DNA of 64,000 nucleotides, taken from contig CAJXQI010000006.1 in NCBI GenBank assembly GCA_913058395.1, positions 62,001 through 126,000 of the forward strand, read 5' to 3'. The DNA comes from an uncultured Colwellia sp. GTDB lineage: Bacteria > Pseudomonadota > Gammaproteobacteria > Enterobacterales > Alteromonadaceae. This document shows positions 1 through 64,000 of the stretch, one piece after another (within the stretch, counting starts at the first letter, position 1; every line of letters starts with the position of its first letter). The translations under genes were made by a program, and so were the position numbers. The notes beneath the pieces were generated by a model. It had not been told where the DNA came from, made no database searches, and saw nothing but the letters and a program-made list of their open reading frames with translations.

Positions 1-2022
1 GATAATCAATTAATAGATGAAAAAGAAATAGCAGATCAAAAGTACTATTCAAGTTTAATGAAAAAAATGTGGATCGCCCTTGGATTAGGGGTCCCCTTGA
101 TGATTTATAGTATTGCAGGCGGCCCAATGACCGTCGATACAACGTTAGAGCGTGGGATATGGCTATTTATTGGCATCTTATGCGCAGCCATTATGTACTT
201 TGCAGGAAAGCATTTCTATGTTGGTGCTTGGAAATCATTTACAAATCATAGTGCCAATATGGACACGTTGATTGCACTGGGAACAGGTACTGCATGGATT
301 TATTCCATGGTCGTTGTTTTCTTTCCTATGGCAGTCCCTGAAATGGCAAGACATGTTTATTTTGAAGCTACAGCGATGATCATTGGTTTAATTGATTTGG
401 GATTAGCATTAGAAGTAAAAGCGCGAGGAAGAACAAGTGAAGCAATTAGACGTTTGATTGGTTTACAAGCTAAAACAGCGCGTGTTTTGCGAGATGAGCA
501 GGAAGTTGATATTGCCATTGAGCAGGTTTTATTAAATGACATAGTACGTGTAAGGCCAGGAGAAAAAATTCCCGTTGATGGTGTTGTAATTGAGGGGCAC
601 ACTTCAATAGATGAATCTATGCTAACAGGAGAACCGATGCCTGCGGAAAAGTCTGAAGAAGATGAAGTAGTAGCAGGTACGTTAAATAAGTCAGGTTCAA
701 TTTTATTCGAAGCTACAAGGGTAGGAAAAGATACAGCGCTAGCACAAATTATTAATATGGTTAAAAGAGCACAGAACTCAAAACCACCTATTGGTCGCTT
801 AGCCGACATTATTTCCGCATATTTTGTGCCTGTCGTTATGATTATTTCTATTGTTAGCGCTTTAGTATGGTTAAATTTTGGCCCTGAGCCAACATTAGCT
901 TTTGCGGTGGTCTCTGCAACAACCGTTCTGATTATTGCCTGTCCTTGTGCGCTTGGTCTAGCGACTCCAATGTCAGTGATGGTCGGTGTTGGCAAAGCTG
1001 CTGAAGCAGGTGTGCTTATTCGCAATGGGGAAGCATTACAAACAGCATCAAAAATTACAGCAATGATTTTAGATAAAACAGGAACGATTACTGAGGGTGC
1101 TCCAACGGTAACCGATATAATTATTGCTGATAAATCACATACAGAAAAATACATCTTAACTGTTGCCTCTAGTATTGAAAGTCGATCTGAACACCCACTT
1201 GCACAGGCCATTGTTGATTCAGCAATTTCGAAAGGAATTGATCTTGAGGATATTAGTGGTTTTCAGTCCATTGCTGGACACGGTGTAGAAGCCAATCTTA
1301 ATAATCAACAATTGCTTTTTGGAAACCAGAAATTGATGTTGAAAAAAGGCGTTTTTCTAGGTGAGTTTGTTGCAAAAGCACAAGAGTTAGCTGATGAGGC
1401 AAAAACGCCAATGTACTTAGCGATTGATAATAAACTTGCTGCGATTATTGCGGTATCCGATCCCATTAAAGAAGATTCTATTGAAGCAATCAATAGACTT
1501 AAAGCTAATGGTATTAGAGTAGTAATGCTTACTGGTGACAATAGAGCCACAGCGAATGCTGTCGCCAAGAAAGTGGGTATTACGGAAGTTTTTGCAGAAG
1601 TTCTTCCAGAAGACAAATCTAATAAAGTTGCTGAACTGCAATCTCAAGATGAAATTGTTGGCATGACTGGAGATGGTATTAATGATGCTCCTGCATTGGC
1701 ATTAGCCAATGTTGGTTTTGCCATTGGTACTGGTACAGATGTCGCTATTGAAAGTGCCGATATTACTTTGATGCGAGGATCATTACATGGACTTGCTGAT
1801 GCTATTGCTGTCAGTAAAGCTACTTTGCGCAATATAAAGCAAAATCTCTTTGGTGCATTTATCTACAACGTTGCAGGAGTTCCTTTTGCCGCAGGGATAC
1901 TTTACCCATTATTCGGACTGTTATTAAACCCTGTAATTGCAGGAGCTGCGATGGCGTTTTCATCGCTGACCGTTGTAAGTAATGCCAATCGATTACGTCT
2001 ATTTACGCCTAAAGAGCACTAA
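1..2022 (+). CDS. copA: Copper-translocating P1B-type ATPase, 5' end cut by window edge
   Basis: The reading frame is open to base 1, so the gene begins before the window and the N-terminal metal-binding part is not seen. ATG at 58 is an internal Met. Seen, counted from base 1: the CPC metal-channel motif near residue 314, the phosphorylation motif DKTGT near 358, the SEHPLA nucleotide-binding motif, MLTGDN, and the hinge motif [11 protein letters not shown] with this set defines P1B ATPases, which export Cu(I) or Ag(I) across the inner membrane. The following cupredoxin and Met/His-rich proteins make copper or silver the likely substrate. The next gene starts 23 bp downstream, so it is probably the first visible gene of a copper operon. 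Confidence 0.93.
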
Positions 2023-2045
2023 GTTGGTAGGAAGGAGAGTTTTAA

Positions 2046-2402
2046 ATGTTAATAGTAAATTTATTGGGAATAGTGCTTATTGGACTAATAGTCTGGTGGT
2101 TTTGGTTATATAAGCCAGCAAGAGCTGTTGATCTAAATGAGAAAAATCTCATTATTGTTGTAAATAATGGGGTTTATCAACCGTCAAAAATAAAAGTAGA
2201 AGCAGGTAAAAAAAACTCACTTAAGTTTTTCAGAAAAGATGGTAGTCCGTGTGCCGCAACGGTCATATTTCCGGACATTGAAATAAGTGAAGAACTACCT
2301 GTCAACAGTAATAAAACGATAGATCTACCTTCTTTGTCACCAGGAGAGTACTCGTTTCATTGCCCAATGAAAATGTATAAGGGTACTTTGGTAGTTGATT
2401 AG
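2046..2402 (+). CDS. Membrane-anchored cupredoxin-domain protein
   Basis: 118 aa. One N-terminal membrane segment (about residues 2-22) is followed by a small beta domain of cupredoxin type. The copper-site pattern is visible as an SPC near residue 77 and a C-terminal HCPMKMYKG, which supplies His, Cys and Met ligands as in plastocyanin-like folds. The start is supported by GGAAGGAGAG just upstream. It lies 23 bp after the P-type ATPase and is probably co-transcribed. It likely binds copper on the periplasmic face and passes it to, or receives it from, the ATPase; that role is inferred from context. Whether it binds copper or another soft metal cannot be read from the sequence. Confidence 0.8.
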   Translation: MLIVNLLGIVLIGLIVWWFWLYKPARAVDLNEKNLIIVVNNGVYQPSKIKVEAGKKNSLKFFRKDGSPCAATVIFPDIEISEELPVNSNKTIDLPSLSPGEYSFHCPMKMYKGTLVVD

Positions 2403-2478
2403 GCGATATTTATGAAGGTTAAAAAAGTACCTGCACAAATGAAAAATTTAAATTTAGTTGAGTTTTCTGGAGGTAAAT

Positions 2479-2817
2479 ATGAGTAATAAACCGCGTTCAT
2501 TTTGGGCAACACCTACAGGATGGGCTGCACTAGGCTTAATTGGTGCAGCATCTTATTTTTTGTTGGTTGAACACAGCCAACATTTTTTCGATTATTTGCC
2601 TTTTTTGATTTTATTGCTATGTCCTTTAATGCACGTATTTATGCATGGAAGTCATGGTAAACATGGACATGATGAAGATAACTCGCATGAGAAAGCTTCT
2701 CAGGAATCATTTGGCGAGTTAACGGATAAAAATAACTCCTATAGAGATGGTTATATTGAAGGTCTTAAAACAGGTCGAGAAGAGAAAGAGCATAAGGAGA
2801 ATGAAAATGCACGGTGA
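2479..2817 (+). CDS. DUF2933-type small membrane protein
   Basis: 112 aa with ATG at 2479, preceded by GGAGGT at a good distance. An in-frame TTG at 2458 has no comparable ribosome site, so I reject it. Two closely spaced membrane segments (about 14-30 and 38-57) lead to a His-rich stretch (HVFMHGSHGKHGHD) and a charged tail. This looks like the DUF2933 family, which recurs in metal-resistance clusters and has no settled function. The His cluster could bind copper. The 3' end overlaps the next gene by 11 bp, which indicates translational coupling. Confidence 0.75.
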   Translation: MSNKPRSFWATPTGWAALGLIGAASYFLLVEHSQHFFDYLPFLILLLCPLMHVFMHGSHGKHGHDEDNSHEKASQESFGELTDKNNSYRDGYIEGLKTGREEKEHKENENAR

Positions 2818-3472
2818 TTCAGATTACGGCTTATGGACATTAGTGATTATAAATTCTGCTATCTTCATTTTCTTTGCCTTTAGTTTTGCAAAACCACAAA
2901 CAAAAACTGATTGGCGAACTTTGGGTGCATTTTCAGCATTTATTGTTGCGCTATTTACAGAAATGTATGGCTTCCCATTAACCATATATTTTCTCTCTGG
3001 CTGGTTAACTGAAAATTATCCTGGCATTGACTTTTTAGCTCATGATAATGGTCACTTGTTGCATACAATATTTGGCTTTGAAGGAAATGCACATTGGGAC
3101 CCTTTACATATTACGAGTAATGTCCTAATTATTTTCGGCTTCTTTATGCTTTCATCTGCATGGAATGTACTTCATCAAGCTCAGAAAACCGGAATGTTAG
3201 CTGTATCAGGTTGGTATGCTCGTTGTCGTCATCCACAATATATTGCCTTTATTTTGATCATGTTTGGCTTTCTTCTCCAATGGCCTACCATTCCAACTGT
3301 TGTAATGTTTCCTATTTTGGTTGTGGTTTATGTACGACTCGCCAATAAAGAAGAAGTCAAAGTAATCAGTGAATTTGGTGATGAATACTTATCTTACATG
3401 TCGAAAACTCCAGCTTGGATACCTCGCTTTTCAGCTAGTGTAGAAGGAAAATCAAATGAAAACATTAATTAA
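2807..3472 (+). CDS. Isoprenylcysteine carboxyl methyltransferase (ICMT)-like membrane protein
   Basis: 221 aa. ATG at 2807 is chosen because AAGGAG lies 7 bp upstream; ATG at 2801 is too close to that site. Several membrane segments precede a C-terminal block with RHPQY and the later EEVKVISEFGDEYLSYM. These match the SAM-binding region of the ICMT/PEMT superfamily. Bacterial members are common beside copper and mercury genes, where their substrate is unknown, and true protein prenylation is not expected here. It overlaps both neighbours (11 bp before, 17 bp after), so it sits inside the copper operon. Confidence 0.75.
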   Translation: MHGDSDYGLWTLVIINSAIFIFFAFSFAKPQTKTDWRTLGAFSAFIVALFTEMYGFPLTIYFLSGWLTENYPGIDFLAHDNGHLLHTIFGFEGNAHWDPLHITSNVLIIFGFFMLSSAWNVLHQAQKTGMLAVSGWYARCRHPQYIAFILIMFGFLLQWPTIPTVVMFPILVVVYVRLANKEEVKVISEFGDEYLSYMSKTPAWIPRFSASVEGKSNENIN

Positions 3473-3854
3473 GTCGATTGTCGCAATTGGAATCTTGCAT
3501 ATTCCTCTTAGTGCTTGTGCACTTGAATCAAACACGGATAAAAGTATGCACAACAACATGGCAATGACTCATGAAAATATGGAAAAGATGCACAGCAATA
3601 TGCTCGCTTTGAAGGAACAAATCCTGGCTGTAAAGCAAGAACGTGACCCTGTAAAGCAACAAAGGCTAATGCATAAACATCGAAAATCGATGATTAAAAT
3701 GATGCAAATAATGCATAGAAAAATGACTGATAAATCTATTGAACAGCAAATAAACATGGCTGAACATCATGTCAATATGATGGAAACCATGATCCCTAAT
3801 ATTGGATTAGGAAAAGCGACTGATAAGCAATCAGTGGATAAACACAATCACTAA
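3456..3854 (+). CDS. Met/His-rich periplasmic lipoprotein, probable copper binder
   Basis: 132 aa. The signal sequence ends in a lipobox-like LSAC (Cys 21), so a lipoprotein is likely. The mature part is helical and unusually rich in Met and His, with spaced MH, HNNM, HENM and MMQIMHRKM groups and a C-terminal HNH. Such side chains bind Cu(I) in periplasmic copper chaperones. No named family is recognised with certainty. The start overlaps the end of the ICMT-like gene by 17 bp. A role in periplasmic copper sequestration is inferred from composition and neighbours. Confidence 0.65.
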   Translation: MKTLIKSIVAIGILHIPLSACALESNTDKSMHNNMAMTHENMEKMHSNMLALKEQILAVKQERDPVKQQRLMHKHRKSMIKMMQIMHRKMTDKSIEQQINMAEHHVNMMETMIPNIGLGKATDKQSVDKHNH

Positions 3855-3867
3855 AAAGGAGACGATT

Positions 3868-4239
3868 ATGACTGATTTAGATCATAGAGTTGGTGTAAGA
3901 GAAAATAACTTGGTAGTTAGAAATCTAAAATTATCAAATGTTTCTAATGAAAATATTGATGCATTAATTGAAGAAATTGACCAAATGTTCGGGCTAGATG
4001 AAGTTTCATTCAATAGAAAGAAACAGACTATTCATTTAGCTTACGATGCTGTCAATTTGAACCTCGATGGTATTGAGGATGTTATTAGGAAGCATGGTGC
4101 AGATATGAATAATGATTGGTGGACTCATACCAAAGAAAGTTATTACAAATTCTGTGACCAAAATGTAAAAGACAATTTTGATCATGAACCATGGAGCTGT
4201 CATAAAAGTCCTCCCAGCTCCATTAAAAGAAAACGTTAA
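3868..4239 (+). CDS. HMA-like (ferredoxin-fold) small protein lacking CxxC
   Basis: 123 aa. AAAGGAGACG precedes the ATG. The first 75 residues follow the beta-alpha-beta pattern of heavy-metal-associated domains (LVVRNLKLSNVSNENIDALI, then an IHLAY strand). The usual CxxC metal site is absent: the loop reads LSNVSNEN. The C-terminal third has WW, YYKFC and EPWSCH, giving two Cys and a His that might substitute as ligands. Database relatives are usually called cation transporter or HMA-domain proteins. It is 13 bp after the Met/His-rich gene and is probably the last tightly packed member of the operon. Function is unknown. Confidence 0.6.
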   Translation: MTDLDHRVGVRENNLVVRNLKLSNVSNENIDALIEEIDQMFGLDEVSFNRKKQTIHLAYDAVNLNLDGIEDVIRKHGADMNNDWWTHTKESYYKFCDQNVKDNFDHEPWSCHKSPPSSIKRKR

Positions 4240-4275
4240 CCTTAAACCCCCCTTGAATTTGAATTGGAGTTAATT

Positions 4276-4626
4276 ATGACAAATAAACTATCTAGAACAT
4301 TAATTTTTGCAGTTTTTGCTTTGTTTTTAACCGGTTGCGCAAATAGTGACCTTTCACATCGATATCTTATGCGAGGCCAGGTAGTTTCTGCGTCACCCGA
4401 TAACATTGTGGTTTGTGTTGGGTATGATGACGGGGCGGAAGTCGGTCAAATTTTTGATACATATCGCTTTACTATGAATGATGATAATGAAGAAGGGGCA
4501 GAGTTTTTTCAAAAGGTTGAAAAAGGGCAAATTATTATTGAAGAGATCATCGATGAACACTTCGCAAAAGTTTCGGTTTTAAAAGGACAAGTTAAAAAGT
4601 TTGATTTTGTACAGTTAAACAGGTAG
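4276..4626 (+). CDS. Small hypothetical lipoprotein
   Basis: 116 aa. I start it at ATG 4276, with GGAG 7 bp upstream, rather than at TTG 4264. The signal peptide ends in the lipobox LTGC (Cys 21). The mature part is predicted mostly beta and acidic, with a GQVVSASPDNIVVCVGYDDG segment and a terminal KGQVKKFDFVQL. I do not recognise the family. It follows the HMA-like gene by 36 bp and precedes a strong terminator, so it looks like the last gene of the copper transcription unit. Confidence 0.6.
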   Translation: MTNKLSRTLIFAVFALFLTGCANSDLSHRYLMRGQVVSASPDNIVVCVGYDDGAEVGQIFDTYRFTMNDDNEEGAEFFQKVEKGQIIIEEIIDEHFAKVSVLKGQVKKFDFVQLNR

Positions 4627-4642
4627 AGAGAGTGCCCGTTTG

Positions 4643-4676
4643 CGTGGTGTAGGAAAGTTTTACACCACGTTTTTTT
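4643..4676 (+). terminator. Rho-independent terminator ending the copper cluster
   Basis: A 9-bp perfect stem (CGTGGTGTA with TACACCACG) and 9-nt loop are followed by seven T. It lies 17 bp after the lipoprotein stop. Confidence 0.85.
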
Positions 4677-4957
4677 ACTCTTTCACTTATGGAACCTACT
4701 TATGGGAGGCTATTCCTTTTTTTAATTAGTCGCATCCTGTTTACTACTGCCATAGGGCATGCATGTAGGGAAACTGCATAGTATTTACAGAGATATATAT
4801 TGATTACAGGAAATTTATAGATTCTGTATGTGGGCATGAAGTATAGGTAGATATAAAGTACGGAAAATACCAAGGTGGAAGTTTTTATCGTTTTTGATCA
4901 AAGCAATGTCTTGATGGCTTTAATATCCCTCAGGAAGATTTATTAAGGAGCATTACT
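4677..4957. other. Gene-free spacer upstream of DUF5676 gene
   Basis: No open frame of note and no RNA gene seen. AAGGAG at 4944-4949 is the ribosome site of the next gene. I looked for a CueR-type copper operator (dyad in a 19-bp spacer) and did not find a convincing one. Confidence 0.4.
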
Positions 4958-5218
4958 ATGTCACATAAATTATCACTCGTAGCATTTGGTCACGCGACAA
5001 GTTTTACTATTGCGGCAAGTTTTGTTGTCTGTATCACGTTTGATTTAATGCTTCCTGAACATGCCATGTACTCTGTTTGGCTAAAGCTACTACCTGGGTT
5101 TGAATGGATAACTTGGAAAAGCTTCTTTTTAGGTTTGGTCGAAAGTTACCTATATGGTTGGTATATAGCCCTAATTTGGGTACCTATATATAATTATGTA
5201 GGTAGTAAGAGTAAATGA
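4958..5218 (+). CDS. DUF5676-type small membrane protein
   Basis: 86 aa with two hydrophobic segments (about 13-33 and 52-78). Start ATG has AAGGAG 8 bp upstream. The pattern of an N-terminal GHATSFTIAASFVVC helix, a LLPGF loop and a C-terminal GLVESYLYGWY helix resembles the DUF5676 family, found near metal-resistance and periplasmic redox genes and of unknown function. It stands alone between a terminator and the reductase gene, 124 bp from the latter. It may belong to the transcript of the electron-transfer genes, but the gap leaves that open. Confidence 0.65.
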   Translation: MSHKLSLVAFGHATSFTIAASFVVCITFDLMLPEHAMYSVWLKLLPGFEWITWKSFFLGLVESYLYGWYIALIWVPIYNYVGSKSK

Positions 5219-5342
5219 AATACGTGAGCAGCATAGTCAATACAACTGCTTAGTGAGCAACACGAAAAACAAAAATGTGGATACTAGGAATAAATGAATG
5301 AATGGACTAGAGCTGCGTATTTAAAAAGTATAGGTATTGAAA

Positions 5343-7298
5343 ATGATTTTTGATGAAATAAAAAAAAAAGATAACCAGAAAATTAAAAAAACCTTCATTT
5401 TACTGATGTTGTTAATAAGTGTTTTTTTTGCATTTATAGAAAGTTCCCATGGAAATGAAAAGCACCATCCTAAAGAGAAAAAGAATTCTCAGTCACCTAA
5501 ACAATTAAGCATCAACAATCAAATTATTGATGCAAATAAAAATTTAAATGCAGAATCGTTAGGAGATTTCAACGCTAAAGGAATGGGTAAAGGAATGGGT
5601 AAAGGAGTGGGTAAAGGAATGGATAAAATGATGGAAAAAATGGGAGCACCTAAGCCAAAAGACCTTTACCCATCACTTATGCGCATGGCTTCAATGCCAA
5701 GAGATAAAGCACAAGAAGTTCTACAAAAAGCTAGTGATAGAATGCTTGTTGGCAATCAACTTATGGTTGAAGGATTTTCCTTGCTATCATTAGCGGAACA
5801 ACGTCAAAGCTTTTCAGAAATGCAATTAGCTGTTAATACTATTGATCAAGGATTGAGTCAATATGATAGCGGCTTAGCAGCGAAACGCGCTATTGTTGAA
5901 GGGCAAGAGCCTAGAAGAGTCGCACTTACTTGGTTTAAGAGTCAAATGAACCTTTTACCAACAACTGCAACTTCAACAACTACCACACTAATTTTTGGTT
6001 TATCTCCTCTTCATTTAGGAGTTATGGCAATTTTACTCTTTTTTTCTGCGGTAATGGTTTGGATGTATGGGTTTAAGATGCAAAGAGCTGCGGCACTGAT
6101 AAAGGATTTAGAAACTGAATCAGAAACAACCCAAACAGAAAACATTTTAGGCTCAACGCCTTTACAAAAAAGTACTCCTGAAGTTATTAACCCAATCCCT
6201 AAGATCATTGAAAGTGAAGAACCAGTTAAATCAGTGATCACTAAAAATTCAGTTTATGTTGGCAATTTAAAAGTTATTGGTATTTTCAGCGAAACACATG
6301 ATGTGAAAACGTTTCGTTTAGCAGAAAAAAATGGGCAAAGTTTACCATTTACATTTGAGCCAGGACAATTTGTTACTTTTAGTTTGTCCATCCCTAATCA
6401 GCCTAAATTAACAAAACGTTCCTATACAATAGCTTCATCTCCAACAGAAAAAGACTATTTTGAAGTCACTATCAAACGAGAAGAACATGGCCTAGTGTCA
6501 AGGTTCATGCATGATGATGTTTCAGTAGGGGATGAGCTTGCAGTCAAAGCACCAAATGGAAAGTTTTATTTCAATGGTGATAATGAAGATAGTGTCGTTT
6601 TAGTGTCTGGCGGAGTAGGGATAACACCAATGATGAGTGCTGTCAGATATTTAACGTCTCATTGCTGGAAAGGCAATATTTATTTTCTTTTCTGTACTCG
6701 AACTTCCAATGACTTTATCTTCCAAAAGGAACTGCAACTTCTTCAATCTCGCTATAAAAACTTGCATGTTTTGGTGAGTATGACACGCGCAGAAGGAACT
6801 TCATGGATGGGACCTCAAGGCAGGCTTACATCACAACTTGTTAATGATTTCGTGCCTGATTTACCTAGTAAAGTTGCACATATCTGTGGGCCACCTGCAA
6901 TGATGAGTGCAATGACTCAACTCTTATTAAACTTAGGGATGACTCCTGATAGGGTAAAAACAGAGGCTTTTGGATCTGCACCTCCTAAAAAGAAAACAGT
7001 TAGTGCAACTCAATTAGATAATTCAAATAATAATTCAGGTTTAGAGGTTAACTTTTTAAAGTCTAAAAAGATGACTATTGCTCAACCAGATGAAACTGTT
7101 TTGGATGTTGCAGAGAGATTAAATATTGAAATCGATAGTTCATGTCGATCTGGAACTTGTGGTAGTTGCAAAACTAAGCTTCTAAAAGGAAGTGTTGAAA
7201 TGGATATAGAAGACGGCTTAGAGGGTGAAGAGAAAAATCAAGGCTATATTCTCGCATGTCAGTCTATTCCGAGAACTCCATTGGAAGTTGATGTATGA
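5343..7298 (+). CDS. Membrane-bound NAD(P)H oxidoreductase: periplasmic N-terminus + FAD/NAD reductase + 2Fe-2S ferredoxin
   Basis: 651 aa from ATG 5343; TTG 5337 in frame is an alternative, and neither has a strong ribosome site. Order of parts: signal-anchor (about 16-33); a polar region with a Gly-Met-Gly-Lys repeat; a helical region (about 95-205); a membrane helix (about 222-243); a ferredoxin-NADP reductase module with flavin motif RSYTIASSP (about 359) and nucleotide motif SGGVGITPM (about 421); and a C-terminal plant-type ferredoxin with Cys 601, 606, 609 and 639 (C-x4-C-x2-C...C). The catalytic part should be cytoplasmic. It probably takes electrons from NAD(P)H and hands them to the next gene product, a putative b-type cytochrome coupled by an ATGA overlap. 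The partner and final acceptor are not shown by the sequence. Confidence 0.85.
   Translation: MIFDEIKKKDNQKIKKTFILLMLLISVFFAFIESSHGNEKHHPKEKKNSQSPKQLSINNQIIDANKNLNAESLGDFNAKGMGKGMGKGVGKGMDKMMEKMGAPKPKDLYPSLMRMASMPRDKAQEVLQKASDRMLVGNQLMVEGFSLLSLAEQRQSFSEMQLAVNTIDQGLSQYDSGLAAKRAIVEGQEPRRVALTWFKSQMNLLPTTATSTTTTLIFGLSPLHLGVMAILLFFSAVMVWMYGFKMQRAAALIKDLETESETTQTENILGSTPLQKSTPEVINPIPKIIESEEPVKSVITKNSVYVGNLKVIGIFSETHDVKTFRLAEKNGQSLPFTFEPGQFVTFSLSIPNQPKLTKRSYTIASSPTEKDYFEVTIKREEHGLVSRFMHDDVSVGDELAVKAPNGKFYFNGDNEDSVVLVSGGVGITPMMSAVRYLTSHCWKGNIYFLFCTRTSNDFIFQKELQLLQSRYKNLHVLVSMTRAEGTSWMGPQGRLTSQLVNDFVPDLPSKVAHICGPPAMMSAMTQLLLNLGMTPDRVKTEAFGSAPPKKKTVSATQLDNSNNNSGLEVNFLKSKKMTIAQPDETVLDVAERLNIEIDSSCRSGTCGSCKTKLLKGSVEMDIEDGLEGEEKNQGYILACQSIPRTPLEVDV
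5580..5627 (+). repeat. Four 12-bp in-frame tandem repeats (Gly-Met-Gly-Lys)
   Basis: Four copies of a GGAATGGGTAAA unit, the third and fourth each with one change. They encode a Gly/Met/Lys tract in the extracytoplasmic part of the reductase. Length could vary by slippage in whole codons. Confidence 0.9.
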
Positions 7299-8047
7299 AC
7301 AATCAAGAACGGCACATTGTAACGACACTTGTCTTTTTAATGTTACTTTTATGGGGTGGGTTTGTTTGGCATCGTGATCCTAATTTTCCTAGCAGTTTTT
7401 CAGGTGGAATGGTTGGGATTCTAGCTACAATTTTTATGTTCGCCCCATTATTTTATCTTGTTATTAAACGCATTAAGCCAATTAAAAAATGGATGGTTAA
7501 ATATGTATCGATGCCTAAATTACTTCTGATACATGTTTACGCCGGTGTATTGGGGCCTATTTTAGGGTTAGTTCATAGTGCTCATAAATTTGATAGTTCG
7601 GTTGGAATCGCTCTAACTTTTTTGATGCTAGTCGTTGTAATAAGCGGCTTCATAGGCAGGTATATATTGAGTTTAATATCTTCTCGCATACGAGATAAAA
7701 AGGAATTGAAAGGAGAGCTTGAAAGCCAATTAATATTTGCCAAAAAAGAGCTTCAAAGAAGTGTTTGTTCTACACGAATAAAAAAGCTGACAAGCACCTC
7801 ACACTCTCTAGTTCGTTCATTTTCAACAATGTTTGGAGTGTACTCCTCAAAATTTTCATCCGAACAAAGGGTTCTTAGGATAATTGAAAGTATATCTGAT
7901 ATTGATTACAGCATAAAAATCCATGACACAGCTAAGCTATGGTTTAAACGTTGGTTAAAATTTCATATTACTATTTCTCTTTTCTTGTATGTATTGTTAA
8001 CGTTTCACATTTTCACCGAAATTTATTTTGGATTGAGGTGGTTATGA
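7295..8047 (+). CDS. Putative di-heme b-type cytochrome membrane subunit
   Basis: 250 aa with about five membrane helices (7-27, 38-58, 76-98, 103-128, 223-248) and a charged cytoplasmic stretch between the last two. Two His pairs have identical spacing, His80/His94 in helix 3 and His224/His238 in helix 5. The 13-14 residue spacing is what stacked b hemes use, so four axial ligands for two hemes are available. It shares ATGA with the reductase before it and with the multiheme cytochrome after it. It would carry electrons from the cytoplasmic reductase across the membrane. No named family was recognised, so heme binding is inferred. Confidence 0.65.
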   Translation: MNNQERHIVTTLVFLMLLLWGGFVWHRDPNFPSSFSGGMVGILATIFMFAPLFYLVIKRIKPIKKWMVKYVSMPKLLLIHVYAGVLGPILGLVHSAHKFDSSVGIALTFLMLVVVISGFIGRYILSLISSRIRDKKELKGELESQLIFAKKELQRSVCSTRIKKLTSTSHSLVRSFSTMFGVYSSKFSSEQRVLRIIESISDIDYSIKIHDTAKLWFKRWLKFHITISLFLYVLLTFHIFTEIYFGLRWL

Positions 8048-8838
8048 AAAAAATTATTTTATTTAGTACTTTATTAATAGTCTCTGTTTTTGTTGCTAGT
8101 CATTTATATCACGCGCCTGAATCAATTCCAGAAATTAATTGGGAAAGTATAGCAAGCCCAGGAAGTTTAAGCTCAGCTCATTCATTTTTGGAAGCAGACT
8201 GTTTGGGGTGTCATACACCAATAAGTGGTGTAACAAGAGATAATTGTGTTACTTGCCACGCAAATGATGTTCATATCCTTCAGCGTCAACCAACAGTGTT
8301 TCATGCTGATGTGGCAGACTGTGTTGCTTGTCATAAAGAACATCAGGGGAAATTAGCTTCTATCTCACAAATGAACCATGAAGGACTTGTAGATACAGGC
8401 TTCTTGATGTTACCAGATAATTCCATCAAATTTGATGAAGGCACAGAGAGATTAAACCTTTTAAAAAATCTACTGAGTCATGGCAAAAAAGTTGATCCTG
8501 TATTTATTCATCAAGACGTATCGCCTAAAGAAGCTCTATTAAATTGTGCCCAGTGTCATAGCAATGATGATCGCCACTTTACATTGTTTGGTGATGATTG
8601 TGTTCAATGTCACCAAACAACCCAATGGTCTTTACCTGAATTTATTCACCCTTCTAATAGTTCAATGGATTGTAATCAATGTCATGAAGCCCCCCCTAGT
8701 CACTACATGCAACATTTTAAGATGATTTCTGCAAAAGTTGCAGGGGAACCAAAAGCAAAAGTCGAAGAGTGCTATGTCTGCCACCAGAATACTTCTTGGA
8801 ACGATATTAAACGAACAGGTTTGTATAAACATCACTAA
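8044..8838 (+). CDS. Membrane-anchored heptaheme cytochrome c
   Basis: 264 aa. ATG 8044 is chosen for the ATGA overlap and because a signal-anchor follows at once (residues 3-20). Seven CxxCH heme motifs are visible: CLGCH, CVTCH, CVACH, CAQCH, CVQCH, CNQCH and CYVCH. The paired spacing and extra His residues (HIL, HKEH, HFTLF) recall cytochrome c3/NapC-type multiheme proteins with bis-His ligation. It should be periplasmic and accept electrons from the upstream membrane subunit. Heme attachment would need the Ccm system, part of which is encoded at 29459-33933. No terminal reductase is encoded beside it, so the acceptor is unknown. Confidence 0.88.
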   Translation: MKKIILFSTLLIVSVFVASHLYHAPESIPEINWESIASPGSLSSAHSFLEADCLGCHTPISGVTRDNCVTCHANDVHILQRQPTVFHADVADCVACHKEHQGKLASISQMNHEGLVDTGFLMLPDNSIKFDEGTERLNLLKNLLSHGKKVDPVFIHQDVSPKEALLNCAQCHSNDDRHFTLFGDDCVQCHQTTQWSLPEFIHPSNSSMDCNQCHEAPPSHYMQHFKMISAKVAGEPKAKVEECYVCHQNTSWNDIKRTGLYKHH

Positions 8839-8855
8839 TTATTTGGAGTATTAAA

Positions 8856-10079
8856 TTGTTGTTAAGTACTATTGCTGTTGTTATAACAGTTGTTGTGGGG
8901 TTAATCTTATTTAACCATAAAATTCGCTTATCCTCACAATGGCGAGCTACTGTTACGCCCTTAGCTTCGATCATAGGAAGTGGCTTTTTGATTGTAGCAC
9001 CTCTTCTTCACTCCATTATGGGAAAGTGGGCATTGCTAGGCATGATTGTTCTTTCCTTGTTTGCTTATAGCATAGGTGGTGTAATCCGTTTTAATATTAA
9101 GTACGCAGAAAAATACATAGCTAGTAATGAAGAAAGTAAAATAGCTAAATTGGAAGTCATAGGCCAATGGTTTCTTGGTGGTGCCTATGCTATTTCAGTC
9201 GCTTTTTATATTAGCCTTTTTTCAGCTTTTATCTTTGATCGTATTGGTGTTACAGATTTAACAATAATTAAGTTAATTACAACGTTAATATTATTAGTCA
9301 TTATGATAATAGCATGGCGAAGAGGTGCAAAAGGCTTAGAAGTTATTGAGCTATACGCAGTTACTATAAAATTGGCCATCATAGTAGGTGTTCTAGCTGC
9401 CTTGCTAAGTTATGATATATCGACTGGAACTGAGTGGTTCCAGCATAACCCTATTAGTAGTCTTGGGCTTATTGAGACTTTAAGCATCCTCGGTGGTATG
9501 TTGATGGTAACTCAAGGCTTTGAAACAACGCGATTTATGGGAGGGCAGTATTCTGTTACTCAAAGAATAAAAGCAGTTAAATATTCACAAAATATTGCTA
9601 CTTTACTTTACGTTCTTTTTATTGGTCTTACTTGTCCAATATTCCTCACTTTTCCAATTGTCGAGTTAAATGAAACAACAATTAGCCACACATTAGGGCA
9701 GGCTGTTTGGATCTTACCTTTCTTATTGCTTATTGCTGCAACAGCGAGCCAATTAAGCGCTGCATTAGCTGATACTATTGGTGGTGGTGGACTGTTAAAG
9801 GAATTAATAAAGTTCAGTTTATCGACCAATATTTACTATATGCTAGTTATATTGCTTGCAATAGCGCTTGTATGGTCTGCCGATGTATTTCAAATAATAA
9901 ATCTCGCGTCAAAGGGATTTGCTCTCTACTATCTTGTGCAAACAATTATTGCATCATTATTGCTACTTAAACAACCCCAAAAGAATTTAGGTTTATGGCT
10001 TAAATTTTTAGGAACAATTTTTATTATCATATTACTCATCCTTATTATTGGTTGGTCGATCCCTGCTCCTCACAGTTAA
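8856..10079 (+). CDS. Polytopic membrane protein, transporter-like
   Basis: 407 aa with about eleven hydrophobic helices. It begins with TTG at 8856, supported by TTGGAG 7 bp upstream; no ATG is near. The early segment SIIGSGFLIVAPLL, a glycine-broken helix, is like helix 1 of amino-acid/cation symporters of the LeuT/APC fold. I recognise no specific family and no substrate residues. It follows the heptaheme cytochrome by 17 bp and is likely in the same operon. It might import a cofactor or substrate for the electron chain, which is speculation from position only. Confidence 0.6.
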   Translation: MLLSTIAVVITVVVGLILFNHKIRLSSQWRATVTPLASIIGSGFLIVAPLLHSIMGKWALLGMIVLSLFAYSIGGVIRFNIKYAEKYIASNEESKIAKLEVIGQWFLGGAYAISVAFYISLFSAFIFDRIGVTDLTIIKLITTLILLVIMIIAWRRGAKGLEVIELYAVTIKLAIIVGVLAALLSYDISTGTEWFQHNPISSLGLIETLSILGGMLMVTQGFETTRFMGGQYSVTQRIKAVKYSQNIATLLYVLFIGLTCPIFLTFPIVELNETTISHTLGQAVWILPFLLLIAATASQLSAALADTIGGGGLLKELIKFSLSTNIYYMLVILLAIALVWSADVFQIINLASKGFALYYLVQTIIASLLLLKQPQKNLGLWLKFLGTIFIIILLILIIGWSIPAPHS

Positions 10080-10320
10080 AATTCATAGCTTAGTATCCAA
10101 GAAAGATATAGCTTTGAATTTACTAAAGTATAATTTTTTCTGAAGGGGGTTATTTGATAGTAAAAAGTAACATGTTCATATAGGTATCTTGCTAATGAAT
10201 AACATTTTGGTTTTGAAATATACTGAATTTTATATTTTTAATAGTCCAGCTACTATTATGGTGTGAACCTAGGTTTAACTCACACCTTAGTTGTTGATAA
10301 TTAAGAGGTTATTTTTATTT
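10080..10320. other. Gene-free spacer with a long hairpin
   Basis: No gene seen. A dyad GGTGTGA...TCACACC (10260-10286), with an inner AACCTAGGTT palindrome, can form a hairpin, but it has no T-run and is 180 bp from the upstream stop. It may be an operator rather than a terminator. Confidence 0.4.
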
Positions 10321-10337
10321 TTGGCTCTGTATTTGCA
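10321..10337 (+). promoter_or_regulatory. Sigma-54 promoter of orphan fliE
   Basis: TGGCTC-N5-TTGCA matches the -24/-12 consensus TGGCAC-N5-TTGCW, with GG (10323-10324) and GC (10335-10336) exactly 12 bp apart. The predicted start of transcription is near 10348, 34 bp before the fliE ATG. Sigma-54 control fits fliE, which in polar-flagellar Vibrio-type hierarchies depends on the FlrC activator. Confidence 0.7.
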
Positions 10338-10381
10338 TTGTAAAAAAGTAATGATGTAATTTTGACACGAGTGAAACTAAA

Positions 10382-10696
10382 ATGACTACGATAGAAAATT
10401 CTCTTTATACACAAATGCAGAGTATGTCTCTTGAAGCTATTAATAAACCTTCAAATAATACTAATAATTCAAGTGATAAATTTGGCAATTTACTTGTAAA
10501 TGCTCTTAATTCTGTAAATGATTTACACAAAGATTCTGGTAAGAAAGTAACAGCATTCGAGCTAGGTGATAGAAGTGTAACATTAGCTGATGTGATGATT
10601 TCAGGTGCTAAAGCAGGTATCGGCTCTAGCGCAGCTATTCAAATTCGAAATAAAGCCATTGAAGGATATAAAGAGATCATGAGTATGCCTGTTTAG
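10382..10696 (+). CDS. fliE: Flagellar hook-basal body protein FliE (orphan)
   Basis: 104 aa, the usual FliE length. The C-terminal half carries the family signature: FGNLLVNALNSVNDL, AFELGDRSVTLADVMI, then IQIRNKAIEGYKEIMSMPV. FliE joins the MS ring to the proximal rod and is exported without a cleaved signal. It normally heads fliEFGHIJ, but here no other flagellar gene lies within 50 kb on the right or 10 kb on the left. The only neighbours are diguanylate cyclases. A sigma-54 promoter directly upstream suggests it is still under flagellar control. The ribosome site is weak. It may be a second copy or a relocated sole copy; this window cannot tell. Confidence 0.85.
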   Translation: MTTIENSLYTQMQSMSLEAINKPSNNTNNSSDKFGNLLVNALNSVNDLHKDSGKKVTAFELGDRSVTLADVMISGAKAGIGSSAAIQIRNKAIEGYKEIMSMPV

Positions 10697-10895
10697 TTAC
10701 ACTCTGTATGATCTTTCTTACCCCTTGGAAGGTAACAATTATAGGCTGCCTCCTTTGTTTATAAAAATCAAATGGATAATGGATTAATTATTGCCTTGAA
10801 GTGAAGTTGTTATTACTCATGTAAAGAGCAATATATAGTTTAGGAAATATTTAATGATCATTTTTAATATGAAAATTGATCTGAGGGATTAATCG

Positions 10896-11795
10896 ATGCT
10901 GTCATTAAGTGAAAATGAGTTATCTCAAAAAATATTTGAATTTTCTAATGATGGAATTTTTGTTCTTTCATTAGATGAAAATAGCATTATAGAAGTAAAC
11001 CCTGCTGCGACAAAAATGCTAGGCTTCTCAAGGGAAGAATTACTTGCGATGAGTATTTCAGATATCCACCCTAGGGAGATGAATTTATTACAAGAATTTG
11101 CAAATCGAGTGTTGGTAAAAGGTGCTGGTTGGACAAATGAACTAACGTGTCAAACTAAAAGTAAAAAGCTACTTTTTGTTGAAATATCTGCTTCGATAAT
11201 AACTATGGAAAATCAAAAGTATTTAATTTCTATGGTTCGTGATATTAGTGGTCGTAAGCAAATGGAAGCACAGCTACGAATGTTTTCTTTTACCGATGGA
11301 CTAACAGGGGTCGCTAATAGGCGCAAGCTTGATGAATATATAGATATCGAGTGGCGTAGAGCTATGCGCAATCAGTTGCCAATATCCATTATTATGATCG
11401 ATATAGATTATTTTAAGTTATATAACGACACATATGGCCACCTACAAGGTGATAGTTGCCTAAAGACAGTAGCAAATGTAATTCAAAAATCTCTCATTAG
11501 GCCCGGCGACTTTTGTGCTAGGTACGGAGGTGAAGAGTTTTTTGTATTATTACCTGATACCGATGAAAAAGGTGCTCTTCACATTGCGCATAGAATAGAC
11601 AAAAATCTAGCGAAAGAAAAAATTGAACATTGTATGTCTGACATTAGTGCTTCTGTTACTATCAGTATGGGGTTGGCTAGTATTGTTCCTAATTCAAAAG
11701 TCACCAGCTCACAACTAATCTTAGAAGCAGACCAAGTACTCTATAAAGCTAAAAAGGAAGGAAGAAATAGAGCTATTTGTTTTTCAGAAAATTAG
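10896..11795 (+). CDS. PAS-GGDEF diguanylate cyclase
   Basis: 299 aa, soluble. A PAS domain (about 8-125: FSNDGIFVLS, EVNPAATKMLGFSREELL) precedes a GGDEF domain with active-site GGEEF at 211-215. Five residues before it, RPGD fits the RxxD inhibitory site for product feedback. It should make cyclic di-GMP in response to a PAS-sensed signal. GAGGGA precedes the ATG. It stands alone, 199 bp after fliE, in the same direction and close to a second GGDEF gene. A joint role in motility or attachment is plausible but inferred. Confidence 0.9.
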   Translation: MLSLSENELSQKIFEFSNDGIFVLSLDENSIIEVNPAATKMLGFSREELLAMSISDIHPREMNLLQEFANRVLVKGAGWTNELTCQTKSKKLLFVEISASIITMENQKYLISMVRDISGRKQMEAQLRMFSFTDGLTGVANRRKLDEYIDIEWRRAMRNQLPISIIMIDIDYFKLYNDTYGHLQGDSCLKTVANVIQKSLIRPGDFCARYGGEEFFVLLPDTDEKGALHIAHRIDKNLAKEKIEHCMSDISASVTISMGLASIVPNSKVTSSQLILEADQVLYKAKKEGRNRAICFSEN

Positions 11796-12214
11796 AATTT
11801 ATGACTTACTGATTCAGCCTTTCTAAGTATCAAATTTATTCTTCAAATGCTTCGAACCAAATGCATATTCTCAACTCTATATAGAGTCAGTCTATTTTTA
11901 AGTTTAAGACGATTGTAGTGTTTCTCTGAAAGAGGGGCTGAGTCTTTGGAACAATCTACATAGAGTTTTTGTAAAAAATATCCCACGGATGATGCTCTAA
12001 TCGAACAATTTAAAACGCCATCTTTCATATTAAATCCTGAATTGGCCATTACATTACATAAAAAAGTTGATGCTGGGAATGTAATAAAGGCTTTCTATAT
12101 TTACAAAAAGACACTAGGTGTGTCTATGTCTCATGTTTTTTTCCTTGTACTATAGTTGGTTAAAGTTCATCAATAGATATTATGATGATTTCTTGGCTAA
12201 TAAGAGGAGTAATA
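11796..12214. other. Spacer between the two GGDEF genes
   Basis: I see no convincing gene. A 68-codon minus-strand frame (11843-12049) lacks a ribosome site and any recognisable family, so it is not called. The last bases carry the AGGAG (12205-12209) used by the next gene. Confidence 0.4.
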
Positions 12215-12976
12215 ATGGTAAACCTTTCAACGGTTGGTTACGTAGTGTTGAAAATTGCTATAGTGATATCTATCTCTCAGCTTTTTATTCTCTTTTTTTT
12301 GGGAAATATTCCCCATACGATGGTTGGAAAGACTGTCGCGTTTACCCATTTAGCATTCCTAGCCTTATTAAACATGACTTTATTAGTTATAACCACTTCA
12401 CCAATTATTTATTTTTGGGTAATTAACCCATTTGTGAAAGCTCGTGATGAAGCCGTTCTAGAAGCCACACACTTAGCACACTATGATCAACTTACTAACT
12501 TAGGTAATCGTAGATTGATTTATCAAAATTTAGAAAAGATAAAAGCACAATGTGATCGTAGAGAAGTATTTGGTGCTGTAATGCTTTTAGATTTAAATAA
12601 ATTCAAGCCTATAAATGATGAATACGGCCATGATGCGGGAGATGCCATACTGGTCTCTGTTGCTAATCAATTGATTAAAGTTGTACGGAGTGAGGATTTA
12701 GTTGGGAGGTTTGGTGGAGATGAGTTTGTCGTGGTAATAAGCCACCTAGATTATGAGGAGTCTATAGCTAAGGACAAAGCACAAGTTATTGCTCAAAAAA
12801 TTCAATCTGCTGTTCGTAAACCAGTTGAATTCAATGGTAGTAAAATAGATGTTTGCTCCAGCATTGGGGTATGCCTTTTTAAAAAAAATGATAAAGGAAA
12901 TGATGAATTAATTAAAATGGCTGATACAGCTATGTACAAAGCCAAAACTTCTAGTGCCAAGATTATGATTTGTTAG
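12215..12976 (+). CDS. Membrane-anchored GGDEF diguanylate cyclase
   Basis: 253 aa. The start is put at ATG 12215 because AGGAG lies 5 bp upstream; ATG 12182 in frame has none. Two N-terminal membrane helices (about 4-30 and 42-72) lead to a GGDEF domain with HYDQLTNLGNRR, the metal-site DLNKFKPIND, RSED five residues before the active site (inhibitory RxxD) and GGDEF at 167-171. It should be an active cyclic di-GMP synthase with product feedback. The short sensor region has no recognised ligand domain. It converges on the HU gene with a shared terminator between them. Confidence 0.88.
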   Translation: MVNLSTVGYVVLKIAIVISISQLFILFFLGNIPHTMVGKTVAFTHLAFLALLNMTLLVITTSPIIYFWVINPFVKARDEAVLEATHLAHYDQLTNLGNRRLIYQNLEKIKAQCDRREVFGAVMLLDLNKFKPINDEYGHDAGDAILVSVANQLIKVVRSEDLVGRFGGDEFVVVISHLDYEESIAKDKAQVIAQKIQSAVRKPVEFNGSKIDVCSSIGVCLFKKNDKGNDELIKMADTAMYKAKTSSAKIMIC

Positions 12977-13002
12977 TTTGTTTTAATTAAAAAGCGGAGG
13001 TT

Positions 13003-13029
13003 AAATGGATATAAGCCTTATATCCATTT
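13003..13029. terminator. Bidirectional terminator between GGDEF gene and HU gene
   Basis: A 12-bp perfect stem (AAATGGATATAA with TTATATCCATTT) and 3-nt loop lie between the two converging stops. The A-rich left and T-rich right flanks allow termination in both directions. Confidence 0.75.
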
Positions 13030-13038
13030 TGTTGATGA

Positions 13039-13314
13039 TTAAGAATTACAAGCATCTTTTAGTGCTTTACCTGCTTTAAAGCTTGGAACTTTGGCTGCTG
13101 CTATTTGAATTTCAGCACCAGTTTGAGGGTTACGACCTTTGCGTGCAGCTCGATTATTGACTTTATATGTGCCAAAACCTACTAATGCAACTTCACCACC
13201 ACTGGCTAACTCTTTTGTAACGCTTGTAATTAAACTGTCTAATGCGCGACCCGCAGAAGCTTTTGTAATATCAGAGCCAATAGCTATTTTTTCAATTAAT
13301 TCAGACTTATTCAT
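13039..13314 (-). CDS. HU-family DNA-binding protein (second copy)
   Basis: 91 aa from the ATG at 13314, with AAAGGAAT upstream on the minus strand; the open frame extends further but without signal. It begins [10 protein letters not shown] and contains the HU signature [21 protein letters not shown] and the terminal [12 protein letters not shown]. It is close to, but clearly different from, the core HU at 28701. HU bends DNA as a dimer. It is divergent from a serine resolvase 198 bp away, and several resolvases need HU to build their synaptic complex, so a shared role is plausible. A mobile-element HU could also silence or protect island DNA. Confidence 0.92.
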
Positions 13315-13424
13315 TTTATTATTCCTTTTGAGTTTTTTTTGCTGAATGAATAATACTAAAAAGTGAAGGAAGGGCAATAGAAAGAAGTAGCTTACTTTTA
13401 AATCGTCCGAAAGATGTCTTTATG

Positions 13425-13487
13425 TTTCGTTCATGCACGAAATTGCTTTTATTGACATTCGTACACTTGTACCGTAAGGTGTACGAA
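13425..13487. promoter_or_regulatory. Paired dyads and promoter upstream of the resolvase (candidate res site/operator)
   Basis: Dyad 1: TTCGTACAC (13458-13466) and GTGTACGAA (13479-13487), a 9-bp perfect inverted repeat. Dyad 2: TTTCGT (13425-13430) and ACGAAA (13437-13442). Both share TTCGT/ACGAA half-sites. A TTGACA -35 box (13452-13457) with a poor -10 (TAAGGT, 13475-13480, 17-bp spacing) overlaps dyad 1, so bound protein would block transcription. Paired subsites beside the gene are typical of resolvase res sites. Confidence 0.6.
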
Positions 13488-13512
13488 AGGTGTAACTTAA
13501 GTACAGGTAATT

Positions 13513-14082
13513 ATGAAAGTTGGTTTTGCACGAGTATCAACGAAGGAACAAGAACTTGCTCTTCAACTCAAGCAGTTGGAAGAAATTGGTTGTGAAAAAA
13601 TATTTCATGGTAAACATAGTGGTGTTTCGGTTAAGAACGATGAGCAACTTAAAGAACTAATCGACTTTATTCGTGAAGGTGACGAAGTTATTGTTACTCG
13701 CCTTGATCGCCTAGGGCGATCATTAAAATCTATCCTTGATGCGATTGATAATATCCATTCAAAAGGAGCATGCCTTAACATTATTGACGGTTCGCTTAAT
13801 ACGAGTAATGATAATCCATTCTCTAATGCGATGATCAACTTGTGCGGAGTTTTTGCTCAATTAGAAAGAGATCTTATTAAAGTCCGAACCGCAGAAGGTC
13901 GGGCTGAGGCCAAGGCGCAAGGCCGACATCTTGGACGTATGCCAGCTTTAACTGAACAAGAAGGTAAGGAATTATTAAAAGCAAAATTAAATGGCGAATC
14001 AATTTCAGCTCTGGCAAGAAAATATGATGTAAGTAGGCCAACCGTCCATAGAACATTAGAACGTTTATGTGACAAGAAGTAA
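13513..14082 (+). CDS. Serine recombinase (resolvase/invertase family)
   Basis: 189 aa, standard length for small serine recombinases. The catalytic block is visible: FARVST with nucleophile Ser9, and VTRLDRLGRS with Arg63, Arg66 and Arg69. The long helix E (about 105-135) and a C-terminal helix-turn-helix (ISALARKYDVSRPTVHRTL) follow. It would cut and rejoin DNA at a short site, resolving cointegrates or dimers or inverting a segment. Candidate sites lie directly upstream, and an HU gene is divergent. No inverted segment is recognised here, so resolution seems likelier than inversion. Confidence 0.92.
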   Translation: MKVGFARVSTKEQELALQLKQLEEIGCEKIFHGKHSGVSVKNDEQLKELIDFIREGDEVIVTRLDRLGRSLKSILDAIDNIHSKGACLNIIDGSLNTSNDNPFSNAMINLCGVFAQLERDLIKVRTAEGRAEAKAQGRHLGRMPALTEQEGKELLKAKLNGESISALARKYDVSRPTVHRTLERLCDKK

Positions 14083-14166
14083 TAATTTGATTTAATTCAA
14101 CACTATTGGTATCAAAGCCTGTTTTAATAGTTAAAACCCAATAAAAATAATCAGAGAATAAAAAGC

Positions 14167-15459
14167 ATGGGTTCATACACCGATCTTTCCGTAAATGGAT
14201 ATCCAGTGGCTAGCTCCAAGAGCTATGCTATTGCAACAGTAATGACAATATTTCGTGAAACTGACAAGAGGATTTTTTCAAGAAATTTGTCTGACCGAAA
14301 TCCTGCTGTTTGGGGAACATTTGAACCAGATGAAATAGAAAGAGCTTTAACATATGAATGCCAGGTATCAAAAATTTCTGATCGTTTAGATGTCATGGGA
14401 TTTACCTTGCAACGGTGCAGGGATGATTTTGAGAGAATACGTAATAACAAGATTAATGAATATAAATCTTGGTGGAAAGAAGACCAGAGTGAATGGATAG
14501 AATCACTAATTAATACTTTAGAAAGGATAAATTTTGATGTTTATATGGCAACCCTTAAAGAAGTCTTTGATAGCAAAGAACAGTTTCACTTTCTTGAGCA
14601 TGAGGAAATAGAAAAATTAGACACTGTTAGAAAATACATGTTTTCTGATGAAGACTATGAACTTGGCTTTTTTGCAACTGACTTTAGATCGCTAATAAGG
14701 GTTGCTTGTAGTGTATCCTCTGGTAATGCGCTTGTTATACAAGATTTAACGGAAGTTTTACATGCCGGGTATTATGATGAAAGCGATGATGTTTGTAACA
14801 ATTCAATAAAAGCACTGATTCAAGATCACCCAGAAAACGCCCCTCGAATAATATTAACAGAAGGCTCTTCTGACGTTAATATTATTAAGAGATCTCTTGA
14901 GGTACTGTACCCACACCTTGCTGAGTATTATACATTTTTGGAGTTCTCCCAATTTCGTGCTCAAGGGAGTGCAGGAACTCTCGTCAATAATATAAAATCA
15001 TTTGCCGCTGCTGGGATCTCTAATCGTATTATTGCAATATTTGATAATGATGCCGCAGCTTTTGATGCCAGAAGAGTTTTATCTAAAATTGAACTCCCTG
15101 ATAACATCGCGGTTTGTAATTACCCTGATATTAAATTCTTAGAAAATTATCCAACATTAGGGCCTGGCGGTAGAGTTGACCTCAACGTAAATGGTCTGGC
15201 TGCTAGTGTTGAACTTTATCTAGGCCCGAACATCCTCAAAGAAAACGACTCAGATCTAAGCCCTGTACAATGGAAAGGATTCATCGAAGGTATTGGTAAA
15301 TATCAAGGCGAGGTCATGCACAAACGCAGTATTCAAGATAAGTTCTTTACTCGAATAAATGAATATAAAAATGACATTGATGCTTGCGATGATAGTGAAT
15401 GGAATGACTTACGAGCTTTACTAAATGTAATATTCAAAGCTTTTGATAATGTGAAATAG
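14167..15459 (+). CDS. TOPRIM-domain protein with HEPN/Toprim-type N-terminus, predicted defence protein
   Basis: 430 aa. The first residues (MGSYTDLSVNGYPVASSKSY) resemble the N-terminal domain called HEPN/Toprim_N. The middle has a TOPRIM fold: strand-Glu motif IILTEGSSDV (Glu232), and IAIFDNDAAA with Asp293 and Asp295, the metal ligands of OLD-type nucleases and primases. A canonical HEPN Rx4-6H RNase motif is not evident. Such proteins are predicted by comparative genomics to be nucleases in antiphage defence; no experiment on this one is known to me. It lies alone between a resolvase and the gamma-mobile-trio genes, a typical cargo position. Confidence 0.7.
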   Translation: MGSYTDLSVNGYPVASSKSYAIATVMTIFRETDKRIFSRNLSDRNPAVWGTFEPDEIERALTYECQVSKISDRLDVMGFTLQRCRDDFERIRNNKINEYKSWWKEDQSEWIESLINTLERINFDVYMATLKEVFDSKEQFHFLEHEEIEKLDTVRKYMFSDEDYELGFFATDFRSLIRVACSVSSGNALVIQDLTEVLHAGYYDESDDVCNNSIKALIQDHPENAPRIILTEGSSDVNIIKRSLEVLYPHLAEYYTFLEFSQFRAQGSAGTLVNNIKSFAAAGISNRIIAIFDNDAAAFDARRVLSKIELPDNIAVCNYPDIKFLENYPTLGPGGRVDLNVNGLAASVELYLGPNILKENDSDLSPVQWKGFIEGIGKYQGEVMHKRSIQDKFFTRINEYKNDIDACDDSEWNDLRALLNVIFKAFDNVK

Positions 15460-16430
15460 ATGATCCTGTTAAAATAATATAATTACTTTATCGAGAATTA
15501 AACTTTCTTAAGGCGCTACAGTTAAATTTATTGTAAAAAATATAGCTATTTATCTGATGTTTTTGAATTAATATTCATTGTGCATATCGGTATTATTTTT
15601 ACTTTGATAATAAATCTTATACTTATCAATGGGTTGTAAAGGGTGTTTTAGCTCGGTTAGTGCTGTAATCTATTGCTTTATATTTCTAAGTTATTCAATG
15701 CTTTATATGGTTGCTCTTGGTTTTATCTTTTGTTTTTTACAAGTTTTACGCTAGTGGGTGGTTTTAATGTGTTCCTATGTGAGTTTTATCAGGTTAAAAA
15801 TTATTTTACTGACTTTGAGAGAGAAATTGTTTGTGAATAATTATTCAAAATAGAGCTATTTGATCGGTAGTGAATGACACAATAGGTTAAATCCTTCAGA
15901 TAGTTTTATATTTAACTTTGAAGAATTTATTAACCCCCTAGACCTTAGCCTCTTTTTTAGTCCGCCCATTCTGTAGTGTTCTTTAATTCTTTTTTCGACC
16001 TAAAACAATAAGTGCCTACACAAAACCTGCGACTAAGCGAAGAAATGCAGTTTTATCGAGGATTTTGGGTGATTTAAATTGAAAAGCCTAGCGCCTGTTA
16101 TGACTAGTCTATATTCCTTGAAAGCAGGGGATTTAGTGAAGGAGGTTGTATATTAAAAGGGAGATCACCAACAGTTAAAATATTGATGTTTCAATGAAAT
16201 TAGCTTCCCTTTTTTGTTAAATTAAGTAATCTAAAATAACAGATTGTTAGCGTGTAGAACCTTATTTGCCATGTAGTGTAGATATTTCTAAGCAGCAACG
16301 TACACGCAAGCATGGCAAGTATTCGACCGCCTAGGGCGGGAATTTAATAATAAATATCTCTTAAAAGTTTTAAATTAAACTTTTCGTTTTCTCAAAGGCA
16401 ATTAGAATACTTAGTCAAATTCACTTCAAG
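15460..16430. other. 971-bp gene-free stretch inside the island
   Basis: No open frame with a ribosome site and family signature was found on either strand. Seen: a widely spaced dyad AAAAGGGAG...CTTCCCTTTT (about 16156-16218), and the GC-rich motif CGACCGCCTAGGGCGGG (16324-16340), which has a near copy at 20196-20211. It may hold an unannotated RNA or remnants of lost cargo. Confidence 0.4.
16324..16340. repeat. GC-rich motif, copy 1, downstream of gmtX
   Basis: CGACCG-N4-GGGCGGG followed by N4-TAATAA. The inner CCGCC/GGCGG can pair. The second copy at 20196-20211 has a 3-bp spacer and again TAATAA downstream. Each copy lies 60-110 bp past the stop codon of a gmt gene. Confidence 0.5.
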
Positions 16431-17153
16431 CTAGGTTTCTGGTGGGGTATGCAAATTGATGATTATTTCAAGAATATCTTTAAAACCCGTATCACTTAAC
16501 ACCTCATCACGCTTTATCGCTTTTAGTGCTATTAGCTCTCCAGACTCACCAAAACCTACATAGCTAGAGTTTGATACTTTTAAAAAGTCTCGCAACACCC
16601 CTATATCATCCTCATCTAAAGTTACCTCCTGTGACTCTTCATAACTTAGCTCAGCTAAAGGTTTAGATAAGGATAATTTCGGATTAGATCGAACTTCTTT
16701 CAATGTGTTGACTTGGTTACGCAGCCCCTTAACCTCGCCTAGCAATAATGCCATCTTATGTCTTAATGTTAAGTCTCCTATCTTAACAAGATCGGAGTCT
16801 TCTACGAATGATTCTGGAACAGTATCTTGTAGATCTTTGTTTGATAAATTAACAGTATTTACGGCAGTTGAGTGCTCAATCCATGCGTCAATTAACAACC
16901 TGTAAACATTTGTCGTTTTTCCATTAACAGGTTTCTTGTTATAGTAAATGGTTCTCGATTTAGTGATTATACCCTTTGAACTCAGAATTTTTATTATCGC
17001 TGGAGGCGAAACAATGCCACCTGAGCTTGTTATTTTTTGACATGTCTCATGTATGTTCGTAAGCATTTGCTCTGTCGTTGGTGTCTTTGCTTCATTCTTT
17101 AATTTGTTATATGTCGCAATAACAGTATCTAAAGAGATCTTTTTCATATTCAT
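16431..17153 (-). CDS. gmtX: Gamma-mobile-trio protein GmtX
   Basis: 240 aa, first codon at 17153. Its ATG lies 2 bp after the gmtZ stop, so the two are translationally coupled. The N-terminal part (about 3-100) is helical and may be a winged-helix or core-binding-like fold (PPAIIKILSSKGIITKSRTIYY); no recombinase catalytic residues are seen. Position, size and company match the third member of the gamma-mobile-trio set, annotated from memory as GmtX. Its biochemical role is not established, and an accessory function to the two recombinases is inferred. Confidence 0.75.
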   Translation of the reverse strand: MNMKKISLDTVIATYNKLKNEAKTPTTEQMLTNIHETCQKITSSGGIVSPPAIIKILSSKGIITKSRTIYYNKKPVNGKTTNVYRLLIDAWIEHSTAVNTVNLSNKDLQDTVPESFVEDSDLVKIGDLTLRHKMALLLGEVKGLRNQVNTLKEVRSNPKLSLSKPLAELSYEESQEVTLDEDDIGVLRDFLKVSNSSYVGFGESGELIALKAIKRDEVLSDTGFKDILEIIINLHTPPET

Positions 17154-17155
17154 TG

Positions 17156-19942
17156 TTATTTATTCTCGTTTTTTAATGATGGAACCGAATTGGCTTTTAA
17201 AAGGTTGTTTATGTCTGTGGCTTGCTTTTCTATACCAAGCTCTGCCAAAGTAGTTGAGCCATTATGCAAATTTTCAGACTCTTTCGCGCCAACTTTCGAG
17301 ATCAGAAACTTTGCCATAGCATCAGATGCTGCCGTTTTTTCTTCCTCACTAAGAGGTGAAAATGATATTGGCGTAGTGCCATTGTTTATTAATATCTGGT
17401 CAATAAAATTATTCCGTTCTAATTCAACTCTAGTATCTGCTATTTCTGGATAAATTCTACTTGCTTGAACCAGCAGATCTTTTAAATGAAATGGAGATGT
17501 CTCAATAAAATTGGTTTCTTCACCATAATTTACTTCAACAGGGATTAATTCATTGCCTTTGGTAAAATTCTCAATGTCGTCTTTAGTGGCAATTTCTCTG
17601 ACTTCTTCGAGCAAATTATATGTTGCATGAGCATCCATAATTATTCGATCTAATTCTTCAGACTTGGTTTCAATAATCGTATTGAGCGATTTTATCTCAT
17701 CAATTGTTTCAGGAGGGCACAGATGAATTTCTTTTCGTTTTTTATAACTATATTGTTCCTTTTTTAATACAGCCTGCTTTTTCTTAATAGCTTCTATATC
17801 TGTACTTATCTTACTGATGCTTTCCAATAGTTTATTACCGTGTAACCACAGTTCAATCATCCACGGTACACCAGTGACTAAATGGCGGCAGCGTACACAA
17901 TTTCCACGGCCACCGATAACAGCACCGTATTTAGCTTTTGATGATTTGGTTGCTTTTTTAATGACCTCACCACCATCATCACAACGTGTACCACCAAAGG
18001 GACAAATACCCATGCCACTGCCGCCCCAAGTCGCCATATGGCTTCTTGAAAGCATGAGGTTTTGTACACCTTCTTGCTGGTTTGCAACCAAGTAACGCAT
18101 AGCATCTTCTAATGTTGCGTCTTTTAACCAACGTTTTAAATTTTCTTTAGATTTGTTTTCTAGGTCTCTTTTGGCTTTAGATAATATGTCTGTAATATGA
18201 CCATTAGAGTATTTAATGTAATAAATGGTCATTAATATAGTTGAGTGTCCAGCGATTATTTTACTAATGACTTCAATCGGAACTCCTGCCTCAGCTAAGC
18301 TTGTAAGACCCGCTACTCTCAATCCATGTGGTGTGAATATAGATCTTTCCGGCTGATTTGTTTGTGAGTTTCGTTTAGTGATTATGTTGACATCATGACC
18401 TTCTGCTTGAACTCTTTTTTCAAGCTCTTCCATTAGTAGCCACCAAAAGCGCATCAGTTGATTATTGGTTGCGGGAAATCCAGTTTTGGAGACCAATGGG
18501 CTACGGAATAAGTAAAATCTATCAGGTGTTTGCTCTAGCACTGATTGGGAAGGTTTAGAGTCACTGTTTATACCCTTGGGCATATCTTTATATGAAGCTG
18601 GTTTTTCCACAGGAAAATATTTTTCCTGCCATTCTCGAAGGGTATGAAGGTGATTGACTAATATTTCATTATGCCAGGGAATTGTATAACCAGATTCAGG
18701 ACCAAAACCGACAGCAGCATCTTTGGTTTTATTTGTACTAATATAAAAACCTACCGATTCTTTCAATCCTGTTATATTTTTTGTCAGTACACCTCTATTA
18801 GGTTTTTGTTCTGAACGACTTGACCAATAATTTGCATGTGGAGAGTCATTTTTAACCCACGCTTTCATGATTGGATTATATTTTTCTATATCTCCCTCAC
18901 CAGAATCCAACATTTGAACCTGGATCTTTCTAAGCGGGATCTCAATCATTGTTAAAAAGGTATATGTTTGAGCCGGACACCAAACCTTCTCGATAACACC
19001 TGAGTTTTCATTAAACCAATCAAAATACTGAGACTGTATAGATTTAGGCCATTTGAAATCACCTTCCGTTAGGATTTCGTTCATGGTTAGTAGAAAACTG
19101 GTGGGTATGACTATTTTGTCTGACTCAGTTAATCCCTGAGAAAAAATACCAGTTAGTTTCTCATACTGATAAGTAGATATAAGGGGGTGACCAATTGACA
19201 ACACTTCATCATCTTCTTTATCTTGCATGTAATTCTCAATAATATAAATAGAGAATTTATAAAGGTAACTGAGGTGGGTGCTGTATGAATTAGGGTGGCT
19301 TTTCTTAAATGAATCATGCAATGGCACATGACGTTTTTCACTTAAGTATTTAAAAGGTTCTTGAATATCGTCAGGTAACGTATTTAAATAAAATAGAAAA
19401 TGTTTGATGGCACTATAATGATTCTTTGTAGATTTAACATGTTCATCATCAATCCATTCTTTGGCTAATGTAAACCATTGCTTCTGATTAGGTGTTAGTT
19501 CACTCTCTAAAGTAGAAAGGTCGGTGGAGCGTTTAATTTTTGCATATTGTGCAAAAAAATCATCTTTTGAGAGATGGGTAAGCAATAAGCCTATTTTGCG
19601 AAAGGCAATTTGATATCTTTCTTTTACCCAATCTTGATATTTAAGCGTTGGTATTTTTATTTCATCAAGCAACTCTTTCCAAAGTTCAGGAGTGACTTCT
19701 TTTAAGCTCTTAACTTTCCCAAAGCTGATAACTAAAAAAGCAATAGTAAAGATATCTTTTTCTACAGCCGCCTTAGTTTGTTCTTTTGTTTTTTTTCCGT
19801 GAACATTAACTTTTTCAAAAAGCTCAAGACACTCTTTGTGTATTGAAGAAGACCTAGCTTGTTCATCTAAATTAGCAATGTTCTTGAGCAATGTTGAATA
19901 ATCACCAACATGTAAAGGTTTAATCAACTCGGCAAATGACAT
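17156..19942 (-). CDS. gmtZ: Gamma-mobile-trio tyrosine integrase GmtZ
   Basis: 928 aa, much longer than ordinary phage integrases (300-450). ATG at 19942 has GTGAG upstream. The central part holds the tyrosine recombinase catalytic set: Arg near 336 (IPLRK), TPHGLR with His539 and Arg542, AGHS with His566, and Tyr574/575 in TIYYIKYS. Beyond it lie a Cys-rich segment (CPFGGTRC near 647, then CVRCRH) that could bind zinc, a coiled-coil stretch and a long C-terminal tail. Architecture and neighbours match GmtZ of gamma-mobile-trio islands. It probably acts with GmtY in integration and excision at the tRNA-Arg site; the division of labour is not known from sequence. Confidence 0.82.
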   Translation of the reverse strand: MSFAELIKPLHVGDYSTLLKNIANLDEQARSSSIHKECLELFEKVNVHGKKTKEQTKAAVEKDIFTIAFLVISFGKVKSLKEVTPELWKELLDEIKIPTLKYQDWVKERYQIAFRKIGLLLTHLSKDDFFAQYAKIKRSTDLSTLESELTPNQKQWFTLAKEWIDDEHVKSTKNHYSAIKHFLFYLNTLPDDIQEPFKYLSEKRHVPLHDSFKKSHPNSYSTHLSYLYKFSIYIIENYMQDKEDDEVLSIGHPLISTYQYEKLTGIFSQGLTESDKIVIPTSFLLTMNEILTEGDFKWPKSIQSQYFDWFNENSGVIEKVWCPAQTYTFLTMIEIPLRKIQVQMLDSGEGDIEKYNPIMKAWVKNDSPHANYWSSRSEQKPNRGVLTKNITGLKESVGFYISTNKTKDAAVGFGPESGYTIPWHNEILVNHLHTLREWQEKYFPVEKPASYKDMPKGINSDSKPSQSVLEQTPDRFYLFRSPLVSKTGFPATNNQLMRFWWLLMEELEKRVQAEGHDVNIITKRNSQTNQPERSIFTPHGLRVAGLTSLAEAGVPIEVISKIIAGHSTILMTIYYIKYSNGHITDILSKAKRDLENKSKENLKRWLKDATLEDAMRYLVANQQEGVQNLMLSRSHMATWGGSGMGICPFGGTRCDDGGEVIKKATKSSKAKYGAVIGGRGNCVRCRHLVTGVPWMIELWLHGNKLLESISKISTDIEAIKKKQAVLKKEQYSYKKRKEIHLCPPETIDEIKSLNTIIETKSEELDRIIMDAHATYNLLEEVREIATKDDIENFTKGNELIPVEVNYGEETNFIETSPFHLKDLLVQASRIYPEIADTRVELERNNFIDQILINNGTTPISFSPLSEEEKTAASDAMAKFLISKVGAKESENLHNGSTTLAELGIEKQATDINNLLKANSVPSLKNENK

Positions 19943-20259
19943 TTATTCTCACCCTATTTTTTATTTATCTATGGGAGATTCAAAAAACACTAAATTACTA
20001 TGAATATATCCTTTGCTTCAATTAGGCTTTCTAAACAACTTTATTTAAAGAGAGTATACTTGAACTTTATTCTATTTGAAAGTTTATTTTTGTTATTATC
20101 TTTCTATATCAATGACTTAGGTACTCATTGTGTTCCGGAAATCTAAAGTTACAATTACAACCCCCAACCAAATAAACGCTAAAATAGTAATATAGCGACC
20201 GAAAGGGCGGGCAGTAATAAGGGAAAACTATATGCTATCCGCTGAATCACTAATTAACG
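19943..20259. other. Spacer between gmtY and gmtZ
   Basis: 317 bp without a gene, AT-rich. It presumably carries the gmtZX promoter on the minus strand. It also holds copy 2 of the GC-rich motif at 20196-20211. Confidence 0.4.
20196..20211. repeat. GC-rich motif, copy 2, downstream of gmtY
   Basis: CGACCGAAAGGGCGGG followed after three bases by TAATAA; it is a near copy of 16324-16340. The two copies bracket the gmtZ-gmtX unit. Confidence 0.5.
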
Positions 20260-21780
20260 TTAAGCCTTCAATGGCTTGTTTAAAAAATCTAAGCTTGGCT
20301 TAATATACAAGGCATCCCTTGCTTCATTTAGTTTCTGTTGAATACCTTCGTTGGTAGGTTTGTTGTATGCTTCTTGAGATAAAATACTGCGATGCTTAGC
20401 ACATTTTTGGATGACTTTATTAGGAATACCAAGATCTGTAAGTGTTCCTAGATAAAAGTGCCTACTACCATATGGAGTGGTTCCATATTCTTTCCCTCTA
20501 GGGATTTTTATCCCTAATGCTACTTCTACTTTATCTAACGCTCTGTTAAATGCACCAATATAAGCACTAACACTATAAGGCAGCCCTTGATAACTTTTTC
20601 CAGTGCTATGGTCAACTCCAGAAGAAACAAAAAGAAACGGATGGATCGGATCACCATTATTTGTAGCTAACAATTCTAATTTGGGGCGGTAATGATTAAT
20701 GTAATAAATGTACATTGCATTAAAGCGTATCGCTGCTCCTTTGTGCATAAAAAATACAGGAGCGCTTAAGGAAGAATCGAGTTCTAAATCTTTCCAATTA
20801 GCGTTCATACTCTTTATGGGATGTCTATGGCGCGGTAACATCCCTCTTTGAGCCAAAAATTCTTTCCGGGTGATATTTTCTCCCGCTATAAATGTAGGGG
20901 CTTCAATAGGGTGCCGTAAAAACACCTGGCAATCGTCATGACTTTCAAAATCAACAGGAATGACATCATTAATCCATAGATGAAACGGTTCGCTCTCCCG
21001 AATCCCACCGAAAAATAATAACAGTGTAATCATCTTTGCTGTTATGTCTTCTTGATCACTCAGCAATTGAGCATTGGGATCTTTTACGAAACCATATTCA
21101 AACAAAGGGGCAATCAATTCTTCGGGAAATCTTTTTGCTTCAGAACTTGTTCTTGAACGACTACCTGAAGTACCTAGATTACTGATATTGTTATTGCTTC
21201 TATTTTTAAGTTTGATTGCTTGTTTATTGGCTTTATTTAAGTGACCTAAGAAAGATCTATTTTTGATTTTAATTGCTATATGTAGAAACTTTAAAGAAGC
21301 CATTTCATCAACAGGCTTGATGATTTTTTTATTTCTCAATAATGGTGTATTAATAATATCTTCATTATCACAATAATCTTCAAAATCTAAAATAGCGGAA
21401 CATAATCTTTTTGATACATCCAGTGAAGATGATGGCCAATACAGTTTTAATTTATCAGTGGCTGTTTCATTATCTATTGTTCCATTTAATAGTGCCCAAG
21501 AGAAAAGCTTGAATATAGTTCGATGAGCATGAAAACCATGATAGTTAATAAAGCCTTCTGATGCCCTACAGTAATCAAAGAATAAACCTACTGCTCTAGC
21601 TCTAGTTTGCATCCATTGATAACTCGCAGAAGGATTTGATATGAAATACTGAATAAGGGACTCCATCCTAGTAATGCCACTTGGAGTATTTAAATATAAA
21701 ACAGGTATAGCTAGACCTTTCATGTGTTCAACATTTTGTTTTATAATTGTATGATATTGAGGAGTTGGACTATGCTTCAT
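20260..21780 (-). CDS. gmtY: Gamma-mobile-trio tyrosine recombinase GmtY
   Basis: 506 aa. The catalytic pattern of tyrosine recombinases is present with one change: box-I Arg261 in GGIRESE, box-II TPYGSRH with Arg440 but Tyr437 in place of the usual His, AKHRS with His463, and nucleophile Tyr472 in EAYNKP. The N-terminal half should bind DNA. Size, order (gmtY then gmtZ-gmtX, same strand) and position at the island end fit GmtY. The gene ends 317 bp before gmtZ, so it is probably transcribed separately. Its start is about 175 bp from the tRNA-Arg fragment, as expected for an integrase near its attachment site. Confidence 0.82.
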   Translation of the reverse strand: MKHSPTPQYHTIIKQNVEHMKGLAIPVLYLNTPSGITRMESLIQYFISNPSASYQWMQTRARAVGLFFDYCRASEGFINYHGFHAHRTIFKLFSWALLNGTIDNETATDKLKLYWPSSSLDVSKRLCSAILDFEDYCDNEDIINTPLLRNKKIIKPVDEMASLKFLHIAIKIKNRSFLGHLNKANKQAIKLKNRSNNNISNLGTSGSRSRTSSEAKRFPEELIAPLFEYGFVKDPNAQLLSDQEDITAKMITLLLFFGGIRESEPFHLWINDVIPVDFESHDDCQVFLRHPIEAPTFIAGENITRKEFLAQRGMLPRHRHPIKSMNANWKDLELDSSLSAPVFFMHKGAAIRFNAMYIYYINHYRPKLELLATNNGDPIHPFLFVSSGVDHSTGKSYQGLPYSVSAYIGAFNRALDKVEVALGIKIPRGKEYGTTPYGSRHFYLGTLTDLGIPNKVIQKCAKHRSILSQEAYNKPTNEGIQQKLNEARDALYIKPSLDFLNKPLKA

Positions 21781-21871
21781 TATTACTCTAGTTTTGTTTA
21801 CTATTTAATCCCTGATGTTAAAGTAACATTTACTAGGGGGTAAAACAAATTTAATATATTTTAAAAAGAGG

Positions 21872-21899
21872 TTGCTTTTTAGTATTTAAACTCTATAAT
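21872..21899 (+). promoter_or_regulatory. Outward promoter at the island end, reading into the tRNA genes
   Basis: TTGCTT (21872-21877), 16-bp spacer, perfect TATAAT (21894-21899). The predicted start is near 21906, so transcripts would pass the tRNA-Arg remnant into tRNA-His and tRNA-Pro. The native tRNA promoter should have been displaced with the 5' half of tRNA-Arg, so this one may replace it. Confidence 0.6.
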
Positions 21900-21956
21900 G
21901 CACCTATTCCTTGCTTAGGCAGGTAATGTTAGGTAAATCTCTTTAGGATGTGAAAC

Positions 21957-22011
21957 GAGCAACGCCCTTCTAAGGCGTGGGTCGTAGGTTCAAATCCTAC
22001 AGGGCGCGCCA
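21957..22011 (+). pseudogene. 3' fragment of tRNA-Arg(UCU); putative attachment site attR
   Basis: Present: anticodon stem-loop (ACGCC-CTTCTAA-GGCGT, anticodon TCT at 21969-21971), variable loop, T arm (GTAGG-TTCAAAT-CCTAC), the acceptor 3' strand AGGGCGC, discriminator G and CCA. Absent: the acceptor 5' strand (GCGCCCT) and the D arm; the bases before 21957 do not fit a tRNA. Since tyrosine integrases often use the 3' part of a tRNA gene, this 55-nt block is the expected duplicated core at the right junction. Confidence 0.85.
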
Positions 22012-22017
22012 TACAGT

Positions 22018-22094
22018 GGTGGCTATAGCTCAGTTGGTAGAGCCCCGGATTGTGATTCCGGTTGTCGAGGGTTCAAGTCCCTTTAGCCACCCCA
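22018..22094 (+). tRNA. tRNA-His(GUG)
   Basis: 77 nt with complete cloverleaf. The extra 5' G typical of tRNA-His is encoded (22018) and faces C22091; the acceptor is GTGGCTA/TAGCCAC; the anticodon GTG is at 22052-22054 in the loop ATTGTGA; CCA is encoded. It lies 6 bp after the tRNA-Arg remnant. Confidence 0.97.
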
Positions 22095-22125
22095 TCTTTC
22101 TGTATGTGTTTAGTAAAAAGTATAT

Positions 22126-22202
22126 CGGTGATTAGCGCAGCTTGGTAGCGCACTTGGTTTGGGTCCAAGGGGTCGCAAGTTCGAATCTTGCATCACCGAC
22201 CA
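22126..22202 (+). tRNA. tRNA-Pro(UGG)
   Basis: 77 nt with acceptor CGGTGAT/ATCACCG, anticodon TGG at 22160-22162 within a CTTGG/CCAAG stem, and encoded CCA. It is 31 bp after tRNA-His and probably shares its transcript. Confidence 0.97.
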
Positions 22203-22316
22203 CTTTCTTTACAAAAAAACTCAATAAAAATCCTCAAAAAATTCATTAGAAATAAACTCCTTAAGCTCAAAACAATTCCCTCTGTAATAATTTTTCAATT
22301 TATTTTCGTTCATTAC

Positions 22317-22345
22317 TCGACTCTTGTTTAAAGCACCGCTATAAT
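22317..22345 (+). promoter_or_regulatory. Sigma-70 promoter of tig
   Basis: TCGACT (22317-22322), 17-bp spacer and perfect TATAAT (22340-22345). The predicted start is near 22352, giving a 150-nt leader. The rest of the 22203-22505 spacer shows no gene. Confidence 0.6.
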
Positions 22346-22505
22346 TTCGCGTCATTATTTTAATCTGAACATCTTTATTCGGATTTTCCGAGCTTTGTTA
22401 GCAAATGCTGGCAAGCTGCAAATATTGCTTTAAATAAAAGCAATATTGAATATATTAGATGCGTTAATAAGAAGCGTACTTACGCTAAGTTTTTGAGGTA
22501 ATTAA

Positions 22506-23813
22506 ATGCAAGTTTCAGTTGAGACTACAGAAGGTTTGGGACGTCGTATTTCGATTTCAGTTCCTGCCGAAACAGTAGATGTTGAAGTTAAAAACCGTCT
22601 TCGCCATATCGGAAAGACCCAGCGTATTAATGGTTTCCGTCCTGGCAAAGTACCACCATCAGTTATTCAAAAGCGTTACGGCCAATCAGTTCGCCAAGAA
22701 GTTGCTGGTGAATTAATGCAACGTAATTTTGTTGACGCGATTGTTGCTGAGAAATTAAACCCAGCAGGTCGCCCTGAATTTGTTGCTAAAAGCAATGAAG
22801 TTGGCAAAGCTCTTGAGTTTGAAGCAACGTTTGAAGTTTACCCTGAAGTAGCTTTAAAAGATTTAGATAAAATTGCTGTTGAGCGTCCTGCTGTTGAAGT
22901 GACTGATGAAGATTTAGACGAAATGTTTGAAACTTTACAAAACCAGCACAAAACGTGGAAAGAAAACAAACGTAAAACTAAAAAAGGCGACAAGCTAACT
23001 ATCGATTTCAATGGCCGTGTTGATGGCGAAGAATTTGAAGGCGGCAAAGCTGAAGGTTTTGACCTTGAATTAGGCTCTGGTCGTATGATCCCTGGTTTCG
23101 AAAAAGAAATCACGGGCATGAAAGCTGGCGAAGAAAAAACTATCACAGTAACTTTCCCTGACGATTACCATGCTGAACAGCTTAAAGGTAAAGACGCAGA
23201 GTTTGATATTGTAGTTCACAAAACTGAAGGTCCAATTTTACCTGAAATTGACGAAGAATTTGCGAAATTATTCGGTGTAGAAGAAGGTGGTGTTGCTGCT
23301 CTTCGTGAAGAAGTTGGCAAAAACATGGCTCGTGAACTTAACCAAGCAGTAAAAGCTAAGGTTAAAGAGCAAGTAATCGAAGGTTTACTTGAAGTTAGTG
23401 AATTAGACATTCCTGCAGCACTAGTTGCTCAAGAAGTTGAAGTTTTACGCAAGCAAGCAATGCAACGCTTTGCTGGCCAAATGGATCCAAACAACTTACC
23501 AGAATTACCAGCTGAGATGTTCGAAGAACAAGCTAAGCGTCGTGTAAAAACTGGTTTGCTTTTAGGTGAAGTAATCAAAGTTAACGAATTAAAGGTTGAC
23601 GAAGCTAAAGTAACTGAACTTATTGAGTCAGCGGCTTCTGCTTATGAAGACCCATCTGAAGTTATCGAGTACTACAAAACTAACAAAGAACTTGCTCAAC
23701 AAATGCAAAATGTTGCACTAGAAGAGCAAGCGGTTGAGTTGTTACTTGAAAGCGCTAAAGTTGCAGACAAAAAAGCAAGTTTCAAAGATATCATGAATCC
23801 TGAAGGTAAATAG
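22506..23813 (+). CDS. tig: Trigger factor, ribosome-associated chaperone and peptidyl-prolyl isomerase
   Basis: 435 aa, full family length. The N-terminal ribosome-binding domain carries a GFRPGKVP tail signature (residues about 44-51). The FKBP-type domain (about 160-245) has [19 protein letters not shown], and the helical C-terminal chaperone domain follows. It binds at the ribosome exit tunnel and holds nascent chains. TGAGG precedes the ATG. It heads the conserved tig-clpP-clpX-lon order, with a terminator before clpP, so the operon is at least partly split. Confidence 0.97.
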
Positions 23814-23848
23814 ACCTTTTAGATTGACATTCTGTTGAGCAATCGCTT

Positions 23849-23884
23849 AAATGGCTTATATGGGGACATATGAGCCATTTTTTT
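23849..23884 (+). terminator. Terminator between tig and clpP
   Basis: The stem AAATGGCT/AGCCATTT continues with ATATG/CATAT around a short loop and ends in a run of T. It lies 35 bp after the tig stop. Confidence 0.8.
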
Positions 23885-23901
23885 ATTAAAAGGAAAGTTA
23901 G

Positions 23902-24540
23902 TTGTTTACTTCTCACAATAATTCTCACGATTTAACTAGTGTTACCGAAAGCGCTTTAGTACCTATGGTTGTTGAGCAAACCGCAAAAGGCGAGCGCTCT
24001 TACGATATTTATTCAAGATTACTAAAAGAACGCGTTATCTTCCTTTGTGGTCAAGTTGAAGACCATATGGCCAACTTAATTGTTGCTCAAATGCTATTTT
24101 TAGAATCAGAAAGCCCAGATAAAGATATTTACTTATACATTAACTCGCCAGGTGGCTCAGTTACTGCGGGTATGGCTATTTACGATACCATGAAGTTCAT
24201 TAAGCCAAACGTAAGTACAGTATGTATTGGCCAAGCGGCTAGCATGGGTGCATTCCTATTATCAGGTGGCGAAAAAGGTAAACGTTATTGTTTACCAAAT
24301 GCCAGAGTTATGATCCATCAACCACTAGGTGGTTTCCAAGGTCAAGCGTCTGATTTTGAAATTCATGCAAAAGAAATTCTATACATTAAAGAAAAGCTTA
24401 ATCGTTTAATGGCGGAGCACACAGACCAGCCATTAGATAAAGTATCAGAAGATACAGACCGTGATAACTTCCTCAGTGCAGAAAGTGCGGTTGAATATGG
24501 TTTAGTTGATGCCATATTAGAACAAAGAATCGATAAATAA
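23902..24540 (+). CDS. clpP: ATP-dependent Clp protease proteolytic subunit
   Basis: 212 aa. Start TTG 23902 is chosen for the AAAGGAAAG upstream and normal length; no ATG lies before the conserved [10 protein letters not shown] segment. The catalytic triad is seen as Ser114 (GQAASMGAF), His139 (MIHQPLGG) and Asp188. ClpP forms a double heptamer that degrades proteins unfolded by ClpX or ClpA in the cytoplasm. Gene order with clpX is standard. A processed N-terminal propeptide is expected, as in relatives. Confidence 0.97.
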
Positions 24541-24645
24541 CGGTCTTCTTTGTTATTCGCGTTGTTATTTACGCGATTTGTGAAATACTAATGACTATTA
24601 GTGTTAAAAACAGTTTGTAAAAAATTTAAATATTAGAGGTACCGT

Positions 24646-25923
24646 ATGACCGATATGAAAACAGGTGACGGTGATGACGGTAAGTTACTGTATTGCTCAT
24701 TCTGTGGTAAAAGTCAGCATGAAGTACGTAAGTTAATTGCAGGTCCTTCAGTCTTTGTTTGTGATGAATGTGTCGAGCTATGCAACGATATTATTCGAGA
24801 AGAAATTAAAGAAATTGCGCCTAAGCAAGATAAAGAAAGCTTACCAACGCCAATTGAAATTCGTGAAAGCTTAGATGACTATGTTATCGGGCAAGAGCAC
24901 GCCAAAAAAGTTCTCGCGGTAGCGGTGTATAACCATTACAAACGCTTGCGTAATGGCGACTCTCATAATGGGGTTGAATTAAGTAAAAGTAATATTTTAC
25001 TTATTGGCCCAACAGGTAGTGGTAAAACACTATTAGCGCAAACATTAGCACGCTTACTTGATGTGCCATTTACCATGGCAGATGCAACAACATTAACTGA
25101 AGCAGGTTATGTTGGTGAAGATGTTGAAAATATTATTCAGAAGTTATTACAAAAATGTGACTATGACGTTGAGAAAGCTCAACGTGGTATTGTTTACATT
25201 GATGAAATTGATAAAATTTCACGTAAGTCTGATAACCCTTCAATCACACGTGACGTGTCTGGTGAAGGTGTTCAACAAGCATTATTGAAGTTGATTGAAG
25301 GTACTATTGCTTCTGTACCGCCTCAAGGTGGTCGTAAACATCCACAGCAAGAGTTTTTGCAAGTGGACACATCTAAAATCTTATTTATCTGTGGTGGCGC
25401 ATTTGCTGGCCTTGATAAGGTTGTTGAACAACGTTGTCATACCGGTACTGGTATTGGTTTTGGCGCAACAGTTCGTGGTAAAGATGATGAGAAATCCTTA
25501 ACGCAACGTTTTCAGGACGTCGAGCCCGAAGATTTAGTTAAATATGGTTTGATCCCAGAATTTATTGGTCGTTTACCTGTTGTTGCAACATTGACTGAAT
25601 TAGACGAAGCAGCGCTTATCCAAATTCTTCAAGAGCCAAAAAACGCTTTAACTAAACAATTTACTGCGCTTTTCGATATGGAAAAAGTGGAACTTGAGTT
25701 TAGAGAAGATGCCTTAAAAGCAATTGCTCATAAAGCTATGGTTCGAAAAACCGGTGCTCGTGGTTTACGCTCTATTGTTGAAGGTGTATTGCTTGAAACA
25801 ATGTATGAACTGCCTTCAATGGAGAATGCCGCAAAAGTTGTGGTAGATGAAACCGTAATTAAAGGTGAGTCTAAGCCAATTATTATTTATGAAACGCAAC
25901 AAGATAAAGCGTCTTCTGAATAA
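24646..25923 (+). CDS. clpX: ATP-dependent Clp protease ATP-binding subunit ClpX
   Basis: 425 aa. An N-terminal zinc domain with Cys17, Cys20, Cys39 and Cys42 precedes the AAA+ domain with Walker A GPTGSGKT (121-128), Walker B in [10 protein letters not shown], and the GYVGEDVE pore-region motif. It unfolds tagged substrates and feeds them to ClpP through an IGF-type loop ([11 protein letters not shown]). AGAGGT precedes the ATG. The 105-bp gap from clpP leaves room for its own promoter. Confidence 0.97.
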
Positions 25924-25946
25924 AAACTGCTGCATAAAGTAATATG

Positions 25947-25985
25947 AAGTGGCGTTAGTCTTGATGATTAACGTCACTTTTTTTT
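25947..25985 (+). terminator. Terminator after clpX
   Basis: An 11-bp stem (AAGTGGCGTTA with TAACGTCACTT, one G-T pair) is followed by eight or more T, 24 bp after the stop. Confidence 0.85.
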
Positions 25986-25994
25986 GTTCTTCAG

Positions 25995-26022
25995 TTGAAA
26001 GTAATATCAAACGCCCCATATA
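25995..26022 (+). promoter_or_regulatory. Sigma-32 heat-shock promoter of lon
   Basis: TTGAAA (25995-26000), 13-bp spacer, CCCCATATA (26014-26022). This matches the heat-shock consensus CTTGAAA-N11-16-CCCCATnT, and lon is a classical RpoH target. Confidence 0.75.
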
Positions 26023-26072
26023 CAAATACATATCCTTAAATCACATCATACTATTCACCGAGAGAGTAACCA

Positions 26073-28421
26073 ATGACTAAAGAGTTATCTGGCGTAGTAG
26101 AAATTCCCGTATTAGCCTTGCGTGATGTTGTTGTCTATCCGCAAATGGTGATCCCATTATTCGTTGGTCGCGAAAAATCGATTCGCTGTTTAGATATTGC
26201 CAATGAAAACGATAAACAAATCCTCCTTGTTGCACAAAAAGATGCAGCAGTTGACGAGCCAACACAAGATGATCTGTATCAAACAGGAACAGTTGCCACC
26301 ATTTTACAAATGCTTAAATTACCTGATGGTACCGTTAAGGTATTAGTTGAGGGAGCACGACGTGCAAGCATTAATGAATTTGTTGAAACTGATGAATATT
26401 TTACTGCCAACGCAACCTACTTAAGTGTGGAAGGCGAACCTGACGATAGTACTGAAGTGTTAATTCGCTCAGCTATTTCTCAGTTTGAAGGCTATGTAAA
26501 ACTAAACAAGAAAATACCACCGGAAGTATTAACTTCTGTTTCAGGTATCGATGATGCAGAACAATTGGCTGATACCATGGCTGCACATATGCCATTGAAG
26601 TTAGTTGATAAGCAAAAAGTACTTGAAATCATCAATGTTTCAGAACGTCTTGAATATTTAATGGCGTTAATGGAAGGTGAAATCGACTTATTACAAGTTG
26701 AGAAAAAAATTCGTACTCGCGTTAAAAAGCAAATGGAAAAGAGTCAACGTGAATACTATTTGAATGAGCAAATGAAAGCGATTCAAAAAGAATTAGGCGA
26801 TGATGAAGAAGGTGCTAACGAAGCTGAGCAAATAGAAAAACAGATCGAAGAAGCTCAGATGCCGAAAGAGGCGAAAGAAAAAACCTTAACAGAATTGAAA
26901 AAGCTGAAAATGATGTCGCCAATGTCAGCTGAAGCGACAGTAGTGCGCAGCTATATTGATTGGATGATCAGTGTTCCTTGGAAAAAGCGCAGCAAACTAA
27001 AGCGTAACCTTAAGCTGGCACAAGAAGTCTTGGATAAAGACCATTACGGCTTGGATAAAGTTAAAGAACGCATTTTAGAGTATTTGGCCGTACAGCAACG
27101 TGTTAGTCAGTTAAAAGGACCTATTTTGTGTTTAGTAGGGCCTCCAGGTGTCGGTAAAACATCATTAGGACAATCTATTGCGCATTCAACGGGTCGTAAA
27201 TACGTTCGTATGGCATTGGGTGGTGTACGTGATGAAGCTGAAATCCGTGGTCACAGAAGAACTTACATCGGTTCATTGCCAGGTAAGTTGATTCAGAAAA
27301 TTGCTAAAGTTGGTGTTAAGAATCCATTATTCTTACTGGATGAAATTGATAAAATGGCCTCTGACATGCGAGGTGATCCAGCTTCAGCATTATTAGAAGT
27401 ACTAGATCCAGAGCAAAACAGTAGTTTTAATGACCATTATTTAGAAGTTGACTACGACTTATCTGATGTGATGTTTGTTGCTACGTCAAATAGCATGGAT
27501 ATTCCAGGGCCGTTACTTGACCGTATGGAAGTGATTCGTCTATCTGGTTATACCGAAGACGAAAAGCTAAACATTGCCAAAAGCCATTTAGTTAATAAAC
27601 AAATTGAACGTAATGGTTTAAAGAGTAAAGAAATTACCATTGAAGACAGCGCGATTATCGGCATTATTCGCTATTACACTCGTGAAGCCGGTGTGCGTGC
27701 GCTTGAACGAGAAATTTCTAAGTTGTGTCGTAAAGCCGTTAAATCAATTTTGTTAGAAAAAGATACAAAGCAAGTCACTATCAGCCAAGAAAACTTATCT
27801 GAGTTTCTTGGTGTACAACGCTTTGATTACGGTAAAGCAGATGATGAAAACCGTATTGGTTTGGTTACTGGTTTAGCATGGACACAAGTAGGTGGAGAGC
27901 TGCTAACGATAGAAACAGCTTCTGTACCTGGTAAAGGTAAATTAAGTTACACCGGCTCGCTTGGTGACGTTATGCAGGAATCTATTCAAGCTGCGATGAC
28001 TGTTGTTCGAAGTCGCACTGAAAAACTACGCATTAATGAAGATTTCCATGAAAAACGTGATATTCATGTTCATGTTCCTGAAGGGGCTACGCCTAAAGAC
28101 GGACCAAGTGCTGGTGTTGGTATGTGTACCGCTTTGGTATCAAGTTTAACTGGTAACCCTGTAAAAGCTGATGTTGCTATGACGGGGGAAATAACTTTAC
28201 GTGGCGAAGTGCTTGCAATTGGTGGCTTGAAAGAAAAATTACTCGCCGCTCATCGTGGTGGTATTAAAACGGTCATCATTCCAAAGGATAATGAACGAGA
28301 TTTGAAGGAAATTCCGGATAACGTGAAAGCCGATTTAGCCATTCATCCGGTTAAATGGATTGAAGATGTACTTAAACTAGCGTTGGAACATCCAATCGAT
28401 AAGTGGCAAATAGACGGCTAA
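26073..28421 (+). CDS. lon: ATP-dependent protease Lon (LonA type)
   Basis: 782 aa, full length for LonA. The N-terminal LAN domain (from VEIPVLALRDVVVYPQM) is followed by a coiled coil, an AAA+ domain with Walker A GPPGVGKTS (from residue 356), and a C-terminal protease domain with catalytic Ser679 in DGPSAGVGM and a Lys about 43 residues later. It degrades misfolded and regulatory proteins in the cytoplasm. GAGAGAG precedes the ATG. It is preceded by a terminator and a sigma-32 promoter, so it is a separate heat-shock unit. Confidence 0.98.
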   Translation: MTKELSGVVEIPVLALRDVVVYPQMVIPLFVGREKSIRCLDIANENDKQILLVAQKDAAVDEPTQDDLYQTGTVATILQMLKLPDGTVKVLVEGARRASINEFVETDEYFTANATYLSVEGEPDDSTEVLIRSAISQFEGYVKLNKKIPPEVLTSVSGIDDAEQLADTMAAHMPLKLVDKQKVLEIINVSERLEYLMALMEGEIDLLQVEKKIRTRVKKQMEKSQREYYLNEQMKAIQKELGDDEEGANEAEQIEKQIEEAQMPKEAKEKTLTELKKLKMMSPMSAEATVVRSYIDWMISVPWKKRSKLKRNLKLAQEVLDKDHYGLDKVKERILEYLAVQQRVSQLKGPILCLVGPPGVGKTSLGQSIAHSTGRKYVRMALGGVRDEAEIRGHRRTYIGSLPGKLIQKIAKVGVKNPLFLLDEIDKMASDMRGDPASALLEVLDPEQNSSFNDHYLEVDYDLSDVMFVATSNSMDIPGPLLDRMEVIRLSGYTEDEKLNIAKSHLVNKQIERNGLKSKEITIEDSAIIGIIRYYTREAGVRALEREISKLCRKAVKSILLEKDTKQVTISQENLSEFLGVQRFDYGKADDENRIGLVTGLAWTQVGGELLTIETASVPGKGKLSYTGSLGDVMQESIQAAMTVVRSRTEKLRINEDFHEKRDIHVHVPEGATPKDGPSAGVGMCTALVSSLTGNPVKADVAMTGEITLRGEVLAIGGLKEKLLAAHRGGIKTVIIPKDNERDLKEIPDNVKADLAIHPVKWIEDVLKLALEHPIDKWQIDG

Positions 28422-28700
28422 ATGAGTGGAAAAACAGCGTTTTTTGCAAAAAAAGTGAAAAAACTTAAAAAAAATGCAATTAACGCTTTTCAAACGCCGA
28501 AACTATGGTAAGTTAATGACGCTAATAACGCTAAAGCCCCTATACATAAGGGGTATAGTAAAGATAAAAATAATTATCAATATTTTTAGTTTTCTTTAAC
28601 TCAGTGCTTGATGTTCAAAAAGAAGCTTGATATAAAAGTTTCCGCAGGACGCTAAAACAGAAGATAGCGCTGAATAATAACAATTGAAGGGGAATACACT

Positions 28701-28973
28701 GTGAATAAATCTCAATTAATCGAGAAGATTGCTGCTGGTGCTGACATTTCTAAAGCTGCGGCTGGCCGCGCGTTAGATTCATTTATCGAAGCAGTTACAG
28801 AAGAGTTAAAAGGCGGCGAACAAGTTGCATTAGTTGGTTTTGGTACTTTCTCAGTACGTGACCGTGCAGCACGCACAGGCCGCAACCCACAAACTGGCGC
28901 GACTATTGAAATCGCAGCAGCTAAAATCCCATCTTTCAAAGCTGGTAAAGCACTTAAAGATGCGTGTAACTAA
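28701..28973 (+). CDS. hupB: DNA-binding protein HU-beta
   Basis: 90 aa with GTG start and GAAGGGGA upstream. The sequence [22 protein letters not shown] and the DNA-arm signature [21 protein letters not shown] are typical. It is the core HU copy, in the conserved place after lon. It compacts and bends DNA as a dimer, alone or with HU-alpha. A terminator follows, so it is a single-gene unit. The island-side HU at 13039 is its paralogue. Confidence 0.97.
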
Positions 28974-29000
28974 TCAATAGCTTTTGCTAAAGATTATAAA

Positions 29001-29030
29001 TTAAGCCGCTTTTTAGCGGCTTAATTATTT
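29001..29030 (+). terminator. Terminator after hupB
   Basis: A 10-bp perfect stem (TTAAGCCGCT with AGCGGCTTAA) with a 4-nt T loop and a short T-rich tail, 27 bp after the stop. Confidence 0.8.
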
Positions 29031-29458
29031 CTAAACTTCTATTAAATTTCATTTCTCTACTTTCTTACTTCCATATTATAAACATCTCATTATTCATTTA
29101 TTTACTTGTTGATCGTAAAATTTCTGTGACTTTAATCATATTTGCTAATTTTGACCTTGGTCAATCTTTGCGTTGAAGCTGGGCAACTGACGTTAGCACC
29201 GCAACCTTTTAGTGGTATATTACGTTAACTTTACAGGTTGGCATTGTTAGCGTGCAGTAATAAAAACCTTGTTATTAAAAGTTATAATATTCGATAACGA
29301 TAGACAGGTATTATTACAATCTATAACTAGGAAAAGCATCACAGAGTTGTTAATCTTGCAACGCGTAAGTTTATGATACGTGTTGAACATTGTTATTTCG
29401 TTTCACCGTGCGTTATAGAAACGTTTTATTTGATAATCATAGGTATAAATTAATTAAT
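29031..29458. other. Leader region of the ccm operon
   Basis: 428 bp without a gene. The notable element is an FNR-like palindrome at 29151-29164, listed separately. Confidence 0.4.
29151..29164. promoter_or_regulatory. FNR/CRP-family-like palindrome upstream of ccmI
   Basis: TTGAC-CTTG-GTCAA is a perfect 14-bp palindrome and fits the relaxed FNR pattern TTGAY-N4-RTCAA. It lies about 295 bp before the ccmI ATG. Oxygen-dependent control of cytochrome c maturation would make sense, but the site differs from ideal TTGAT-N4-ATCAA. Confidence 0.4.
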
Positions 29459-30715
29459 ATGACTACATTCTGGCTAGCAATTCTATTTTTTATAGTAATT
29501 GTATTACTCATTGTATGGCGAATTTTTGCGACACCTAAAAATACTATTGGTGCCGAAAATACTAATATTCGTCAGGAAACAAATGTCACTCTTTACCATG
29601 AACATTTAGCTAATTTAGAAAATGATTTAGCGGAAGGTAGTATCGAACAAGAAAGTTATACTCAGCTAAAGGCGGAGTTAGACAAAACACTTGTACAAGA
29701 TGTTGATCCTAATCAAACGCAAGAAGAAGTTAGTCAAGGTAGATCTGTACTATGGCCAATTGCTATAGCTTTCGCCATTGTCAGTCTGAGTTTATACACC
29801 TACATGGTTGTTGGCGCTTATCCACAAATTAGTTCTCCAATGGCGTCGAATGAAGACCCGCATGGCCAACTGCCACCTGAACAAATGCTCGCTGTGCGTT
29901 TACAGCAATTAGAAGCTGATGTAAAAAAAGACCCGAAAAATACCCAAGCGTGGTTTAGCTTAGGTCAAGCATATATATCTGCTGGTGAGTTTGATAATGC
30001 GATTAAGGCGTTTGACACTGTTATGGCAGAAGTCGGCGACCATGCTGAATTATTAGGGCCAAAAGCTCAGGCTATGTACTACAAAAATGATCAGCGTATC
30101 AACAGTGAAATACAAGCCGTTATTGATAAAGCACTTGCACTTGATGCCTTAGATGCATCGACCAATATTTTATTGGGTATGGACAGCTTTAGTAATAGCG
30201 ACTTTGCTAGTGCGGTAAAATATTGGGAAACTGTGTTGAATAGTGGCCGTCCTGGTATTAGTGTTCAAGCCCTAACAGGAGCGGTTGAAGAAGCTAAAAA
30301 CCAAATGCGTATTAGTGGCGAAATGGCGACTTCTGGAGTAAAAAGTGTTGTTGATGATTCATTACCGCGAATAGTTGTTAACGTTGCTTTAGCGCCAAAC
30401 GTGCAAGAAGTGTTGATGAATAGTGAAGATAAGACAGTCTTTATTTATGCGGTTGCGGCCAATGGACCACGTATGCCTTTGGCTGCTGTGAAAATCAAAG
30501 CTAGTGATTTGCCAACGCGTATTACTTTAGATGACTCGCAAGCAATGACGCAACAAATGAAGTTAAGTAGTGTCGACAGAGTTAGTGTTTATGCGGTTGT
30601 TTCTATGAAAGGTAGCGTAGGTATTAAGCCTGGCGATTTCAAAGCGGAATTACTTGATATTGCGAGTACGCAAAAAGACGCAATCACAATGGAAATATCT
30701 ACCCAAGTTCAGTAG
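29459..30715 (+). CDS. ccmI: Cytochrome c-type biogenesis protein CcmI
   Basis: 418 aa from ATG 29459, where the family's N-terminal membrane helix begins (MTTFWLAILFFIVIVLLIVW); upstream in-frame codons read as untranslated leader. A second membrane helix (about 100-122) is followed by TPR repeats (about 150-280) and a C-terminal beta domain. CcmI presents apocytochrome c to the heme ligation complex on the periplasmic side. The ribosome site is weak. It is the first gene of ccmI-F-G-H, though 153 bp separates it from ccmF. Confidence 0.9.
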   Translation: MTTFWLAILFFIVIVLLIVWRIFATPKNTIGAENTNIRQETNVTLYHEHLANLENDLAEGSIEQESYTQLKAELDKTLVQDVDPNQTQEEVSQGRSVLWPIAIAFAIVSLSLYTYMVVGAYPQISSPMASNEDPHGQLPPEQMLAVRLQQLEADVKKDPKNTQAWFSLGQAYISAGEFDNAIKAFDTVMAEVGDHAELLGPKAQAMYYKNDQRINSEIQAVIDKALALDALDASTNILLGMDSFSNSDFASAVKYWETVLNSGRPGISVQALTGAVEEAKNQMRISGEMATSGVKSVVDDSLPRIVVNVALAPNVQEVLMNSEDKTVFIYAVAANGPRMPLAAVKIKASDLPTRITLDDSQAMTQQMKLSSVDRVSVYAVVSMKGSVGIKPGDFKAELLDIASTQKDAITMEISTQVQ

Positions 30716-30731
30716 TTATTTTTAATAATAA

Positions 30732-30768
30732 ATGCCGAAAAAATTGATTTAAGTAACATTTTCGGCAT
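30732..30768 (+). other. Hairpin between ccmI and ccmF
   Basis: A 10-bp perfect stem (ATGCCGAAAA with TTTTCGGCAT) and 17-nt loop, without a T-run. It may attenuate or stabilise the transcript. A TATAAT at 30835-30840 without a good -35 box could give ccmF a further start. Confidence 0.45.
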
Positions 30769-30868
30769 GACTTAATTACATAATATTTGATTTGAAACTA
30801 GTGGTCGCTAAGCAATATCAGCTAAACTTAGCACTATAATGTTTTGACATTAATTTACAGGAATTATC

Positions 30869-32854
30869 ATGATCCCAGAGCTCGGCCATTTCGCCCTCAT
30901 TATCGGATTAGCGTTTGCGTTATGTTTAAGCATCGTGCCGTTAATTGGTGTAGCGCAGAATAATCAGCAACTGATAAACAGTGCCAAACCCTTGAGTTTT
31001 GGCTTGTTTCTATTTTTAACCATTAGTATTTGTATATTAGCCTATAGCTTTACGGTTGATGATTTCTCAGTTAAATATATTGCCAATCACTCGAATAGCT
31101 TATTACCTTACTACTTTAAAATTAGTGCTGTTTGGGGCGGACATGAAGGTTCTATGTTGTTCTGGGTATTTGCCTTAACTGCATGGACCTTTGCTGTAGG
31201 TGTATTTAGCAAGCAATTAGAACGTGAATTTGTTGCTCGCGTATTAGCCGTTATGGGCATGATTGCTGTCGGTTTTATTCTATTTACTTTATTAACTTCA
31301 AACCCTTTTGAACGCTTATTACCTAATTTTCCTATGGAAGGGCGTGATTTAAATCCATTACTACAAGATATTGGCTTAATTATTCACCCGCCAATGTTGT
31401 ATATGGGTTATGTTGGTTTTTCTGTTGCCTTTGCTTTTGCTATTGCCGCTTTGATGTCTGGTAAAATGGATGCTGCTTGGGCGCGTTGGTCACGTCCTTG
31501 GACGGTTGCTGCGTGGTCTTTCTTATCTGTTGGTATTGCTTTAGGTAGTTGGTGGGCGTACTACGAACTTGGCTGGGGTGGCTGGTGGTTTTGGGATCCA
31601 GTAGAAAACGTTTCATTTATGCCTTGGCTTGCTGGTACAGCGTTAATTCATGCGCTTGCGGTAACAGAGCAGCGTAATACCTTTAAGCATTGGACATTAT
31701 TACTGGCGATATTTACCTTTTCGTTAAATTTACTTGGTGCGTTTTTGGTTCGTTCTGGGGTTATCACGTCAGTACATTCATTTGCTGTTGATCCTGGACG
31801 AGGCTTTTACTTACTCGCTTTACTTGCGTTAGCTGTTGGAGGCTCATTAACTCTTTATGCATTTCGTGCAACCAATGTTAGTAGTCCAAGTCGTTTTACG
31901 GCATATTCGCGTGAAAACACGATTTTAATTGCCATGTCGATTTTAATTACTGCAACGGTGACCATTTTATTAGGTACATTATACCCACTTATTATTGATG
32001 CAATGGGCATGGGGAAAATATCTGTAGGTGCGCCATACTTTAATGCGGTATTTATTCCTATGATGATAGCGCTATTTATCTTTATGGGCATTGGACCTCT
32101 TATTCGTTGGAAAAAAGCACGTAAAGGTGAATTATCTAAGCACTTAAACCTAATTTCTATATTTAGTGTACTGTTTGGTGCTGCTTGGCCGTTTATATTC
32201 GGTGGTGAATTTAACTTTATGGTATTTGTTGGTATGACACTTGGCTGTTGGATTGTCATGGCAGTTTTAAAAGATGTGTTGAACAATGCTAAACAAGCTG
32301 ATGGACGCTGGGAGTTCTCAGCCGTACCATTAAATCATATTGGTATGGCCGTTGCCCATGCTGGTATCGCGATTACAGTCATTGGCATTACTATGGTTTC
32401 TTCGTATGAACATGAAGTTAACGTTAGAATGTCACCGGGTGAAACAGTTGATTTATCAGGTTATACCATAGAATATGCTGGTACAAAAAATGTTGTTGGT
32501 CCAAATTATACGGCAATACAGGGGCAAATTAATGTTTCCTTAGACGGTGAATTTGTGACTTTACTAAATCCTGAACAACGTACTTATAAAGTACAAACAA
32601 TGGGGATGACCGAAGCGGGCATACATACAACGTTATGGCGTGATATTTATGTTGCCTTAGGCGACCCATTAGGACAAAACTCTTGGTCAATGCGCTTGTA
32701 TTATAAACCATTTATTGTTTGGATATGGTTAGGCGGGTTCTTTATGGCGTTAGGTGGATTTTTAGCCATTTTAAGTAAACGTTACCGTAAACGTGTATTA
32801 GCGACTGAACGTAAAAAAAGTCAAGTTACTCCAACCGTTTTGCAAGAGGCATAA
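30869..32854 (+). CDS. ccmF: Heme lyase subunit CcmF
   Basis: 661 aa, the usual length, with about 14-15 membrane helices. The tryptophan-rich heme-handling WWD motif is visible as GWGGWWFWDPVENVSFMPWL (about residues 231-250), with conserved His residues nearby. CcmF, with CcmH and CcmI, transfers heme from CcmE to CxxCH motifs of apocytochromes in the periplasm. ACAGGA precedes the ATG. ccmG follows after 4 bp, so the genes are co-transcribed. Confidence 0.97.
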   Translation: MIPELGHFALIIGLAFALCLSIVPLIGVAQNNQQLINSAKPLSFGLFLFLTISICILAYSFTVDDFSVKYIANHSNSLLPYYFKISAVWGGHEGSMLFWVFALTAWTFAVGVFSKQLEREFVARVLAVMGMIAVGFILFTLLTSNPFERLLPNFPMEGRDLNPLLQDIGLIIHPPMLYMGYVGFSVAFAFAIAALMSGKMDAAWARWSRPWTVAAWSFLSVGIALGSWWAYYELGWGGWWFWDPVENVSFMPWLAGTALIHALAVTEQRNTFKHWTLLLAIFTFSLNLLGAFLVRSGVITSVHSFAVDPGRGFYLLALLALAVGGSLTLYAFRATNVSSPSRFTAYSRENTILIAMSILITATVTILLGTLYPLIIDAMGMGKISVGAPYFNAVFIPMMIALFIFMGIGPLIRWKKARKGELSKHLNLISIFSVLFGAAWPFIFGGEFNFMVFVGMTLGCWIVMAVLKDVLNNAKQADGRWEFSAVPLNHIGMAVAHAGIAITVIGITMVSSYEHEVNVRMSPGETVDLSGYTIEYAGTKNVVGPNYTAIQGQINVSLDGEFVTLLNPEQRTYKVQTMGMTEAGIHTTLWRDIYVALGDPLGQNSWSMRLYYKPFIVWIWLGGFFMALGGFLAILSKRYRKRVLATERKKSQVTPTVLQEA

Positions 32855-32858
32855 ATTA

Positions 32859-33410
32859 GTGAAAAGTATTATTCGTTTTATACCATTAATTTTATTTGTT
32901 CTACTAGGTGTATTGCTGTATCGAGGTTTATTTTTAAATCCGCAAGCAATGCCATCAGCAATGATAGGTAAGCCTTTACCTGATTTTTCATTGCCGATGT
33001 TAAAAGCAACAGAAAAGCAAGTGGGCCGAGATGACCTTAAGGGTAATATTGTTTTACTTAACGTATGGGCAACATGGTGTATTCAGTGTAAATATGAACA
33101 CCCTTACTTGCTAAATATTTCGCGTAATCCGCGCGTTAAATTATATGGCCTTAACTTTACTGATGAGCTTAGCTCAGCGATGAGATGGTTAAAGCAATAT
33201 GATGACCCTTATGTATTTTCAATTTTTGATGAGCAGGGCGCTTTAGGTTTAGATATTGGCGTTTTCGGCGCTCCTGAAACTTTTGTTATTGATCATACTG
33301 GTATTATTCGCAAGCGATTCGCGGGCCCAATCAATGATATGGTTTGGAAAAAAGAATTTCTGCCTTTAATTGAAACCATTGAAGCAGAAATGGTGCAAGG
33401 AGCTTCTTAA
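32859..33410 (+). CDS. ccmG: Thiol:disulfide interchange protein CcmG/DsbE
   Basis: 183 aa with GTG start, 4 bp after ccmF. An N-terminal membrane anchor (about 5-22) precedes a thioredoxin fold with redox motif WCIQC (Cys74, Cys77) and the family segment GAPETFVID carrying the cis-proline region. It reduces apocytochrome CxxCH cysteines or CcmH in the periplasm before heme attachment. WCIQC differs from the common WCPTC/WCVPC in this family but keeps both cysteines. Confidence 0.95.
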   Translation: MKSIIRFIPLILFVLLGVLLYRGLFLNPQAMPSAMIGKPLPDFSLPMLKATEKQVGRDDLKGNIVLLNVWATWCIQCKYEHPYLLNISRNPRVKLYGLNFTDELSSAMRWLKQYDDPYVFSIFDEQGALGLDIGVFGAPETFVIDHTGIIRKRFAGPINDMVWKKEFLPLIETIEAEMVQGAS

Positions 33411-33411
33411 T

Positions 33412-33933
33412 ATGCAGCTAAATATGCAAATAGGCATGGATAAAAATACGTTAGTTTTACCTAGTTTTCTACGCTTGGTAATGAGCGTATTATTATTAAG
33501 TGTGTTGTGGATTGGCAGCGTGAGTGCGGGTCCTGTTGAAACATTCAAATTTAAAGATGAAGCAACTAAGTTACGCTTTCAAATTTTATCGAAAGAATTA
33601 CGTTGCCCAAAATGTCAAAATCAAAATCTTGCTGATTCAAATGCAAAAATTGCTGTAGATTTGCGTAAGAACTTATATAACTTGTTGCAAGAAGGTAAAA
33701 CAGACCAAGAAATTATCGACTTTATGGTTTATCGTTACGGTGATTTTGTTTTATACCGTCCACAATTGAAAAAACAAACTTATATTTTATGGTTTGGTCC
33801 AATAGTGGTTATTTTAGGTTTTGCTTTAAGTGTTATATTTGTCTTACGTAAGCGTAGTAAAGGCAAAGCGAATGAGTTGGCGCTTTCATCTAAAGAGCAA
33901 GCTAATTTAGACGACATTTTAAATAAAAAGTAG
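33412..33933 (+). CDS. ccmH: Cytochrome c-type biogenesis protein CcmH
   Basis: 173 aa. ATG 33412 lies 1 bp after the ccmG stop and has AAGGAG about 9 bp upstream. A signal segment (about 18-39) precedes the periplasmic domain with LRCPKCQNQNLADSNA (Cys65, Cys68), the redox pair that binds apocytochrome c. A second membrane helix follows (about 127-147). The short, single-domain form fits a species with a separate ccmI. The ccmABCDE genes are not in the window. Confidence 0.95.
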   Translation: MQLNMQIGMDKNTLVLPSFLRLVMSVLLLSVLWIGSVSAGPVETFKFKDEATKLRFQILSKELRCPKCQNQNLADSNAKIAVDLRKNLYNLLQEGKTDQEIIDFMVYRYGDFVLYRPQLKKQTYILWFGPIVVILGFALSVIFVLRKRSKGKANELALSSKEQANLDDILNKK

Positions 33934-34037
33934 TTTTATAAATAGTCTCAATGTTGTTAATTAGGTTTGTATATTAACTATTGGTGCCTAGCATTACTTA
34001 AGTTTTAAACTTAAGTTCACTGCAGATAGTTTAACGA

Positions 34038-34074
34038 GAGTAAGTCATATTTTTATGACTTACTCTTTTTTTTG
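34038..34074 (+). terminator. Terminator of the ccm operon
   Basis: A 12-bp perfect stem (GAGTAAGTCATA with TATGACTTACTC) with TTTT loop and a T-run, about 105 bp after ccmH. The rest of the spacer to ppiD (to 34385) shows no gene. Confidence 0.85.
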
Positions 34075-34385
34075 TTAAATATAAAGTGAAAGTACAGCCC
34101 TTGATAAATAATGAAATGTGGTTAATGAATGCTGCATATTTAACCGTTATTTCTTCGTCGTGGTAAAAGAGTTTCATTTTGATAATTATTGGGCTAACAT
34201 GCCCGTTCAAATTGCGATTTTTAAACCTGTAACTTAGTAAAATAGCCTAGTTAAACGCGATGTTAATTTGTACAAATATCGTGTCATTACAAAGCAAACT
34301 TCTATTTTTCGGTAAAATAGCGGTATATAAATACTGCAAATAAAATCGCCCGGAAAGTACAACTCCCTCGTGTAAAGAGATAAAG

Positions 34386-36290
34386 ATGTTAGAAGATATT
34401 CGAGAAAGCTCTCAAGGATTAACGGCTAAGATTATTCTTGGTTTTATTATTTTAACCTTCGCCGTCGCCGGTATTGGTAGTTACAGCAACTCAGTTGATA
34501 CATCAGTGGCTGATGTTAATGGCGAGAAAATATCGCAAGATGAGTTTAATAAAGCTTATCAAGCACAGCGTAACCGCATGGCGCAGCAGTTTGGCGATAT
34601 GTTTGAAACGCTTTCAGCAGATGCAAGTTACATGAGTAATTTTCGTCAAGGCGTATTGGATAACTTAATTAATCAAAAACTGGTTGATCAAAACTCAGAA
34701 GTTTTAGCTATCCGCGTAGCTGATGAACGAATTAAAGATACTATTCGTAACATGCCTGAATTCCAAGTTGATGGTGTTTTTGATAACAACCGTTATCTAG
34801 CGATGATCAATCAAGCTGGCTTTTATCAGTCTTCAGACTTCCGTGATTATTTACGTGTTGAAATGACACGTCGTCAATTAACACAAGCTTTGGTAGCAAG
34901 TGAGTTTAGCTTACCTTACCAAGAAGGTATGTTCACTGCATTACAAAATCAACAACGTGATATTCGCTTTGCCACTATCAGTGCTGAGCAATTTAAAGCC
35001 GAAATTGAATTAACAGACGAAGAAGTTAACCAATATTATTTAGCAAACCAATCACGCTTTGAAAATCAAGAAAAAGTAAAAGTTAACTACATTGAGTTAG
35101 ATGTTAATGATATCGCAGCAACAGTTTCATTAACTGATGCCGATGTAGAAGCTTATTATAATGACAATGTTAGCCGTTACCGTGAAGATGCACAGCGTCG
35201 CGTTGCCCATATTCTAGTTGAGTTTGGTGATGATGAAGCATCGGCGAAAGCATCAGCTGAAGCTTTACTTGCTAAAGTTAACGCTGGCGAAGACTTTGCA
35301 ACACTTGCTAAAGAAAACTCTGCCGATACCTTTAGTGGTGAGAACGGCGGTGATTTAGAGTGGATTGAAGTCGGTGTAATGGATGAAGCATTTGACAATG
35401 CAGCATTTGCATTAACTGATATAGGAAGTGTTAGTGAAGTGGTTAAAACTGAGTTTGGTTTCCACATCATCAAATTAACGGACTATAAAGAAGAAAAAAC
35501 ACAAAGTTTAAGTGATGTTCGAGAAGCGCTGATCGCTGAAGCTAAAAGCGAAAAAGCACAAGATAAGTTCTTTGAACTTCAGCAAGAAGTAGCTCGTTTA
35601 AGTTTTGAATTTCCTGATAGCTTAGAAGATGCTGCTGGTGCAATTAACGCTACTGTTAAAACGTCAGATTGGTTAACTCGTGGTGCAAATGCTGAACCTT
35701 TCAATGGTAGTGCAATAGAAGCTGCGTTTTCAGATATCGTACTTAGTGAGCAATTGAACTCTGATATTATTGAAGTGAATGATAGTTTAGCGATTGTTTT
35801 ACGCCTAAATGAATATCAAGAAGCAAACGTGAAGCCTCTTGCAGAAGTGACTACACAAATTAAAGACATTTTAGTTGCACAAAAAGCGTCTGAAAAAGCG
35901 CAAACTGTTGCCGATGAATTATTAGCATCATTTCAGTCAGGCGCTGATATTACTGAGCAACTAGCAGCAATTGGCGCAACGATGGAAGTAAAAACAGCAG
36001 TAGTACGTGTTGGCAGTGGCTTAGATGCTAGCTTAGCTCGTGAAGCATTTAAATTACCTCGTCCGAGTGAAGGCGCAGTTTCTGCCGCGACGGTAAATTT
36101 AAGCAATGGCGATTTAGCCGTGTTAGAAGTACAAGCAGTAAATGTTGGCGAAGCTAAAGATTCACCTAACTTAACTCAACAACTAACACAACAATTAGCT
36201 CAAGCGGCTTACTTAAGTTATGTAGAGTCATTGAAAACTGATGCTGAAATCATTCGTCGCGAAGTAGCAGCACCGACATCACAATATTAA
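34386..36290 (+). CDS. ppiD: Periplasmic folding chaperone / peptidyl-prolyl isomerase PpiD
   Basis: 634 aa, the normal length. One N-terminal membrane helix (about 14-32) anchors it to the inner membrane. A SurA_N-like chaperone region follows, then a parvulin domain (about 265-365: RVAHILVEFGDDEASAK... GGDLEWIEVGVMDEAFDNAAFAL... GFHIIKL), then a second chaperone part. It helps proteins leaving the Sec translocon. In enterobacteria ppiD directly follows hupB; here the ccm block is between them. Confidence 0.95.
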   Translation: MLEDIRESSQGLTAKIILGFIILTFAVAGIGSYSNSVDTSVADVNGEKISQDEFNKAYQAQRNRMAQQFGDMFETLSADASYMSNFRQGVLDNLINQKLVDQNSEVLAIRVADERIKDTIRNMPEFQVDGVFDNNRYLAMINQAGFYQSSDFRDYLRVEMTRRQLTQALVASEFSLPYQEGMFTALQNQQRDIRFATISAEQFKAEIELTDEEVNQYYLANQSRFENQEKVKVNYIELDVNDIAATVSLTDADVEAYYNDNVSRYREDAQRRVAHILVEFGDDEASAKASAEALLAKVNAGEDFATLAKENSADTFSGENGGDLEWIEVGVMDEAFDNAAFALTDIGSVSEVVKTEFGFHIIKLTDYKEEKTQSLSDVREALIAEAKSEKAQDKFFELQQEVARLSFEFPDSLEDAAGAINATVKTSDWLTRGANAEPFNGSAIEAAFSDIVLSEQLNSDIIEVNDSLAIVLRLNEYQEANVKPLAEVTTQIKDILVAQKASEKAQTVADELLASFQSGADITEQLAAIGATMEVKTAVVRVGSGLDASLAREAFKLPRPSEGAVSAATVNLSNGDLAVLEVQAVNVGEAKDSPNLTQQLTQQLAQAAYLSYVESLKTDAEIIRREVAAPTSQY

Positions 36291-36347
36291 TTAGCCCACT
36301 TTTTTAAAGTGAGTTGATCAAAGATATAGACAGCTAATGTCACATTT

Positions 36348-36376
36348 AAAAACCAGCCAAAAGGCTGGTTTTTTGT
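36348..36376 (+). terminator. Terminator after ppiD
   Basis: The stem AAAACCAGCC/GGCTGGTTTT with loop AAAA is followed by T, 58 bp after the stop. Confidence 0.9.
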
Positions 36377-36746
36377 TTTCTAAATCATTAAAAAGCCTAT
36401 CTAACGATACTTGGTATGACAACAGCGTTCGAGTTTCATTTTAGTGAAGATAGTATTAATTGCTGATATTAATACATAGCGTGCAATAGCGCTTATTTTA
36501 GCTAATAGGCTTGCTAGTCAGACTGAGGTGTAGAACCGAAGATATAGATAAGTTTTGAGGGGCTCAGAGCTCATAACACACAATGAGTATAGTGATGATA
36601 GTAAACGTTCAGGCATTATCGATTGTTGCTGCTAGAAATAGCATTGCTTTCGTTAGATAGGCCTCACACGTCTTCGATATTATATATTTGAAGATTATCT
36701 ATTACTTGATTCTTAGCTAGTAGATTTAGACGTTTAACCTTTAAAT
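36377..36746. other. Spacer between ppiD and sapF
   Basis: 370 bp between convergent genes. I see no gene and no clear terminator for the sap operon on the minus strand. Confidence 0.4.
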
Positions 36747-37532
36747 TTACCGGTGCAATAATTGAAAGTGTTGGCTCATTATTAGTTTTTTAGTGTATTT
36801 GTGTTTAGGTCTTTGCAATACTTCTGTTGTTTTTCCCACTTCTAACACCTCGCCCTTACACAGCACAATCATTTCGTCACTAAAGTGTCTGACAATGCCT
36901 AGGTTATGAGAAATCAGAATAAAGGCAAGTCCCATTTGCTGTTGCAAATCTAACAGTAAGTTTATCATTTGAGAACGTAAAGAGGGGTCAAGTGATGCAA
37001 GTGCTTCATCAAGAATAATAACCTGAGGCTTTAAGATAATAGCTCGTGCTAATGATATCCTCTGTTTTTGGCCGCCAGAGAACATGTGCGGATAGAAGCT
37101 CATATGATCTGCTAACAAACCAACCTTGTGCAATGTTTCTCTGATTAATTGATGACGAGCGCCTTCATCTAAATCTGTATTTAGTTGCAAGGGTTCATCA
37201 AGCAACTGCTCAATGGTAAGACTAGGGTTTAATGTTGTACCAGAGTCTTGAAATATCATTCGAACATGCTGACAGCGTTGTTTAAAGTTTCCTGGCTCTA
37301 GTGTTTGACCATTGAGGCGAATTTGGCCTGTACTTGGCAATTCAGCACCTACCAATAGTTTTGCAAGCGTAGATTTTCCTGAGCCGGTTTCACCGACAAT
37401 CGCCAAGGTTTTGTGCGCCATAATATCAAATGACAGGGGCGCTAATGCAGCAACACTTTTACGATTAAGCCAGTAATTTTTGTCTTTGTAATTTTTACTA
37501 AGATTGATTACTTGTAATAGTACTTTACTCAC
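36747..37532 (-). CDS. sapF: Peptide ABC transporter ATP-binding protein SapF
   Basis: 261 aa. Walker A GETGSGKST, signature MFSGGQKQRISLARAI, Walker B VIILDEALASLDP and the H-loop ISHN are intact. It is the second ATPase of the Sap importer. Sap proteins are linked to antimicrobial peptide resistance and, in E. coli, SapBCDF to putrescine export, so the substrate here is uncertain. The start overlaps the end of sapD by 4 bp. Last gene of the pspF-sapABCDF run. Confidence 0.9.
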   Translation of the reverse strand: MSKVLLQVINLSKNYKDKNYWLNRKSVAALAPLSFDIMAHKTLAIVGETGSGKSTLAKLLVGAELPSTGQIRLNGQTLEPGNFKQRCQHVRMIFQDSGTTLNPSLTIEQLLDEPLQLNTDLDEGARHQLIRETLHKVGLLADHMSFYPHMFSGGQKQRISLARAIILKPQVIILDEALASLDPSLRSQMINLLLDLQQQMGLAFILISHNLGIVRHFSDEMIVLCKGEVLEVGKTTEVLQRPKHKYTKKLIMSQHFQLLHR

Positions 37533-38521
37533 GAGTAATTATCCTTCAATGGGAAATGGCAGCTGACTTGCTGGCCATGAAAGTTCTTTATTTTTGGTGC
37601 ACGGACACATTTTTGTTGTGCCCTAGGACAACGTGGACCCAATCGACAGCCGATAGGTAAATGCTGCAAAATAGGAATACTGCCTGGTAGCGTCATTAGT
37701 CGTGACTTATTCGGAATTTGCATATTCGCTTTTGGGCTACTATCAACCAGCGCACGGGTATATGGGTGGTACGGTTGGTTAAATATCTGCTCCGTTGTAC
37801 CCGCTTCAACAAATTGTCCGCTGTACATAACCGTGATTGAATTTGTCCAATGAGTAACATTTTCTAGATCATGGCTGATTAATAATATTGACATATTTTT
37901 AAGCTGATTAAGGCTGGCTAACAATCGGAATATTTGCCCTTGATTGGTACTTTCCATTGCCGCTGTCGGCTCATCTGCAATGAGCAAAATAGGGCGACGT
38001 GCCAACGCCATTGCTATCATTACACGTTGACATAGTGCATCAGTAAGTTGGTGGGGAAAGCTTTTTACACACACTTCATGCTTTTTGATACCAACTTTAT
38101 GCAATAACGTAAAAGCGGCTTGTTTTCGTTGTTGTCTTTTTTGCCAAAAAAATCCGGTAAGTTGCTCAGTATCAACCGCCTCTTCTAATTGTTCGCCGAT
38201 AGTCGTTGTTGGATCTAAGCAAGCCATCGGCTCTTGAAATATCATCGCAACATCTTTGGAAATGATGACTTTTCGTTCTTCGAGCGATAAACGCATGAGA
38301 TCTTGGCCACGCCAATGAAAGCGGTCAGCATCCACTTTCCATTTATCATCTAATACCCCAACAATTGCTTGTGCCAAAAGTGACTTTCCAGAGCCTGATT
38401 CACCCACTAGCCCGCGCACTTCACCTTCTTTCATGGTTAGGTTAACGCGGTCAACGGCTAATATTGGTTTAGTAGCCGTTTGAAGTTCGATTGAAAGGTT
38501 ACGAATATCAATTAAATTCAT
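37529..38521 (-). CDS. sapD: Peptide ABC transporter ATP-binding protein SapD
   Basis: 330 aa. Walker A GESGSGKS and Walker B LLIADEPTAAMES are present. The ABC signature is degenerate (HQLTDALCQRVMIAMAL, without SGGQ), a feature SapD relatives share. The C-terminal oligopeptide-transporter extension has a Cys cluster (GCRLGPRCPRAQQKC). It pairs with SapF on the cytoplasmic face of SapBC. It shares one base with sapC and four with sapF. Confidence 0.9.
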   Translation of the reverse strand: MNLIDIRNLSIELQTATKPILAVDRVNLTMKEGEVRGLVGESGSGKSLLAQAIVGVLDDKWKVDADRFHWRGQDLMRLSLEERKVIISKDVAMIFQEPMACLDPTTTIGEQLEEAVDTEQLTGFFWQKRQQRKQAAFTLLHKVGIKKHEVCVKSFPHQLTDALCQRVMIAMALARRPILLIADEPTAAMESTNQGQIFRLLASLNQLKNMSILLISHDLENVTHWTNSITVMYSGQFVEAGTTEQIFNQPYHPYTRALVDSSPKANMQIPNKSRLMTLPGSIPILQHLPIGCRLGPRCPRAQQKCVRAPKIKNFHGQQVSCHFPLKDNYS

Positions 38522-39414
38522 TAGTTTTCCTTGCGCACTTTCAGGGCATGGCGCATGCCTTCACCTACTAAGTTCGTTGCGATAACTGAAAATAAAATAG
38601 CTAAACCTGGCAGGTAAACCGTCCAAGGGGCAATATAAAATAAGTCGATACCGTTGGCTAACATTGCCCCCCACTCTGGCATTGGAATTGGGGCACCCAG
38701 CCCTAAAAATCCTAAGGCGGCAATATCAAGAATTGCTGCAGATTGAGCTAATGTTGCTTGGCTGATAAGTTTTTCGATGATATTGGGAAATACAGAATAG
38801 CGTAGAATTCGAAATGAATTCGCGCCGTCTAATCGTGAGGCTAAAACATAATCTTTTGTAAACTCTTCTTTGACTGCATTACGAGTAATATGAACAAATT
38901 GTGGGATTAAAACCATGATGATAGCCCACAAGGTATTCTCTAAACCGGGGCCAAGTATAGCGACAATAACAATTGCTAACAGCAAAGAAGGGATTGATAA
39001 AATCACATCAAGAAAATGATTAAGAAAGCTCGATTTAACCCCCTTAGTTAAAGCCGCTAGTGAGCCAATAATCACTCCGATAATTAACGATGCCATAACA
39101 ACGATTATACTTAAGCCAAAAGTTAACGATGTACCATGAATTAAACGAGAGAGCATATCTCGACCAAGGTTATCGGTGCCTAATAGAAAGCTAACATTAC
39201 CGTCATTGCTCCATGCAGGGGGAAGCAATAGATCATTTAAATGGTTTTCGATTGGTGAGTAGGGAGTAATTAAACTGGATAATATTGCCAAAACAATTAA
39301 AAACAGAAAACAACCAAAACCAATGACAACAACTGGTGGTTGCTTAAAGTTATGCCACAATTGCATTAGTGGCGTTGGAAATTCCTCTTCTTGATATATT
39401 TTATCACGCGCCAT
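38521..39414 (-). CDS. sapC: Peptide ABC transporter permease SapC
   Basis: 297 aa with about six membrane helices. The N-terminal cytoplasmic segment, the first helix and the LGTDNLGRDMLSRLIHG motif are typical of DppC/OppC-type permeases. The ATPase-contact loop (EFTKDYVLASRLDGANSFRI) is present. It overlaps sapB by 11 bp and forms the channel with it. Confidence 0.9.
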   Translation of the reverse strand: MARDKIYQEEEFPTPLMQLWHNFKQPPVVVIGFGCFLFLIVLAILSSLITPYSPIENHLNDLLLPPAWSNDGNVSFLLGTDNLGRDMLSRLIHGTSLTFGLSIIVVMASLIIGVIIGSLAALTKGVKSSFLNHFLDVILSIPSLLLAIVIVAILGPGLENTLWAIIMVLIPQFVHITRNAVKEEFTKDYVLASRLDGANSFRILRYSVFPNIIEKLISQATLAQSAAILDIAALGFLGLGAPIPMPEWGAMLANGIDLFYIAPWTVYLPGLAILFSVIATNLVGEGMRHALKVRKEN

Positions 39415-40432
39415 GACGAGGCTCCCGAGCTAATGGGTTAAGTGCTGCATAAACAAAGTCGATAATAATATGAACAATAAAGATAAAAGTTGATAGAACA
39501 ATTAAGCCGCCTTGAATAGCGGTGTAATCTCGTTGATAAATACTTTCAATTAACCAGCGCCCGATACCCGGCCAACTAAATATCACTTCAGTTACCATTG
39601 CAATTGTTACTAGATTGGCAAATTGTAAACCAACATCTCGAATAACTTTGATAAAAGCATTACGCATCGCGTGTCGGTATATGATTTGCCAAAAGGTTAA
39701 TCCTTTTGCTTTTGCCGCTTTAATATAATGCGTCTCCAGTACTTCAAGCATTGCCGTACGTGCCAAACGCATAAATATAGTGGCTGGAGCAAGTGCGACA
39801 ACTATCACCGGTAAAATAAGGTGACGAGTTGCATCAATAAAAGCTTGCCATTTGTATGGACTATCACTTAATAAAATATCAATTAGCTGCAAGCCAGTGA
39901 CATGTTCAATTTCAAATAAAAGACTAATTTGTCCTGCAGAGGGGAGCCAACCTAACTGTATGGAAAAGACTAATATCGCCAGTATTCCTAGCCAAAAAAC
40001 TGGCACGGAGTACCCAATCATGGCTACCCCTAAAATTATATTGTCAGGTGTTTTACGATGATAAATAGCGGCAAAAAAACCAATAGGAATTCCGACAAAC
40101 ATTGCCACTAACAGTGCAACACTAGTAAGTTCAATAGTCGCAGGTAAACGGTTAAGAATTTCAGTAGCAACGGGTAGGTGGCTTGCCATTGAATAGCCCA
40201 TATCACCATGAAATAAATGGCTAACATAGCTAAAGTACTGAGTAATAAAACCAGCTTGATGCTGATATTCATTTGCTAAAACAGCCAATTGTTCAGGCGT
40301 AGCATTAATTTGACCTGTTAAGTTGACTAACTGCTCACCAGGGAATAAAAAACTTAAGCTAAAAGACAAAATAGTTAATAGCAACATAGTGAAAAAGAAT
40401 AAATTAAAGCGACGTAACGTAAAAATAAACAT
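39404..40432 (-). CDS. sapB: Peptide ABC transporter permease SapB
   Basis: 342 aa, DppB/OppB type with about six helices. The conserved GDMGYSMASHLPVATEILNR region and the ATPase-contact loop (LETHYIKAAKAKGLTFWQII) are visible. It begins 1 bp after the sapA stop. Partner of SapC. Confidence 0.9.
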   Translation of the reverse strand: MFIFTLRRFNLFFFTMLLLTILSFSLSFLFPGEQLVNLTGQINATPEQLAVLANEYQHQAGFITQYFSYVSHLFHGDMGYSMASHLPVATEILNRLPATIELTSVALLVAMFVGIPIGFFAAIYHRKTPDNIILGVAMIGYSVPVFWLGILAILVFSIQLGWLPSAGQISLLFEIEHVTGLQLIDILLSDSPYKWQAFIDATRHLILPVIVVALAPATIFMRLARTAMLEVLETHYIKAAKAKGLTFWQIIYRHAMRNAFIKVIRDVGLQFANLVTIAMVTEVIFSWPGIGRWLIESIYQRDYTAIQGGLIVLSTFIFIVHIIIDFVYAALNPLAREPRHGA

Positions 40433-40433
40433 A

Positions 40434-42047
40434 TTAGTTTTTTGTTACTCCATTGAAGTCTATACCGCCAATAGAGCGTAAAAGCTTGCCGTTTACTGAG
40501 TGTGCTCTTGCTTGGTATCTTTTTGAATGTGCAATGGGTATCAGTGGCACTTCTTCATTAATTAGCTTAAGTGCTTTTGAGTAGAGCGCTTTACGACTAT
40601 TAATGTTATCTGTTTGTAAGGCACTTTGAATAAGTTGGTCAAAGTCTTGGTTACACCAAAAGGTTCTATTACTGCCGGTGACTGACGACACGCAGCTAAG
40701 TAATGTAGAGAAAAAATTATCAGGATCTGGGTGGTCAGCTGACCAACCGAGCAAAACACTTTGATGCTCACCTTCTGATATTTTTCGCAAAAACGTTGAC
40801 CATTCGTAATCAGAAACAATATCTACCTTAATACTAATTTTTTGCAAATCTGCTTGGATAAGTTTAGCCATGGTGACCGCATCTGGGTTGTAAGCGCGTT
40901 GCACTGGCATTGCCCATAAGTCCATTACAAACCCATCTGGATAACCCGCTTGAGCCAATAAACTTTGTGCTTTTGAAATTGAGTATTCTTGGCTTTCAAT
41001 CGTGTCGTCATAAGCCCATGATGAACTTGGTATCAAGCCATTGGCAATATCAGCCTGGCCTGTATATACCGTTTCAAGAATTGCTTGCTTATTTATCGCG
41101 TAAGATATTGCTTTTCTAACCAATGGGTTATCAAATGGCGGCTTAGTGGTGTTAAAGCCAAAGTAGCCGACATTAAATGAGGTTACTGACTCTAAAGCCA
41201 AGCCAGGGTGCTGCTTAATTTTTTCATGGGCAATAGGGTAAGCAATAACATCGCACTCACCGGCTAAAAGTTTTGTTAAACGCCCAGTATCTCTTGGCGT
41301 AATGTCATAAACTAACTGTTTGAGCTGTGATTGTTCTTGCCAATATTTTGAATGTGGTTCAAAGCGAATAAAAGCCCCTGAACTGTATTGCTTGAATTTA
41401 AAAGGGCCGGTGCCAATGGGAAACATGTCAATTTCTTGCATCGCATTCAGTTCGATTAAATGTTCTGAATATTCTTTTGATAAAATAACCGCTGAGTTGC
41501 CACCAATATTGGCGAGAAAAGAACTATCAGGTTGTGACAATTTAAAACGAACGGTGTGGTCGTTTATTTTCTCAACACTCTCAATTAAATCATCTAATTG
41601 GGCATTTTGAAAAAATGGGTATTTGCCACCAGACACTTCATGATATTCATTTTCAGGGTCAAGCATACGATTGAAGCTGAACAATACATCATCAGCATTT
41701 AGTGCTCTGGTTGGAATAAAGTATGCTGTTTGGTGAAAGTTGACGTCCTTGCGTAAATAAAAAGTCACCATTTTACCATCGCGCGTTACGTGCCATGACT
41801 TAGCTATTGCAGGAATAATGGAGTTATCATTTGGATCAAATTCTATCAAACGATTGTACAATTGGTTTGATGTTGCATCGATAGTGGTGCCAGACGTTAC
41901 CAATTGAGGATTGAAACTTTCTGGCGCGCCTTCACTACAATAAATAATGCTTTTTTCGCTCAATAACAGCGTTTCATTTGTGTCACAGCCAAATAGTGTC
42001 GAAAATACTATTAATGACAAAAAGTATGAAAATTTTGAATAGGACAT
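40434..42047 (-). CDS. sapA: Periplasmic peptide-binding protein SapA, predicted lipoprotein
   Basis: 537 aa, family 5 extracellular solute-binding protein. The signal ends in lipobox TLFGC (Cys21), so it is probably tethered to the membrane. Family features include the IYCSEGAPESFNPQL start of the mature protein and the FNRMLDPENEYH segment. It delivers substrate to SapBC. It starts 6 bp after the pspF stop, so pspF and sapA-F read as one unit. Confidence 0.9.
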   Translation of the reverse strand: MSYSKFSYFLSLIVFSTLFGCDTNETLLLSEKSIIYCSEGAPESFNPQLVTSGTTIDATSNQLYNRLIEFDPNDNSIIPAIAKSWHVTRDGKMVTFYLRKDVNFHQTAYFIPTRALNADDVLFSFNRMLDPENEYHEVSGGKYPFFQNAQLDDLIESVEKINDHTVRFKLSQPDSSFLANIGGNSAVILSKEYSEHLIELNAMQEIDMFPIGTGPFKFKQYSSGAFIRFEPHSKYWQEQSQLKQLVYDITPRDTGRLTKLLAGECDVIAYPIAHEKIKQHPGLALESVTSFNVGYFGFNTTKPPFDNPLVRKAISYAINKQAILETVYTGQADIANGLIPSSSWAYDDTIESQEYSISKAQSLLAQAGYPDGFVMDLWAMPVQRAYNPDAVTMAKLIQADLQKISIKVDIVSDYEWSTFLRKISEGEHQSVLLGWSADHPDPDNFFSTLLSCVSSVTGSNRTFWCNQDFDQLIQSALQTDNINSRKALYSKALKLINEEVPLIPIAHSKRYQARAHSVNGKLLRSIGGIDFNGVTKN

Positions 42048-42053
42048 GGCTAT

Positions 42054-43157
42054 TTATTCTTCTTCAGCACCACTAGAATCAAGCAGGTTATATTTTTTTA
42101 AGTAACCCCTTAATTGATGATAGGTCAATTCAAGTGCGTCTGCGGTTTTCTTTTGATTATATTGGCAATTAGCTAAGGCAGACTTGATCAAATCGACCTC
42201 ATAGTTCTGTGATAAATTCTTTAATGACAATGGAAACTCAAAATTACTGGTTAATGGCTGTATTATTTGCTCAACTTTAGTTGGAGTTGCGGCAGTTGTA
42301 TTATCTACATCAGCTACTGGTATAGCTGGGGCTGCAACGATGCGATCTTGAGTTTTTATACGTTTTGATGGTCGATATGGTGATTCAAATGGGTCAATCA
42401 CTAGTTCATGTACAGGTAAATGTGGGTTGTTACAGCGATAAACACTGCGTTCAACCACGTTTTTAAGTTCACGAATATTTCCTGGCCAGTGATATTCTAA
42501 TAATGCGCGTTTGGCTTTTTCGGTAAAACCACTGAAAAGTTCAAACTCTAATTCTCGCGCCATGTTAATAGCAAAGTGCTCAGCAAGCACTAAAATATCG
42601 TCTAAGCGCTCACGTAATGGCGGCAAGGTGATAACATCGAACGCCAATCTATCGAGTAAATCTGCGCGAAACTCACCTGCTTCAGCCATAGATGGTAAAT
42701 CTTCATTAGTGGCGGCTATTAATCGAGCATTAGTTTTAATGGTTCTAGAGCCACCGACACGTTCAAACTCACCATATTCGACCACTCTGAGGAGTTTTTC
42801 TTGTATTAAACCTGTGGTATTCGCAATTTCATCAAGAAACAAGGTGCCGTTATCAGCACGTTCAAATCGTCCTTCATGGCGTTTGCTGGCACCTGTAAAA
42901 GCGCCACTGTCATAACCAAATAACTCACTTTCCAATAAGTTTTCATTTAACGCGGCACAATTAAGCTTTAAATAATTTTGATCCCAACGTTTTGATAAGT
43001 AGTGCAAACGGGCGGCGACTAGCTCTTTACCTGTGCCTCGTTCACCTATAATAAGTACAGGTTTGCTTAAAGGAGCAATTTGTGAAATCTGCTCAAGTAC
43101 TTCTAAAAAACTGTTGGATTGACCAATGAGATTATCTTGTTGCTTAAAACGTGTCAT
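42054..43157 (-). CDS. pspF: Phage shock protein operon transcriptional activator PspF
   Basis: 367 aa. It begins directly with an AAA+ sigma-54 activator domain, with no receiver, as in PspF. Walker A GERGTGKE (38-45), the sigma-54 contact loop GAFTGA (85-90) and Walker B GTLFLDEIA are intact. A C-terminal Fis-type helix-turn-helix (NQKKTADALELTYHQLRGYL) binds enhancer DNA. PspF drives pspABC from sigma-54 promoters and is restrained by PspA. It is divergent from pspA with a 191-bp intergenic region. Confidence 0.93.
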   Translation of the reverse strand: MTRFKQQDNLIGQSNSFLEVLEQISQIAPLSKPVLIIGERGTGKELVAARLHYLSKRWDQNYLKLNCAALNENLLESELFGYDSGAFTGASKRHEGRFERADNGTLFLDEIANTTGLIQEKLLRVVEYGEFERVGGSRTIKTNARLIAATNEDLPSMAEAGEFRADLLDRLAFDVITLPPLRERLDDILVLAEHFAINMARELEFELFSGFTEKAKRALLEYHWPGNIRELKNVVERSVYRCNNPHLPVHELVIDPFESPYRPSKRIKTQDRIVAAPAIPVADVDNTTAATPTKVEQIIQPLTSNFEFPLSLKNLSQNYEVDLIKSALANCQYNQKKTADALELTYHQLRGYLKKYNLLDSSGAEEE

Positions 43158-43348
43158 TTACTGACCCAATAATTGGTTTATTTCACTAACAAATAGTGTA
43201 TTTTATTAATAGCTTAGATAGAAGTGTTTTTTTAATTAATAATATCTCTTTAATTTACAATGCGTTATGTGTTTTTGAAAACATGGCTTAGAACGTGAAT
43301 AGTAAATAACAAGACAATTTAAGCAAACTATTGAACGAGGAAGTAATT

Positions 43349-44020
43349 ATGGGTGTTTTTTCAAGGTTCACAGATATCATTAATTCTAATATCAACAACT
43401 TATTAGATAAAGCAGAAGATCCTGCAAAAATGGTGCGCTTGATCATACAAGAAATGGAAGACACGTTAGTTGAAGTTCGTTCTTCATCAGCGAAAACATT
43501 AGCAGATAAGAAAGAATTAGCACGCCAAGCAAGCCGCTTTGAAGCCGATGCAACTCAATGGCAAGAAAAAGCTGAACTTGCGTTAAGTAAAGGCCGTGAT
43601 GATTTGGCTCGTGCAGCATTAATGGAAAAGAAAAAATGTGTTGAGAGTGCTGACGCTTTACGTGATGAATTAGGGCATGTTGAAGAGCATATATCTAAAC
43701 TGCAAGATGAGATCTCTCAATTGCAAGAAAAGCTTGCTGATGCAAAATCTCGTCAAAAAGCTATTATCATGAGAGAGAAAACGGCAAGTTCACGCTTAAA
43801 AGTGAAAAAGAATATTGATAGCGATCGTGTAAATGATGCGCTAAGTCGATTTGACCGCTACGAGCGTAAAATTGATGATATTGAAGCACAAGTTGAATCG
43901 TATGATATGGGCAGTAAATCATTAGCAGACGAAATTGCTGATTTAGCATCAGATGAAAAAGTTGATGATGAATTAGCCCAATTGAAAGCTAAAATGAAGT
44001 CTAATAAAGAAAATAAATAA
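43349..44020 (+). CDS. pspA: Phage shock protein A
   Basis: 223 aa from ATG 43349 with GAGGAAG upstream; the in-frame TTG at 43331 is unlikely. It starts MGVFSRFTDIINSNINNLL, the amphipathic membrane-binding helix, and continues as the coiled coil of the PspA/IM30/ESCRT-III family (KAEDPAKMVRLIIQEMEDTL). It guards the inner membrane under stress and inhibits PspF. pspB follows after 52 bp. Confidence 0.97.
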   Translation: MGVFSRFTDIINSNINNLLDKAEDPAKMVRLIIQEMEDTLVEVRSSSAKTLADKKELARQASRFEADATQWQEKAELALSKGRDDLARAALMEKKKCVESADALRDELGHVEEHISKLQDEISQLQEKLADAKSRQKAIIMREKTASSRLKVKKNIDSDRVNDALSRFDRYERKIDDIEAQVESYDMGSKSLADEIADLASDEKVDDELAQLKAKMKSNKENK

Positions 44021-44072
44021 GCATACGTTAACAGCACATACCTGAATTAGGTGCAAATTAAGGGGAAGTATT

Positions 44073-44300
44073 ATGGAAGAGATTATCGTCGCTCCAGTCA
44101 TTATATTTATGATAGTAGTAGCACCTATTTGGTTGATATTACATTACCGAAGCAAACGTCAAATTAGCCAAGGTTTCAGTGAAGAAGAGTATGTTCAACT
44201 GTCCGAATTGTCTGAGTTAGCAGATAAAATGGCCGATAGAATTAAAACCTTAGAAGCTATTTTAGATGCGGAAACTCCTGAATGGAGAAATAAAGTATGA
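44073..44300 (+). CDS. pspB: Phage shock protein B
   Basis: 75 aa. One N-terminal membrane helix (about 5-25) and a short cytoplasmic coiled coil (LSELADKMADRIKTLEAIL) fit PspB. AAGGGG precedes the ATG. PspB with PspC senses membrane stress and recruits PspA. The stop overlaps the pspC start (ATGA). Confidence 0.95.
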   Translation: MEEIIVAPVIIFMIVVAPIWLILHYRSKRQISQGFSEEEYVQLSELSELADKMADRIKTLEAILDAETPEWRNKV

Positions 44301-44773
44301 CCAACAAATGCCGAGGTGAGTTATATAGAAATACGAGCCAAGGAAAGCTAGCTGGAGTTTGTGCAGGTATTGCAGACTATTTTGGCTGGGAAACTTGGTT
44401 AGTACGTATTTTAGTAGTGTCAGGTGTGTTGCTAGGTATGGGTTGGTTTATTGTAATCTACATCGCTGCTTGGTTTATTTTAGATAAAAAATCCGGTAGT
44501 GCAGCAAATGCCAAGCGCAATGCACAACGAAATCAAACAGGCCATCATGCGCCAACTCAAGAGCATGCGCCGCAGCAACAAAGTGGCGGTGAGCAATTTG
44601 AGAATGAGTCGATTAAAGTGAAGTCGCGTATTTGGCAAGCAGGAGAGCCGCCTAAACAAGCGTTTCATGATATTAGACGTAAGTTTAAAACCCTAGAGCG
44701 TGAATTAAGAGTGATGGAGCACTATGTAACATCGCCAGAGTTTACGGTTTCTAGAGAAATTAATAAACTTTAA
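44297..44773 (+). CDS. pspC: Phage shock protein C
   Basis: 158 aa. The PspC domain (about 8-70: LYRNTSQGKLAGVCAGIADY, then a membrane helix) is followed by a Gln/His-rich linker and a C-terminal helical part of about 60 residues (FHDIRRKFKTLERELRVMEHYV). The tail is the form seen in Vibrio and Alteromonadales relatives. It shares ATGA with pspB. Confidence 0.95.
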   Translation: MTNKCRGELYRNTSQGKLAGVCAGIADYFGWETWLVRILVVSGVLLGMGWFIVIYIAAWFILDKKSGSAANAKRNAQRNQTGHHAPTQEHAPQQQSGGEQFENESIKVKSRIWQAGEPPKQAFHDIRRKFKTLERELRVMEHYVTSPEFTVSREINKL

Positions 44774-44774
44774 G

Positions 44775-44799
44775 AAAAAGCGGCTTAGCCGCTTTTTTT
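44775..44799 (+). terminator. Terminator of pspABC
   Basis: The stem AAAAGCGGC/GCCGCTTTT with loop TTA and a T-run lies 2 bp after the pspC stop. The remaining spacer to ycjX (to 45093) shows no gene. Confidence 0.9.
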
Positions 44800-45093
44800 C
44801 TGTTCATACGCTTTATCGTAATACCGTGTTTGTTAATGATATTCGCCAAATAAGTCGACTGGCAATATCAATTTTAACTATATTTATTAATGTGTTTTTA
44901 CCTAAAACCTTCTGTCGTTAATCATAAAAGGTAAAGTGTTAGTCGTTAAAATATTGCTCGATAAAGTACTGTAACCTAATTAGAAAAACCGCTAACATCA
45001 AATCACGTACTATTCCGTTAGAACAATTTTATTCTGCGTATTTTTAAATACTTATCGCGCAAGAAAATCAACGAACCAAAATAGCAGTTATAC

Positions 45094-46524
45094 ATGGCAC
45101 TCATTAATAAAAAACAATTAGAAAAGCTAAAGCAAAAAGCGGGCGACCTGCTTAATCGCTCAATTGACCAACATGTTACGTTAGCGGTAACGGGGCTTAG
45201 TCGTAGTGGTAAAACCGCCTTTATTACCTCAATGGTCAACCAATTACTTAATGAAGGCAGCAACTCACAATTAAGTTTTTTTAACGTTGTTCATCAAGGC
45301 CGTTATATCGCTGCGAAGCGAGTACCACAAAAACATTTGCATATACCTCGTTTTGAATACGATGGCGCAATGAATGCGTTATGTCAGTCACCGGCTAAAT
45401 GGCCAGAGCCGACTAACGGCATAAGTGAGTTGCGCATTGCCATTCGCTATCAGCCGAAAGAATCTTTACTCAAATATGCCACGGAAGCAGCAACCTTATA
45501 TATAGATATTACCGATTATCCGGGTGAATGGTTACTCGACCTACCCATGTTATCGCAAACCTATGAAGAATGGTCGCAGCAAATGGCGGCCTTATTAAAG
45601 CAATCACCTAGAGCTGAAAAAGCTCAGAGTTTTATTGAAAAACTTAAAACTTTTGACCCATTTGCTCCTGTTGATGAGAATGTACTTGCACAGCTGTCGC
45701 AAGAATATACTCAACTGTTGTTGCATTACCGTCATAACTTAGGGCTTTCAGTTATTCAGCCAGGGCGGTTTATTCTGCCGGGTGAACTAGAAGATGCTCC
45801 GATATTGCAATTCTTCCCGTTTATTGACTTTGATAATATCGATGGCAATGATTACCAAAATGCGAATGACGACTGTTATATTGGTATGCTACGTGCCCGT
45901 TATATTGAATATAAAGAGCGGGTGATACGCCGCTTTTATAAAGAACATTTTGTTAATTTTGATCGACAAATTGTTTTAGCTGATTGTTTAACGCCGCTAA
46001 ATAATGGTTCTGAAAGTTTTGCTGATTTACAAAATGCCATGGCGATGATTATGAAAAGTTTTCAATATGGTCAATCGAGTTTACTGTCTCGACTGTTTTC
46101 GCCAAAAATTGATCGCTTATTATTTGCCGCTACAAAGGCTGATCACGTGACACCTGAACAGCACCATAATTTGGTGTCATTATTGAATAAGCTTGTTTAT
46201 CAAACTAAGCAAGCACTGAATTTTGATACCATCAAGATGAAAACATTGGCATTAGCCTCTGTTAAAGCAACTAAAGTTGGCAAAAGCCATTATCAGGGGA
46301 AAGATATTCCTGTTATACAGGGACGGCAATTGAGTAATGATAAAAAAATAACCTTGTTTCCGGGTACCGTGCCAGCTGCAATACCTAACGCTGAATATTG
46401 GCAACGGCAAGCATTCAATTACATCACCTTTGCACCTGCAGAGTCAGCAAATATAGATGAATGTTTGAGTCATCTGCGTATGGATCAAGTTTTACAGTTT
46501 TTGCTTGGAGATAAATTAAAATGA
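45094..46524 (+). CDS. ycjX: YcjX-family GTP-binding protein (DUF463)
   Basis: 476 aa. Walker A is in LSRSGKTAF (about residues 34-42) and a G3-like DITDYPGEWLLDLP segment follows (about 141-154). The family is part of the extended Psp regulon in enterobacteria and Vibrio. Its exact stress function is unsettled. ATG is weakly preceded by a purine run. It overlaps ycjF by 4 bp (ATGA). Confidence 0.93.
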   Translation: MALINKKQLEKLKQKAGDLLNRSIDQHVTLAVTGLSRSGKTAFITSMVNQLLNEGSNSQLSFFNVVHQGRYIAAKRVPQKHLHIPRFEYDGAMNALCQSPAKWPEPTNGISELRIAIRYQPKESLLKYATEAATLYIDITDYPGEWLLDLPMLSQTYEEWSQQMAALLKQSPRAEKAQSFIEKLKTFDPFAPVDENVLAQLSQEYTQLLLHYRHNLGLSVIQPGRFILPGELEDAPILQFFPFIDFDNIDGNDYQNANDDCYIGMLRARYIEYKERVIRRFYKEHFVNFDRQIVLADCLTPLNNGSESFADLQNAMAMIMKSFQYGQSSLLSRLFSPKIDRLLFAATKADHVTPEQHHNLVSLLNKLVYQTKQALNFDTIKMKTLALASVKATKVGKSHYQGKDIPVIQGRQLSNDKKITLFPGTVPAAIPNAEYWQRQAFNYITFAPAESANIDECLSHLRMDQVLQFLLGDKLK

Positions 46525-47537
46525 ACGAGTTAGATGAAAAATATCAACAGCAAATATTATTTGATGAAGTTGAAATTACCGATAATGCAATAAAAGCTAA
46601 TACGCCACAAATAATCGTCGACGAACGTGATTGGCTTGCGGATGAACAGCCTGAAGTGAGTTTTGAAAACATGCCTGTAGAGGCTAAAAAACCTCGATGG
46701 CTTTGGCGAGGAATAGCCGCGGTATTCGCCACTTTAGTCGGTATTGAAACGGTTCAGTTTTTTATCACTGGCTTTAGTCAATCGCCAATTGTTGCTGGCT
46801 TATATGGTGCATTATTGCTTGGGCTTTCTGTTGTTTGTGGCCGAGCTGTTTGGCGTGAGATTTCTGGCTTAAGACAATTTAAATATCAGCAAACACTGCA
46901 GCAACAAGCTCATGATATTATCAATGACGATGACAAGATTTCCGCCGCAATATTTTGTGAAAAACTGACTAAACGTTTACCGATTGATTTAGCTGAGCAT
47001 GACCAAGGTAAATGGCATGAGCTTAATATTGAAGAATTCAATGAAGCTGAAATAATGCAGCTTTATTCTCGTCATGTACTCTCAAAAGTTGATCAAAAAG
47101 CAATGGCAGAAATTGCTAAGTTTTCAACTGAATCTGTTGTACTTGTGGCATTAAGCCCAATTGCCATTATTGATATGCTAATCATGCTATGGCGAAACTT
47201 ACGCTTGGTGAATAAAATAGCGGCGTTATACGGACTTAAGCTAGGTTACTGGAGTCGAGTAAAGTTAATCAAACAAGTTATTTTTAATATGGCTTATGCT
47301 GGTGCAAGTGAATTAGTTGCTGATTTAGGTGCAGACTTATTGGGAGCCGAGCTGTTAGGAAAGTTATCTGCACGCATGGCACAAGGGCTTGGCGCCGGAA
47401 TGTTAACGGCCAGGTTAGGCTTAAAGGCGATGCATATGTGTCGACCTATTCCTTTTGATGACGATGCGCCTAAGCTTGGTCAAGTTCGACAAAAAATTGT
47501 TAATCAGGTGCAAACGTTAATTATTTCAAAAAAATAA
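46521..47537 (+). CDS. ycjF: YcjF-family membrane protein (DUF697/TIGR01620)
   Basis: 338 aa. A polar N-terminal third is followed by two membrane helices (about 68-115) and a C-terminal DUF697 region with further hydrophobic segments (about 205-300; GLKLGYWSRVKLIKQV). It is the constant partner of YcjX. Role within the phage-shock response is inferred from conserved neighbourhood. Confidence 0.92.
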   Translation: MNELDEKYQQQILFDEVEITDNAIKANTPQIIVDERDWLADEQPEVSFENMPVEAKKPRWLWRGIAAVFATLVGIETVQFFITGFSQSPIVAGLYGALLLGLSVVCGRAVWREISGLRQFKYQQTLQQQAHDIINDDDKISAAIFCEKLTKRLPIDLAEHDQGKWHELNIEEFNEAEIMQLYSRHVLSKVDQKAMAEIAKFSTESVVLVALSPIAIIDMLIMLWRNLRLVNKIAALYGLKLGYWSRVKLIKQVIFNMAYAGASELVADLGADLLGAELLGKLSARMAQGLGAGMLTARLGLKAMHMCRPIPFDDDAPKLGQVRQKIVNQVQTLIISKK

Positions 47538-47580
47538 TGATTTGATATTGTTAGTAAAAAATATCTTTTGTACATTTCAA

Positions 47581-47598
47581 TGTAACACAAATTTTACA
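47581..47598. promoter_or_regulatory. TyrR-type operator upstream of phhA
   Basis: TGTAAC-N6-TTTACA differs in one base from the TyrR box TGTAAA-N6-TTTACA. It lies about 145 bp before the phhA ATG, while the regulator gene is two genes away. Confidence 0.65.
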
Positions 47599-47741
47599 CT
47601 CTTAAAGTCTGCTTAAAAAATAGTCGATTTGAAAGTCGTGCTTTTTCTACCCTTGTTGCCTTAGTATTGAGGCAACAAAATTAGCTCAACAATATCAAAA
47701 CAAAATTAACAATAAATTGATATTAATATAAGGTTAAAAAA

Positions 47742-48554
47742 ATGGGAAAAGCGACTAAATACGTTTCCAAAGTTGCAGATGAACAGGGTGTTATTGCTTG
47801 GTCTGCAGAAGAAAATAAGATTTGGCAAGAATTGCTAACACGGCAGTTATCAACAGTTAAAAATACTGCGTGTGATGAATTTGTAGCAGGTTTAGAAAAG
47901 CTAAACCTGCCATTAGATAGAATTCCACAGCTTGAAGAAGTCAGTGAAGTTTTAAGAGCTGAAACGGGCTGGAGTTGCGAACCTGTGCCTGCACTTATCG
48001 GCTTTGGTGAATTTTTCCGTTTACTGTCTGAAAAGAAATTCCCTGTAGCGACGTTTATTCGCTCTCGTGAAGAGTTCGATTACCTACAAGAACCTGATAT
48101 ATTTCATGAAATATATGGTCACTGTCCATTATTAACCAACTCTTCATTTGCTGATTACACGCAAGCTTACGGAAAAATGGGCTTGAACGCTTCAAAAGAA
48201 GATAGAGTGTTTTTAGCAAGATTATATTGGTTTACCGTTGAGTTCGGTTTGCTCGATACGCCAGAAGGTTTGCGCGTATACGGTGGTGGTATTTTATCTT
48301 CACCAACTGAAACAGAATACGCGCTAAATGACAAACACGTTGAGAGAAAAACGCTTGATGTATTAGACGTACTTAGAACTCAATATCGAATTGATATTCT
48401 ACAGCCAGTTTACTTTATGCTTTCAAAGGTTAGTGACCTTGATAATATTCGCAAATTAGAAGTAGAAGACATTATGGCGTTGGTAGAACAAGCAAGAGAA
48501 ATTGGTCTACATCCACCAAAATTTGAATTAAAATCAACATCAAAAGCAAGTTAA
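47742..48554 (+). CDS. phhA: Phenylalanine 4-monooxygenase
   Basis: 270 aa, the bacterial single-domain form. The iron ligands are visible as His122 and His127 in FHEIYGHCPLL and Glu167 in WFTVEFGL. It converts phenylalanine to tyrosine with tetrahydropterin and oxygen in the cytoplasm, the entry step of phenylalanine breakdown. TAAGG lies upstream of the ATG. phhB, which recycles the pterin, starts 10 bp downstream. Control by the TyrR-type regulator at 49015 is indicated by the upstream operator. Confidence 0.97.
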   Translation: MGKATKYVSKVADEQGVIAWSAEENKIWQELLTRQLSTVKNTACDEFVAGLEKLNLPLDRIPQLEEVSEVLRAETGWSCEPVPALIGFGEFFRLLSEKKFPVATFIRSREEFDYLQEPDIFHEIYGHCPLLTNSSFADYTQAYGKMGLNASKEDRVFLARLYWFTVEFGLLDTPEGLRVYGGGILSSPTETEYALNDKHVERKTLDVLDVLRTQYRIDILQPVYFMLSKVSDLDNIRKLEVEDIMALVEQAREIGLHPPKFELKSTSKAS

Positions 48555-48563
48555 GGAAATTTT

Positions 48564-48902
48564 ATGAGTGCCGAATTATCAAATCAACAATGTGAAGCAT
48601 GTCAGGTTGATGCCCCAAAGGTAAGTGATGACGAATTAGCAGGCTTATTAGGTCAAATACCTGATTGGGTACCTGAAGTGAATAATGGCGTTATGATGTT
48701 AGAACGAGTTTATAAATTTAAAAACTATAAATTAGCTTGGGCATTTGCGAATAAAGTATCAGAACTAGCAGAAGAAGAATTTCACCATCCAGCCATTTTA
48801 TTAGAGTGGGGTAAAGTGAGAGTAACATGGTGGACCCACGCTATCAAAGGGCTTCACAAGAATGACTTCATTTGTGCAGCGAAAACAGACCAACTTCTGT
48901 AA
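48564..48902 (+). CDS. phhB: Pterin-4a-carbinolamine dehydratase
   Basis: 112 aa. The catalytic motif is visible as [20 protein letters not shown] with the His-His-Pro core. It dehydrates the carbinolamine left by PhhA so that the cofactor can be reduced again. AAGGAAA precedes the ATG. Same operon as phhA; a terminator follows. Confidence 0.96.
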
Positions 48903-48926
48903 TGTTTGCTTACAACAATAAATACT

Positions 48927-48954
48927 AGCCTCCTATTACAGGGGGCTTTTTTTT
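48927..48954 (+). terminator. Terminator of phhAB
   Basis: The stem AGCCTCC/GGGGGCT (one G-T pair) with a 7-nt loop is followed by eight T. It ends 2 bp before the next operator. Confidence 0.85.
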
Positions 48955-48956
48955 GT

Positions 48957-48974
48957 TGTAAAAATTAGTTTACA
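48957..48974. promoter_or_regulatory. TyrR-type operator upstream of the regulator gene
   Basis: TGTAAA-AATTAG-TTTACA is a perfect match to TGTAAA-N6-TTTACA, 40 bp before the regulator's ATG. This placement suggests autoregulation. Confidence 0.75.
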
Positions 48975-49014
48975 ATAGCGTTATTGAAATTAGTTGTTTG
49001 CCTGAGGTTATGAA

Positions 49015-50565
49015 ATGCGTTTAGAGATAGGTTGCCAAGACCGAGTTGGTATCGCACAAAGTGTATTGGCAATATTTGTAGAGCGCGGTATTGATCTGCG
49101 CGGTATTGAATTGAAACAACCAGGGAAAATTTTTATTAATATTCCTGATCTTGAGTTTTCTGAACTGCAAGACTTTATGCCGCAGTTACGCCTAATTGAT
49201 GGTGTTATTGACGTAAAAACTACGCCTTACATGCCATCTGAGCGTGAACGAAACGAATTTGAAACCTTAGTCAAAACCTTTCCCGACCCATTTATTTCTG
49301 TTGATACTAAAGGCCAAATCCGCATGGTCAATAATACTGCGGCGCAAATCATGTGTGATACGCTTGAAAATATTACCAATGAGCATGTCAGCAATTGGCT
49401 TAAAGGCTTTAATATTAGCCGTTGGCTTGATGGTGACGAAGTGCTTGCACAAACTCGTCGTGTTAAATTTCAGGACGATGACTTTGTTGCCGATATTATT
49501 CCGATTCATGTTGCAGAAGGCGATGAAGCACAAGTGCTTGCTGGTGCTGTACTGATCCTCAAATCAGAAGCAAGGTTAGGGCAGCAAATTAGTGCTTTCA
49601 AAAAAGCTAGCGATAACAATTTTGCCGGCATTCAAGCTAATAGTAGCTCAATGCGTAAGTTATTACGTGAATCAAAACGCATGGCATTACTTGATTCGTC
49701 AATGTTAATTGTGGGTGAAACAGGTACTGGTAAAGAATTACTAGCACGTGCTTGTCATAGTGCTAGTGACAGAGCTGATAAACCGTTTATGACCTTAAGT
49801 TGTGCTGCACTTCCAGATGATGCCGCTGAAACTGAATTATTTGGCTCAGGAGCCGCTGGCGAGGTAAATAGTAAAAAAGGTATTTTTGAATCGGCTGACG
49901 GCGGTACAATCTTTTTTGATGAAGTAGGTGAAATGTCACCTAAATTGCAAACTAAAGTGTTGCGAGTTATTCAACACGGCACATTTAGACGTATCGATGA
50001 CGAACAAGAAATCAAAGTTAACGTACGTATTATCAGTTCTACCAATCGAGATTTACTGAACATGGTTTCGTTAGGTGAATTTCGTGAAGATTTATACTAC
50101 CGCCTAAACGTATTGGGCTTGAATATTCCGTCATTGAGAGAGCGACGTTCAGATATTGTGCCGCTTGCGGAACTTTTTGTGGCTAAGTTTGGTCAACGTA
50201 TTGGTAAAACACACATTTCTTTTGATAAGGAATGTCTTGAATTTATTGAACATTACCCGTGGCCAGGCAATGTTAGGCAATTAGAGAACGTGCTTATTCG
50301 AGCGGTATCATTAATTGAGGGCAATATTATTATGACCTCTCATTTGCAGTTACCAGCATACACCCGTGAGCACGGCTATTTAGAACAAGATTTTGAAGGC
50401 ACACTTGATGCCGCAGTGAAGAATTTTGAAGCTGACTTATTACGTAAGCTTTATCCTGCGTATCCAAGTACTCGACAGCTTGCAAAAAAATTAGGCTTGA
50501 GCCACACCGCAATAGCGAACAAATTGCGTGATTACGATATTAATAAAAAAACGGTTAAAATTTAA
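49015..50565 (+). CDS. tyrR: TyrR/PhhR-type transcriptional regulator
   Basis: 516 aa. An N-terminal ACT domain (about 1-75) and a PAS domain (about 80-190) precede an AAA+ domain with Walker A GETGTGKE. The sigma-54 contact loop GAFTGA is replaced by GSGAAGEVNSKKG, as in TyrR, so it should act on sigma-70 promoters. A C-terminal helix-turn-helix follows (TRQLAKKLGLSHTAIANKL). It senses aromatic amino acids. Two TyrR boxes nearby make phhAB and itself likely targets. PhhR is the name used when the main role is phenylalanine breakdown. Confidence 0.93.
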   Translation: MRLEIGCQDRVGIAQSVLAIFVERGIDLRGIELKQPGKIFINIPDLEFSELQDFMPQLRLIDGVIDVKTTPYMPSERERNEFETLVKTFPDPFISVDTKGQIRMVNNTAAQIMCDTLENITNEHVSNWLKGFNISRWLDGDEVLAQTRRVKFQDDDFVADIIPIHVAEGDEAQVLAGAVLILKSEARLGQQISAFKKASDNNFAGIQANSSSMRKLLRESKRMALLDSSMLIVGETGTGKELLARACHSASDRADKPFMTLSCAALPDDAAETELFGSGAAGEVNSKKGIFESADGGTIFFDEVGEMSPKLQTKVLRVIQHGTFRRIDDEQEIKVNVRIISSTNRDLLNMVSLGEFREDLYYRLNVLGLNIPSLRERRSDIVPLAELFVAKFGQRIGKTHISFDKECLEFIEHYPWPGNVRQLENVLIRAVSLIEGNIIMTSHLQLPAYTREHGYLEQDFEGTLDAAVKNFEADLLRKLYPAYPSTRQLAKKLGLSHTAIANKLRDYDINKKTVKI

Positions 50566-50612
50566 AGACCGTTTGTTTTCCCGTTAAGTTAGTATTATTT
50601 TGAGATTTTATT

Positions 50613-51254
50613 ATGAAGTTATATGGTTATTGGCGCTCTTCAGCAGCCTATCGCGTTAGAATTGTTATGCATTTAAAGTCGTTACCATTTGCGTCCATTG
50701 CTGTGCATTTGGTGAAAGATGGTGGTGAGCAGCACAAGGAAGAGTACGTAGGGCTTAACCCAACACATTTAGTGCCAACTTATGTTGATGAAGATGTAAC
50801 ATTAAACCAATCATTAGCCATTATTGACTACTTAGATGAAAAGTATCCCGCTGTGGCGGTATACCCGACAAATATTGCAGAAAAGGCTAAAGTTAAAGCG
50901 CTAGCGCTTGATGTTGCTTGTGAAATTCACCCCGTGAATAATTTACGAGTACAACAATACTTGGTTAAAACTTTGTCAGTAGCAGAGCAAGATAAGCTTG
51001 CTTGGAGTTACCATTGGATGAATATTGGTTTTGCCGCGATAGAAAAGCAGCTTGAAACCAGTGCTGGCGAGTTTTGTTTTGGTGATGAAGTCACTATGGC
51101 TGATATTTGTTTGGTGCCTCAGGTTTACAATGCAAACCGTTTTAAACTCGATATGTCTGCTTACCCTCATATCGTTCGTGTAGTCGAAAACTGTAATCAG
51201 TTGCCGGCATTTATTGCCGCGCTTCCTGAAAACCAAGCGGACGCTCAGTTGTAA
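50613..51254 (+). CDS. maiA: Maleylacetoacetate isomerase (zeta-class GST)
   Basis: 213 aa. The zeta-class signature SSAAYRVRI (9-17) is near the N-terminus, where glutathione binds; PTHLVPTY and QSLAIIDYLDEKYP follow. It isomerises maleylacetoacetate to fumarylacetoacetate in tyrosine breakdown, consistent with the adjacent phhAB/tyrR. The usual partners hmgA and fah are not here, so the pathway must be completed elsewhere. Confidence 0.93.
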   Translation: MKLYGYWRSSAAYRVRIVMHLKSLPFASIAVHLVKDGGEQHKEEYVGLNPTHLVPTYVDEDVTLNQSLAIIDYLDEKYPAVAVYPTNIAEKAKVKALALDVACEIHPVNNLRVQQYLVKTLSVAEQDKLAWSYHWMNIGFAAIEKQLETSAGEFCFGDEVTMADICLVPQVYNANRFKLDMSAYPHIVRVVENCNQLPAFIAALPENQADAQL

Positions 51255-51320
51255 CGTTCACAGAGTAGAAAAGAAAATTATTGTTTAGATAGTCCTGACT
51301 CACTGAATATAAAGGTTATT

Positions 51321-52178
51321 ATGTCAATACAAAATACAGAGCAAAAACAAACTCCTTGGGGAATTATCGCTGTTATTATTGCTGCGATAATTGCATGTGT
51401 TGTTTATTATTATGTGATTGCCGCTGATAAAGAAAATATTACAACAGCGCCAGTTGTTGCTATTGAGAAGCCTACACCATTACCTGAGGTTGTTCCTGAG
51501 CCTAGTGAACCTGAATTTATTGAACCGATAATTGAGCCAGTTATTGAAGAGGTAGTTGAAACTGAGCCTGAAATTATTTTACCAACTCTTGATGAAAGTG
51601 ACTCGTGGTTCAGTGATAAGTTAGCTAACTTAACTTGGCGTAAAGAGTTATTAAAATTAATGGTGACGGAAGATATGATCCGTCGTTTTGTGGTTTTTAC
51701 TGATAACTTTAGCCAAGGCACATTAGCTTACGAACATGCACCATTAGTTTCGCCTAACGCTAAATTTTCAGCAACAGAAGAAAAGTCGCCAGAGGGATCT
51801 AAATGGCAATGGGATGAAAGCAATACTCGCCGGTTTAGTCTATACGTTGATTTACTTCGTTCAATGGATAGCGAGATGTTGGTGCAATGGTATGTTGAAT
51901 TAAAACCTTTGATAGATCAGGCGTATCAAGAGTTGGGTTATCCTGACGATGAATTTGGTGATGTATTGCAAGATGCCATCACGAAAGTGCTAGATATGGA
52001 AATCCCTAAAACCTTACCAGAGTTAAACCGTCCAAGTGTTATGTATAAATATAAAGACGAATCATTAGAGTCTTTAGATGATGCTGAAAAGTTATTGCTA
52101 CGTTTAGGAAAAGAAAATTTACTGGTGATTAAGTCAGTAATGTTGGAAATTAATGAAAAGTTCGCTCGCGTTCGTTAA
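51321..52178 (+). CDS. DUF3014 domain-containing protein
   Basis: 285 aa. One N-terminal membrane helix (about 13-33), then a Pro/Glu-rich linker (about 45-92), then a globular domain (about 95-280) resembling DUF3014. Function is unknown; topology suggests a periplasmic domain tethered to the inner membrane. AAAGG precedes the ATG. It is 15 bp before the acyltransferase gene and probably co-transcribed. Confidence 0.85.
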   Translation: MSIQNTEQKQTPWGIIAVIIAAIIACVVYYYVIAADKENITTAPVVAIEKPTPLPEVVPEPSEPEFIEPIIEPVIEEVVETEPEIILPTLDESDSWFSDKLANLTWRKELLKLMVTEDMIRRFVVFTDNFSQGTLAYEHAPLVSPNAKFSATEEKSPEGSKWQWDESNTRRFSLYVDLLRSMDSEMLVQWYVELKPLIDQAYQELGYPDDEFGDVLQDAITKVLDMEIPKTLPELNRPSVMYKYKDESLESLDDAEKLLLRLGKENLLVIKSVMLEINEKFARVR

Positions 52179-52193
52179 CACGGAGTAACTGAC

Positions 52194-52778
52194 ATGAATA
52201 TACCGTCGGCACCTGAGTGCATTCCAACACGAAAATATGGCTTGCTACATAGCATTGCTAAAAGAATGTTAGCTTGGTGTGGCTGGACTATTAATGGTGA
52301 GCTTCCAAACCAGCCTAAGTTCATACTTGCGGTAGCACCTCATACCTCCAATTGGGACTTTTTTATTGGTATTGCTGCCATGTTTAGTTTGCAGCTGAAA
52401 GTATCATTTTTGGGCAAGGCGAGCATATTTCGCTGGCCAGTTAAGTCTGTATTAACCGCTATTGGCGGGATAGCTGTTGATAGAAGTAATAGTCATGGCG
52501 TTGTTGGGCAAATTGTTCAAGAATTAAAGCGTAATGATAAGTTCATATTAGGGCTTGCACCCGAAGGGACTCGAAGTAAAACTACTGAGTGGAAAACTGG
52601 GTTTCTACATATTGCTAAGCAAGGCAATATTCCCATTGTTCCTGTAAGTTTTGACTTTGCAAAAAAAGAAATATTTTTTCATCAAGAAGTTTATATTTCG
52701 GGTGAAATTTCGCAAGAATTAATTGAGTTTAAGCAAATATTTGCAGATGTTTGTGCAAAAAATCCGCAAGCAGTTTAA
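52194..52778 (+). CDS. Lysophospholipid acyltransferase-family protein
   Basis: 194 aa, short for the family. Catalytic HX4D is present as HTSNWD (His50, Asp55) and the phosphate-binding motif as PEGTRS (123-128). A further family block reads NIPIVPVSF. It probably acylates a lysophospholipid or related alcohol at the inner membrane; the acceptor is unknown. CGGAG lies upstream of the ATG. Confidence 0.88.
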   Translation: MNIPSAPECIPTRKYGLLHSIAKRMLAWCGWTINGELPNQPKFILAVAPHTSNWDFFIGIAAMFSLQLKVSFLGKASIFRWPVKSVLTAIGGIAVDRSNSHGVVGQIVQELKRNDKFILGLAPEGTRSKTTEWKTGFLHIAKQGNIPIVPVSFDFAKKEIFFHQEVYISGEISQELIEFKQIFADVCAKNPQAV

Positions 52779-52794
52779 TTTTACCAACTAGCGC

Positions 52795-52823
52795 TTGCAA
52801 CTGAACATACTATTAGCGATAAT
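52795..52823 (+). promoter_or_regulatory. Promoter of the SRP RNA gene
   Basis: TTGCAA (52795-52800), 17-bp spacer, GATAAT (52818-52823), then a GC-rich discriminator (CGCGCGC) as in stable-RNA promoters under stringent control. The predicted start is near 52830; the mature RNA begins about 30 nt later. Confidence 0.65.
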
Positions 52824-52859
52824 TCGCGCGCTTTAAGGGAATTCCTTATTCGCATCTAT

Positions 52860-52973
52860 GGTGACCCTTTCGGTCCCTTCGCAATGATACTCTGTGAACT
52901 CGGCCAGGTCCGGAAGGAAGCAACCGCAGCAGACGACTCATGTGCCGGAGTGTGGCTGATTGGGTTGCCACCC
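52860..52973 (+). ncRNA. ffs: Signal recognition particle 4.5S RNA
   Basis: About 114 nt. The conserved domain IV is intact: GGTCCGGAAGGAAGCA on the 5' side and GTGCCGGAG on the 3' side. The ends pair as a long hairpin (GGTGACCC with GGGTTGCCACC). It binds Ffh and targets nascent membrane proteins to FtsY. Exact ends are estimated from pairing. Confidence 0.95.
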
Positions 52974-53242
52974 AATTTAAATCTTCATATCCTATTTATC
53001 TCAGCGTCAAAAATTTCATTAATCCCCTTATCTTTGTGATTGATATAGCGCATATATTAAGATTGAATCTATTTTTAAATGCCTGTATATCGAACATAAA
53101 GTTTAGCCTTATGCTATTTGAAATTGTTTCTCATCGTTAATTAAAATAATATTGTTCAAGGCTAGAAAGCAATCATACATCGAAATTTTGTCAGAAATGA
53201 GAAGGTGGTTGTTATGCAAGGTATTAAGGTATTAAGTCTAGT

Positions 53243-53447
53243 AAATAACCTCAACTCGGCTTAAGCAACGCTATCCAATAAAGCTAGTTAAGCGCCTATC
53301 TACGTTGTTGATGTGCTAAATAGCTCGCTATTCGGATACATAAACGCCTTGATATCCACTTAACTAGCTTCATTGGATATACCGGATTTATTAAAATACT
53401 GATTATCAATATATTATGACATTCATTAAACCGAGTTGAGGTTAAAT
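53243..53447. repeat. Nested inverted-repeat element, about 205 bp (MITE-like)
   Basis: Outer arms: AACCTCAACTCGG (53247-53259) and its perfect complement (53431-53443), extendable to 22 bp with three mismatches. Inner arms: 53272-53292 and 53359-53379 pair over 21 bp with one mismatch (core AGCTAGTTAAG). No coding frame lies inside. Such terminal-repeat elements without a transposase are typical of MITEs or large repeated hairpins. The 52974-53242 spacer has no gene. Confidence 0.7.
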
Positions 53448-53466
53448 TATACTAGGCAAGTAAATT

Positions 53467-53493
53467 GTAAAAGCTAATGCAGCAGTATTAGCT
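53467..53493 (-). terminator. Probable terminator of the comFB-like gene
   Basis: On the minus strand, AGCTAATAC pairs with GCATTAGCT (one G-T) and is followed by TTTT. It overlaps the stop codon region. Confidence 0.5.
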
Positions 53494-53748
53494 ATGTTCT
53501 TTCATAAATTCCAGTGCTTTAGCAACAGCGACTTTAACATTATTTTCCATTTCAAAACGTTCTGAGGCTGGAAGATAAAAAGCCATATCAACCTCATGTC
53601 GGATATACCGAGTAGGAAGTTGATTCAATACAACACAAACTAAATCTGCAATAAATTCACTATCATATTTTTCTTCTAATTTTAGGCTAACAAAATGTTG
53701 TGATACTAGCTTTTCATAATAGTTGTGAATATCATCAGAAATTTTCAT
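53488..53748 (-). CDS. ComFB-family small protein
   Basis: 86 aa. The central pattern DLVCVVLNQLPTRYIRHEVD, followed by YLPASERFEMENNV, matches the late-competence ComFB family as found in gammaproteobacteria. Cys residues of the Bacillus zinc-binding form are mostly missing. Relatives in cyanobacteria bind cyclic di-nucleotides, but no such role is shown here. It is 118 bp downstream of priC, same strand. Confidence 0.75.
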   Translation of the reverse strand: MKISDDIHNYYEKLVSQHFVSLKLEEKYDSEFIADLVCVVLNQLPTRYIRHEVDMAFYLPASERFEMENNVKVAVAKALEFMKEHS

Positions 53749-53866
53749 AGGAAAGACCCTTAAGTTAAAGAAATATGGTTAAGCGTAGGCTAGGTTACTG
53801 AAAACTGGAAATGTTTTCATCTGTTATGTTTATATTTTATTAAAAATAGAGATGTTTAGGTGTTAT

Positions 53867-54469
53867 TTAGAACTTTTTAGTTTGTTCTATTTCACGTTCT
53901 AATTTAGAAATTGCTTGGCGACAACGTCCTAAACGTTGGTGTAATGCTAAAACTTCCTCTGAAAGACGGGCAGCTTGTTTGATTGTTGCTTGTTGTCGCT
54001 GTTGTTCTCTTTCGTGGATCATTTCTAAAAGTCTACGTTCGAACTCAACTGTTTCATCTAATTTCTTGTGCAAGTTATGGCTTGATTGCATAACGGCTTG
54101 AGCTGCTTTCTTATATCTACGTGCTTTTATCGCTACCAGGCGTTGATCAGCTTCTTTGTGTACTATTTGATTTGAGTCTAAGGCAGTACGAAGGGCTGAA
54201 ATTTGTTGTTCGATTATTAATAAACGACTATGTGCCAAGCTATTTTTTTGTGCACTTAACAACCTTGCCAACTCATTGGTTTTATTTTTTACTTCTGAAA
54301 CATAGGGTAAAAATAAGTCACTGTGTGTTGAAAATAACCCTTCAGCAAAAATGTCATTATCTTGAATTAAGCGATGTGATTTTGAGTGCTTATTGGATTC
54401 ATCAGCAGCAGCTGCTTGTTGTGCTAATTGATCTAGAATTAGGTGAATTTTATTAATAGCGGGTTGCAT
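53867..54469 (-). CDS. priC: Primosomal replication protein PriC
   Basis: 200 aa, all-helical with basic C-terminal half. ARRYKKAAQAVMQSSHNLHKK and the terminal HQRLGRCRQAISKLEREIE resemble the PriC family. PriC reloads DnaB helicase at stalled forks with gaps. It begins 12 bp after the stop of the exporter gene, so the two are one transcript. Low-complexity helices make the call less than certain. Confidence 0.8.
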   Translation of the reverse strand: MQPAINKIHLILDQLAQQAAAADESNKHSKSHRLIQDNDIFAEGLFSTHSDLFLPYVSEVKNKTNELARLLSAQKNSLAHSRLLIIEQQISALRTALDSNQIVHKEADQRLVAIKARRYKKAAQAVMQSSHNLHKKLDETVEFERRLLEMIHEREQQRQQATIKQAARLSEEVLALHQRLGRCRQAISKLEREIEQTKKF

Positions 54470-54481
54470 ATATAGCCTATT

Positions 54482-55264
54482 TTAATTTAACCAAGCCTGA
54501 TAACCGAGATTCGCGGACATTGCTATCACAACGGTAATAAAAACTGGACGGATGAATTTACTGCCAAATTTAATTGCCCAATGAGCACCAACCCATGCAC
54601 CAAGCATAATAAAAATCCCCATAGAAATGCCAAGTACAAAATTTACATGACCGAGATAAATAAAGGTTAATAGACTACAAAAATTACTAATGAAGTTGGT
54701 AAAGCGGGCTAACCCACAACTTAATAGAATATCAATTTTATAAAGAATATTTGATGAACTTACCCAAAAAGCCCCCGTTCCAGGACCTGCTAAACCATCA
54801 TAAAACCCTAACACAAGGCCTTGTATTACCTGCTTAATTTTAATTGTAGATGTCTTTAATGGTAAAGCATGATCATCATAATTTTGGGATTTAGCAATTA
54901 AGGTATAAACCGCGGTCAAAATTATTAATACCGGGATGTATTTATCTAGGAACTCGACAGACAGAAAGTTAACCATGATAGTGCCAGCAATAGCGCCAAT
55001 AGCTGTTGCGATAATAGCCCATAGCCAATATTTAGGGTTAAGGAGTTTTTTTCGGTAAAAAGCGAATGATGCAGTACATGAACCAAAAGATGCAGCAAGT
55101 TTATTTGTTCCTAAAGCTACGTGCGGTGGTAAGCCAGAGGTGAGTAATGTAGGAACAGTAAGCATACCTCCGCCACCAGCAATGGCATCGATAAGCCCTG
55201 CGATAAAGCCAACACTGCACAATGTTATCCATAAACTTATATCTAAGACAGGATCAATAACCAT
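54482..55264 (-). CDS. yfcA: Sulfite exporter TauE/SafE-family membrane protein (YfcA type)
   Basis: 260 aa with about eight membrane helices. The two family repeats are seen as GLIDAIAGGGGMLTVPTLL (about 24-42) and GFYDGLAGPGTGAFW (about 155-169). The family exports small anions such as sulfite or sulfonates; the substrate here is unknown. It is divergent from the TonB receptor with 611 bp between. Confidence 0.88.
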   Translation of the reverse strand: MVIDPVLDISLWITLCSVGFIAGLIDAIAGGGGMLTVPTLLTSGLPPHVALGTNKLAASFGSCTASFAFYRKKLLNPKYWLWAIIATAIGAIAGTIMVNFLSVEFLDKYIPVLIILTAVYTLIAKSQNYDDHALPLKTSTIKIKQVIQGLVLGFYDGLAGPGTGAFWVSSSNILYKIDILLSCGLARFTNFISNFCSLLTFIYLGHVNFVLGISMGIFIMLGAWVGAHWAIKFGSKFIRPVFITVVIAMSANLGYQAWLN

Positions 55265-55875
55265 AAAAATTATGTACTAGAAAAATAGAAGTGGATTATA
55301 TCACAGTGAAGTATTGATTTTAGGGGCATTTTTTAAGCGATTTTATTGCTAAGAAACAATTAGACATAATTTAAATGTTTGAATGTGTTAAAAATTATTT
55401 CAATTATTACTTTTTTGTTGGTAACTCTTTGTTTTTAAAGGTTTGGTGTGTCTTTTATTTTGTGTTTTTTATTTTGTGTTTTTTTTGATTGAAAAATGAA
55501 CTTTTTATTTTATTGTTTTCTATGGTTTTTTTTAAGTGTTTATGTAACAAATGTTTCAGTCATTGATTTTGATTGATTTTTTGTAAATTGTGGTGCTTTC
55601 TTGGTTTGTTTGTTAGTTCATTGTTTTTTCAGTTATTTTTTTTATTTAATCTTAGTTGTTAATTTTTTGTAATGAAAGTGTTTCGCTTTGTAATGTTTTT
55701 ACATGTTTTCTGTTTTTCTATCTGTATTTCCGTCCGTAGTATGTCTGTATATCGTTGGTTTAATAATGATTTTAAATTTGAAAATCTCGTATTTATCAAC
55801 GAATACAACAAGACAAACTAATAGTCTTGAACTTTATAGAATATGAAATCACTTTTGTGATTCAGGGAGAATAAA
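55265..55875. other. T-rich leader before the first TonB-dependent receptor
   Basis: 611 bp without a gene. The plus strand is strongly T-rich from about 55330 to 55760, with GTAACAAATG-like stretches also seen at 60310 and 63800. It likely holds the receptor's promoter and a long untranslated leader. Confidence 0.45.
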
Positions 55876-58554
55876 ATGTATAGTAAAAATAAAATATCAA
55901 AGTCGATAAAGTTAGCGTTAATGCTAGGTGCTGGAACGGCTATGAGTATATCTACATCTACTTTTGCGGCTGAAGAAGCAAAAGATGTTGAAAGAATAGA
56001 AGTAACAGGATCACGTATTAAACGAACTGATATGGAAAGTGCTTTACCAGTTACAGTCATTAGCCGTGAAGATATTTTAGCTACTGGTGATGTATCTGTA
56101 GGCGAAATATTGAGAAACTTTCCTGGTAACTCCACCGGCTCTTTTACACCTCGTTCAGGTAGTAGCGCACAAACAACTGCTAGCATTAACTTGCGTGGAT
56201 TAGGGGCTAATCGAACGTTAGTTCTTGTTAACGGAAAGCGTTTACCATCAGATGCATTAGGTGGGGGCTCTGGTCAAAACCTTAGTTTAATTCCAAGTGC
56301 AATGATAGAAAGAATTGAAATACTGCAAGATGGTGCATCTTCAATATATGGTTCTGAAGCAATTGCAGGTGTTGTAAATATTATTCTTCGAAATGACTTT
56401 GAAGGTTTACAGTTTAGCACTCAAATTGGCCGCCCGAGCCGAGATGGTGGCGGTGATGAAGAGCAGTTTTCATTGGTCGGTGGTGTTACAAGCGACAAAG
56501 GAAACATCACTTTCGCAGTAGAACATAAAGAAGTATCAGCATTATCAGCAGCAGATCGAGCAATTACAGCCGCCAATACTGATGGCTTCGTTGGGTACTC
56601 TACAAATAGTGATCCTGCTAATTATCGAGTTACTGATTTCTTCAATGACGGTACAAATGTAAATGGACCATGGCAGCCTGACTCTCGATGTGATCCTGCT
56701 TTGATTCAAGAAACTCCAAGAATTCGAACTCACCCTACTACTGGTGAAGTCGTAAACGTTATAGATAGAGAATGTTCATTCCCATTCGCCGATGTAGCAA
56801 TTTGGTTACCTGGCTCAACTACTGACTCTCTCTTTATTAACGGTAATTATAATATCAATGACGATTTAACAATTTTTGCTCAATCTTCAGTTGTTAAATT
56901 AGAAAGTAAAGCTCGCTATGCTCCAATTCCTTTAGTGTCTGGATTTGGTTTAACGGTTGCTGCGGATGACCCATTAAATCCTACATTTGGTTCTGATAAT
57001 CCACAAGATGTTGGTGTTAAGTGGCGTCCACAGGCACTAGGTAACCGTGATTTTGAAGTTGAAACATTACAATTAGACTTTTTAACTGGTTTTACATGGA
57101 GTAATGACTACGGTACGCTTGAAGGTTACACTCAGTGGAATAAACAAACATCTGATGATACTACTCGAAATTTAGTTTTATTTAGTGCCGTATTTGACTT
57201 AATTGATTCTGGAGATATTAACCCATTTGGCTCCGCTGACGATGTTGCTGCTGCTGCAGATCAAATTAGAGCTGATTCGTTCCGAGAAGCTTCTGTTGAC
57301 CTATTTGTTTCTGGTTTGAACTGGTCTGGCGATTTACCTTTTGCTGAACTTCCTGGCGGTCAAATTGCTTATTCATTAGGTTGGGAGTTTAGAAGTGAAG
57401 ACTTTGAAGAAACTTATGATCCGTTGACTCGCACTGGTGCAATTTTTGGTGGTACGGGCGGACCTTCTGGTGGTGGGCGTGATTCTCGAAGTGGTTTCTT
57501 TGAGTTGGCATTTCCTGTTACTGAAGATCTAGTCGTAACCTATGCTGGTCGTTACGATGAATATACACTTCCTAAAGATGCGAGCGAATACACACAATCA
57601 ATAAGAGCCCGCTATCAAGCAACTGACGATTTGGTATTAAGAGCGTCATACTCTGAAGGTTTCCGAGTTCCAGATATAGATACATTATTACAAACTGGCG
57701 GTGTTTCAACTGACCAAGCGATTGATAGGCTTGCATGTAACGCATCAGGAGATGTTACATCTCCTCTATGTCAAGCCGGCGAAATTAGTGCTGTCCGCCG
57801 TCCTGGTGCTGAAACCCAACCTGAACGTTCAGAAAGCTATGCGGCAGGTGTGGTATGGAATGCAACAGAAGATCTAAGTGTAACTGTTGATTGGTGGAAT
57901 ATAGAAATTATTGATCAGATTTCATTCTTAAGCACTCAAGCAGTGCTTGATTTGGAGGCTACAGGTGTCGACCCAACAACATTCAATGTTGACGTAAGAC
58001 GTGATGGACAAAATGAAATCATTGAAGTTATTAATGGTTTTGCAAATCTACCGGGTTTTGAGACAAGTGGTATTGATTACAACGTTAACTATCAAATTCC
58101 TACTGATTCATACGGTGAATTTAATATGAACTTGACCGGTACCTATGTACTTGAGCTAAATGTTGAGTCGGCTCCAGGTTTAGGTGTGTTTGATAATGTT
58201 GGGTTTGTTTCAACTCCGGAATTATTAGCAAACCTTTCACTTGATTGGAAAATGGATGATTTTGGTGTACATGTAGGGGTGAATTATAAAGATGGATACG
58301 ATGCTCGTACTCCTGAAGATAAATTCCTAAATGATGTAGGCCCAGAGGCTGGTACATTAGGTAGCTTTACTACTGTTGATATGTCTGTTTCTTATATTTT
58401 ACCAACGGAGACTAAATTGACATTTGGCGCTCGTAATATTGGTGATAGAATTTCTACTCCGAATAATTTTGCATTTGGTAATGGTATTTACGATCGTGGT
58501 CTAGGTGAAATCTTAGGACGTGTAGCTTATGTGAATATTATTCACAACTTTTAA
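55876..58554 (+). CDS. TonB-dependent outer-membrane receptor
   Basis: 892 aa. The signal peptide ends near TFAAEE (about residue 31). A TonB-box region VERIEVTGSRIKR, the plug domain (about 45-175: LRGLGANRTLVLVNGKRLP, IEILQDGASSIYGSEAIAG) and a beta-barrel follow, ending in Phe (IIHNF) as required for Bam-dependent insertion. It imports a large substrate using TonB energy. Substrate is unknown; no iron or glycan genes are adjacent. CAGGGAGAA precedes the ATG. It is related to the receptor at 60478, with the same N-terminal pattern. Confidence 0.93.
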   Translation: MYSKNKISKSIKLALMLGAGTAMSISTSTFAAEEAKDVERIEVTGSRIKRTDMESALPVTVISREDILATGDVSVGEILRNFPGNSTGSFTPRSGSSAQTTASINLRGLGANRTLVLVNGKRLPSDALGGGSGQNLSLIPSAMIERIEILQDGASSIYGSEAIAGVVNIILRNDFEGLQFSTQIGRPSRDGGGDEEQFSLVGGVTSDKGNITFAVEHKEVSALSAADRAITAANTDGFVGYSTNSDPANYRVTDFFNDGTNVNGPWQPDSRCDPALIQETPRIRTHPTTGEVVNVIDRECSFPFADVAIWLPGSTTDSLFINGNYNINDDLTIFAQSSVVKLESKARYAPIPLVSGFGLTVAADDPLNPTFGSDNPQDVGVKWRPQALGNRDFEVETLQLDFLTGFTWSNDYGTLEGYTQWNKQTSDDTTRNLVLFSAVFDLIDSGDINPFGSADDVAAAADQIRADSFREASVDLFVSGLNWSGDLPFAELPGGQIAYSLGWEFRSEDFEETYDPLTRTGAIFGGTGGPSGGGRDSRSGFFELAFPVTEDLVVTYAGRYDEYTLPKDASEYTQSIRARYQATDDLVLRASYSEGFRVPDIDTLLQTGGVSTDQAIDRLACNASGDVTSPLCQAGEISAVRRPGAETQPERSESYAAGVVWNATEDLSVTVDWWNIEIIDQISFLSTQAVLDLEATGVDPTTFNVDVRRDGQNEIIEVINGFANLPGFETSGIDYNVNYQIPTDSYGEFNMNLTGTYVLELNVESAPGLGVFDNVGFVSTPELLANLSLDWKMDDFGVHVGVNYKDGYDARTPEDKFLNDVGPEAGTLGSFTTVDMSVSYILPTETKLTFGARNIGDRISTPNNFAFGNGIYDRGLGEILGRVAYVNIIHNF

Positions 58555-58568
58555 ACGTTGTTAATATG

Positions 58569-58600
58569 AAAAATGCCAGTCATTATGACTGGCATTTTTA
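58569..58600 (+). terminator. Terminator after first TonB receptor
   Basis: A 14-bp stem (AAAAATGCCAGTCA with TGACTGGCATTTTT) and 3-nt loop, 15 bp after the stop. Confidence 0.9.
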
Positions 58601-58722
58601 TTTTAACGGTATAAGTTTAAAGTAATAAATTGAAACGTTTTTCAATTAAATATTGAACATAATTAATTGAGTATTTATTAAGTTTTTTAGAACATTAAGG
58701 TCAAGACTTAAAGGAGAGTGGT

Positions 58723-59613
58723 GTGGAGTATTGGAATAACTATTGGTCGTTAAACTCCAATGGCGATTGTTTTTCACTTGATGGGAAGTCTGATTTATCC
58801 AGAGTTATGACTACTTTTTGGGCTGACTACTTTTTAGCGAAAGGTAATGATGCTTATGTGCTAGATCTCGCTTGTGGCAATGGCTTTGTCGGTAAGGTAG
58901 CTATAAGCAAAGGAGTTAATTTATATTGTATTGGTGTTGATCAATCAACTGATTTAGGCGTTTTGAGTTACGAAAACAAAAGGAATAAAAGTTTCTTAAG
59001 ACTATTACCTAATACGCCTGTAGATACTCTTAAGTTTGTGGATGATGAATTTGACAGTATTGTGTCCCAATTTGGTTTTGAATACTCTCCAAATTCTTAC
59101 AACGTAATAGCAAACACATATAGGCAACTTAAGCCTGGTGGCGAATTGTGTTTTCTTATACATAGCAAAAAAAGTGTAGTTTACGAGCGAAGTGTTGATG
59201 AGTTGCTCGTATTAGACTATTTGTTGAATGAGTATGATGTTTTTAGTTATATTCGAAATAATAAGCAACTGTCTATTATTCGAAAAAAAATCGCCGATGA
59301 ATGTAATAAGTTTACTATAAAGTACGCGGATGTAACGGAAGGTCTGCTTGCTAATATTTATATCTTTATAGATGCGTTATTAGATAATAAAGTTATTGAT
59401 AGTAAACAGATAGATGCGCTAGAAACGATGTATTTACAACATAAAAAGCGCTTAGAAGAGCAAGTAAAAGTAAGCCACGATGAAAAAAATGTCCAAGTTA
59501 TAATTGATCACCTCAACACTCTAAAGTTTTGTAATGTGAAGGTAGAGCTATTTGAGCATAATGACATTGGTGTTATTGGTTGGTTAATTGAGGGCAGTAA
59601 AGGTTTTGCGTGA
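58723..59613 (+). CDS. Class I SAM-dependent methyltransferase
   Basis: 296 aa with GTG start and AAGGAG 6 bp upstream. Motif I is VLDLACGNGFVG (about 46-57); an acidic GVDQS strand end and a FDSIVSQFGFEY motif IV region follow. The C-terminal half has no recognised domain. The methyl acceptor is unknown. It lies alone between two TonB receptors, with a terminator before it. A link to processing of the imported substrate is only a positional guess. Confidence 0.85.
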   Translation: MEYWNNYWSLNSNGDCFSLDGKSDLSRVMTTFWADYFLAKGNDAYVLDLACGNGFVGKVAISKGVNLYCIGVDQSTDLGVLSYENKRNKSFLRLLPNTPVDTLKFVDDEFDSIVSQFGFEYSPNSYNVIANTYRQLKPGGELCFLIHSKKSVVYERSVDELLVLDYLLNEYDVFSYIRNNKQLSIIRKKIADECNKFTIKYADVTEGLLANIYIFIDALLDNKVIDSKQIDALETMYLQHKKRLEEQVKVSHDEKNVQVIIDHLNTLKFCNVKVELFEHNDIGVIGWLIEGSKGFA

Positions 59614-60477
59614 TTCACCTTTTCCGTTTTAATCAAGTCAGTTGAAATTACGAATTTTATCGATAAAATTATGATAGATTGCAATAGTACATTTATTTTG
59701 CTGTATGTAAGTCTATTTAATAAAAGATTTAGCGCTAGTTGTTTAGAGAGCGCTTTTTCCTTTATTAGTCTATTCAAAATGGTCCACCTTTCTAATAAAT
59801 TAAACTTAGGCTCCCAATTGCTTTAGAAAGCAAAAAATTGAAATATTTAAAAGTAACAACGAAGTATTTTTAAGTTGAGAATGAAATTTTTGTTGGTAAC
59901 GTTTATTACAAGCCGTTTGTTCTTCCTTCCCCCCCAACTTAGTACAAAAAACATTCAAATTAAATTTCTAAAATTAATAAATTAGCTGAATATATTGCTG
60001 TTGATGAAATAATTTAAAAATTTTATTCATATGTTATTTAAAGTTTACATTTTCTTTGTTTTATTTAGAGTAGTTATAATTTTGTTGGTGAAATTTTAGA
60101 GTGAAAAGACTTGTTTTTTAATCTAACTAATTGTTATGAAGGTTTATTTTGTCTTTTTTGTTTCCTGGCGTTATTTTTTGTTAATATACTAAATAATAAG
60201 CTATTTACAAAGTTTGTGATGATATGTAAATTTACCTGTGTTTTTTCATTTTTGTAACGCATTGTTTTTAAGTTGTTTTATTTGTTTGTGTTATTTTTTT
60301 ATTGTCTTCTTTGTTACTTGTTTGATCAAAACGTAACTAATTGTGTTGACCCGTTAACAATTTTAAGTTTACTATCTAGACCGATAGTTTAGGTCGATGA
60401 CCAAAAATAAAAACAAACAAGGCAACATAGCCTTGATTTTAAACACTAGAATCACGCAAGTGATCCAGGGAGTAAAT
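59614..60477. other. Long T-rich leader before the second TonB-dependent receptor
   Basis: 864 bp. No gene is supported; in-frame codons from 60397 to 60477 precede the real start and lack a ribosome site. The plus strand is T-rich from about 60000 to 60350, like the leader at 55265. Confidence 0.45.
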
Positions 60478-63138
60478 ATGTATAGCAATAGCAAAGTAGC
60501 TAAAGCCATTCGTCTAGCGATGGTATTTGGTGCAGCATCAGTAGTTTCAGCACCAGCAGCATTCGCAGCAGGTGCGCCTGAAGCAGCTGAAGAAGTAGAA
60601 CGAATTGAAGTTACTGGTTCAAGAATTAAAAGAACTGACGTTGAAGGTGCAAGCCCAGTTCAAGTTATATCTGTAGAAGAATTTAGCCAACAAGGTCGCT
60701 TATCTATTGCTGATGCGCTTCAAAATGTAACTTCAAACAGCTTTGGTTCATTCATGCCGAGCTCTGGCAGCTCAGCTCAATCTCAATCAACTGTTAGTTT
60801 ACTAGGTGCTGGTTCTGATCGTACTTTGATCTTACTTGACGGTAAACGTTTAGCGGGTTCTCCATCACTAGGTGGTTCTTCAGTTAACTTAAGTAGCATC
60901 CCAATGGCTGCTGTTGAGCGTATTGAAATATTAAAAGATGGTGCTTCTGCTGTTTATGGTTCAGACGCTATTGCAGGTGTAATTAACATCATCTTGAAAA
61001 AAGACTTTGAAGGCGCTGCTTTTGATATTCAAATCGGCCGACCTGACGAAGAAGGCGGCGATAGTAAATCTATGTCTTTAGTACTTGGTATGAACTCTGA
61101 AAAAGGCAATATGACCTTTGTTTATGATCATCAAGAGCGTGGCGCAATTTTCGATGGTGACCGTGACTACACTAAAGCTTCTATGGAAGACCTTAACGGT
61201 GACGGCCTTATTTCAATATACGACGAAACAGTCGGTATTAGCTACTATGGCGCAACTATAGTAAACCCAACAACAGGTCAACTTGAAGCTTCTCCAAAAT
61301 GTGACGAGTTAGCATCAACTGTACCAGGCTTTGTTGGCTCACTTGACCAAGGTTCTGCTCTAGGTGGTATTGGTGGTGGTCAAGTTTGTGGTTACGGTTA
61401 TGCAAACGTTTCAGCTAACTCAGCATCAACAAAGCGTGATTCAATCATGACTAGCGCTACTTATGAAATTAATGATGATTTAGAATTATTTGCTCGTGCA
61501 ATGTTCTCACGTAATGATTCATTCGGTCGTTTTGCTCCACCAGCAGCTGGTTGGGACGATATTCCTGCAAATAGCGAACATAACCCATACGATGAAACAA
61601 CAGATGGTTTTTTCCGTTGGTACCAAATCGGTACTCGTGATGGCGAAGTAACAGATTACCAACAAGATTATATGCTTGGTCTTCGTGGCATGATCAATGA
61701 CAACTTCGATTGGGAAATTGCTTATCATAAAGCAAAACTAGATTACAGAAGTGTTGGTCGTTCATACCTTAGTTATGCTGGCTTGTACGCAAACTTATTT
61801 TTAGGTGAACCTTTAGGTTCTGATGATGGTATTGCCGCAATGAAAGCGACAACTTACACTGAAAACCTAAATGAATTTGATCATATCTTTGGTGGTGTCG
61901 GTTTTGAAATGGGTGAATTACCTGGCGGTATGATCTCTCACTACTTTGGTGGTGAATATTTTGAGCAATCATACGATTCGAAATATGATGCACAATCTGA
62001 AGGTGGCTGGATTGGTGGTAGTGCTGGTAACTCTGCATCAGGCGAACGTGATACAACAGCGTTTTTCTATGAAGTTTCATTACCTGTTACAGAAGACTTA
62101 GTAGTTAGTGCTGCTTACCGTCGAGATGATTACAGCGATTTTGGTACTAAAGGTACTCCAAGTGTAAAAGCTGAATATCGTCCAATGGAAGACCTATTAA
62201 TTCGTGCTTCATACTCTAAAGGTTTCCGTGCTCCATCTTTAAGTGAGCTTTTAGCGGCAACATCGTTCTCAGCAACTAGAGCTGTTGATTACGTAGCTTG
62301 TGATATGCAAAATATCCCTGCAGATGAATGTAAAAGTCGTCAATTCGATAACTTAATCGAAAGTAATGACCAGCTTGACCCAGAAGAGTCAACTTACATT
62401 AATGCTGGTATTGTTTATGCTGGTATTGAAAACTTCTCAGTTTCACTAGATTACTTTAATTTAGAAGTTGAAAATGTAATTTCTGACATCACTGTGCAAT
62501 CACTAATCAATGCTGAATTAGGCGGTCAATTAGATGATATGATGGCTCGTTACCCTGGTGTTAGCTTAGTTCGTAACCCAGCGACAGGTGCTATTACAGA
62601 AGACGTTATCACTCGAAGTGAAAATGGTGCAATCATGACTCGTCAAGGTCTTGATTTATCATTATCTTACTTACTTTCTACTGAAGTAGGTGACTTTAGA
62701 ATGGCTTCTAATACAACTTACATGATTGAAGTTGGTGAAGATGTATTCTTCGGTGGTCCAGAGCAAGATATGGCTGGCGGACCTGGTACTCCAGATTGGA
62801 GAAGTCAATTTACTTTAGGCTACAACTACGCTGATTTCTCTGCAACTTGGAGTGTTGATGCAATTGCAAGCACTTCAGAAGATGAAGTATTAGATGTTGC
62901 TGATGGTAACCCTGCTAACTTCACTCAAGCTTTCAGTAACCATAACGGTACGTATGTTGTTCATAACTTAAACATGAGCTATGACTTCGGACAATACGGT
63001 ACAGTTGTTATTGGTGCTCGTAACTTGTTCGAAAAAGGTGTTATGAAAGATGATGAAGGCTTCTATAACAACGACACATTATACTTTGCAGGCCACTTAG
63101 GTCGTGAACTTTACACTGGATACAAAGTTAAGTTCTAA
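60478..63138 (+). CDS. TonB-dependent outer-membrane receptor (second)
   Basis: 886 aa from ATG 60478, chosen because CAGGGAG precedes it and a clean signal peptide follows (MYSNSKVAKAIRLAMVFGAA, cleavage near AFAAG). VERIEVTGSRIKR, the plug (IEILKDGASAVYGSDAIAG) and a barrel ending in Phe (YKVKF) are present. It is clearly paralogous to the receptor at 55876. Codon use is more regular, with GGT, GCT and CGT frequent, than in that gene, which suggests higher expression. Substrate is unknown. Confidence 0.94.
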   Translation: MYSNSKVAKAIRLAMVFGAASVVSAPAAFAAGAPEAAEEVERIEVTGSRIKRTDVEGASPVQVISVEEFSQQGRLSIADALQNVTSNSFGSFMPSSGSSAQSQSTVSLLGAGSDRTLILLDGKRLAGSPSLGGSSVNLSSIPMAAVERIEILKDGASAVYGSDAIAGVINIILKKDFEGAAFDIQIGRPDEEGGDSKSMSLVLGMNSEKGNMTFVYDHQERGAIFDGDRDYTKASMEDLNGDGLISIYDETVGISYYGATIVNPTTGQLEASPKCDELASTVPGFVGSLDQGSALGGIGGGQVCGYGYANVSANSASTKRDSIMTSATYEINDDLELFARAMFSRNDSFGRFAPPAAGWDDIPANSEHNPYDETTDGFFRWYQIGTRDGEVTDYQQDYMLGLRGMINDNFDWEIAYHKAKLDYRSVGRSYLSYAGLYANLFLGEPLGSDDGIAAMKATTYTENLNEFDHIFGGVGFEMGELPGGMISHYFGGEYFEQSYDSKYDAQSEGGWIGGSAGNSASGERDTTAFFYEVSLPVTEDLVVSAAYRRDDYSDFGTKGTPSVKAEYRPMEDLLIRASYSKGFRAPSLSELLAATSFSATRAVDYVACDMQNIPADECKSRQFDNLIESNDQLDPEESTYINAGIVYAGIENFSVSLDYFNLEVENVISDITVQSLINAELGGQLDDMMARYPGVSLVRNPATGAITEDVITRSENGAIMTRQGLDLSLSYLLSTEVGDFRMASNTTYMIEVGEDVFFGGPEQDMAGGPGTPDWRSQFTLGYNYADFSATWSVDAIASTSEDEVLDVADGNPANFTQAFSNHNGTYVVHNLNMSYDFGQYGTVVIGARNLFEKGVMKDDEGFYNNDTLYFAGHLGRELYTGYKVKF

Positions 63139-63236
63139 ACCCAAATAACGACTTTATAAAATTGAAGATAGTAGTTATTAAGTAACAATATCTTCATAAT
63201 ATTTTATAACGTAATTTGGTTTATATAATAAACTTT

Positions 63237-63270
63237 AAACGGGCTTGAATCATTGATTCAAGCCCGTTTT
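63237..63270 (+). terminator. Terminator after second TonB receptor
   Basis: A 16-bp perfect stem (AAACGGGCTTGAATCA with its complement), 1-nt nominal loop, then T. It lies about 100 bp after the stop. Confidence 0.9.
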
Positions 63271-64000
63271 ATTTGAAAACTAATAAGTAGTTGCTATAGA
63301 TAAATGACGATTAAATACAGTTGTATTTTTTTAAATAAACTTATTGGTTGTACTACTAAGTTAAATTTCCATTTCTTACTGCGAAGGCTTAAAGTTGCTT
63401 TAATCTTGTAAGTGCAATTTCAGCCAAACTTCTAAATTTAAAGGTCATTCGTATAGAAATATACCTATGCAATAGTTTTATTTATTTTATCCTGGAGCTA
63501 TTTTCGAAAATAAATTGAAGTAAAGTGAACTTGTTCTCTAAACTATTTCTCCAAGAAATTAGTACTTCGATTTGAATTCCTATATAGAGTTACTTCATTA
63601 GTCTATTGCTTCTTTTGATAAATAAAGGCGATACAGTTTTTTGCGCCTCCTCATGTAAGTACCAAAACTGATGTTTTAACGATAATTCTTTACAACTGGT
63701 ATGTGACTAAAAAGTCGTATCTGAGTTTAAATAGTAAAGTGTGTTGCAAGTTTATAATTAAGCGATGATTGTTCTGTTGAACGCAACCTATTCAAATGTA
63801 ACAAGCAAAACTTGTAAGTTTTTCAAATGTTACTTGTAGGCTGTAACAAAGTATTTGTTTTAATTTTTTATTTAAGTTTTACTTTTGTATCTTGTTGATA
63901 TCAAGATGGTTATTTGTTTTGTCTTCTTTTGCTTTTTCTATAGTGAGGGAAGGGGATTTTACATTGTTACATCTTAGGTTGTTGATTTTTATGGTTTATA
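63271..64000. other. Gene-free right edge, T-rich leader type
   Basis: 730 bp with no supported gene. The last 250 bp become T-rich and contain GTAACA-like stretches, as in the two receptor leaders, so a similar gene may begin beyond the window. Confidence 0.4.

Follow-up and report, generated by a model that had tools for sequence, protein, structure and literature searches.

A truncated tRNA-Arg(UCU) gene marks the junction of an island that apparently replaces its tRNA target

The 55-nt fragment of tRNA-Arg(UCU) at positions 21957-22011 of the window is very likely one junction of a tRNA-replacing integrative island that carries a GmtY/GmtZ/GmtX-like gene trio. The window is the whole 64,000-nt stretch analysed, C6:62001-126000 of an uncultured Colwellia sp. 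genome (G000), a draft of 43 contigs. Judged from sequence, the case consists of both parts of the broken tRNA, the empty site in relatives, the trio beside the right junction, a whole tRNA gene with the same anticodon just inside the left one, and 12 further elements of this layout with three tRNA targets.

The right junction and its flanks contain the following features, in window coordinates:
1..21956 (no strand), right-hand portion of the island; the other part of the island (56,377 bp in all) extends leftwards beyond the window
21837..21956 (+), right end of the island, with a promoter-like pair, TTGCTT (21872-21877) and TATAAT (21894-21899), facing tRNA-His and tRNA-Pro
21957..22011 (+), tRNA-Arg(UCU) 3' part, island right junction (sequence, Rfam, genome search, relatives)
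21957..21962 (+), GAGCAA, 6 bp, once in the empty site and present at both junctions (compared with G014 locus L013)
22019..22094 (+), tRNA-His, intact chromosomal neighbour (ARAGORN)
22126..22202 (+), tRNA-Pro, intact chromosomal neighbour (ARAGORN)
22506..23813 (+), tig (trigger factor), first protein gene of the chromosome past the junction (Pfam PF05697/PF05698/PF00254)

The fragment, GAGCAACGCCCTTCTAAGG...GGGCGCGCCA, is the last 55 nt of tRNA-Arg(UCU) on the plus strand, as the sequence-only reading had recognized; ARAGORN agrees with that reading that the downstream tRNA-His and tRNA-Pro are intact. ARAGORN calls no tRNA gene for the 55-nt piece in the window, and Rfam model RF00005 barely exceeds its cut-off there (29.5 bits at 21941-22003, cut-off 29 bits). 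We searched 59 other genomes for the locus and ran 16 loci (L013-L028; 15 from the same genus and one from the same family) through ARAGORN. All 16 present intact genes in the order tRNA-Pro, tRNA-Arg(tct), tRNA-His, tRNA-Pro, and then tig. The 55-nt piece sits at the ancestral position and is evidently not a chance resemblance. Elsewhere in the genome (G000:C12:131809-136569, L045), a second tRNA-His/tRNA-Pro pair has 100% identity over 193 bases to window 22014-22206, with a further tRNA-Pro 4.5 kb from it; L045 is possibly a tRNA-Pro-targeted island.

The tRNA-Pro that precedes tRNA-Arg in the relatives occupies C6:27305-27381, 34.7 kb before the window begins. Behind it, at C6:27552-27579 (~34 kb left of the window), lies the 5' part of tRNA-Arg (28 nt, GCGCCCTTAGCTCAGCTGGATAGAGCAA), identical to the same stretch in the uninterrupted relative G014. 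The 5' part passes directly from GAGCAA into foreign DNA at this left junction (GTATTACCCCCTAGGG / GTATTACCCCC), the right junction reads ...GATGTGAAAC / GAGCAACGCCC, and the empty site of G014 (locus L013) reads ...GATAGAGCAACGCCC. The two tRNA parts overlap by GAGCAA. Taken together, both junctions and the empty site therefore place the island at C6:27580-83956 (56,377 bp, 56.4 kb) with GAGCAA as the overlap, putatively the crossover or a target repeat. The G+C content of the island (0.354-0.357) is close to that of the rest of the window (0.376), and composition would therefore not reveal the island.

The left junction holds only the 5' part; therefore, the tRNA is not regenerated there, and ARAGORN calls no chimeric tRNA across it. 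The sequence-only reading had placed an island junction here, with the 5' half of the tRNA at the opposite junction and the left 22 kb of the window, or much of it, horizontally acquired. Both tRNA parts and the empty site in G014 confirm the junction, the 5' half is at C6:27552-27579, and all 21,956 bp are island. Of the two checks it proposed, an island-free relative exists, since G014 carries the uninterrupted site; an intact tRNA-Arg(UCU) to the left ending in the same ~55 nt does not, as only the 5' 28 nt are there, and the mechanism it expected, a tRNA regenerated at the other junction, fails with it. It had also held that the lack of a second 55-nt copy would speak against an island. 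A 64-base query over the fragment indeed finds no second copy in G000, only partial matches of 19 and 21 bases, yet the left junction and the empty site show the island itself to be real.

A whole tRNA-Arg(tct) gene lies 185 bp inside the left end of the island (C6:27765-28060; ARAGORN, introns allowed). It consists of 77 exon bases and a 219-nt intron (C6:27802-28020) that ARAGORN places after U36, and the group I intron model, Rfam RF00028, scores 74 bits against a gathering cut-off of 50. Once spliced, the predicted product has 77% identity to the native tRNA; the replacement is therefore no recent duplicate of the host's gene. In the minimum-free-energy fold, C35 and U36 are paired with GG, an arrangement like that of a P1 helix whose 5' splice site carries a U.G pair. 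Read by hand, U34-C35-U36 and the first intron bases AAA would pair with UUUGGG to form P1, with U36.G at the splice site. Compared with shuffles, the intron fold shows no gain in stability (z -0.45), and short P1 folds are likewise weak. Folding gives no support above shuffles; the intron call therefore relies on the Rfam model and ARAGORN.

At the other end, three adjacent genes occupy 16431-21780, 176 bp from the right junction:
20260..21780 (-), GmtY-like tyrosine recombinase, 506 aa (NCBIfam NF040693, E 3.7e-82, 276.9 bits, curated cut-off 340)
17156..19942 (-), GmtZ-like integrase, 928 aa (NF047926, E 1.3e-142, 476.5 bits, curated cut-off 600; PF13009)
16431..17153 (-), GmtX-like protein, 240 aa (NF040692, 39.5 bits, curated cut-off 40; alignment)

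Gamma-Mobile-Trio (GMT) islands, which carry GmtX/GmtY/GmtZ, were reportedly described by Mahata et al. in 2024. In an alignment of six GmtZ proteins, including that of the window, residues R338, K405, H539, R542, H566, and Y575 are invariant; we take R, K, HxxR, H, and Y to be the tyrosine-recombinase catalytic set. In the window GmtY, a Y (TPYGSRH) stands at the H of HxxR, which is H in the five other rows; this copy might therefore be altered. All three proteins score below the curated NCBIfam cut-offs (39.5/40 for GmtX, 276.9/340 for GmtY, and 476.5/600 for GmtZ). The trio is evidently homologous to GmtX/GmtY/GmtZ and outside the curated families, as a set of divergent relatives. The closest named relatives of the window integrase are three Colwellia records (89-91% identity). 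Compared through the NCBIfam models and the available passages of PMC12039261, the window island resembles GMT islands in having three adjacent homologous genes at one island end and mixed cargo, but differs in that the whole trio falls under the curated cut-offs.

According to the same passages of PMC12039261, GMT islands carry anti-phage defence and antibacterial toxin genes. By Pfam, the cargo of the window island consists chiefly of copper and redox genes, plus a HEPN/Toprim protein and an adenine methylase. The copper and redox genes encode a P-type ATPase, a cupredoxin, CusB/CusF-like proteins and AcrB-type efflux (both left of the cargo in the window), a tyrosinase, and c-type cytochromes. 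Further cargo comprises a TonB receptor, GGDEF and HD proteins, a QueC-like protein, an Ogg-type glycosylase, and the methylase. Four genes have the following window coordinates (all Pfam):
58-2022 (+), P-type ATPase
2046-2402 (+), cupredoxin-like protein
13513-14082 (+), resolvase
14167-15459 (+), HEPN/Toprim-domain protein

The arrangement recurs. A GmtZ search of 394 genomes of the order gives 16 genomes with a match at E 1e-30 or better, and a search of a collection of 84,980 species genomes with two short peptide patterns gives 12 loci; the resulting list of elements is a lower bound. At least 13 elements, the window island included, interrupt a tRNA gene within its D-arm; their hosts belong to Colwellia, Shewanella, Vibrio, Aeromonas, Idiomarina, and one further genus. 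The 12 right ends are as follows:
window; C. maritima, L143; Colwellia sp. 1_MG-2023, L145; Shewanella sp. SR44-3, L146 (G152)
Vibrio sp. J1-1, L147; V. splendidus, L148; Idiomarina ramblicola, L149; Aeromonas sp. RU39B, L150
A. veronii, L151 (G354); V. cincinnatiensis, L152 (G415); G055 (same genus as G415); G057

The 12 left ends are the same set minus Vibrio sp. J1-1, plus a Colwellia MAG that has a left end only. The MAG locus L144, which ends before the junction, and the distant loci L153 and L154 (27%), where no junction is seen, are not counted as right ends. Both ends are seen in 11 of the 13 elements, on one contig in eight of these 11 and on different contigs in three. Where both ends share a contig, the elements measure from ~10 kb (Idiomarina) to ~96 kb (C. 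maritima). In the window island and its 12 relatives alike, the D-arm is broken no more than a few bases from GAGCA. The overlap is imperfect in V. cincinnatiensis, Idiomarina, and A. veronii, where the left part differs by one base or is a few bases shorter; the A. veronii left part has an extra base (GGATAGTAGC). In G057, the trio is reversed relative to the tRNA parts.

In all 12 left ends, the 5' tRNA part is followed by the element end and, no more than a few hundred bases on, by a complete tRNA gene with the same anticodon. Nine of these replacement genes are Arg-UCU, and all nine have a group I intron (59.8-80.5 bits for RF00028 in the eight outside the window island). ARAGORN names eight of the intron tRNAs Arg(tct) and that of G055 Ser(gct), which we read by hand as Arg(UCU). 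The other three lack an intron: an Arg-CCU gene in G057 and two CAU genes, in V. cincinnatiensis and Idiomarina, which ARAGORN names Met. From their sequence, we take both CAU tRNAs to be Ile2.

In a GmtZ tree, 13 rows (the 12 with a split tRNA and one from Bosea) separate from four outgroup rows at 100/100, with long branches for three of the 13. A T-arm/CCA signature adjoins the trio in all nine subfamily loci from the 84,980-genome collection. Unlike this subfamily, the distant GmtZ homologues have no tRNA 3' part or such signature in any of 12 stretches of 8-17 kb around the gene, a span beyond which an island end would escape. The signature is also found in G057, in Bosea (as an intact tRNA-Glu), and once in L154, ~7 kb from a trio-like gene. 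The Bosea locus (L162, 18164-24504, on a plasmid of the alphaproteobacterial Bosea sp. ANAM02) has a GMT-like trio (31%) with an intact tRNA-Glu(CTC) directly behind GmtX. This tRNA may be another replacement; no junction is resolved at L162, and the locus is excluded from the counts.

In all six elements followed by tRNA-His (Colwellia, Shewanella, and Aeromonas; three of the six are near-identical Colwellia), and likewise in V. splendidus, the end of a -10-like box is 56-57 nt away from the junction; the other five right ends have their best -10-like box at a different position. For the pair at 21872-21899 of the window, a fraction of 0.47 of 300 shuffles is equally good, and a separate scan did not list the pair. 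An outward promoter that rescues tRNA-His and tRNA-Pro is not claimed: shuffles match in 0.25-0.47 of trials.

The gene that the island breaks is single-copy in related genomes. The tRNA-Arg(UCU) pattern (at most two mismatches) is present at this locus in 15 of 16 other genomes of the genus, the exception being G007, which is 66% complete. G003 and G015 have an extra two-mismatch match elsewhere, which we read as a different tRNA. In G000, the fragment is the sole match. Among the nine genomes with an Arg-UCU island, eight have the broken 3' part as their only exact match to the intronless Arg-UCU pattern, and the ninth, a MAG, has no exact match; we read their additional matches with one or two mismatches as other tRNAs. 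The island thus appears to break what is apparently the only tRNA-Arg(UCU) gene of the host. As G000 is a draft of 43 contigs, a missed copy is conceivable, and G055 (three contigs) is the better case. AGA codons are rare yet present, with four in the 2,307 codons of four downstream chromosomal genes.

Group I introns adjoin broken tRNAs beyond this subfamily. We scanned the 394 genomes of the order, which were not selected for islands, scoring few candidates per genome, so that the counts are lower bounds; two matches below the cut-off (25.2 and 24.3 bits) are left out. The scan gives at least 13 matches in 12 genomes, with matches above the curated score in seven of these genomes. At least 10 of the 13 matches adjoin a broken tRNA, across at least two recombinase branches, and the remaining three (G159, G145, and G048) were examined with ARAGORN, G048 also by reading the sequence. 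The matches beside a broken tRNA include two sets:
D-arm set: window island, G354, G152, G055
T-arm cut, GTTC/TTAT: G389, G186, G142, G239, G407

Two loci of the T-arm set resolve into whole elements:
L108/L118 (G389) and L109/L123 (G186), 24- and 15-kb elements in the T-arm of tRNA-Arg(UCU), with terminal inverted repeats TTATATTAGGTTA...

The 3' tRNA parts of these two elements are 24 kb and 15 kb away, respectively; none is found for the G407 and C1 elements in the stretches read. Near the intron tRNA of G389, G186, and G407 are a GmtY-related tyrosine recombinase (hhalign 97.6%, E 2.8e-12), a 1,032-1,118-aa protein that matches the GmtZ catalytic region over a short stretch (90%, E 1.5e-6), and a protein of 222-224 aa. 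The ~1,115-aa protein of the G389 and G186 elements has no NCBIfam match and, in G186, no Pfam match. In G142 (L113, 10600-11420) and G239 (L117), a tRNA cut at GGTTC/TTAT is followed by an intron tRNA-Arg(UCU); in G142, this intron tRNA is itself cut at the same T-arm point and followed by an intact intronless tRNA-Arg(UCU).

The tenth intron match beside a broken tRNA lies outside the window in the same genome as the window, at G000:C1:301365-301867 on the minus strand (L111, 19365-19867). Here, a tRNA(CAU) is cut in its anticodon loop; after its remaining 5' half comes a tRNA(CAU) gene interrupted by a group I intron (95.3 bits), and an AlpA-type regulator and a BrxC-like BREX protein are neighbours. 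The 3' half of the cut tRNA is not found by pattern within C1:182001-320799.

The main competitor to our reading accepts the same element and treats the group I intron as a passenger that invaded the replacement gene, tRNA genes being common homes of such introns. We hold this to be a close call, falling just short of even. Three of the 12 replacement genes lack an intron, which agrees with a passenger; for the same reason, the intron as an obligatory part of the element was rejected. The predicted splice site lies after U36 in the Colwellia elements and after U34 in the Shewanella, Vibrio, and Aeromonas elements, and two insertion points suggest separate gains or exchanges. The Shewanella integrase is nearest to the Colwellia integrases despite the differing intron position. 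Intron positions thus disagree with integrase kinship, and the introns were therefore probably gained or exchanged more than once. In addition, bacterial group I introns occur mostly in structural RNA genes, as stated in the available part of PMC3984707. Against a passenger, however, all nine visible Arg-UCU replacement genes carry an intron, and the at least 10 intron matches beside broken tRNAs span more than one recombinase branch. The intron may hide the replacement gene from the trio, be a passenger, or lower recombination between the two copies. Our leading guess is that it breaks the D-arm/anticodon-arm target and so spares the replacement gene from its own element; this self-masking stays a guess because, in G142, the intron-bearing gene is itself broken at the T-loop.

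An ordinary tRNA-targeted island would carry part of its target, restore the gene at one junction, and leave a displaced fragment at the other. This is the usual published arrangement: in the available text on Islander (PMC4383910), islands restore the split tRNA from an attP fragment, and the crossover subsites are the anticodon loop, the T loop, and the T/acceptor junction, with none in the D-arm. The window island shares with Islander-type islands the tyrosine-recombinase family, the tRNA target with the fragment adjoining the recombinase genes, and the position between two tRNA parts. However, the intact tRNA with an identical displaced fragment is missing: the 55-nt block is unique, and the left junction, passing from GAGCAA straight to GTATTACCCCC, has a 5' part only, which refutes restoration there. 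Likewise, the break is in the D-arm in 13 elements and at none of the subsites given in that text, and a different whole gene apparently replaces the target.

As a variant, the right end could supply a new 5' half. ARAGORN calls a tRNA-Arg(tct) across the right junction, composed of element DNA and the 3' part, in two of nine loci (L145 and L148), and calls no chimeric tRNA there in the other seven loci or in the window. The two chimeras have four-pair D-stems that are half wobble, and acceptors with mismatches or several G-T pairs. At the window right junction, the best 5' strand forms only five of seven acceptor pairs, three of them Watson-Crick; over the 12 right ends, the best pairing ranges from three to seven of seven, and seven are reached only in G055 and V. 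splendidus, with four and three G-T pairs, respectively. We judge the L145 and L148 chimeras to be non-functional chance resemblances, which leaves some room for a chimeric tRNA in those strains. An ordinary island, in either form, is very improbable.

Still less credible is a functional tRNA assembled in trans from the native 5' and 3' parts, in the manner of archaeal split tRNAs. Both parts are kept, and the 5' part of G000 is identical to that of G014, but the D-arm position of the break, the extra base in the A. veronii left part (GGATAGTAGC), and the whole same-anticodon gene beside all 12 left parts argue against joining. An assembly artefact or an old, decayed pseudogene has next to no chance, for although G000 is a draft and the two ends lie on different contigs in three elements, at least five genera, assembled independently, present these junctions, with both ends in 11 elements and on one contig in eight.

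The replacement of the target at its two junctions could proceed as follows. The trio would open the single tRNA-Arg(UCU) gene in its D-arm, at GAGCAA, and join both ends of the element to it there. The native gene would be split, its 5' part staying at the left end and its 3' part at the right end. The island tRNA would then be transcribed, and its group I intron would self-splice after U36. The spliced product would decode AGA instead of the broken gene, so that reading this codon would come to require intron splicing. If the island were excised precisely, the host gene would be whole again; any imprecise loss would take away the sole source of tRNA-Arg(UCU), hence be selected against, and thus bind the host to its island. 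For one codon, the cell is probably dependent on the island.

A broader reading is conceivable, and we consider it doubtful: the lineage would live by tRNA hijack, destroying an essential single-copy tRNA at the D-arm and supplying a ribozyme-interrupted gene that makes the host dependent, with the intron marking the element's own gene against its own recombinases. Distant trio relatives would do likewise at the T-loop, so that one element could follow another, each breaking and replacing a tRNA gene in turn, as G142 suggests.

Bacterial tRNA group I introns provide a second comparison, the pre-tRNA-Ile of Azoarcus being an example (PMC3984707, in the part available). They are likewise small and in the anticodon loop (RF00028), but here the host gene is cargo of a mobile island, beside a broken native gene. 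The available text of that source (Hausner et al. 2014) does not mention a genomic island, integrase, or prophage. In archaea, intron-bearing tRNA genes have been linked to mobile-element integration (Sugahara 2012 and Randau & Soll, as cited in the accessible passages of PMC8371274 and PMC4390854), and disrupted tRNA genes have been proposed to protect against integration (same passages). Those introns are archaeal, whereas here a group I intron is carried by the mobile element itself. Among the literature titles and abstracts listed as matches, none reports this arrangement, which may nevertheless have been published; replacement of the target rather than its restoration, at a D-arm site, looks new.

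The finding breaks the working rule for tRNA islands that an element restores what it breaks, the basis of Islander according to the available text of PMC4383910. The method is built on restoration and would therefore miss these elements. They appear to remove the apparent only gene for a tRNA and to give the chromosome a tRNA that would need ribozyme-type intron splicing. They offer a bacterial test case for the archaeal idea that interrupted tRNA genes guard against integration, and a possible way for an island to become hard to lose without a toxin-antitoxin pair.
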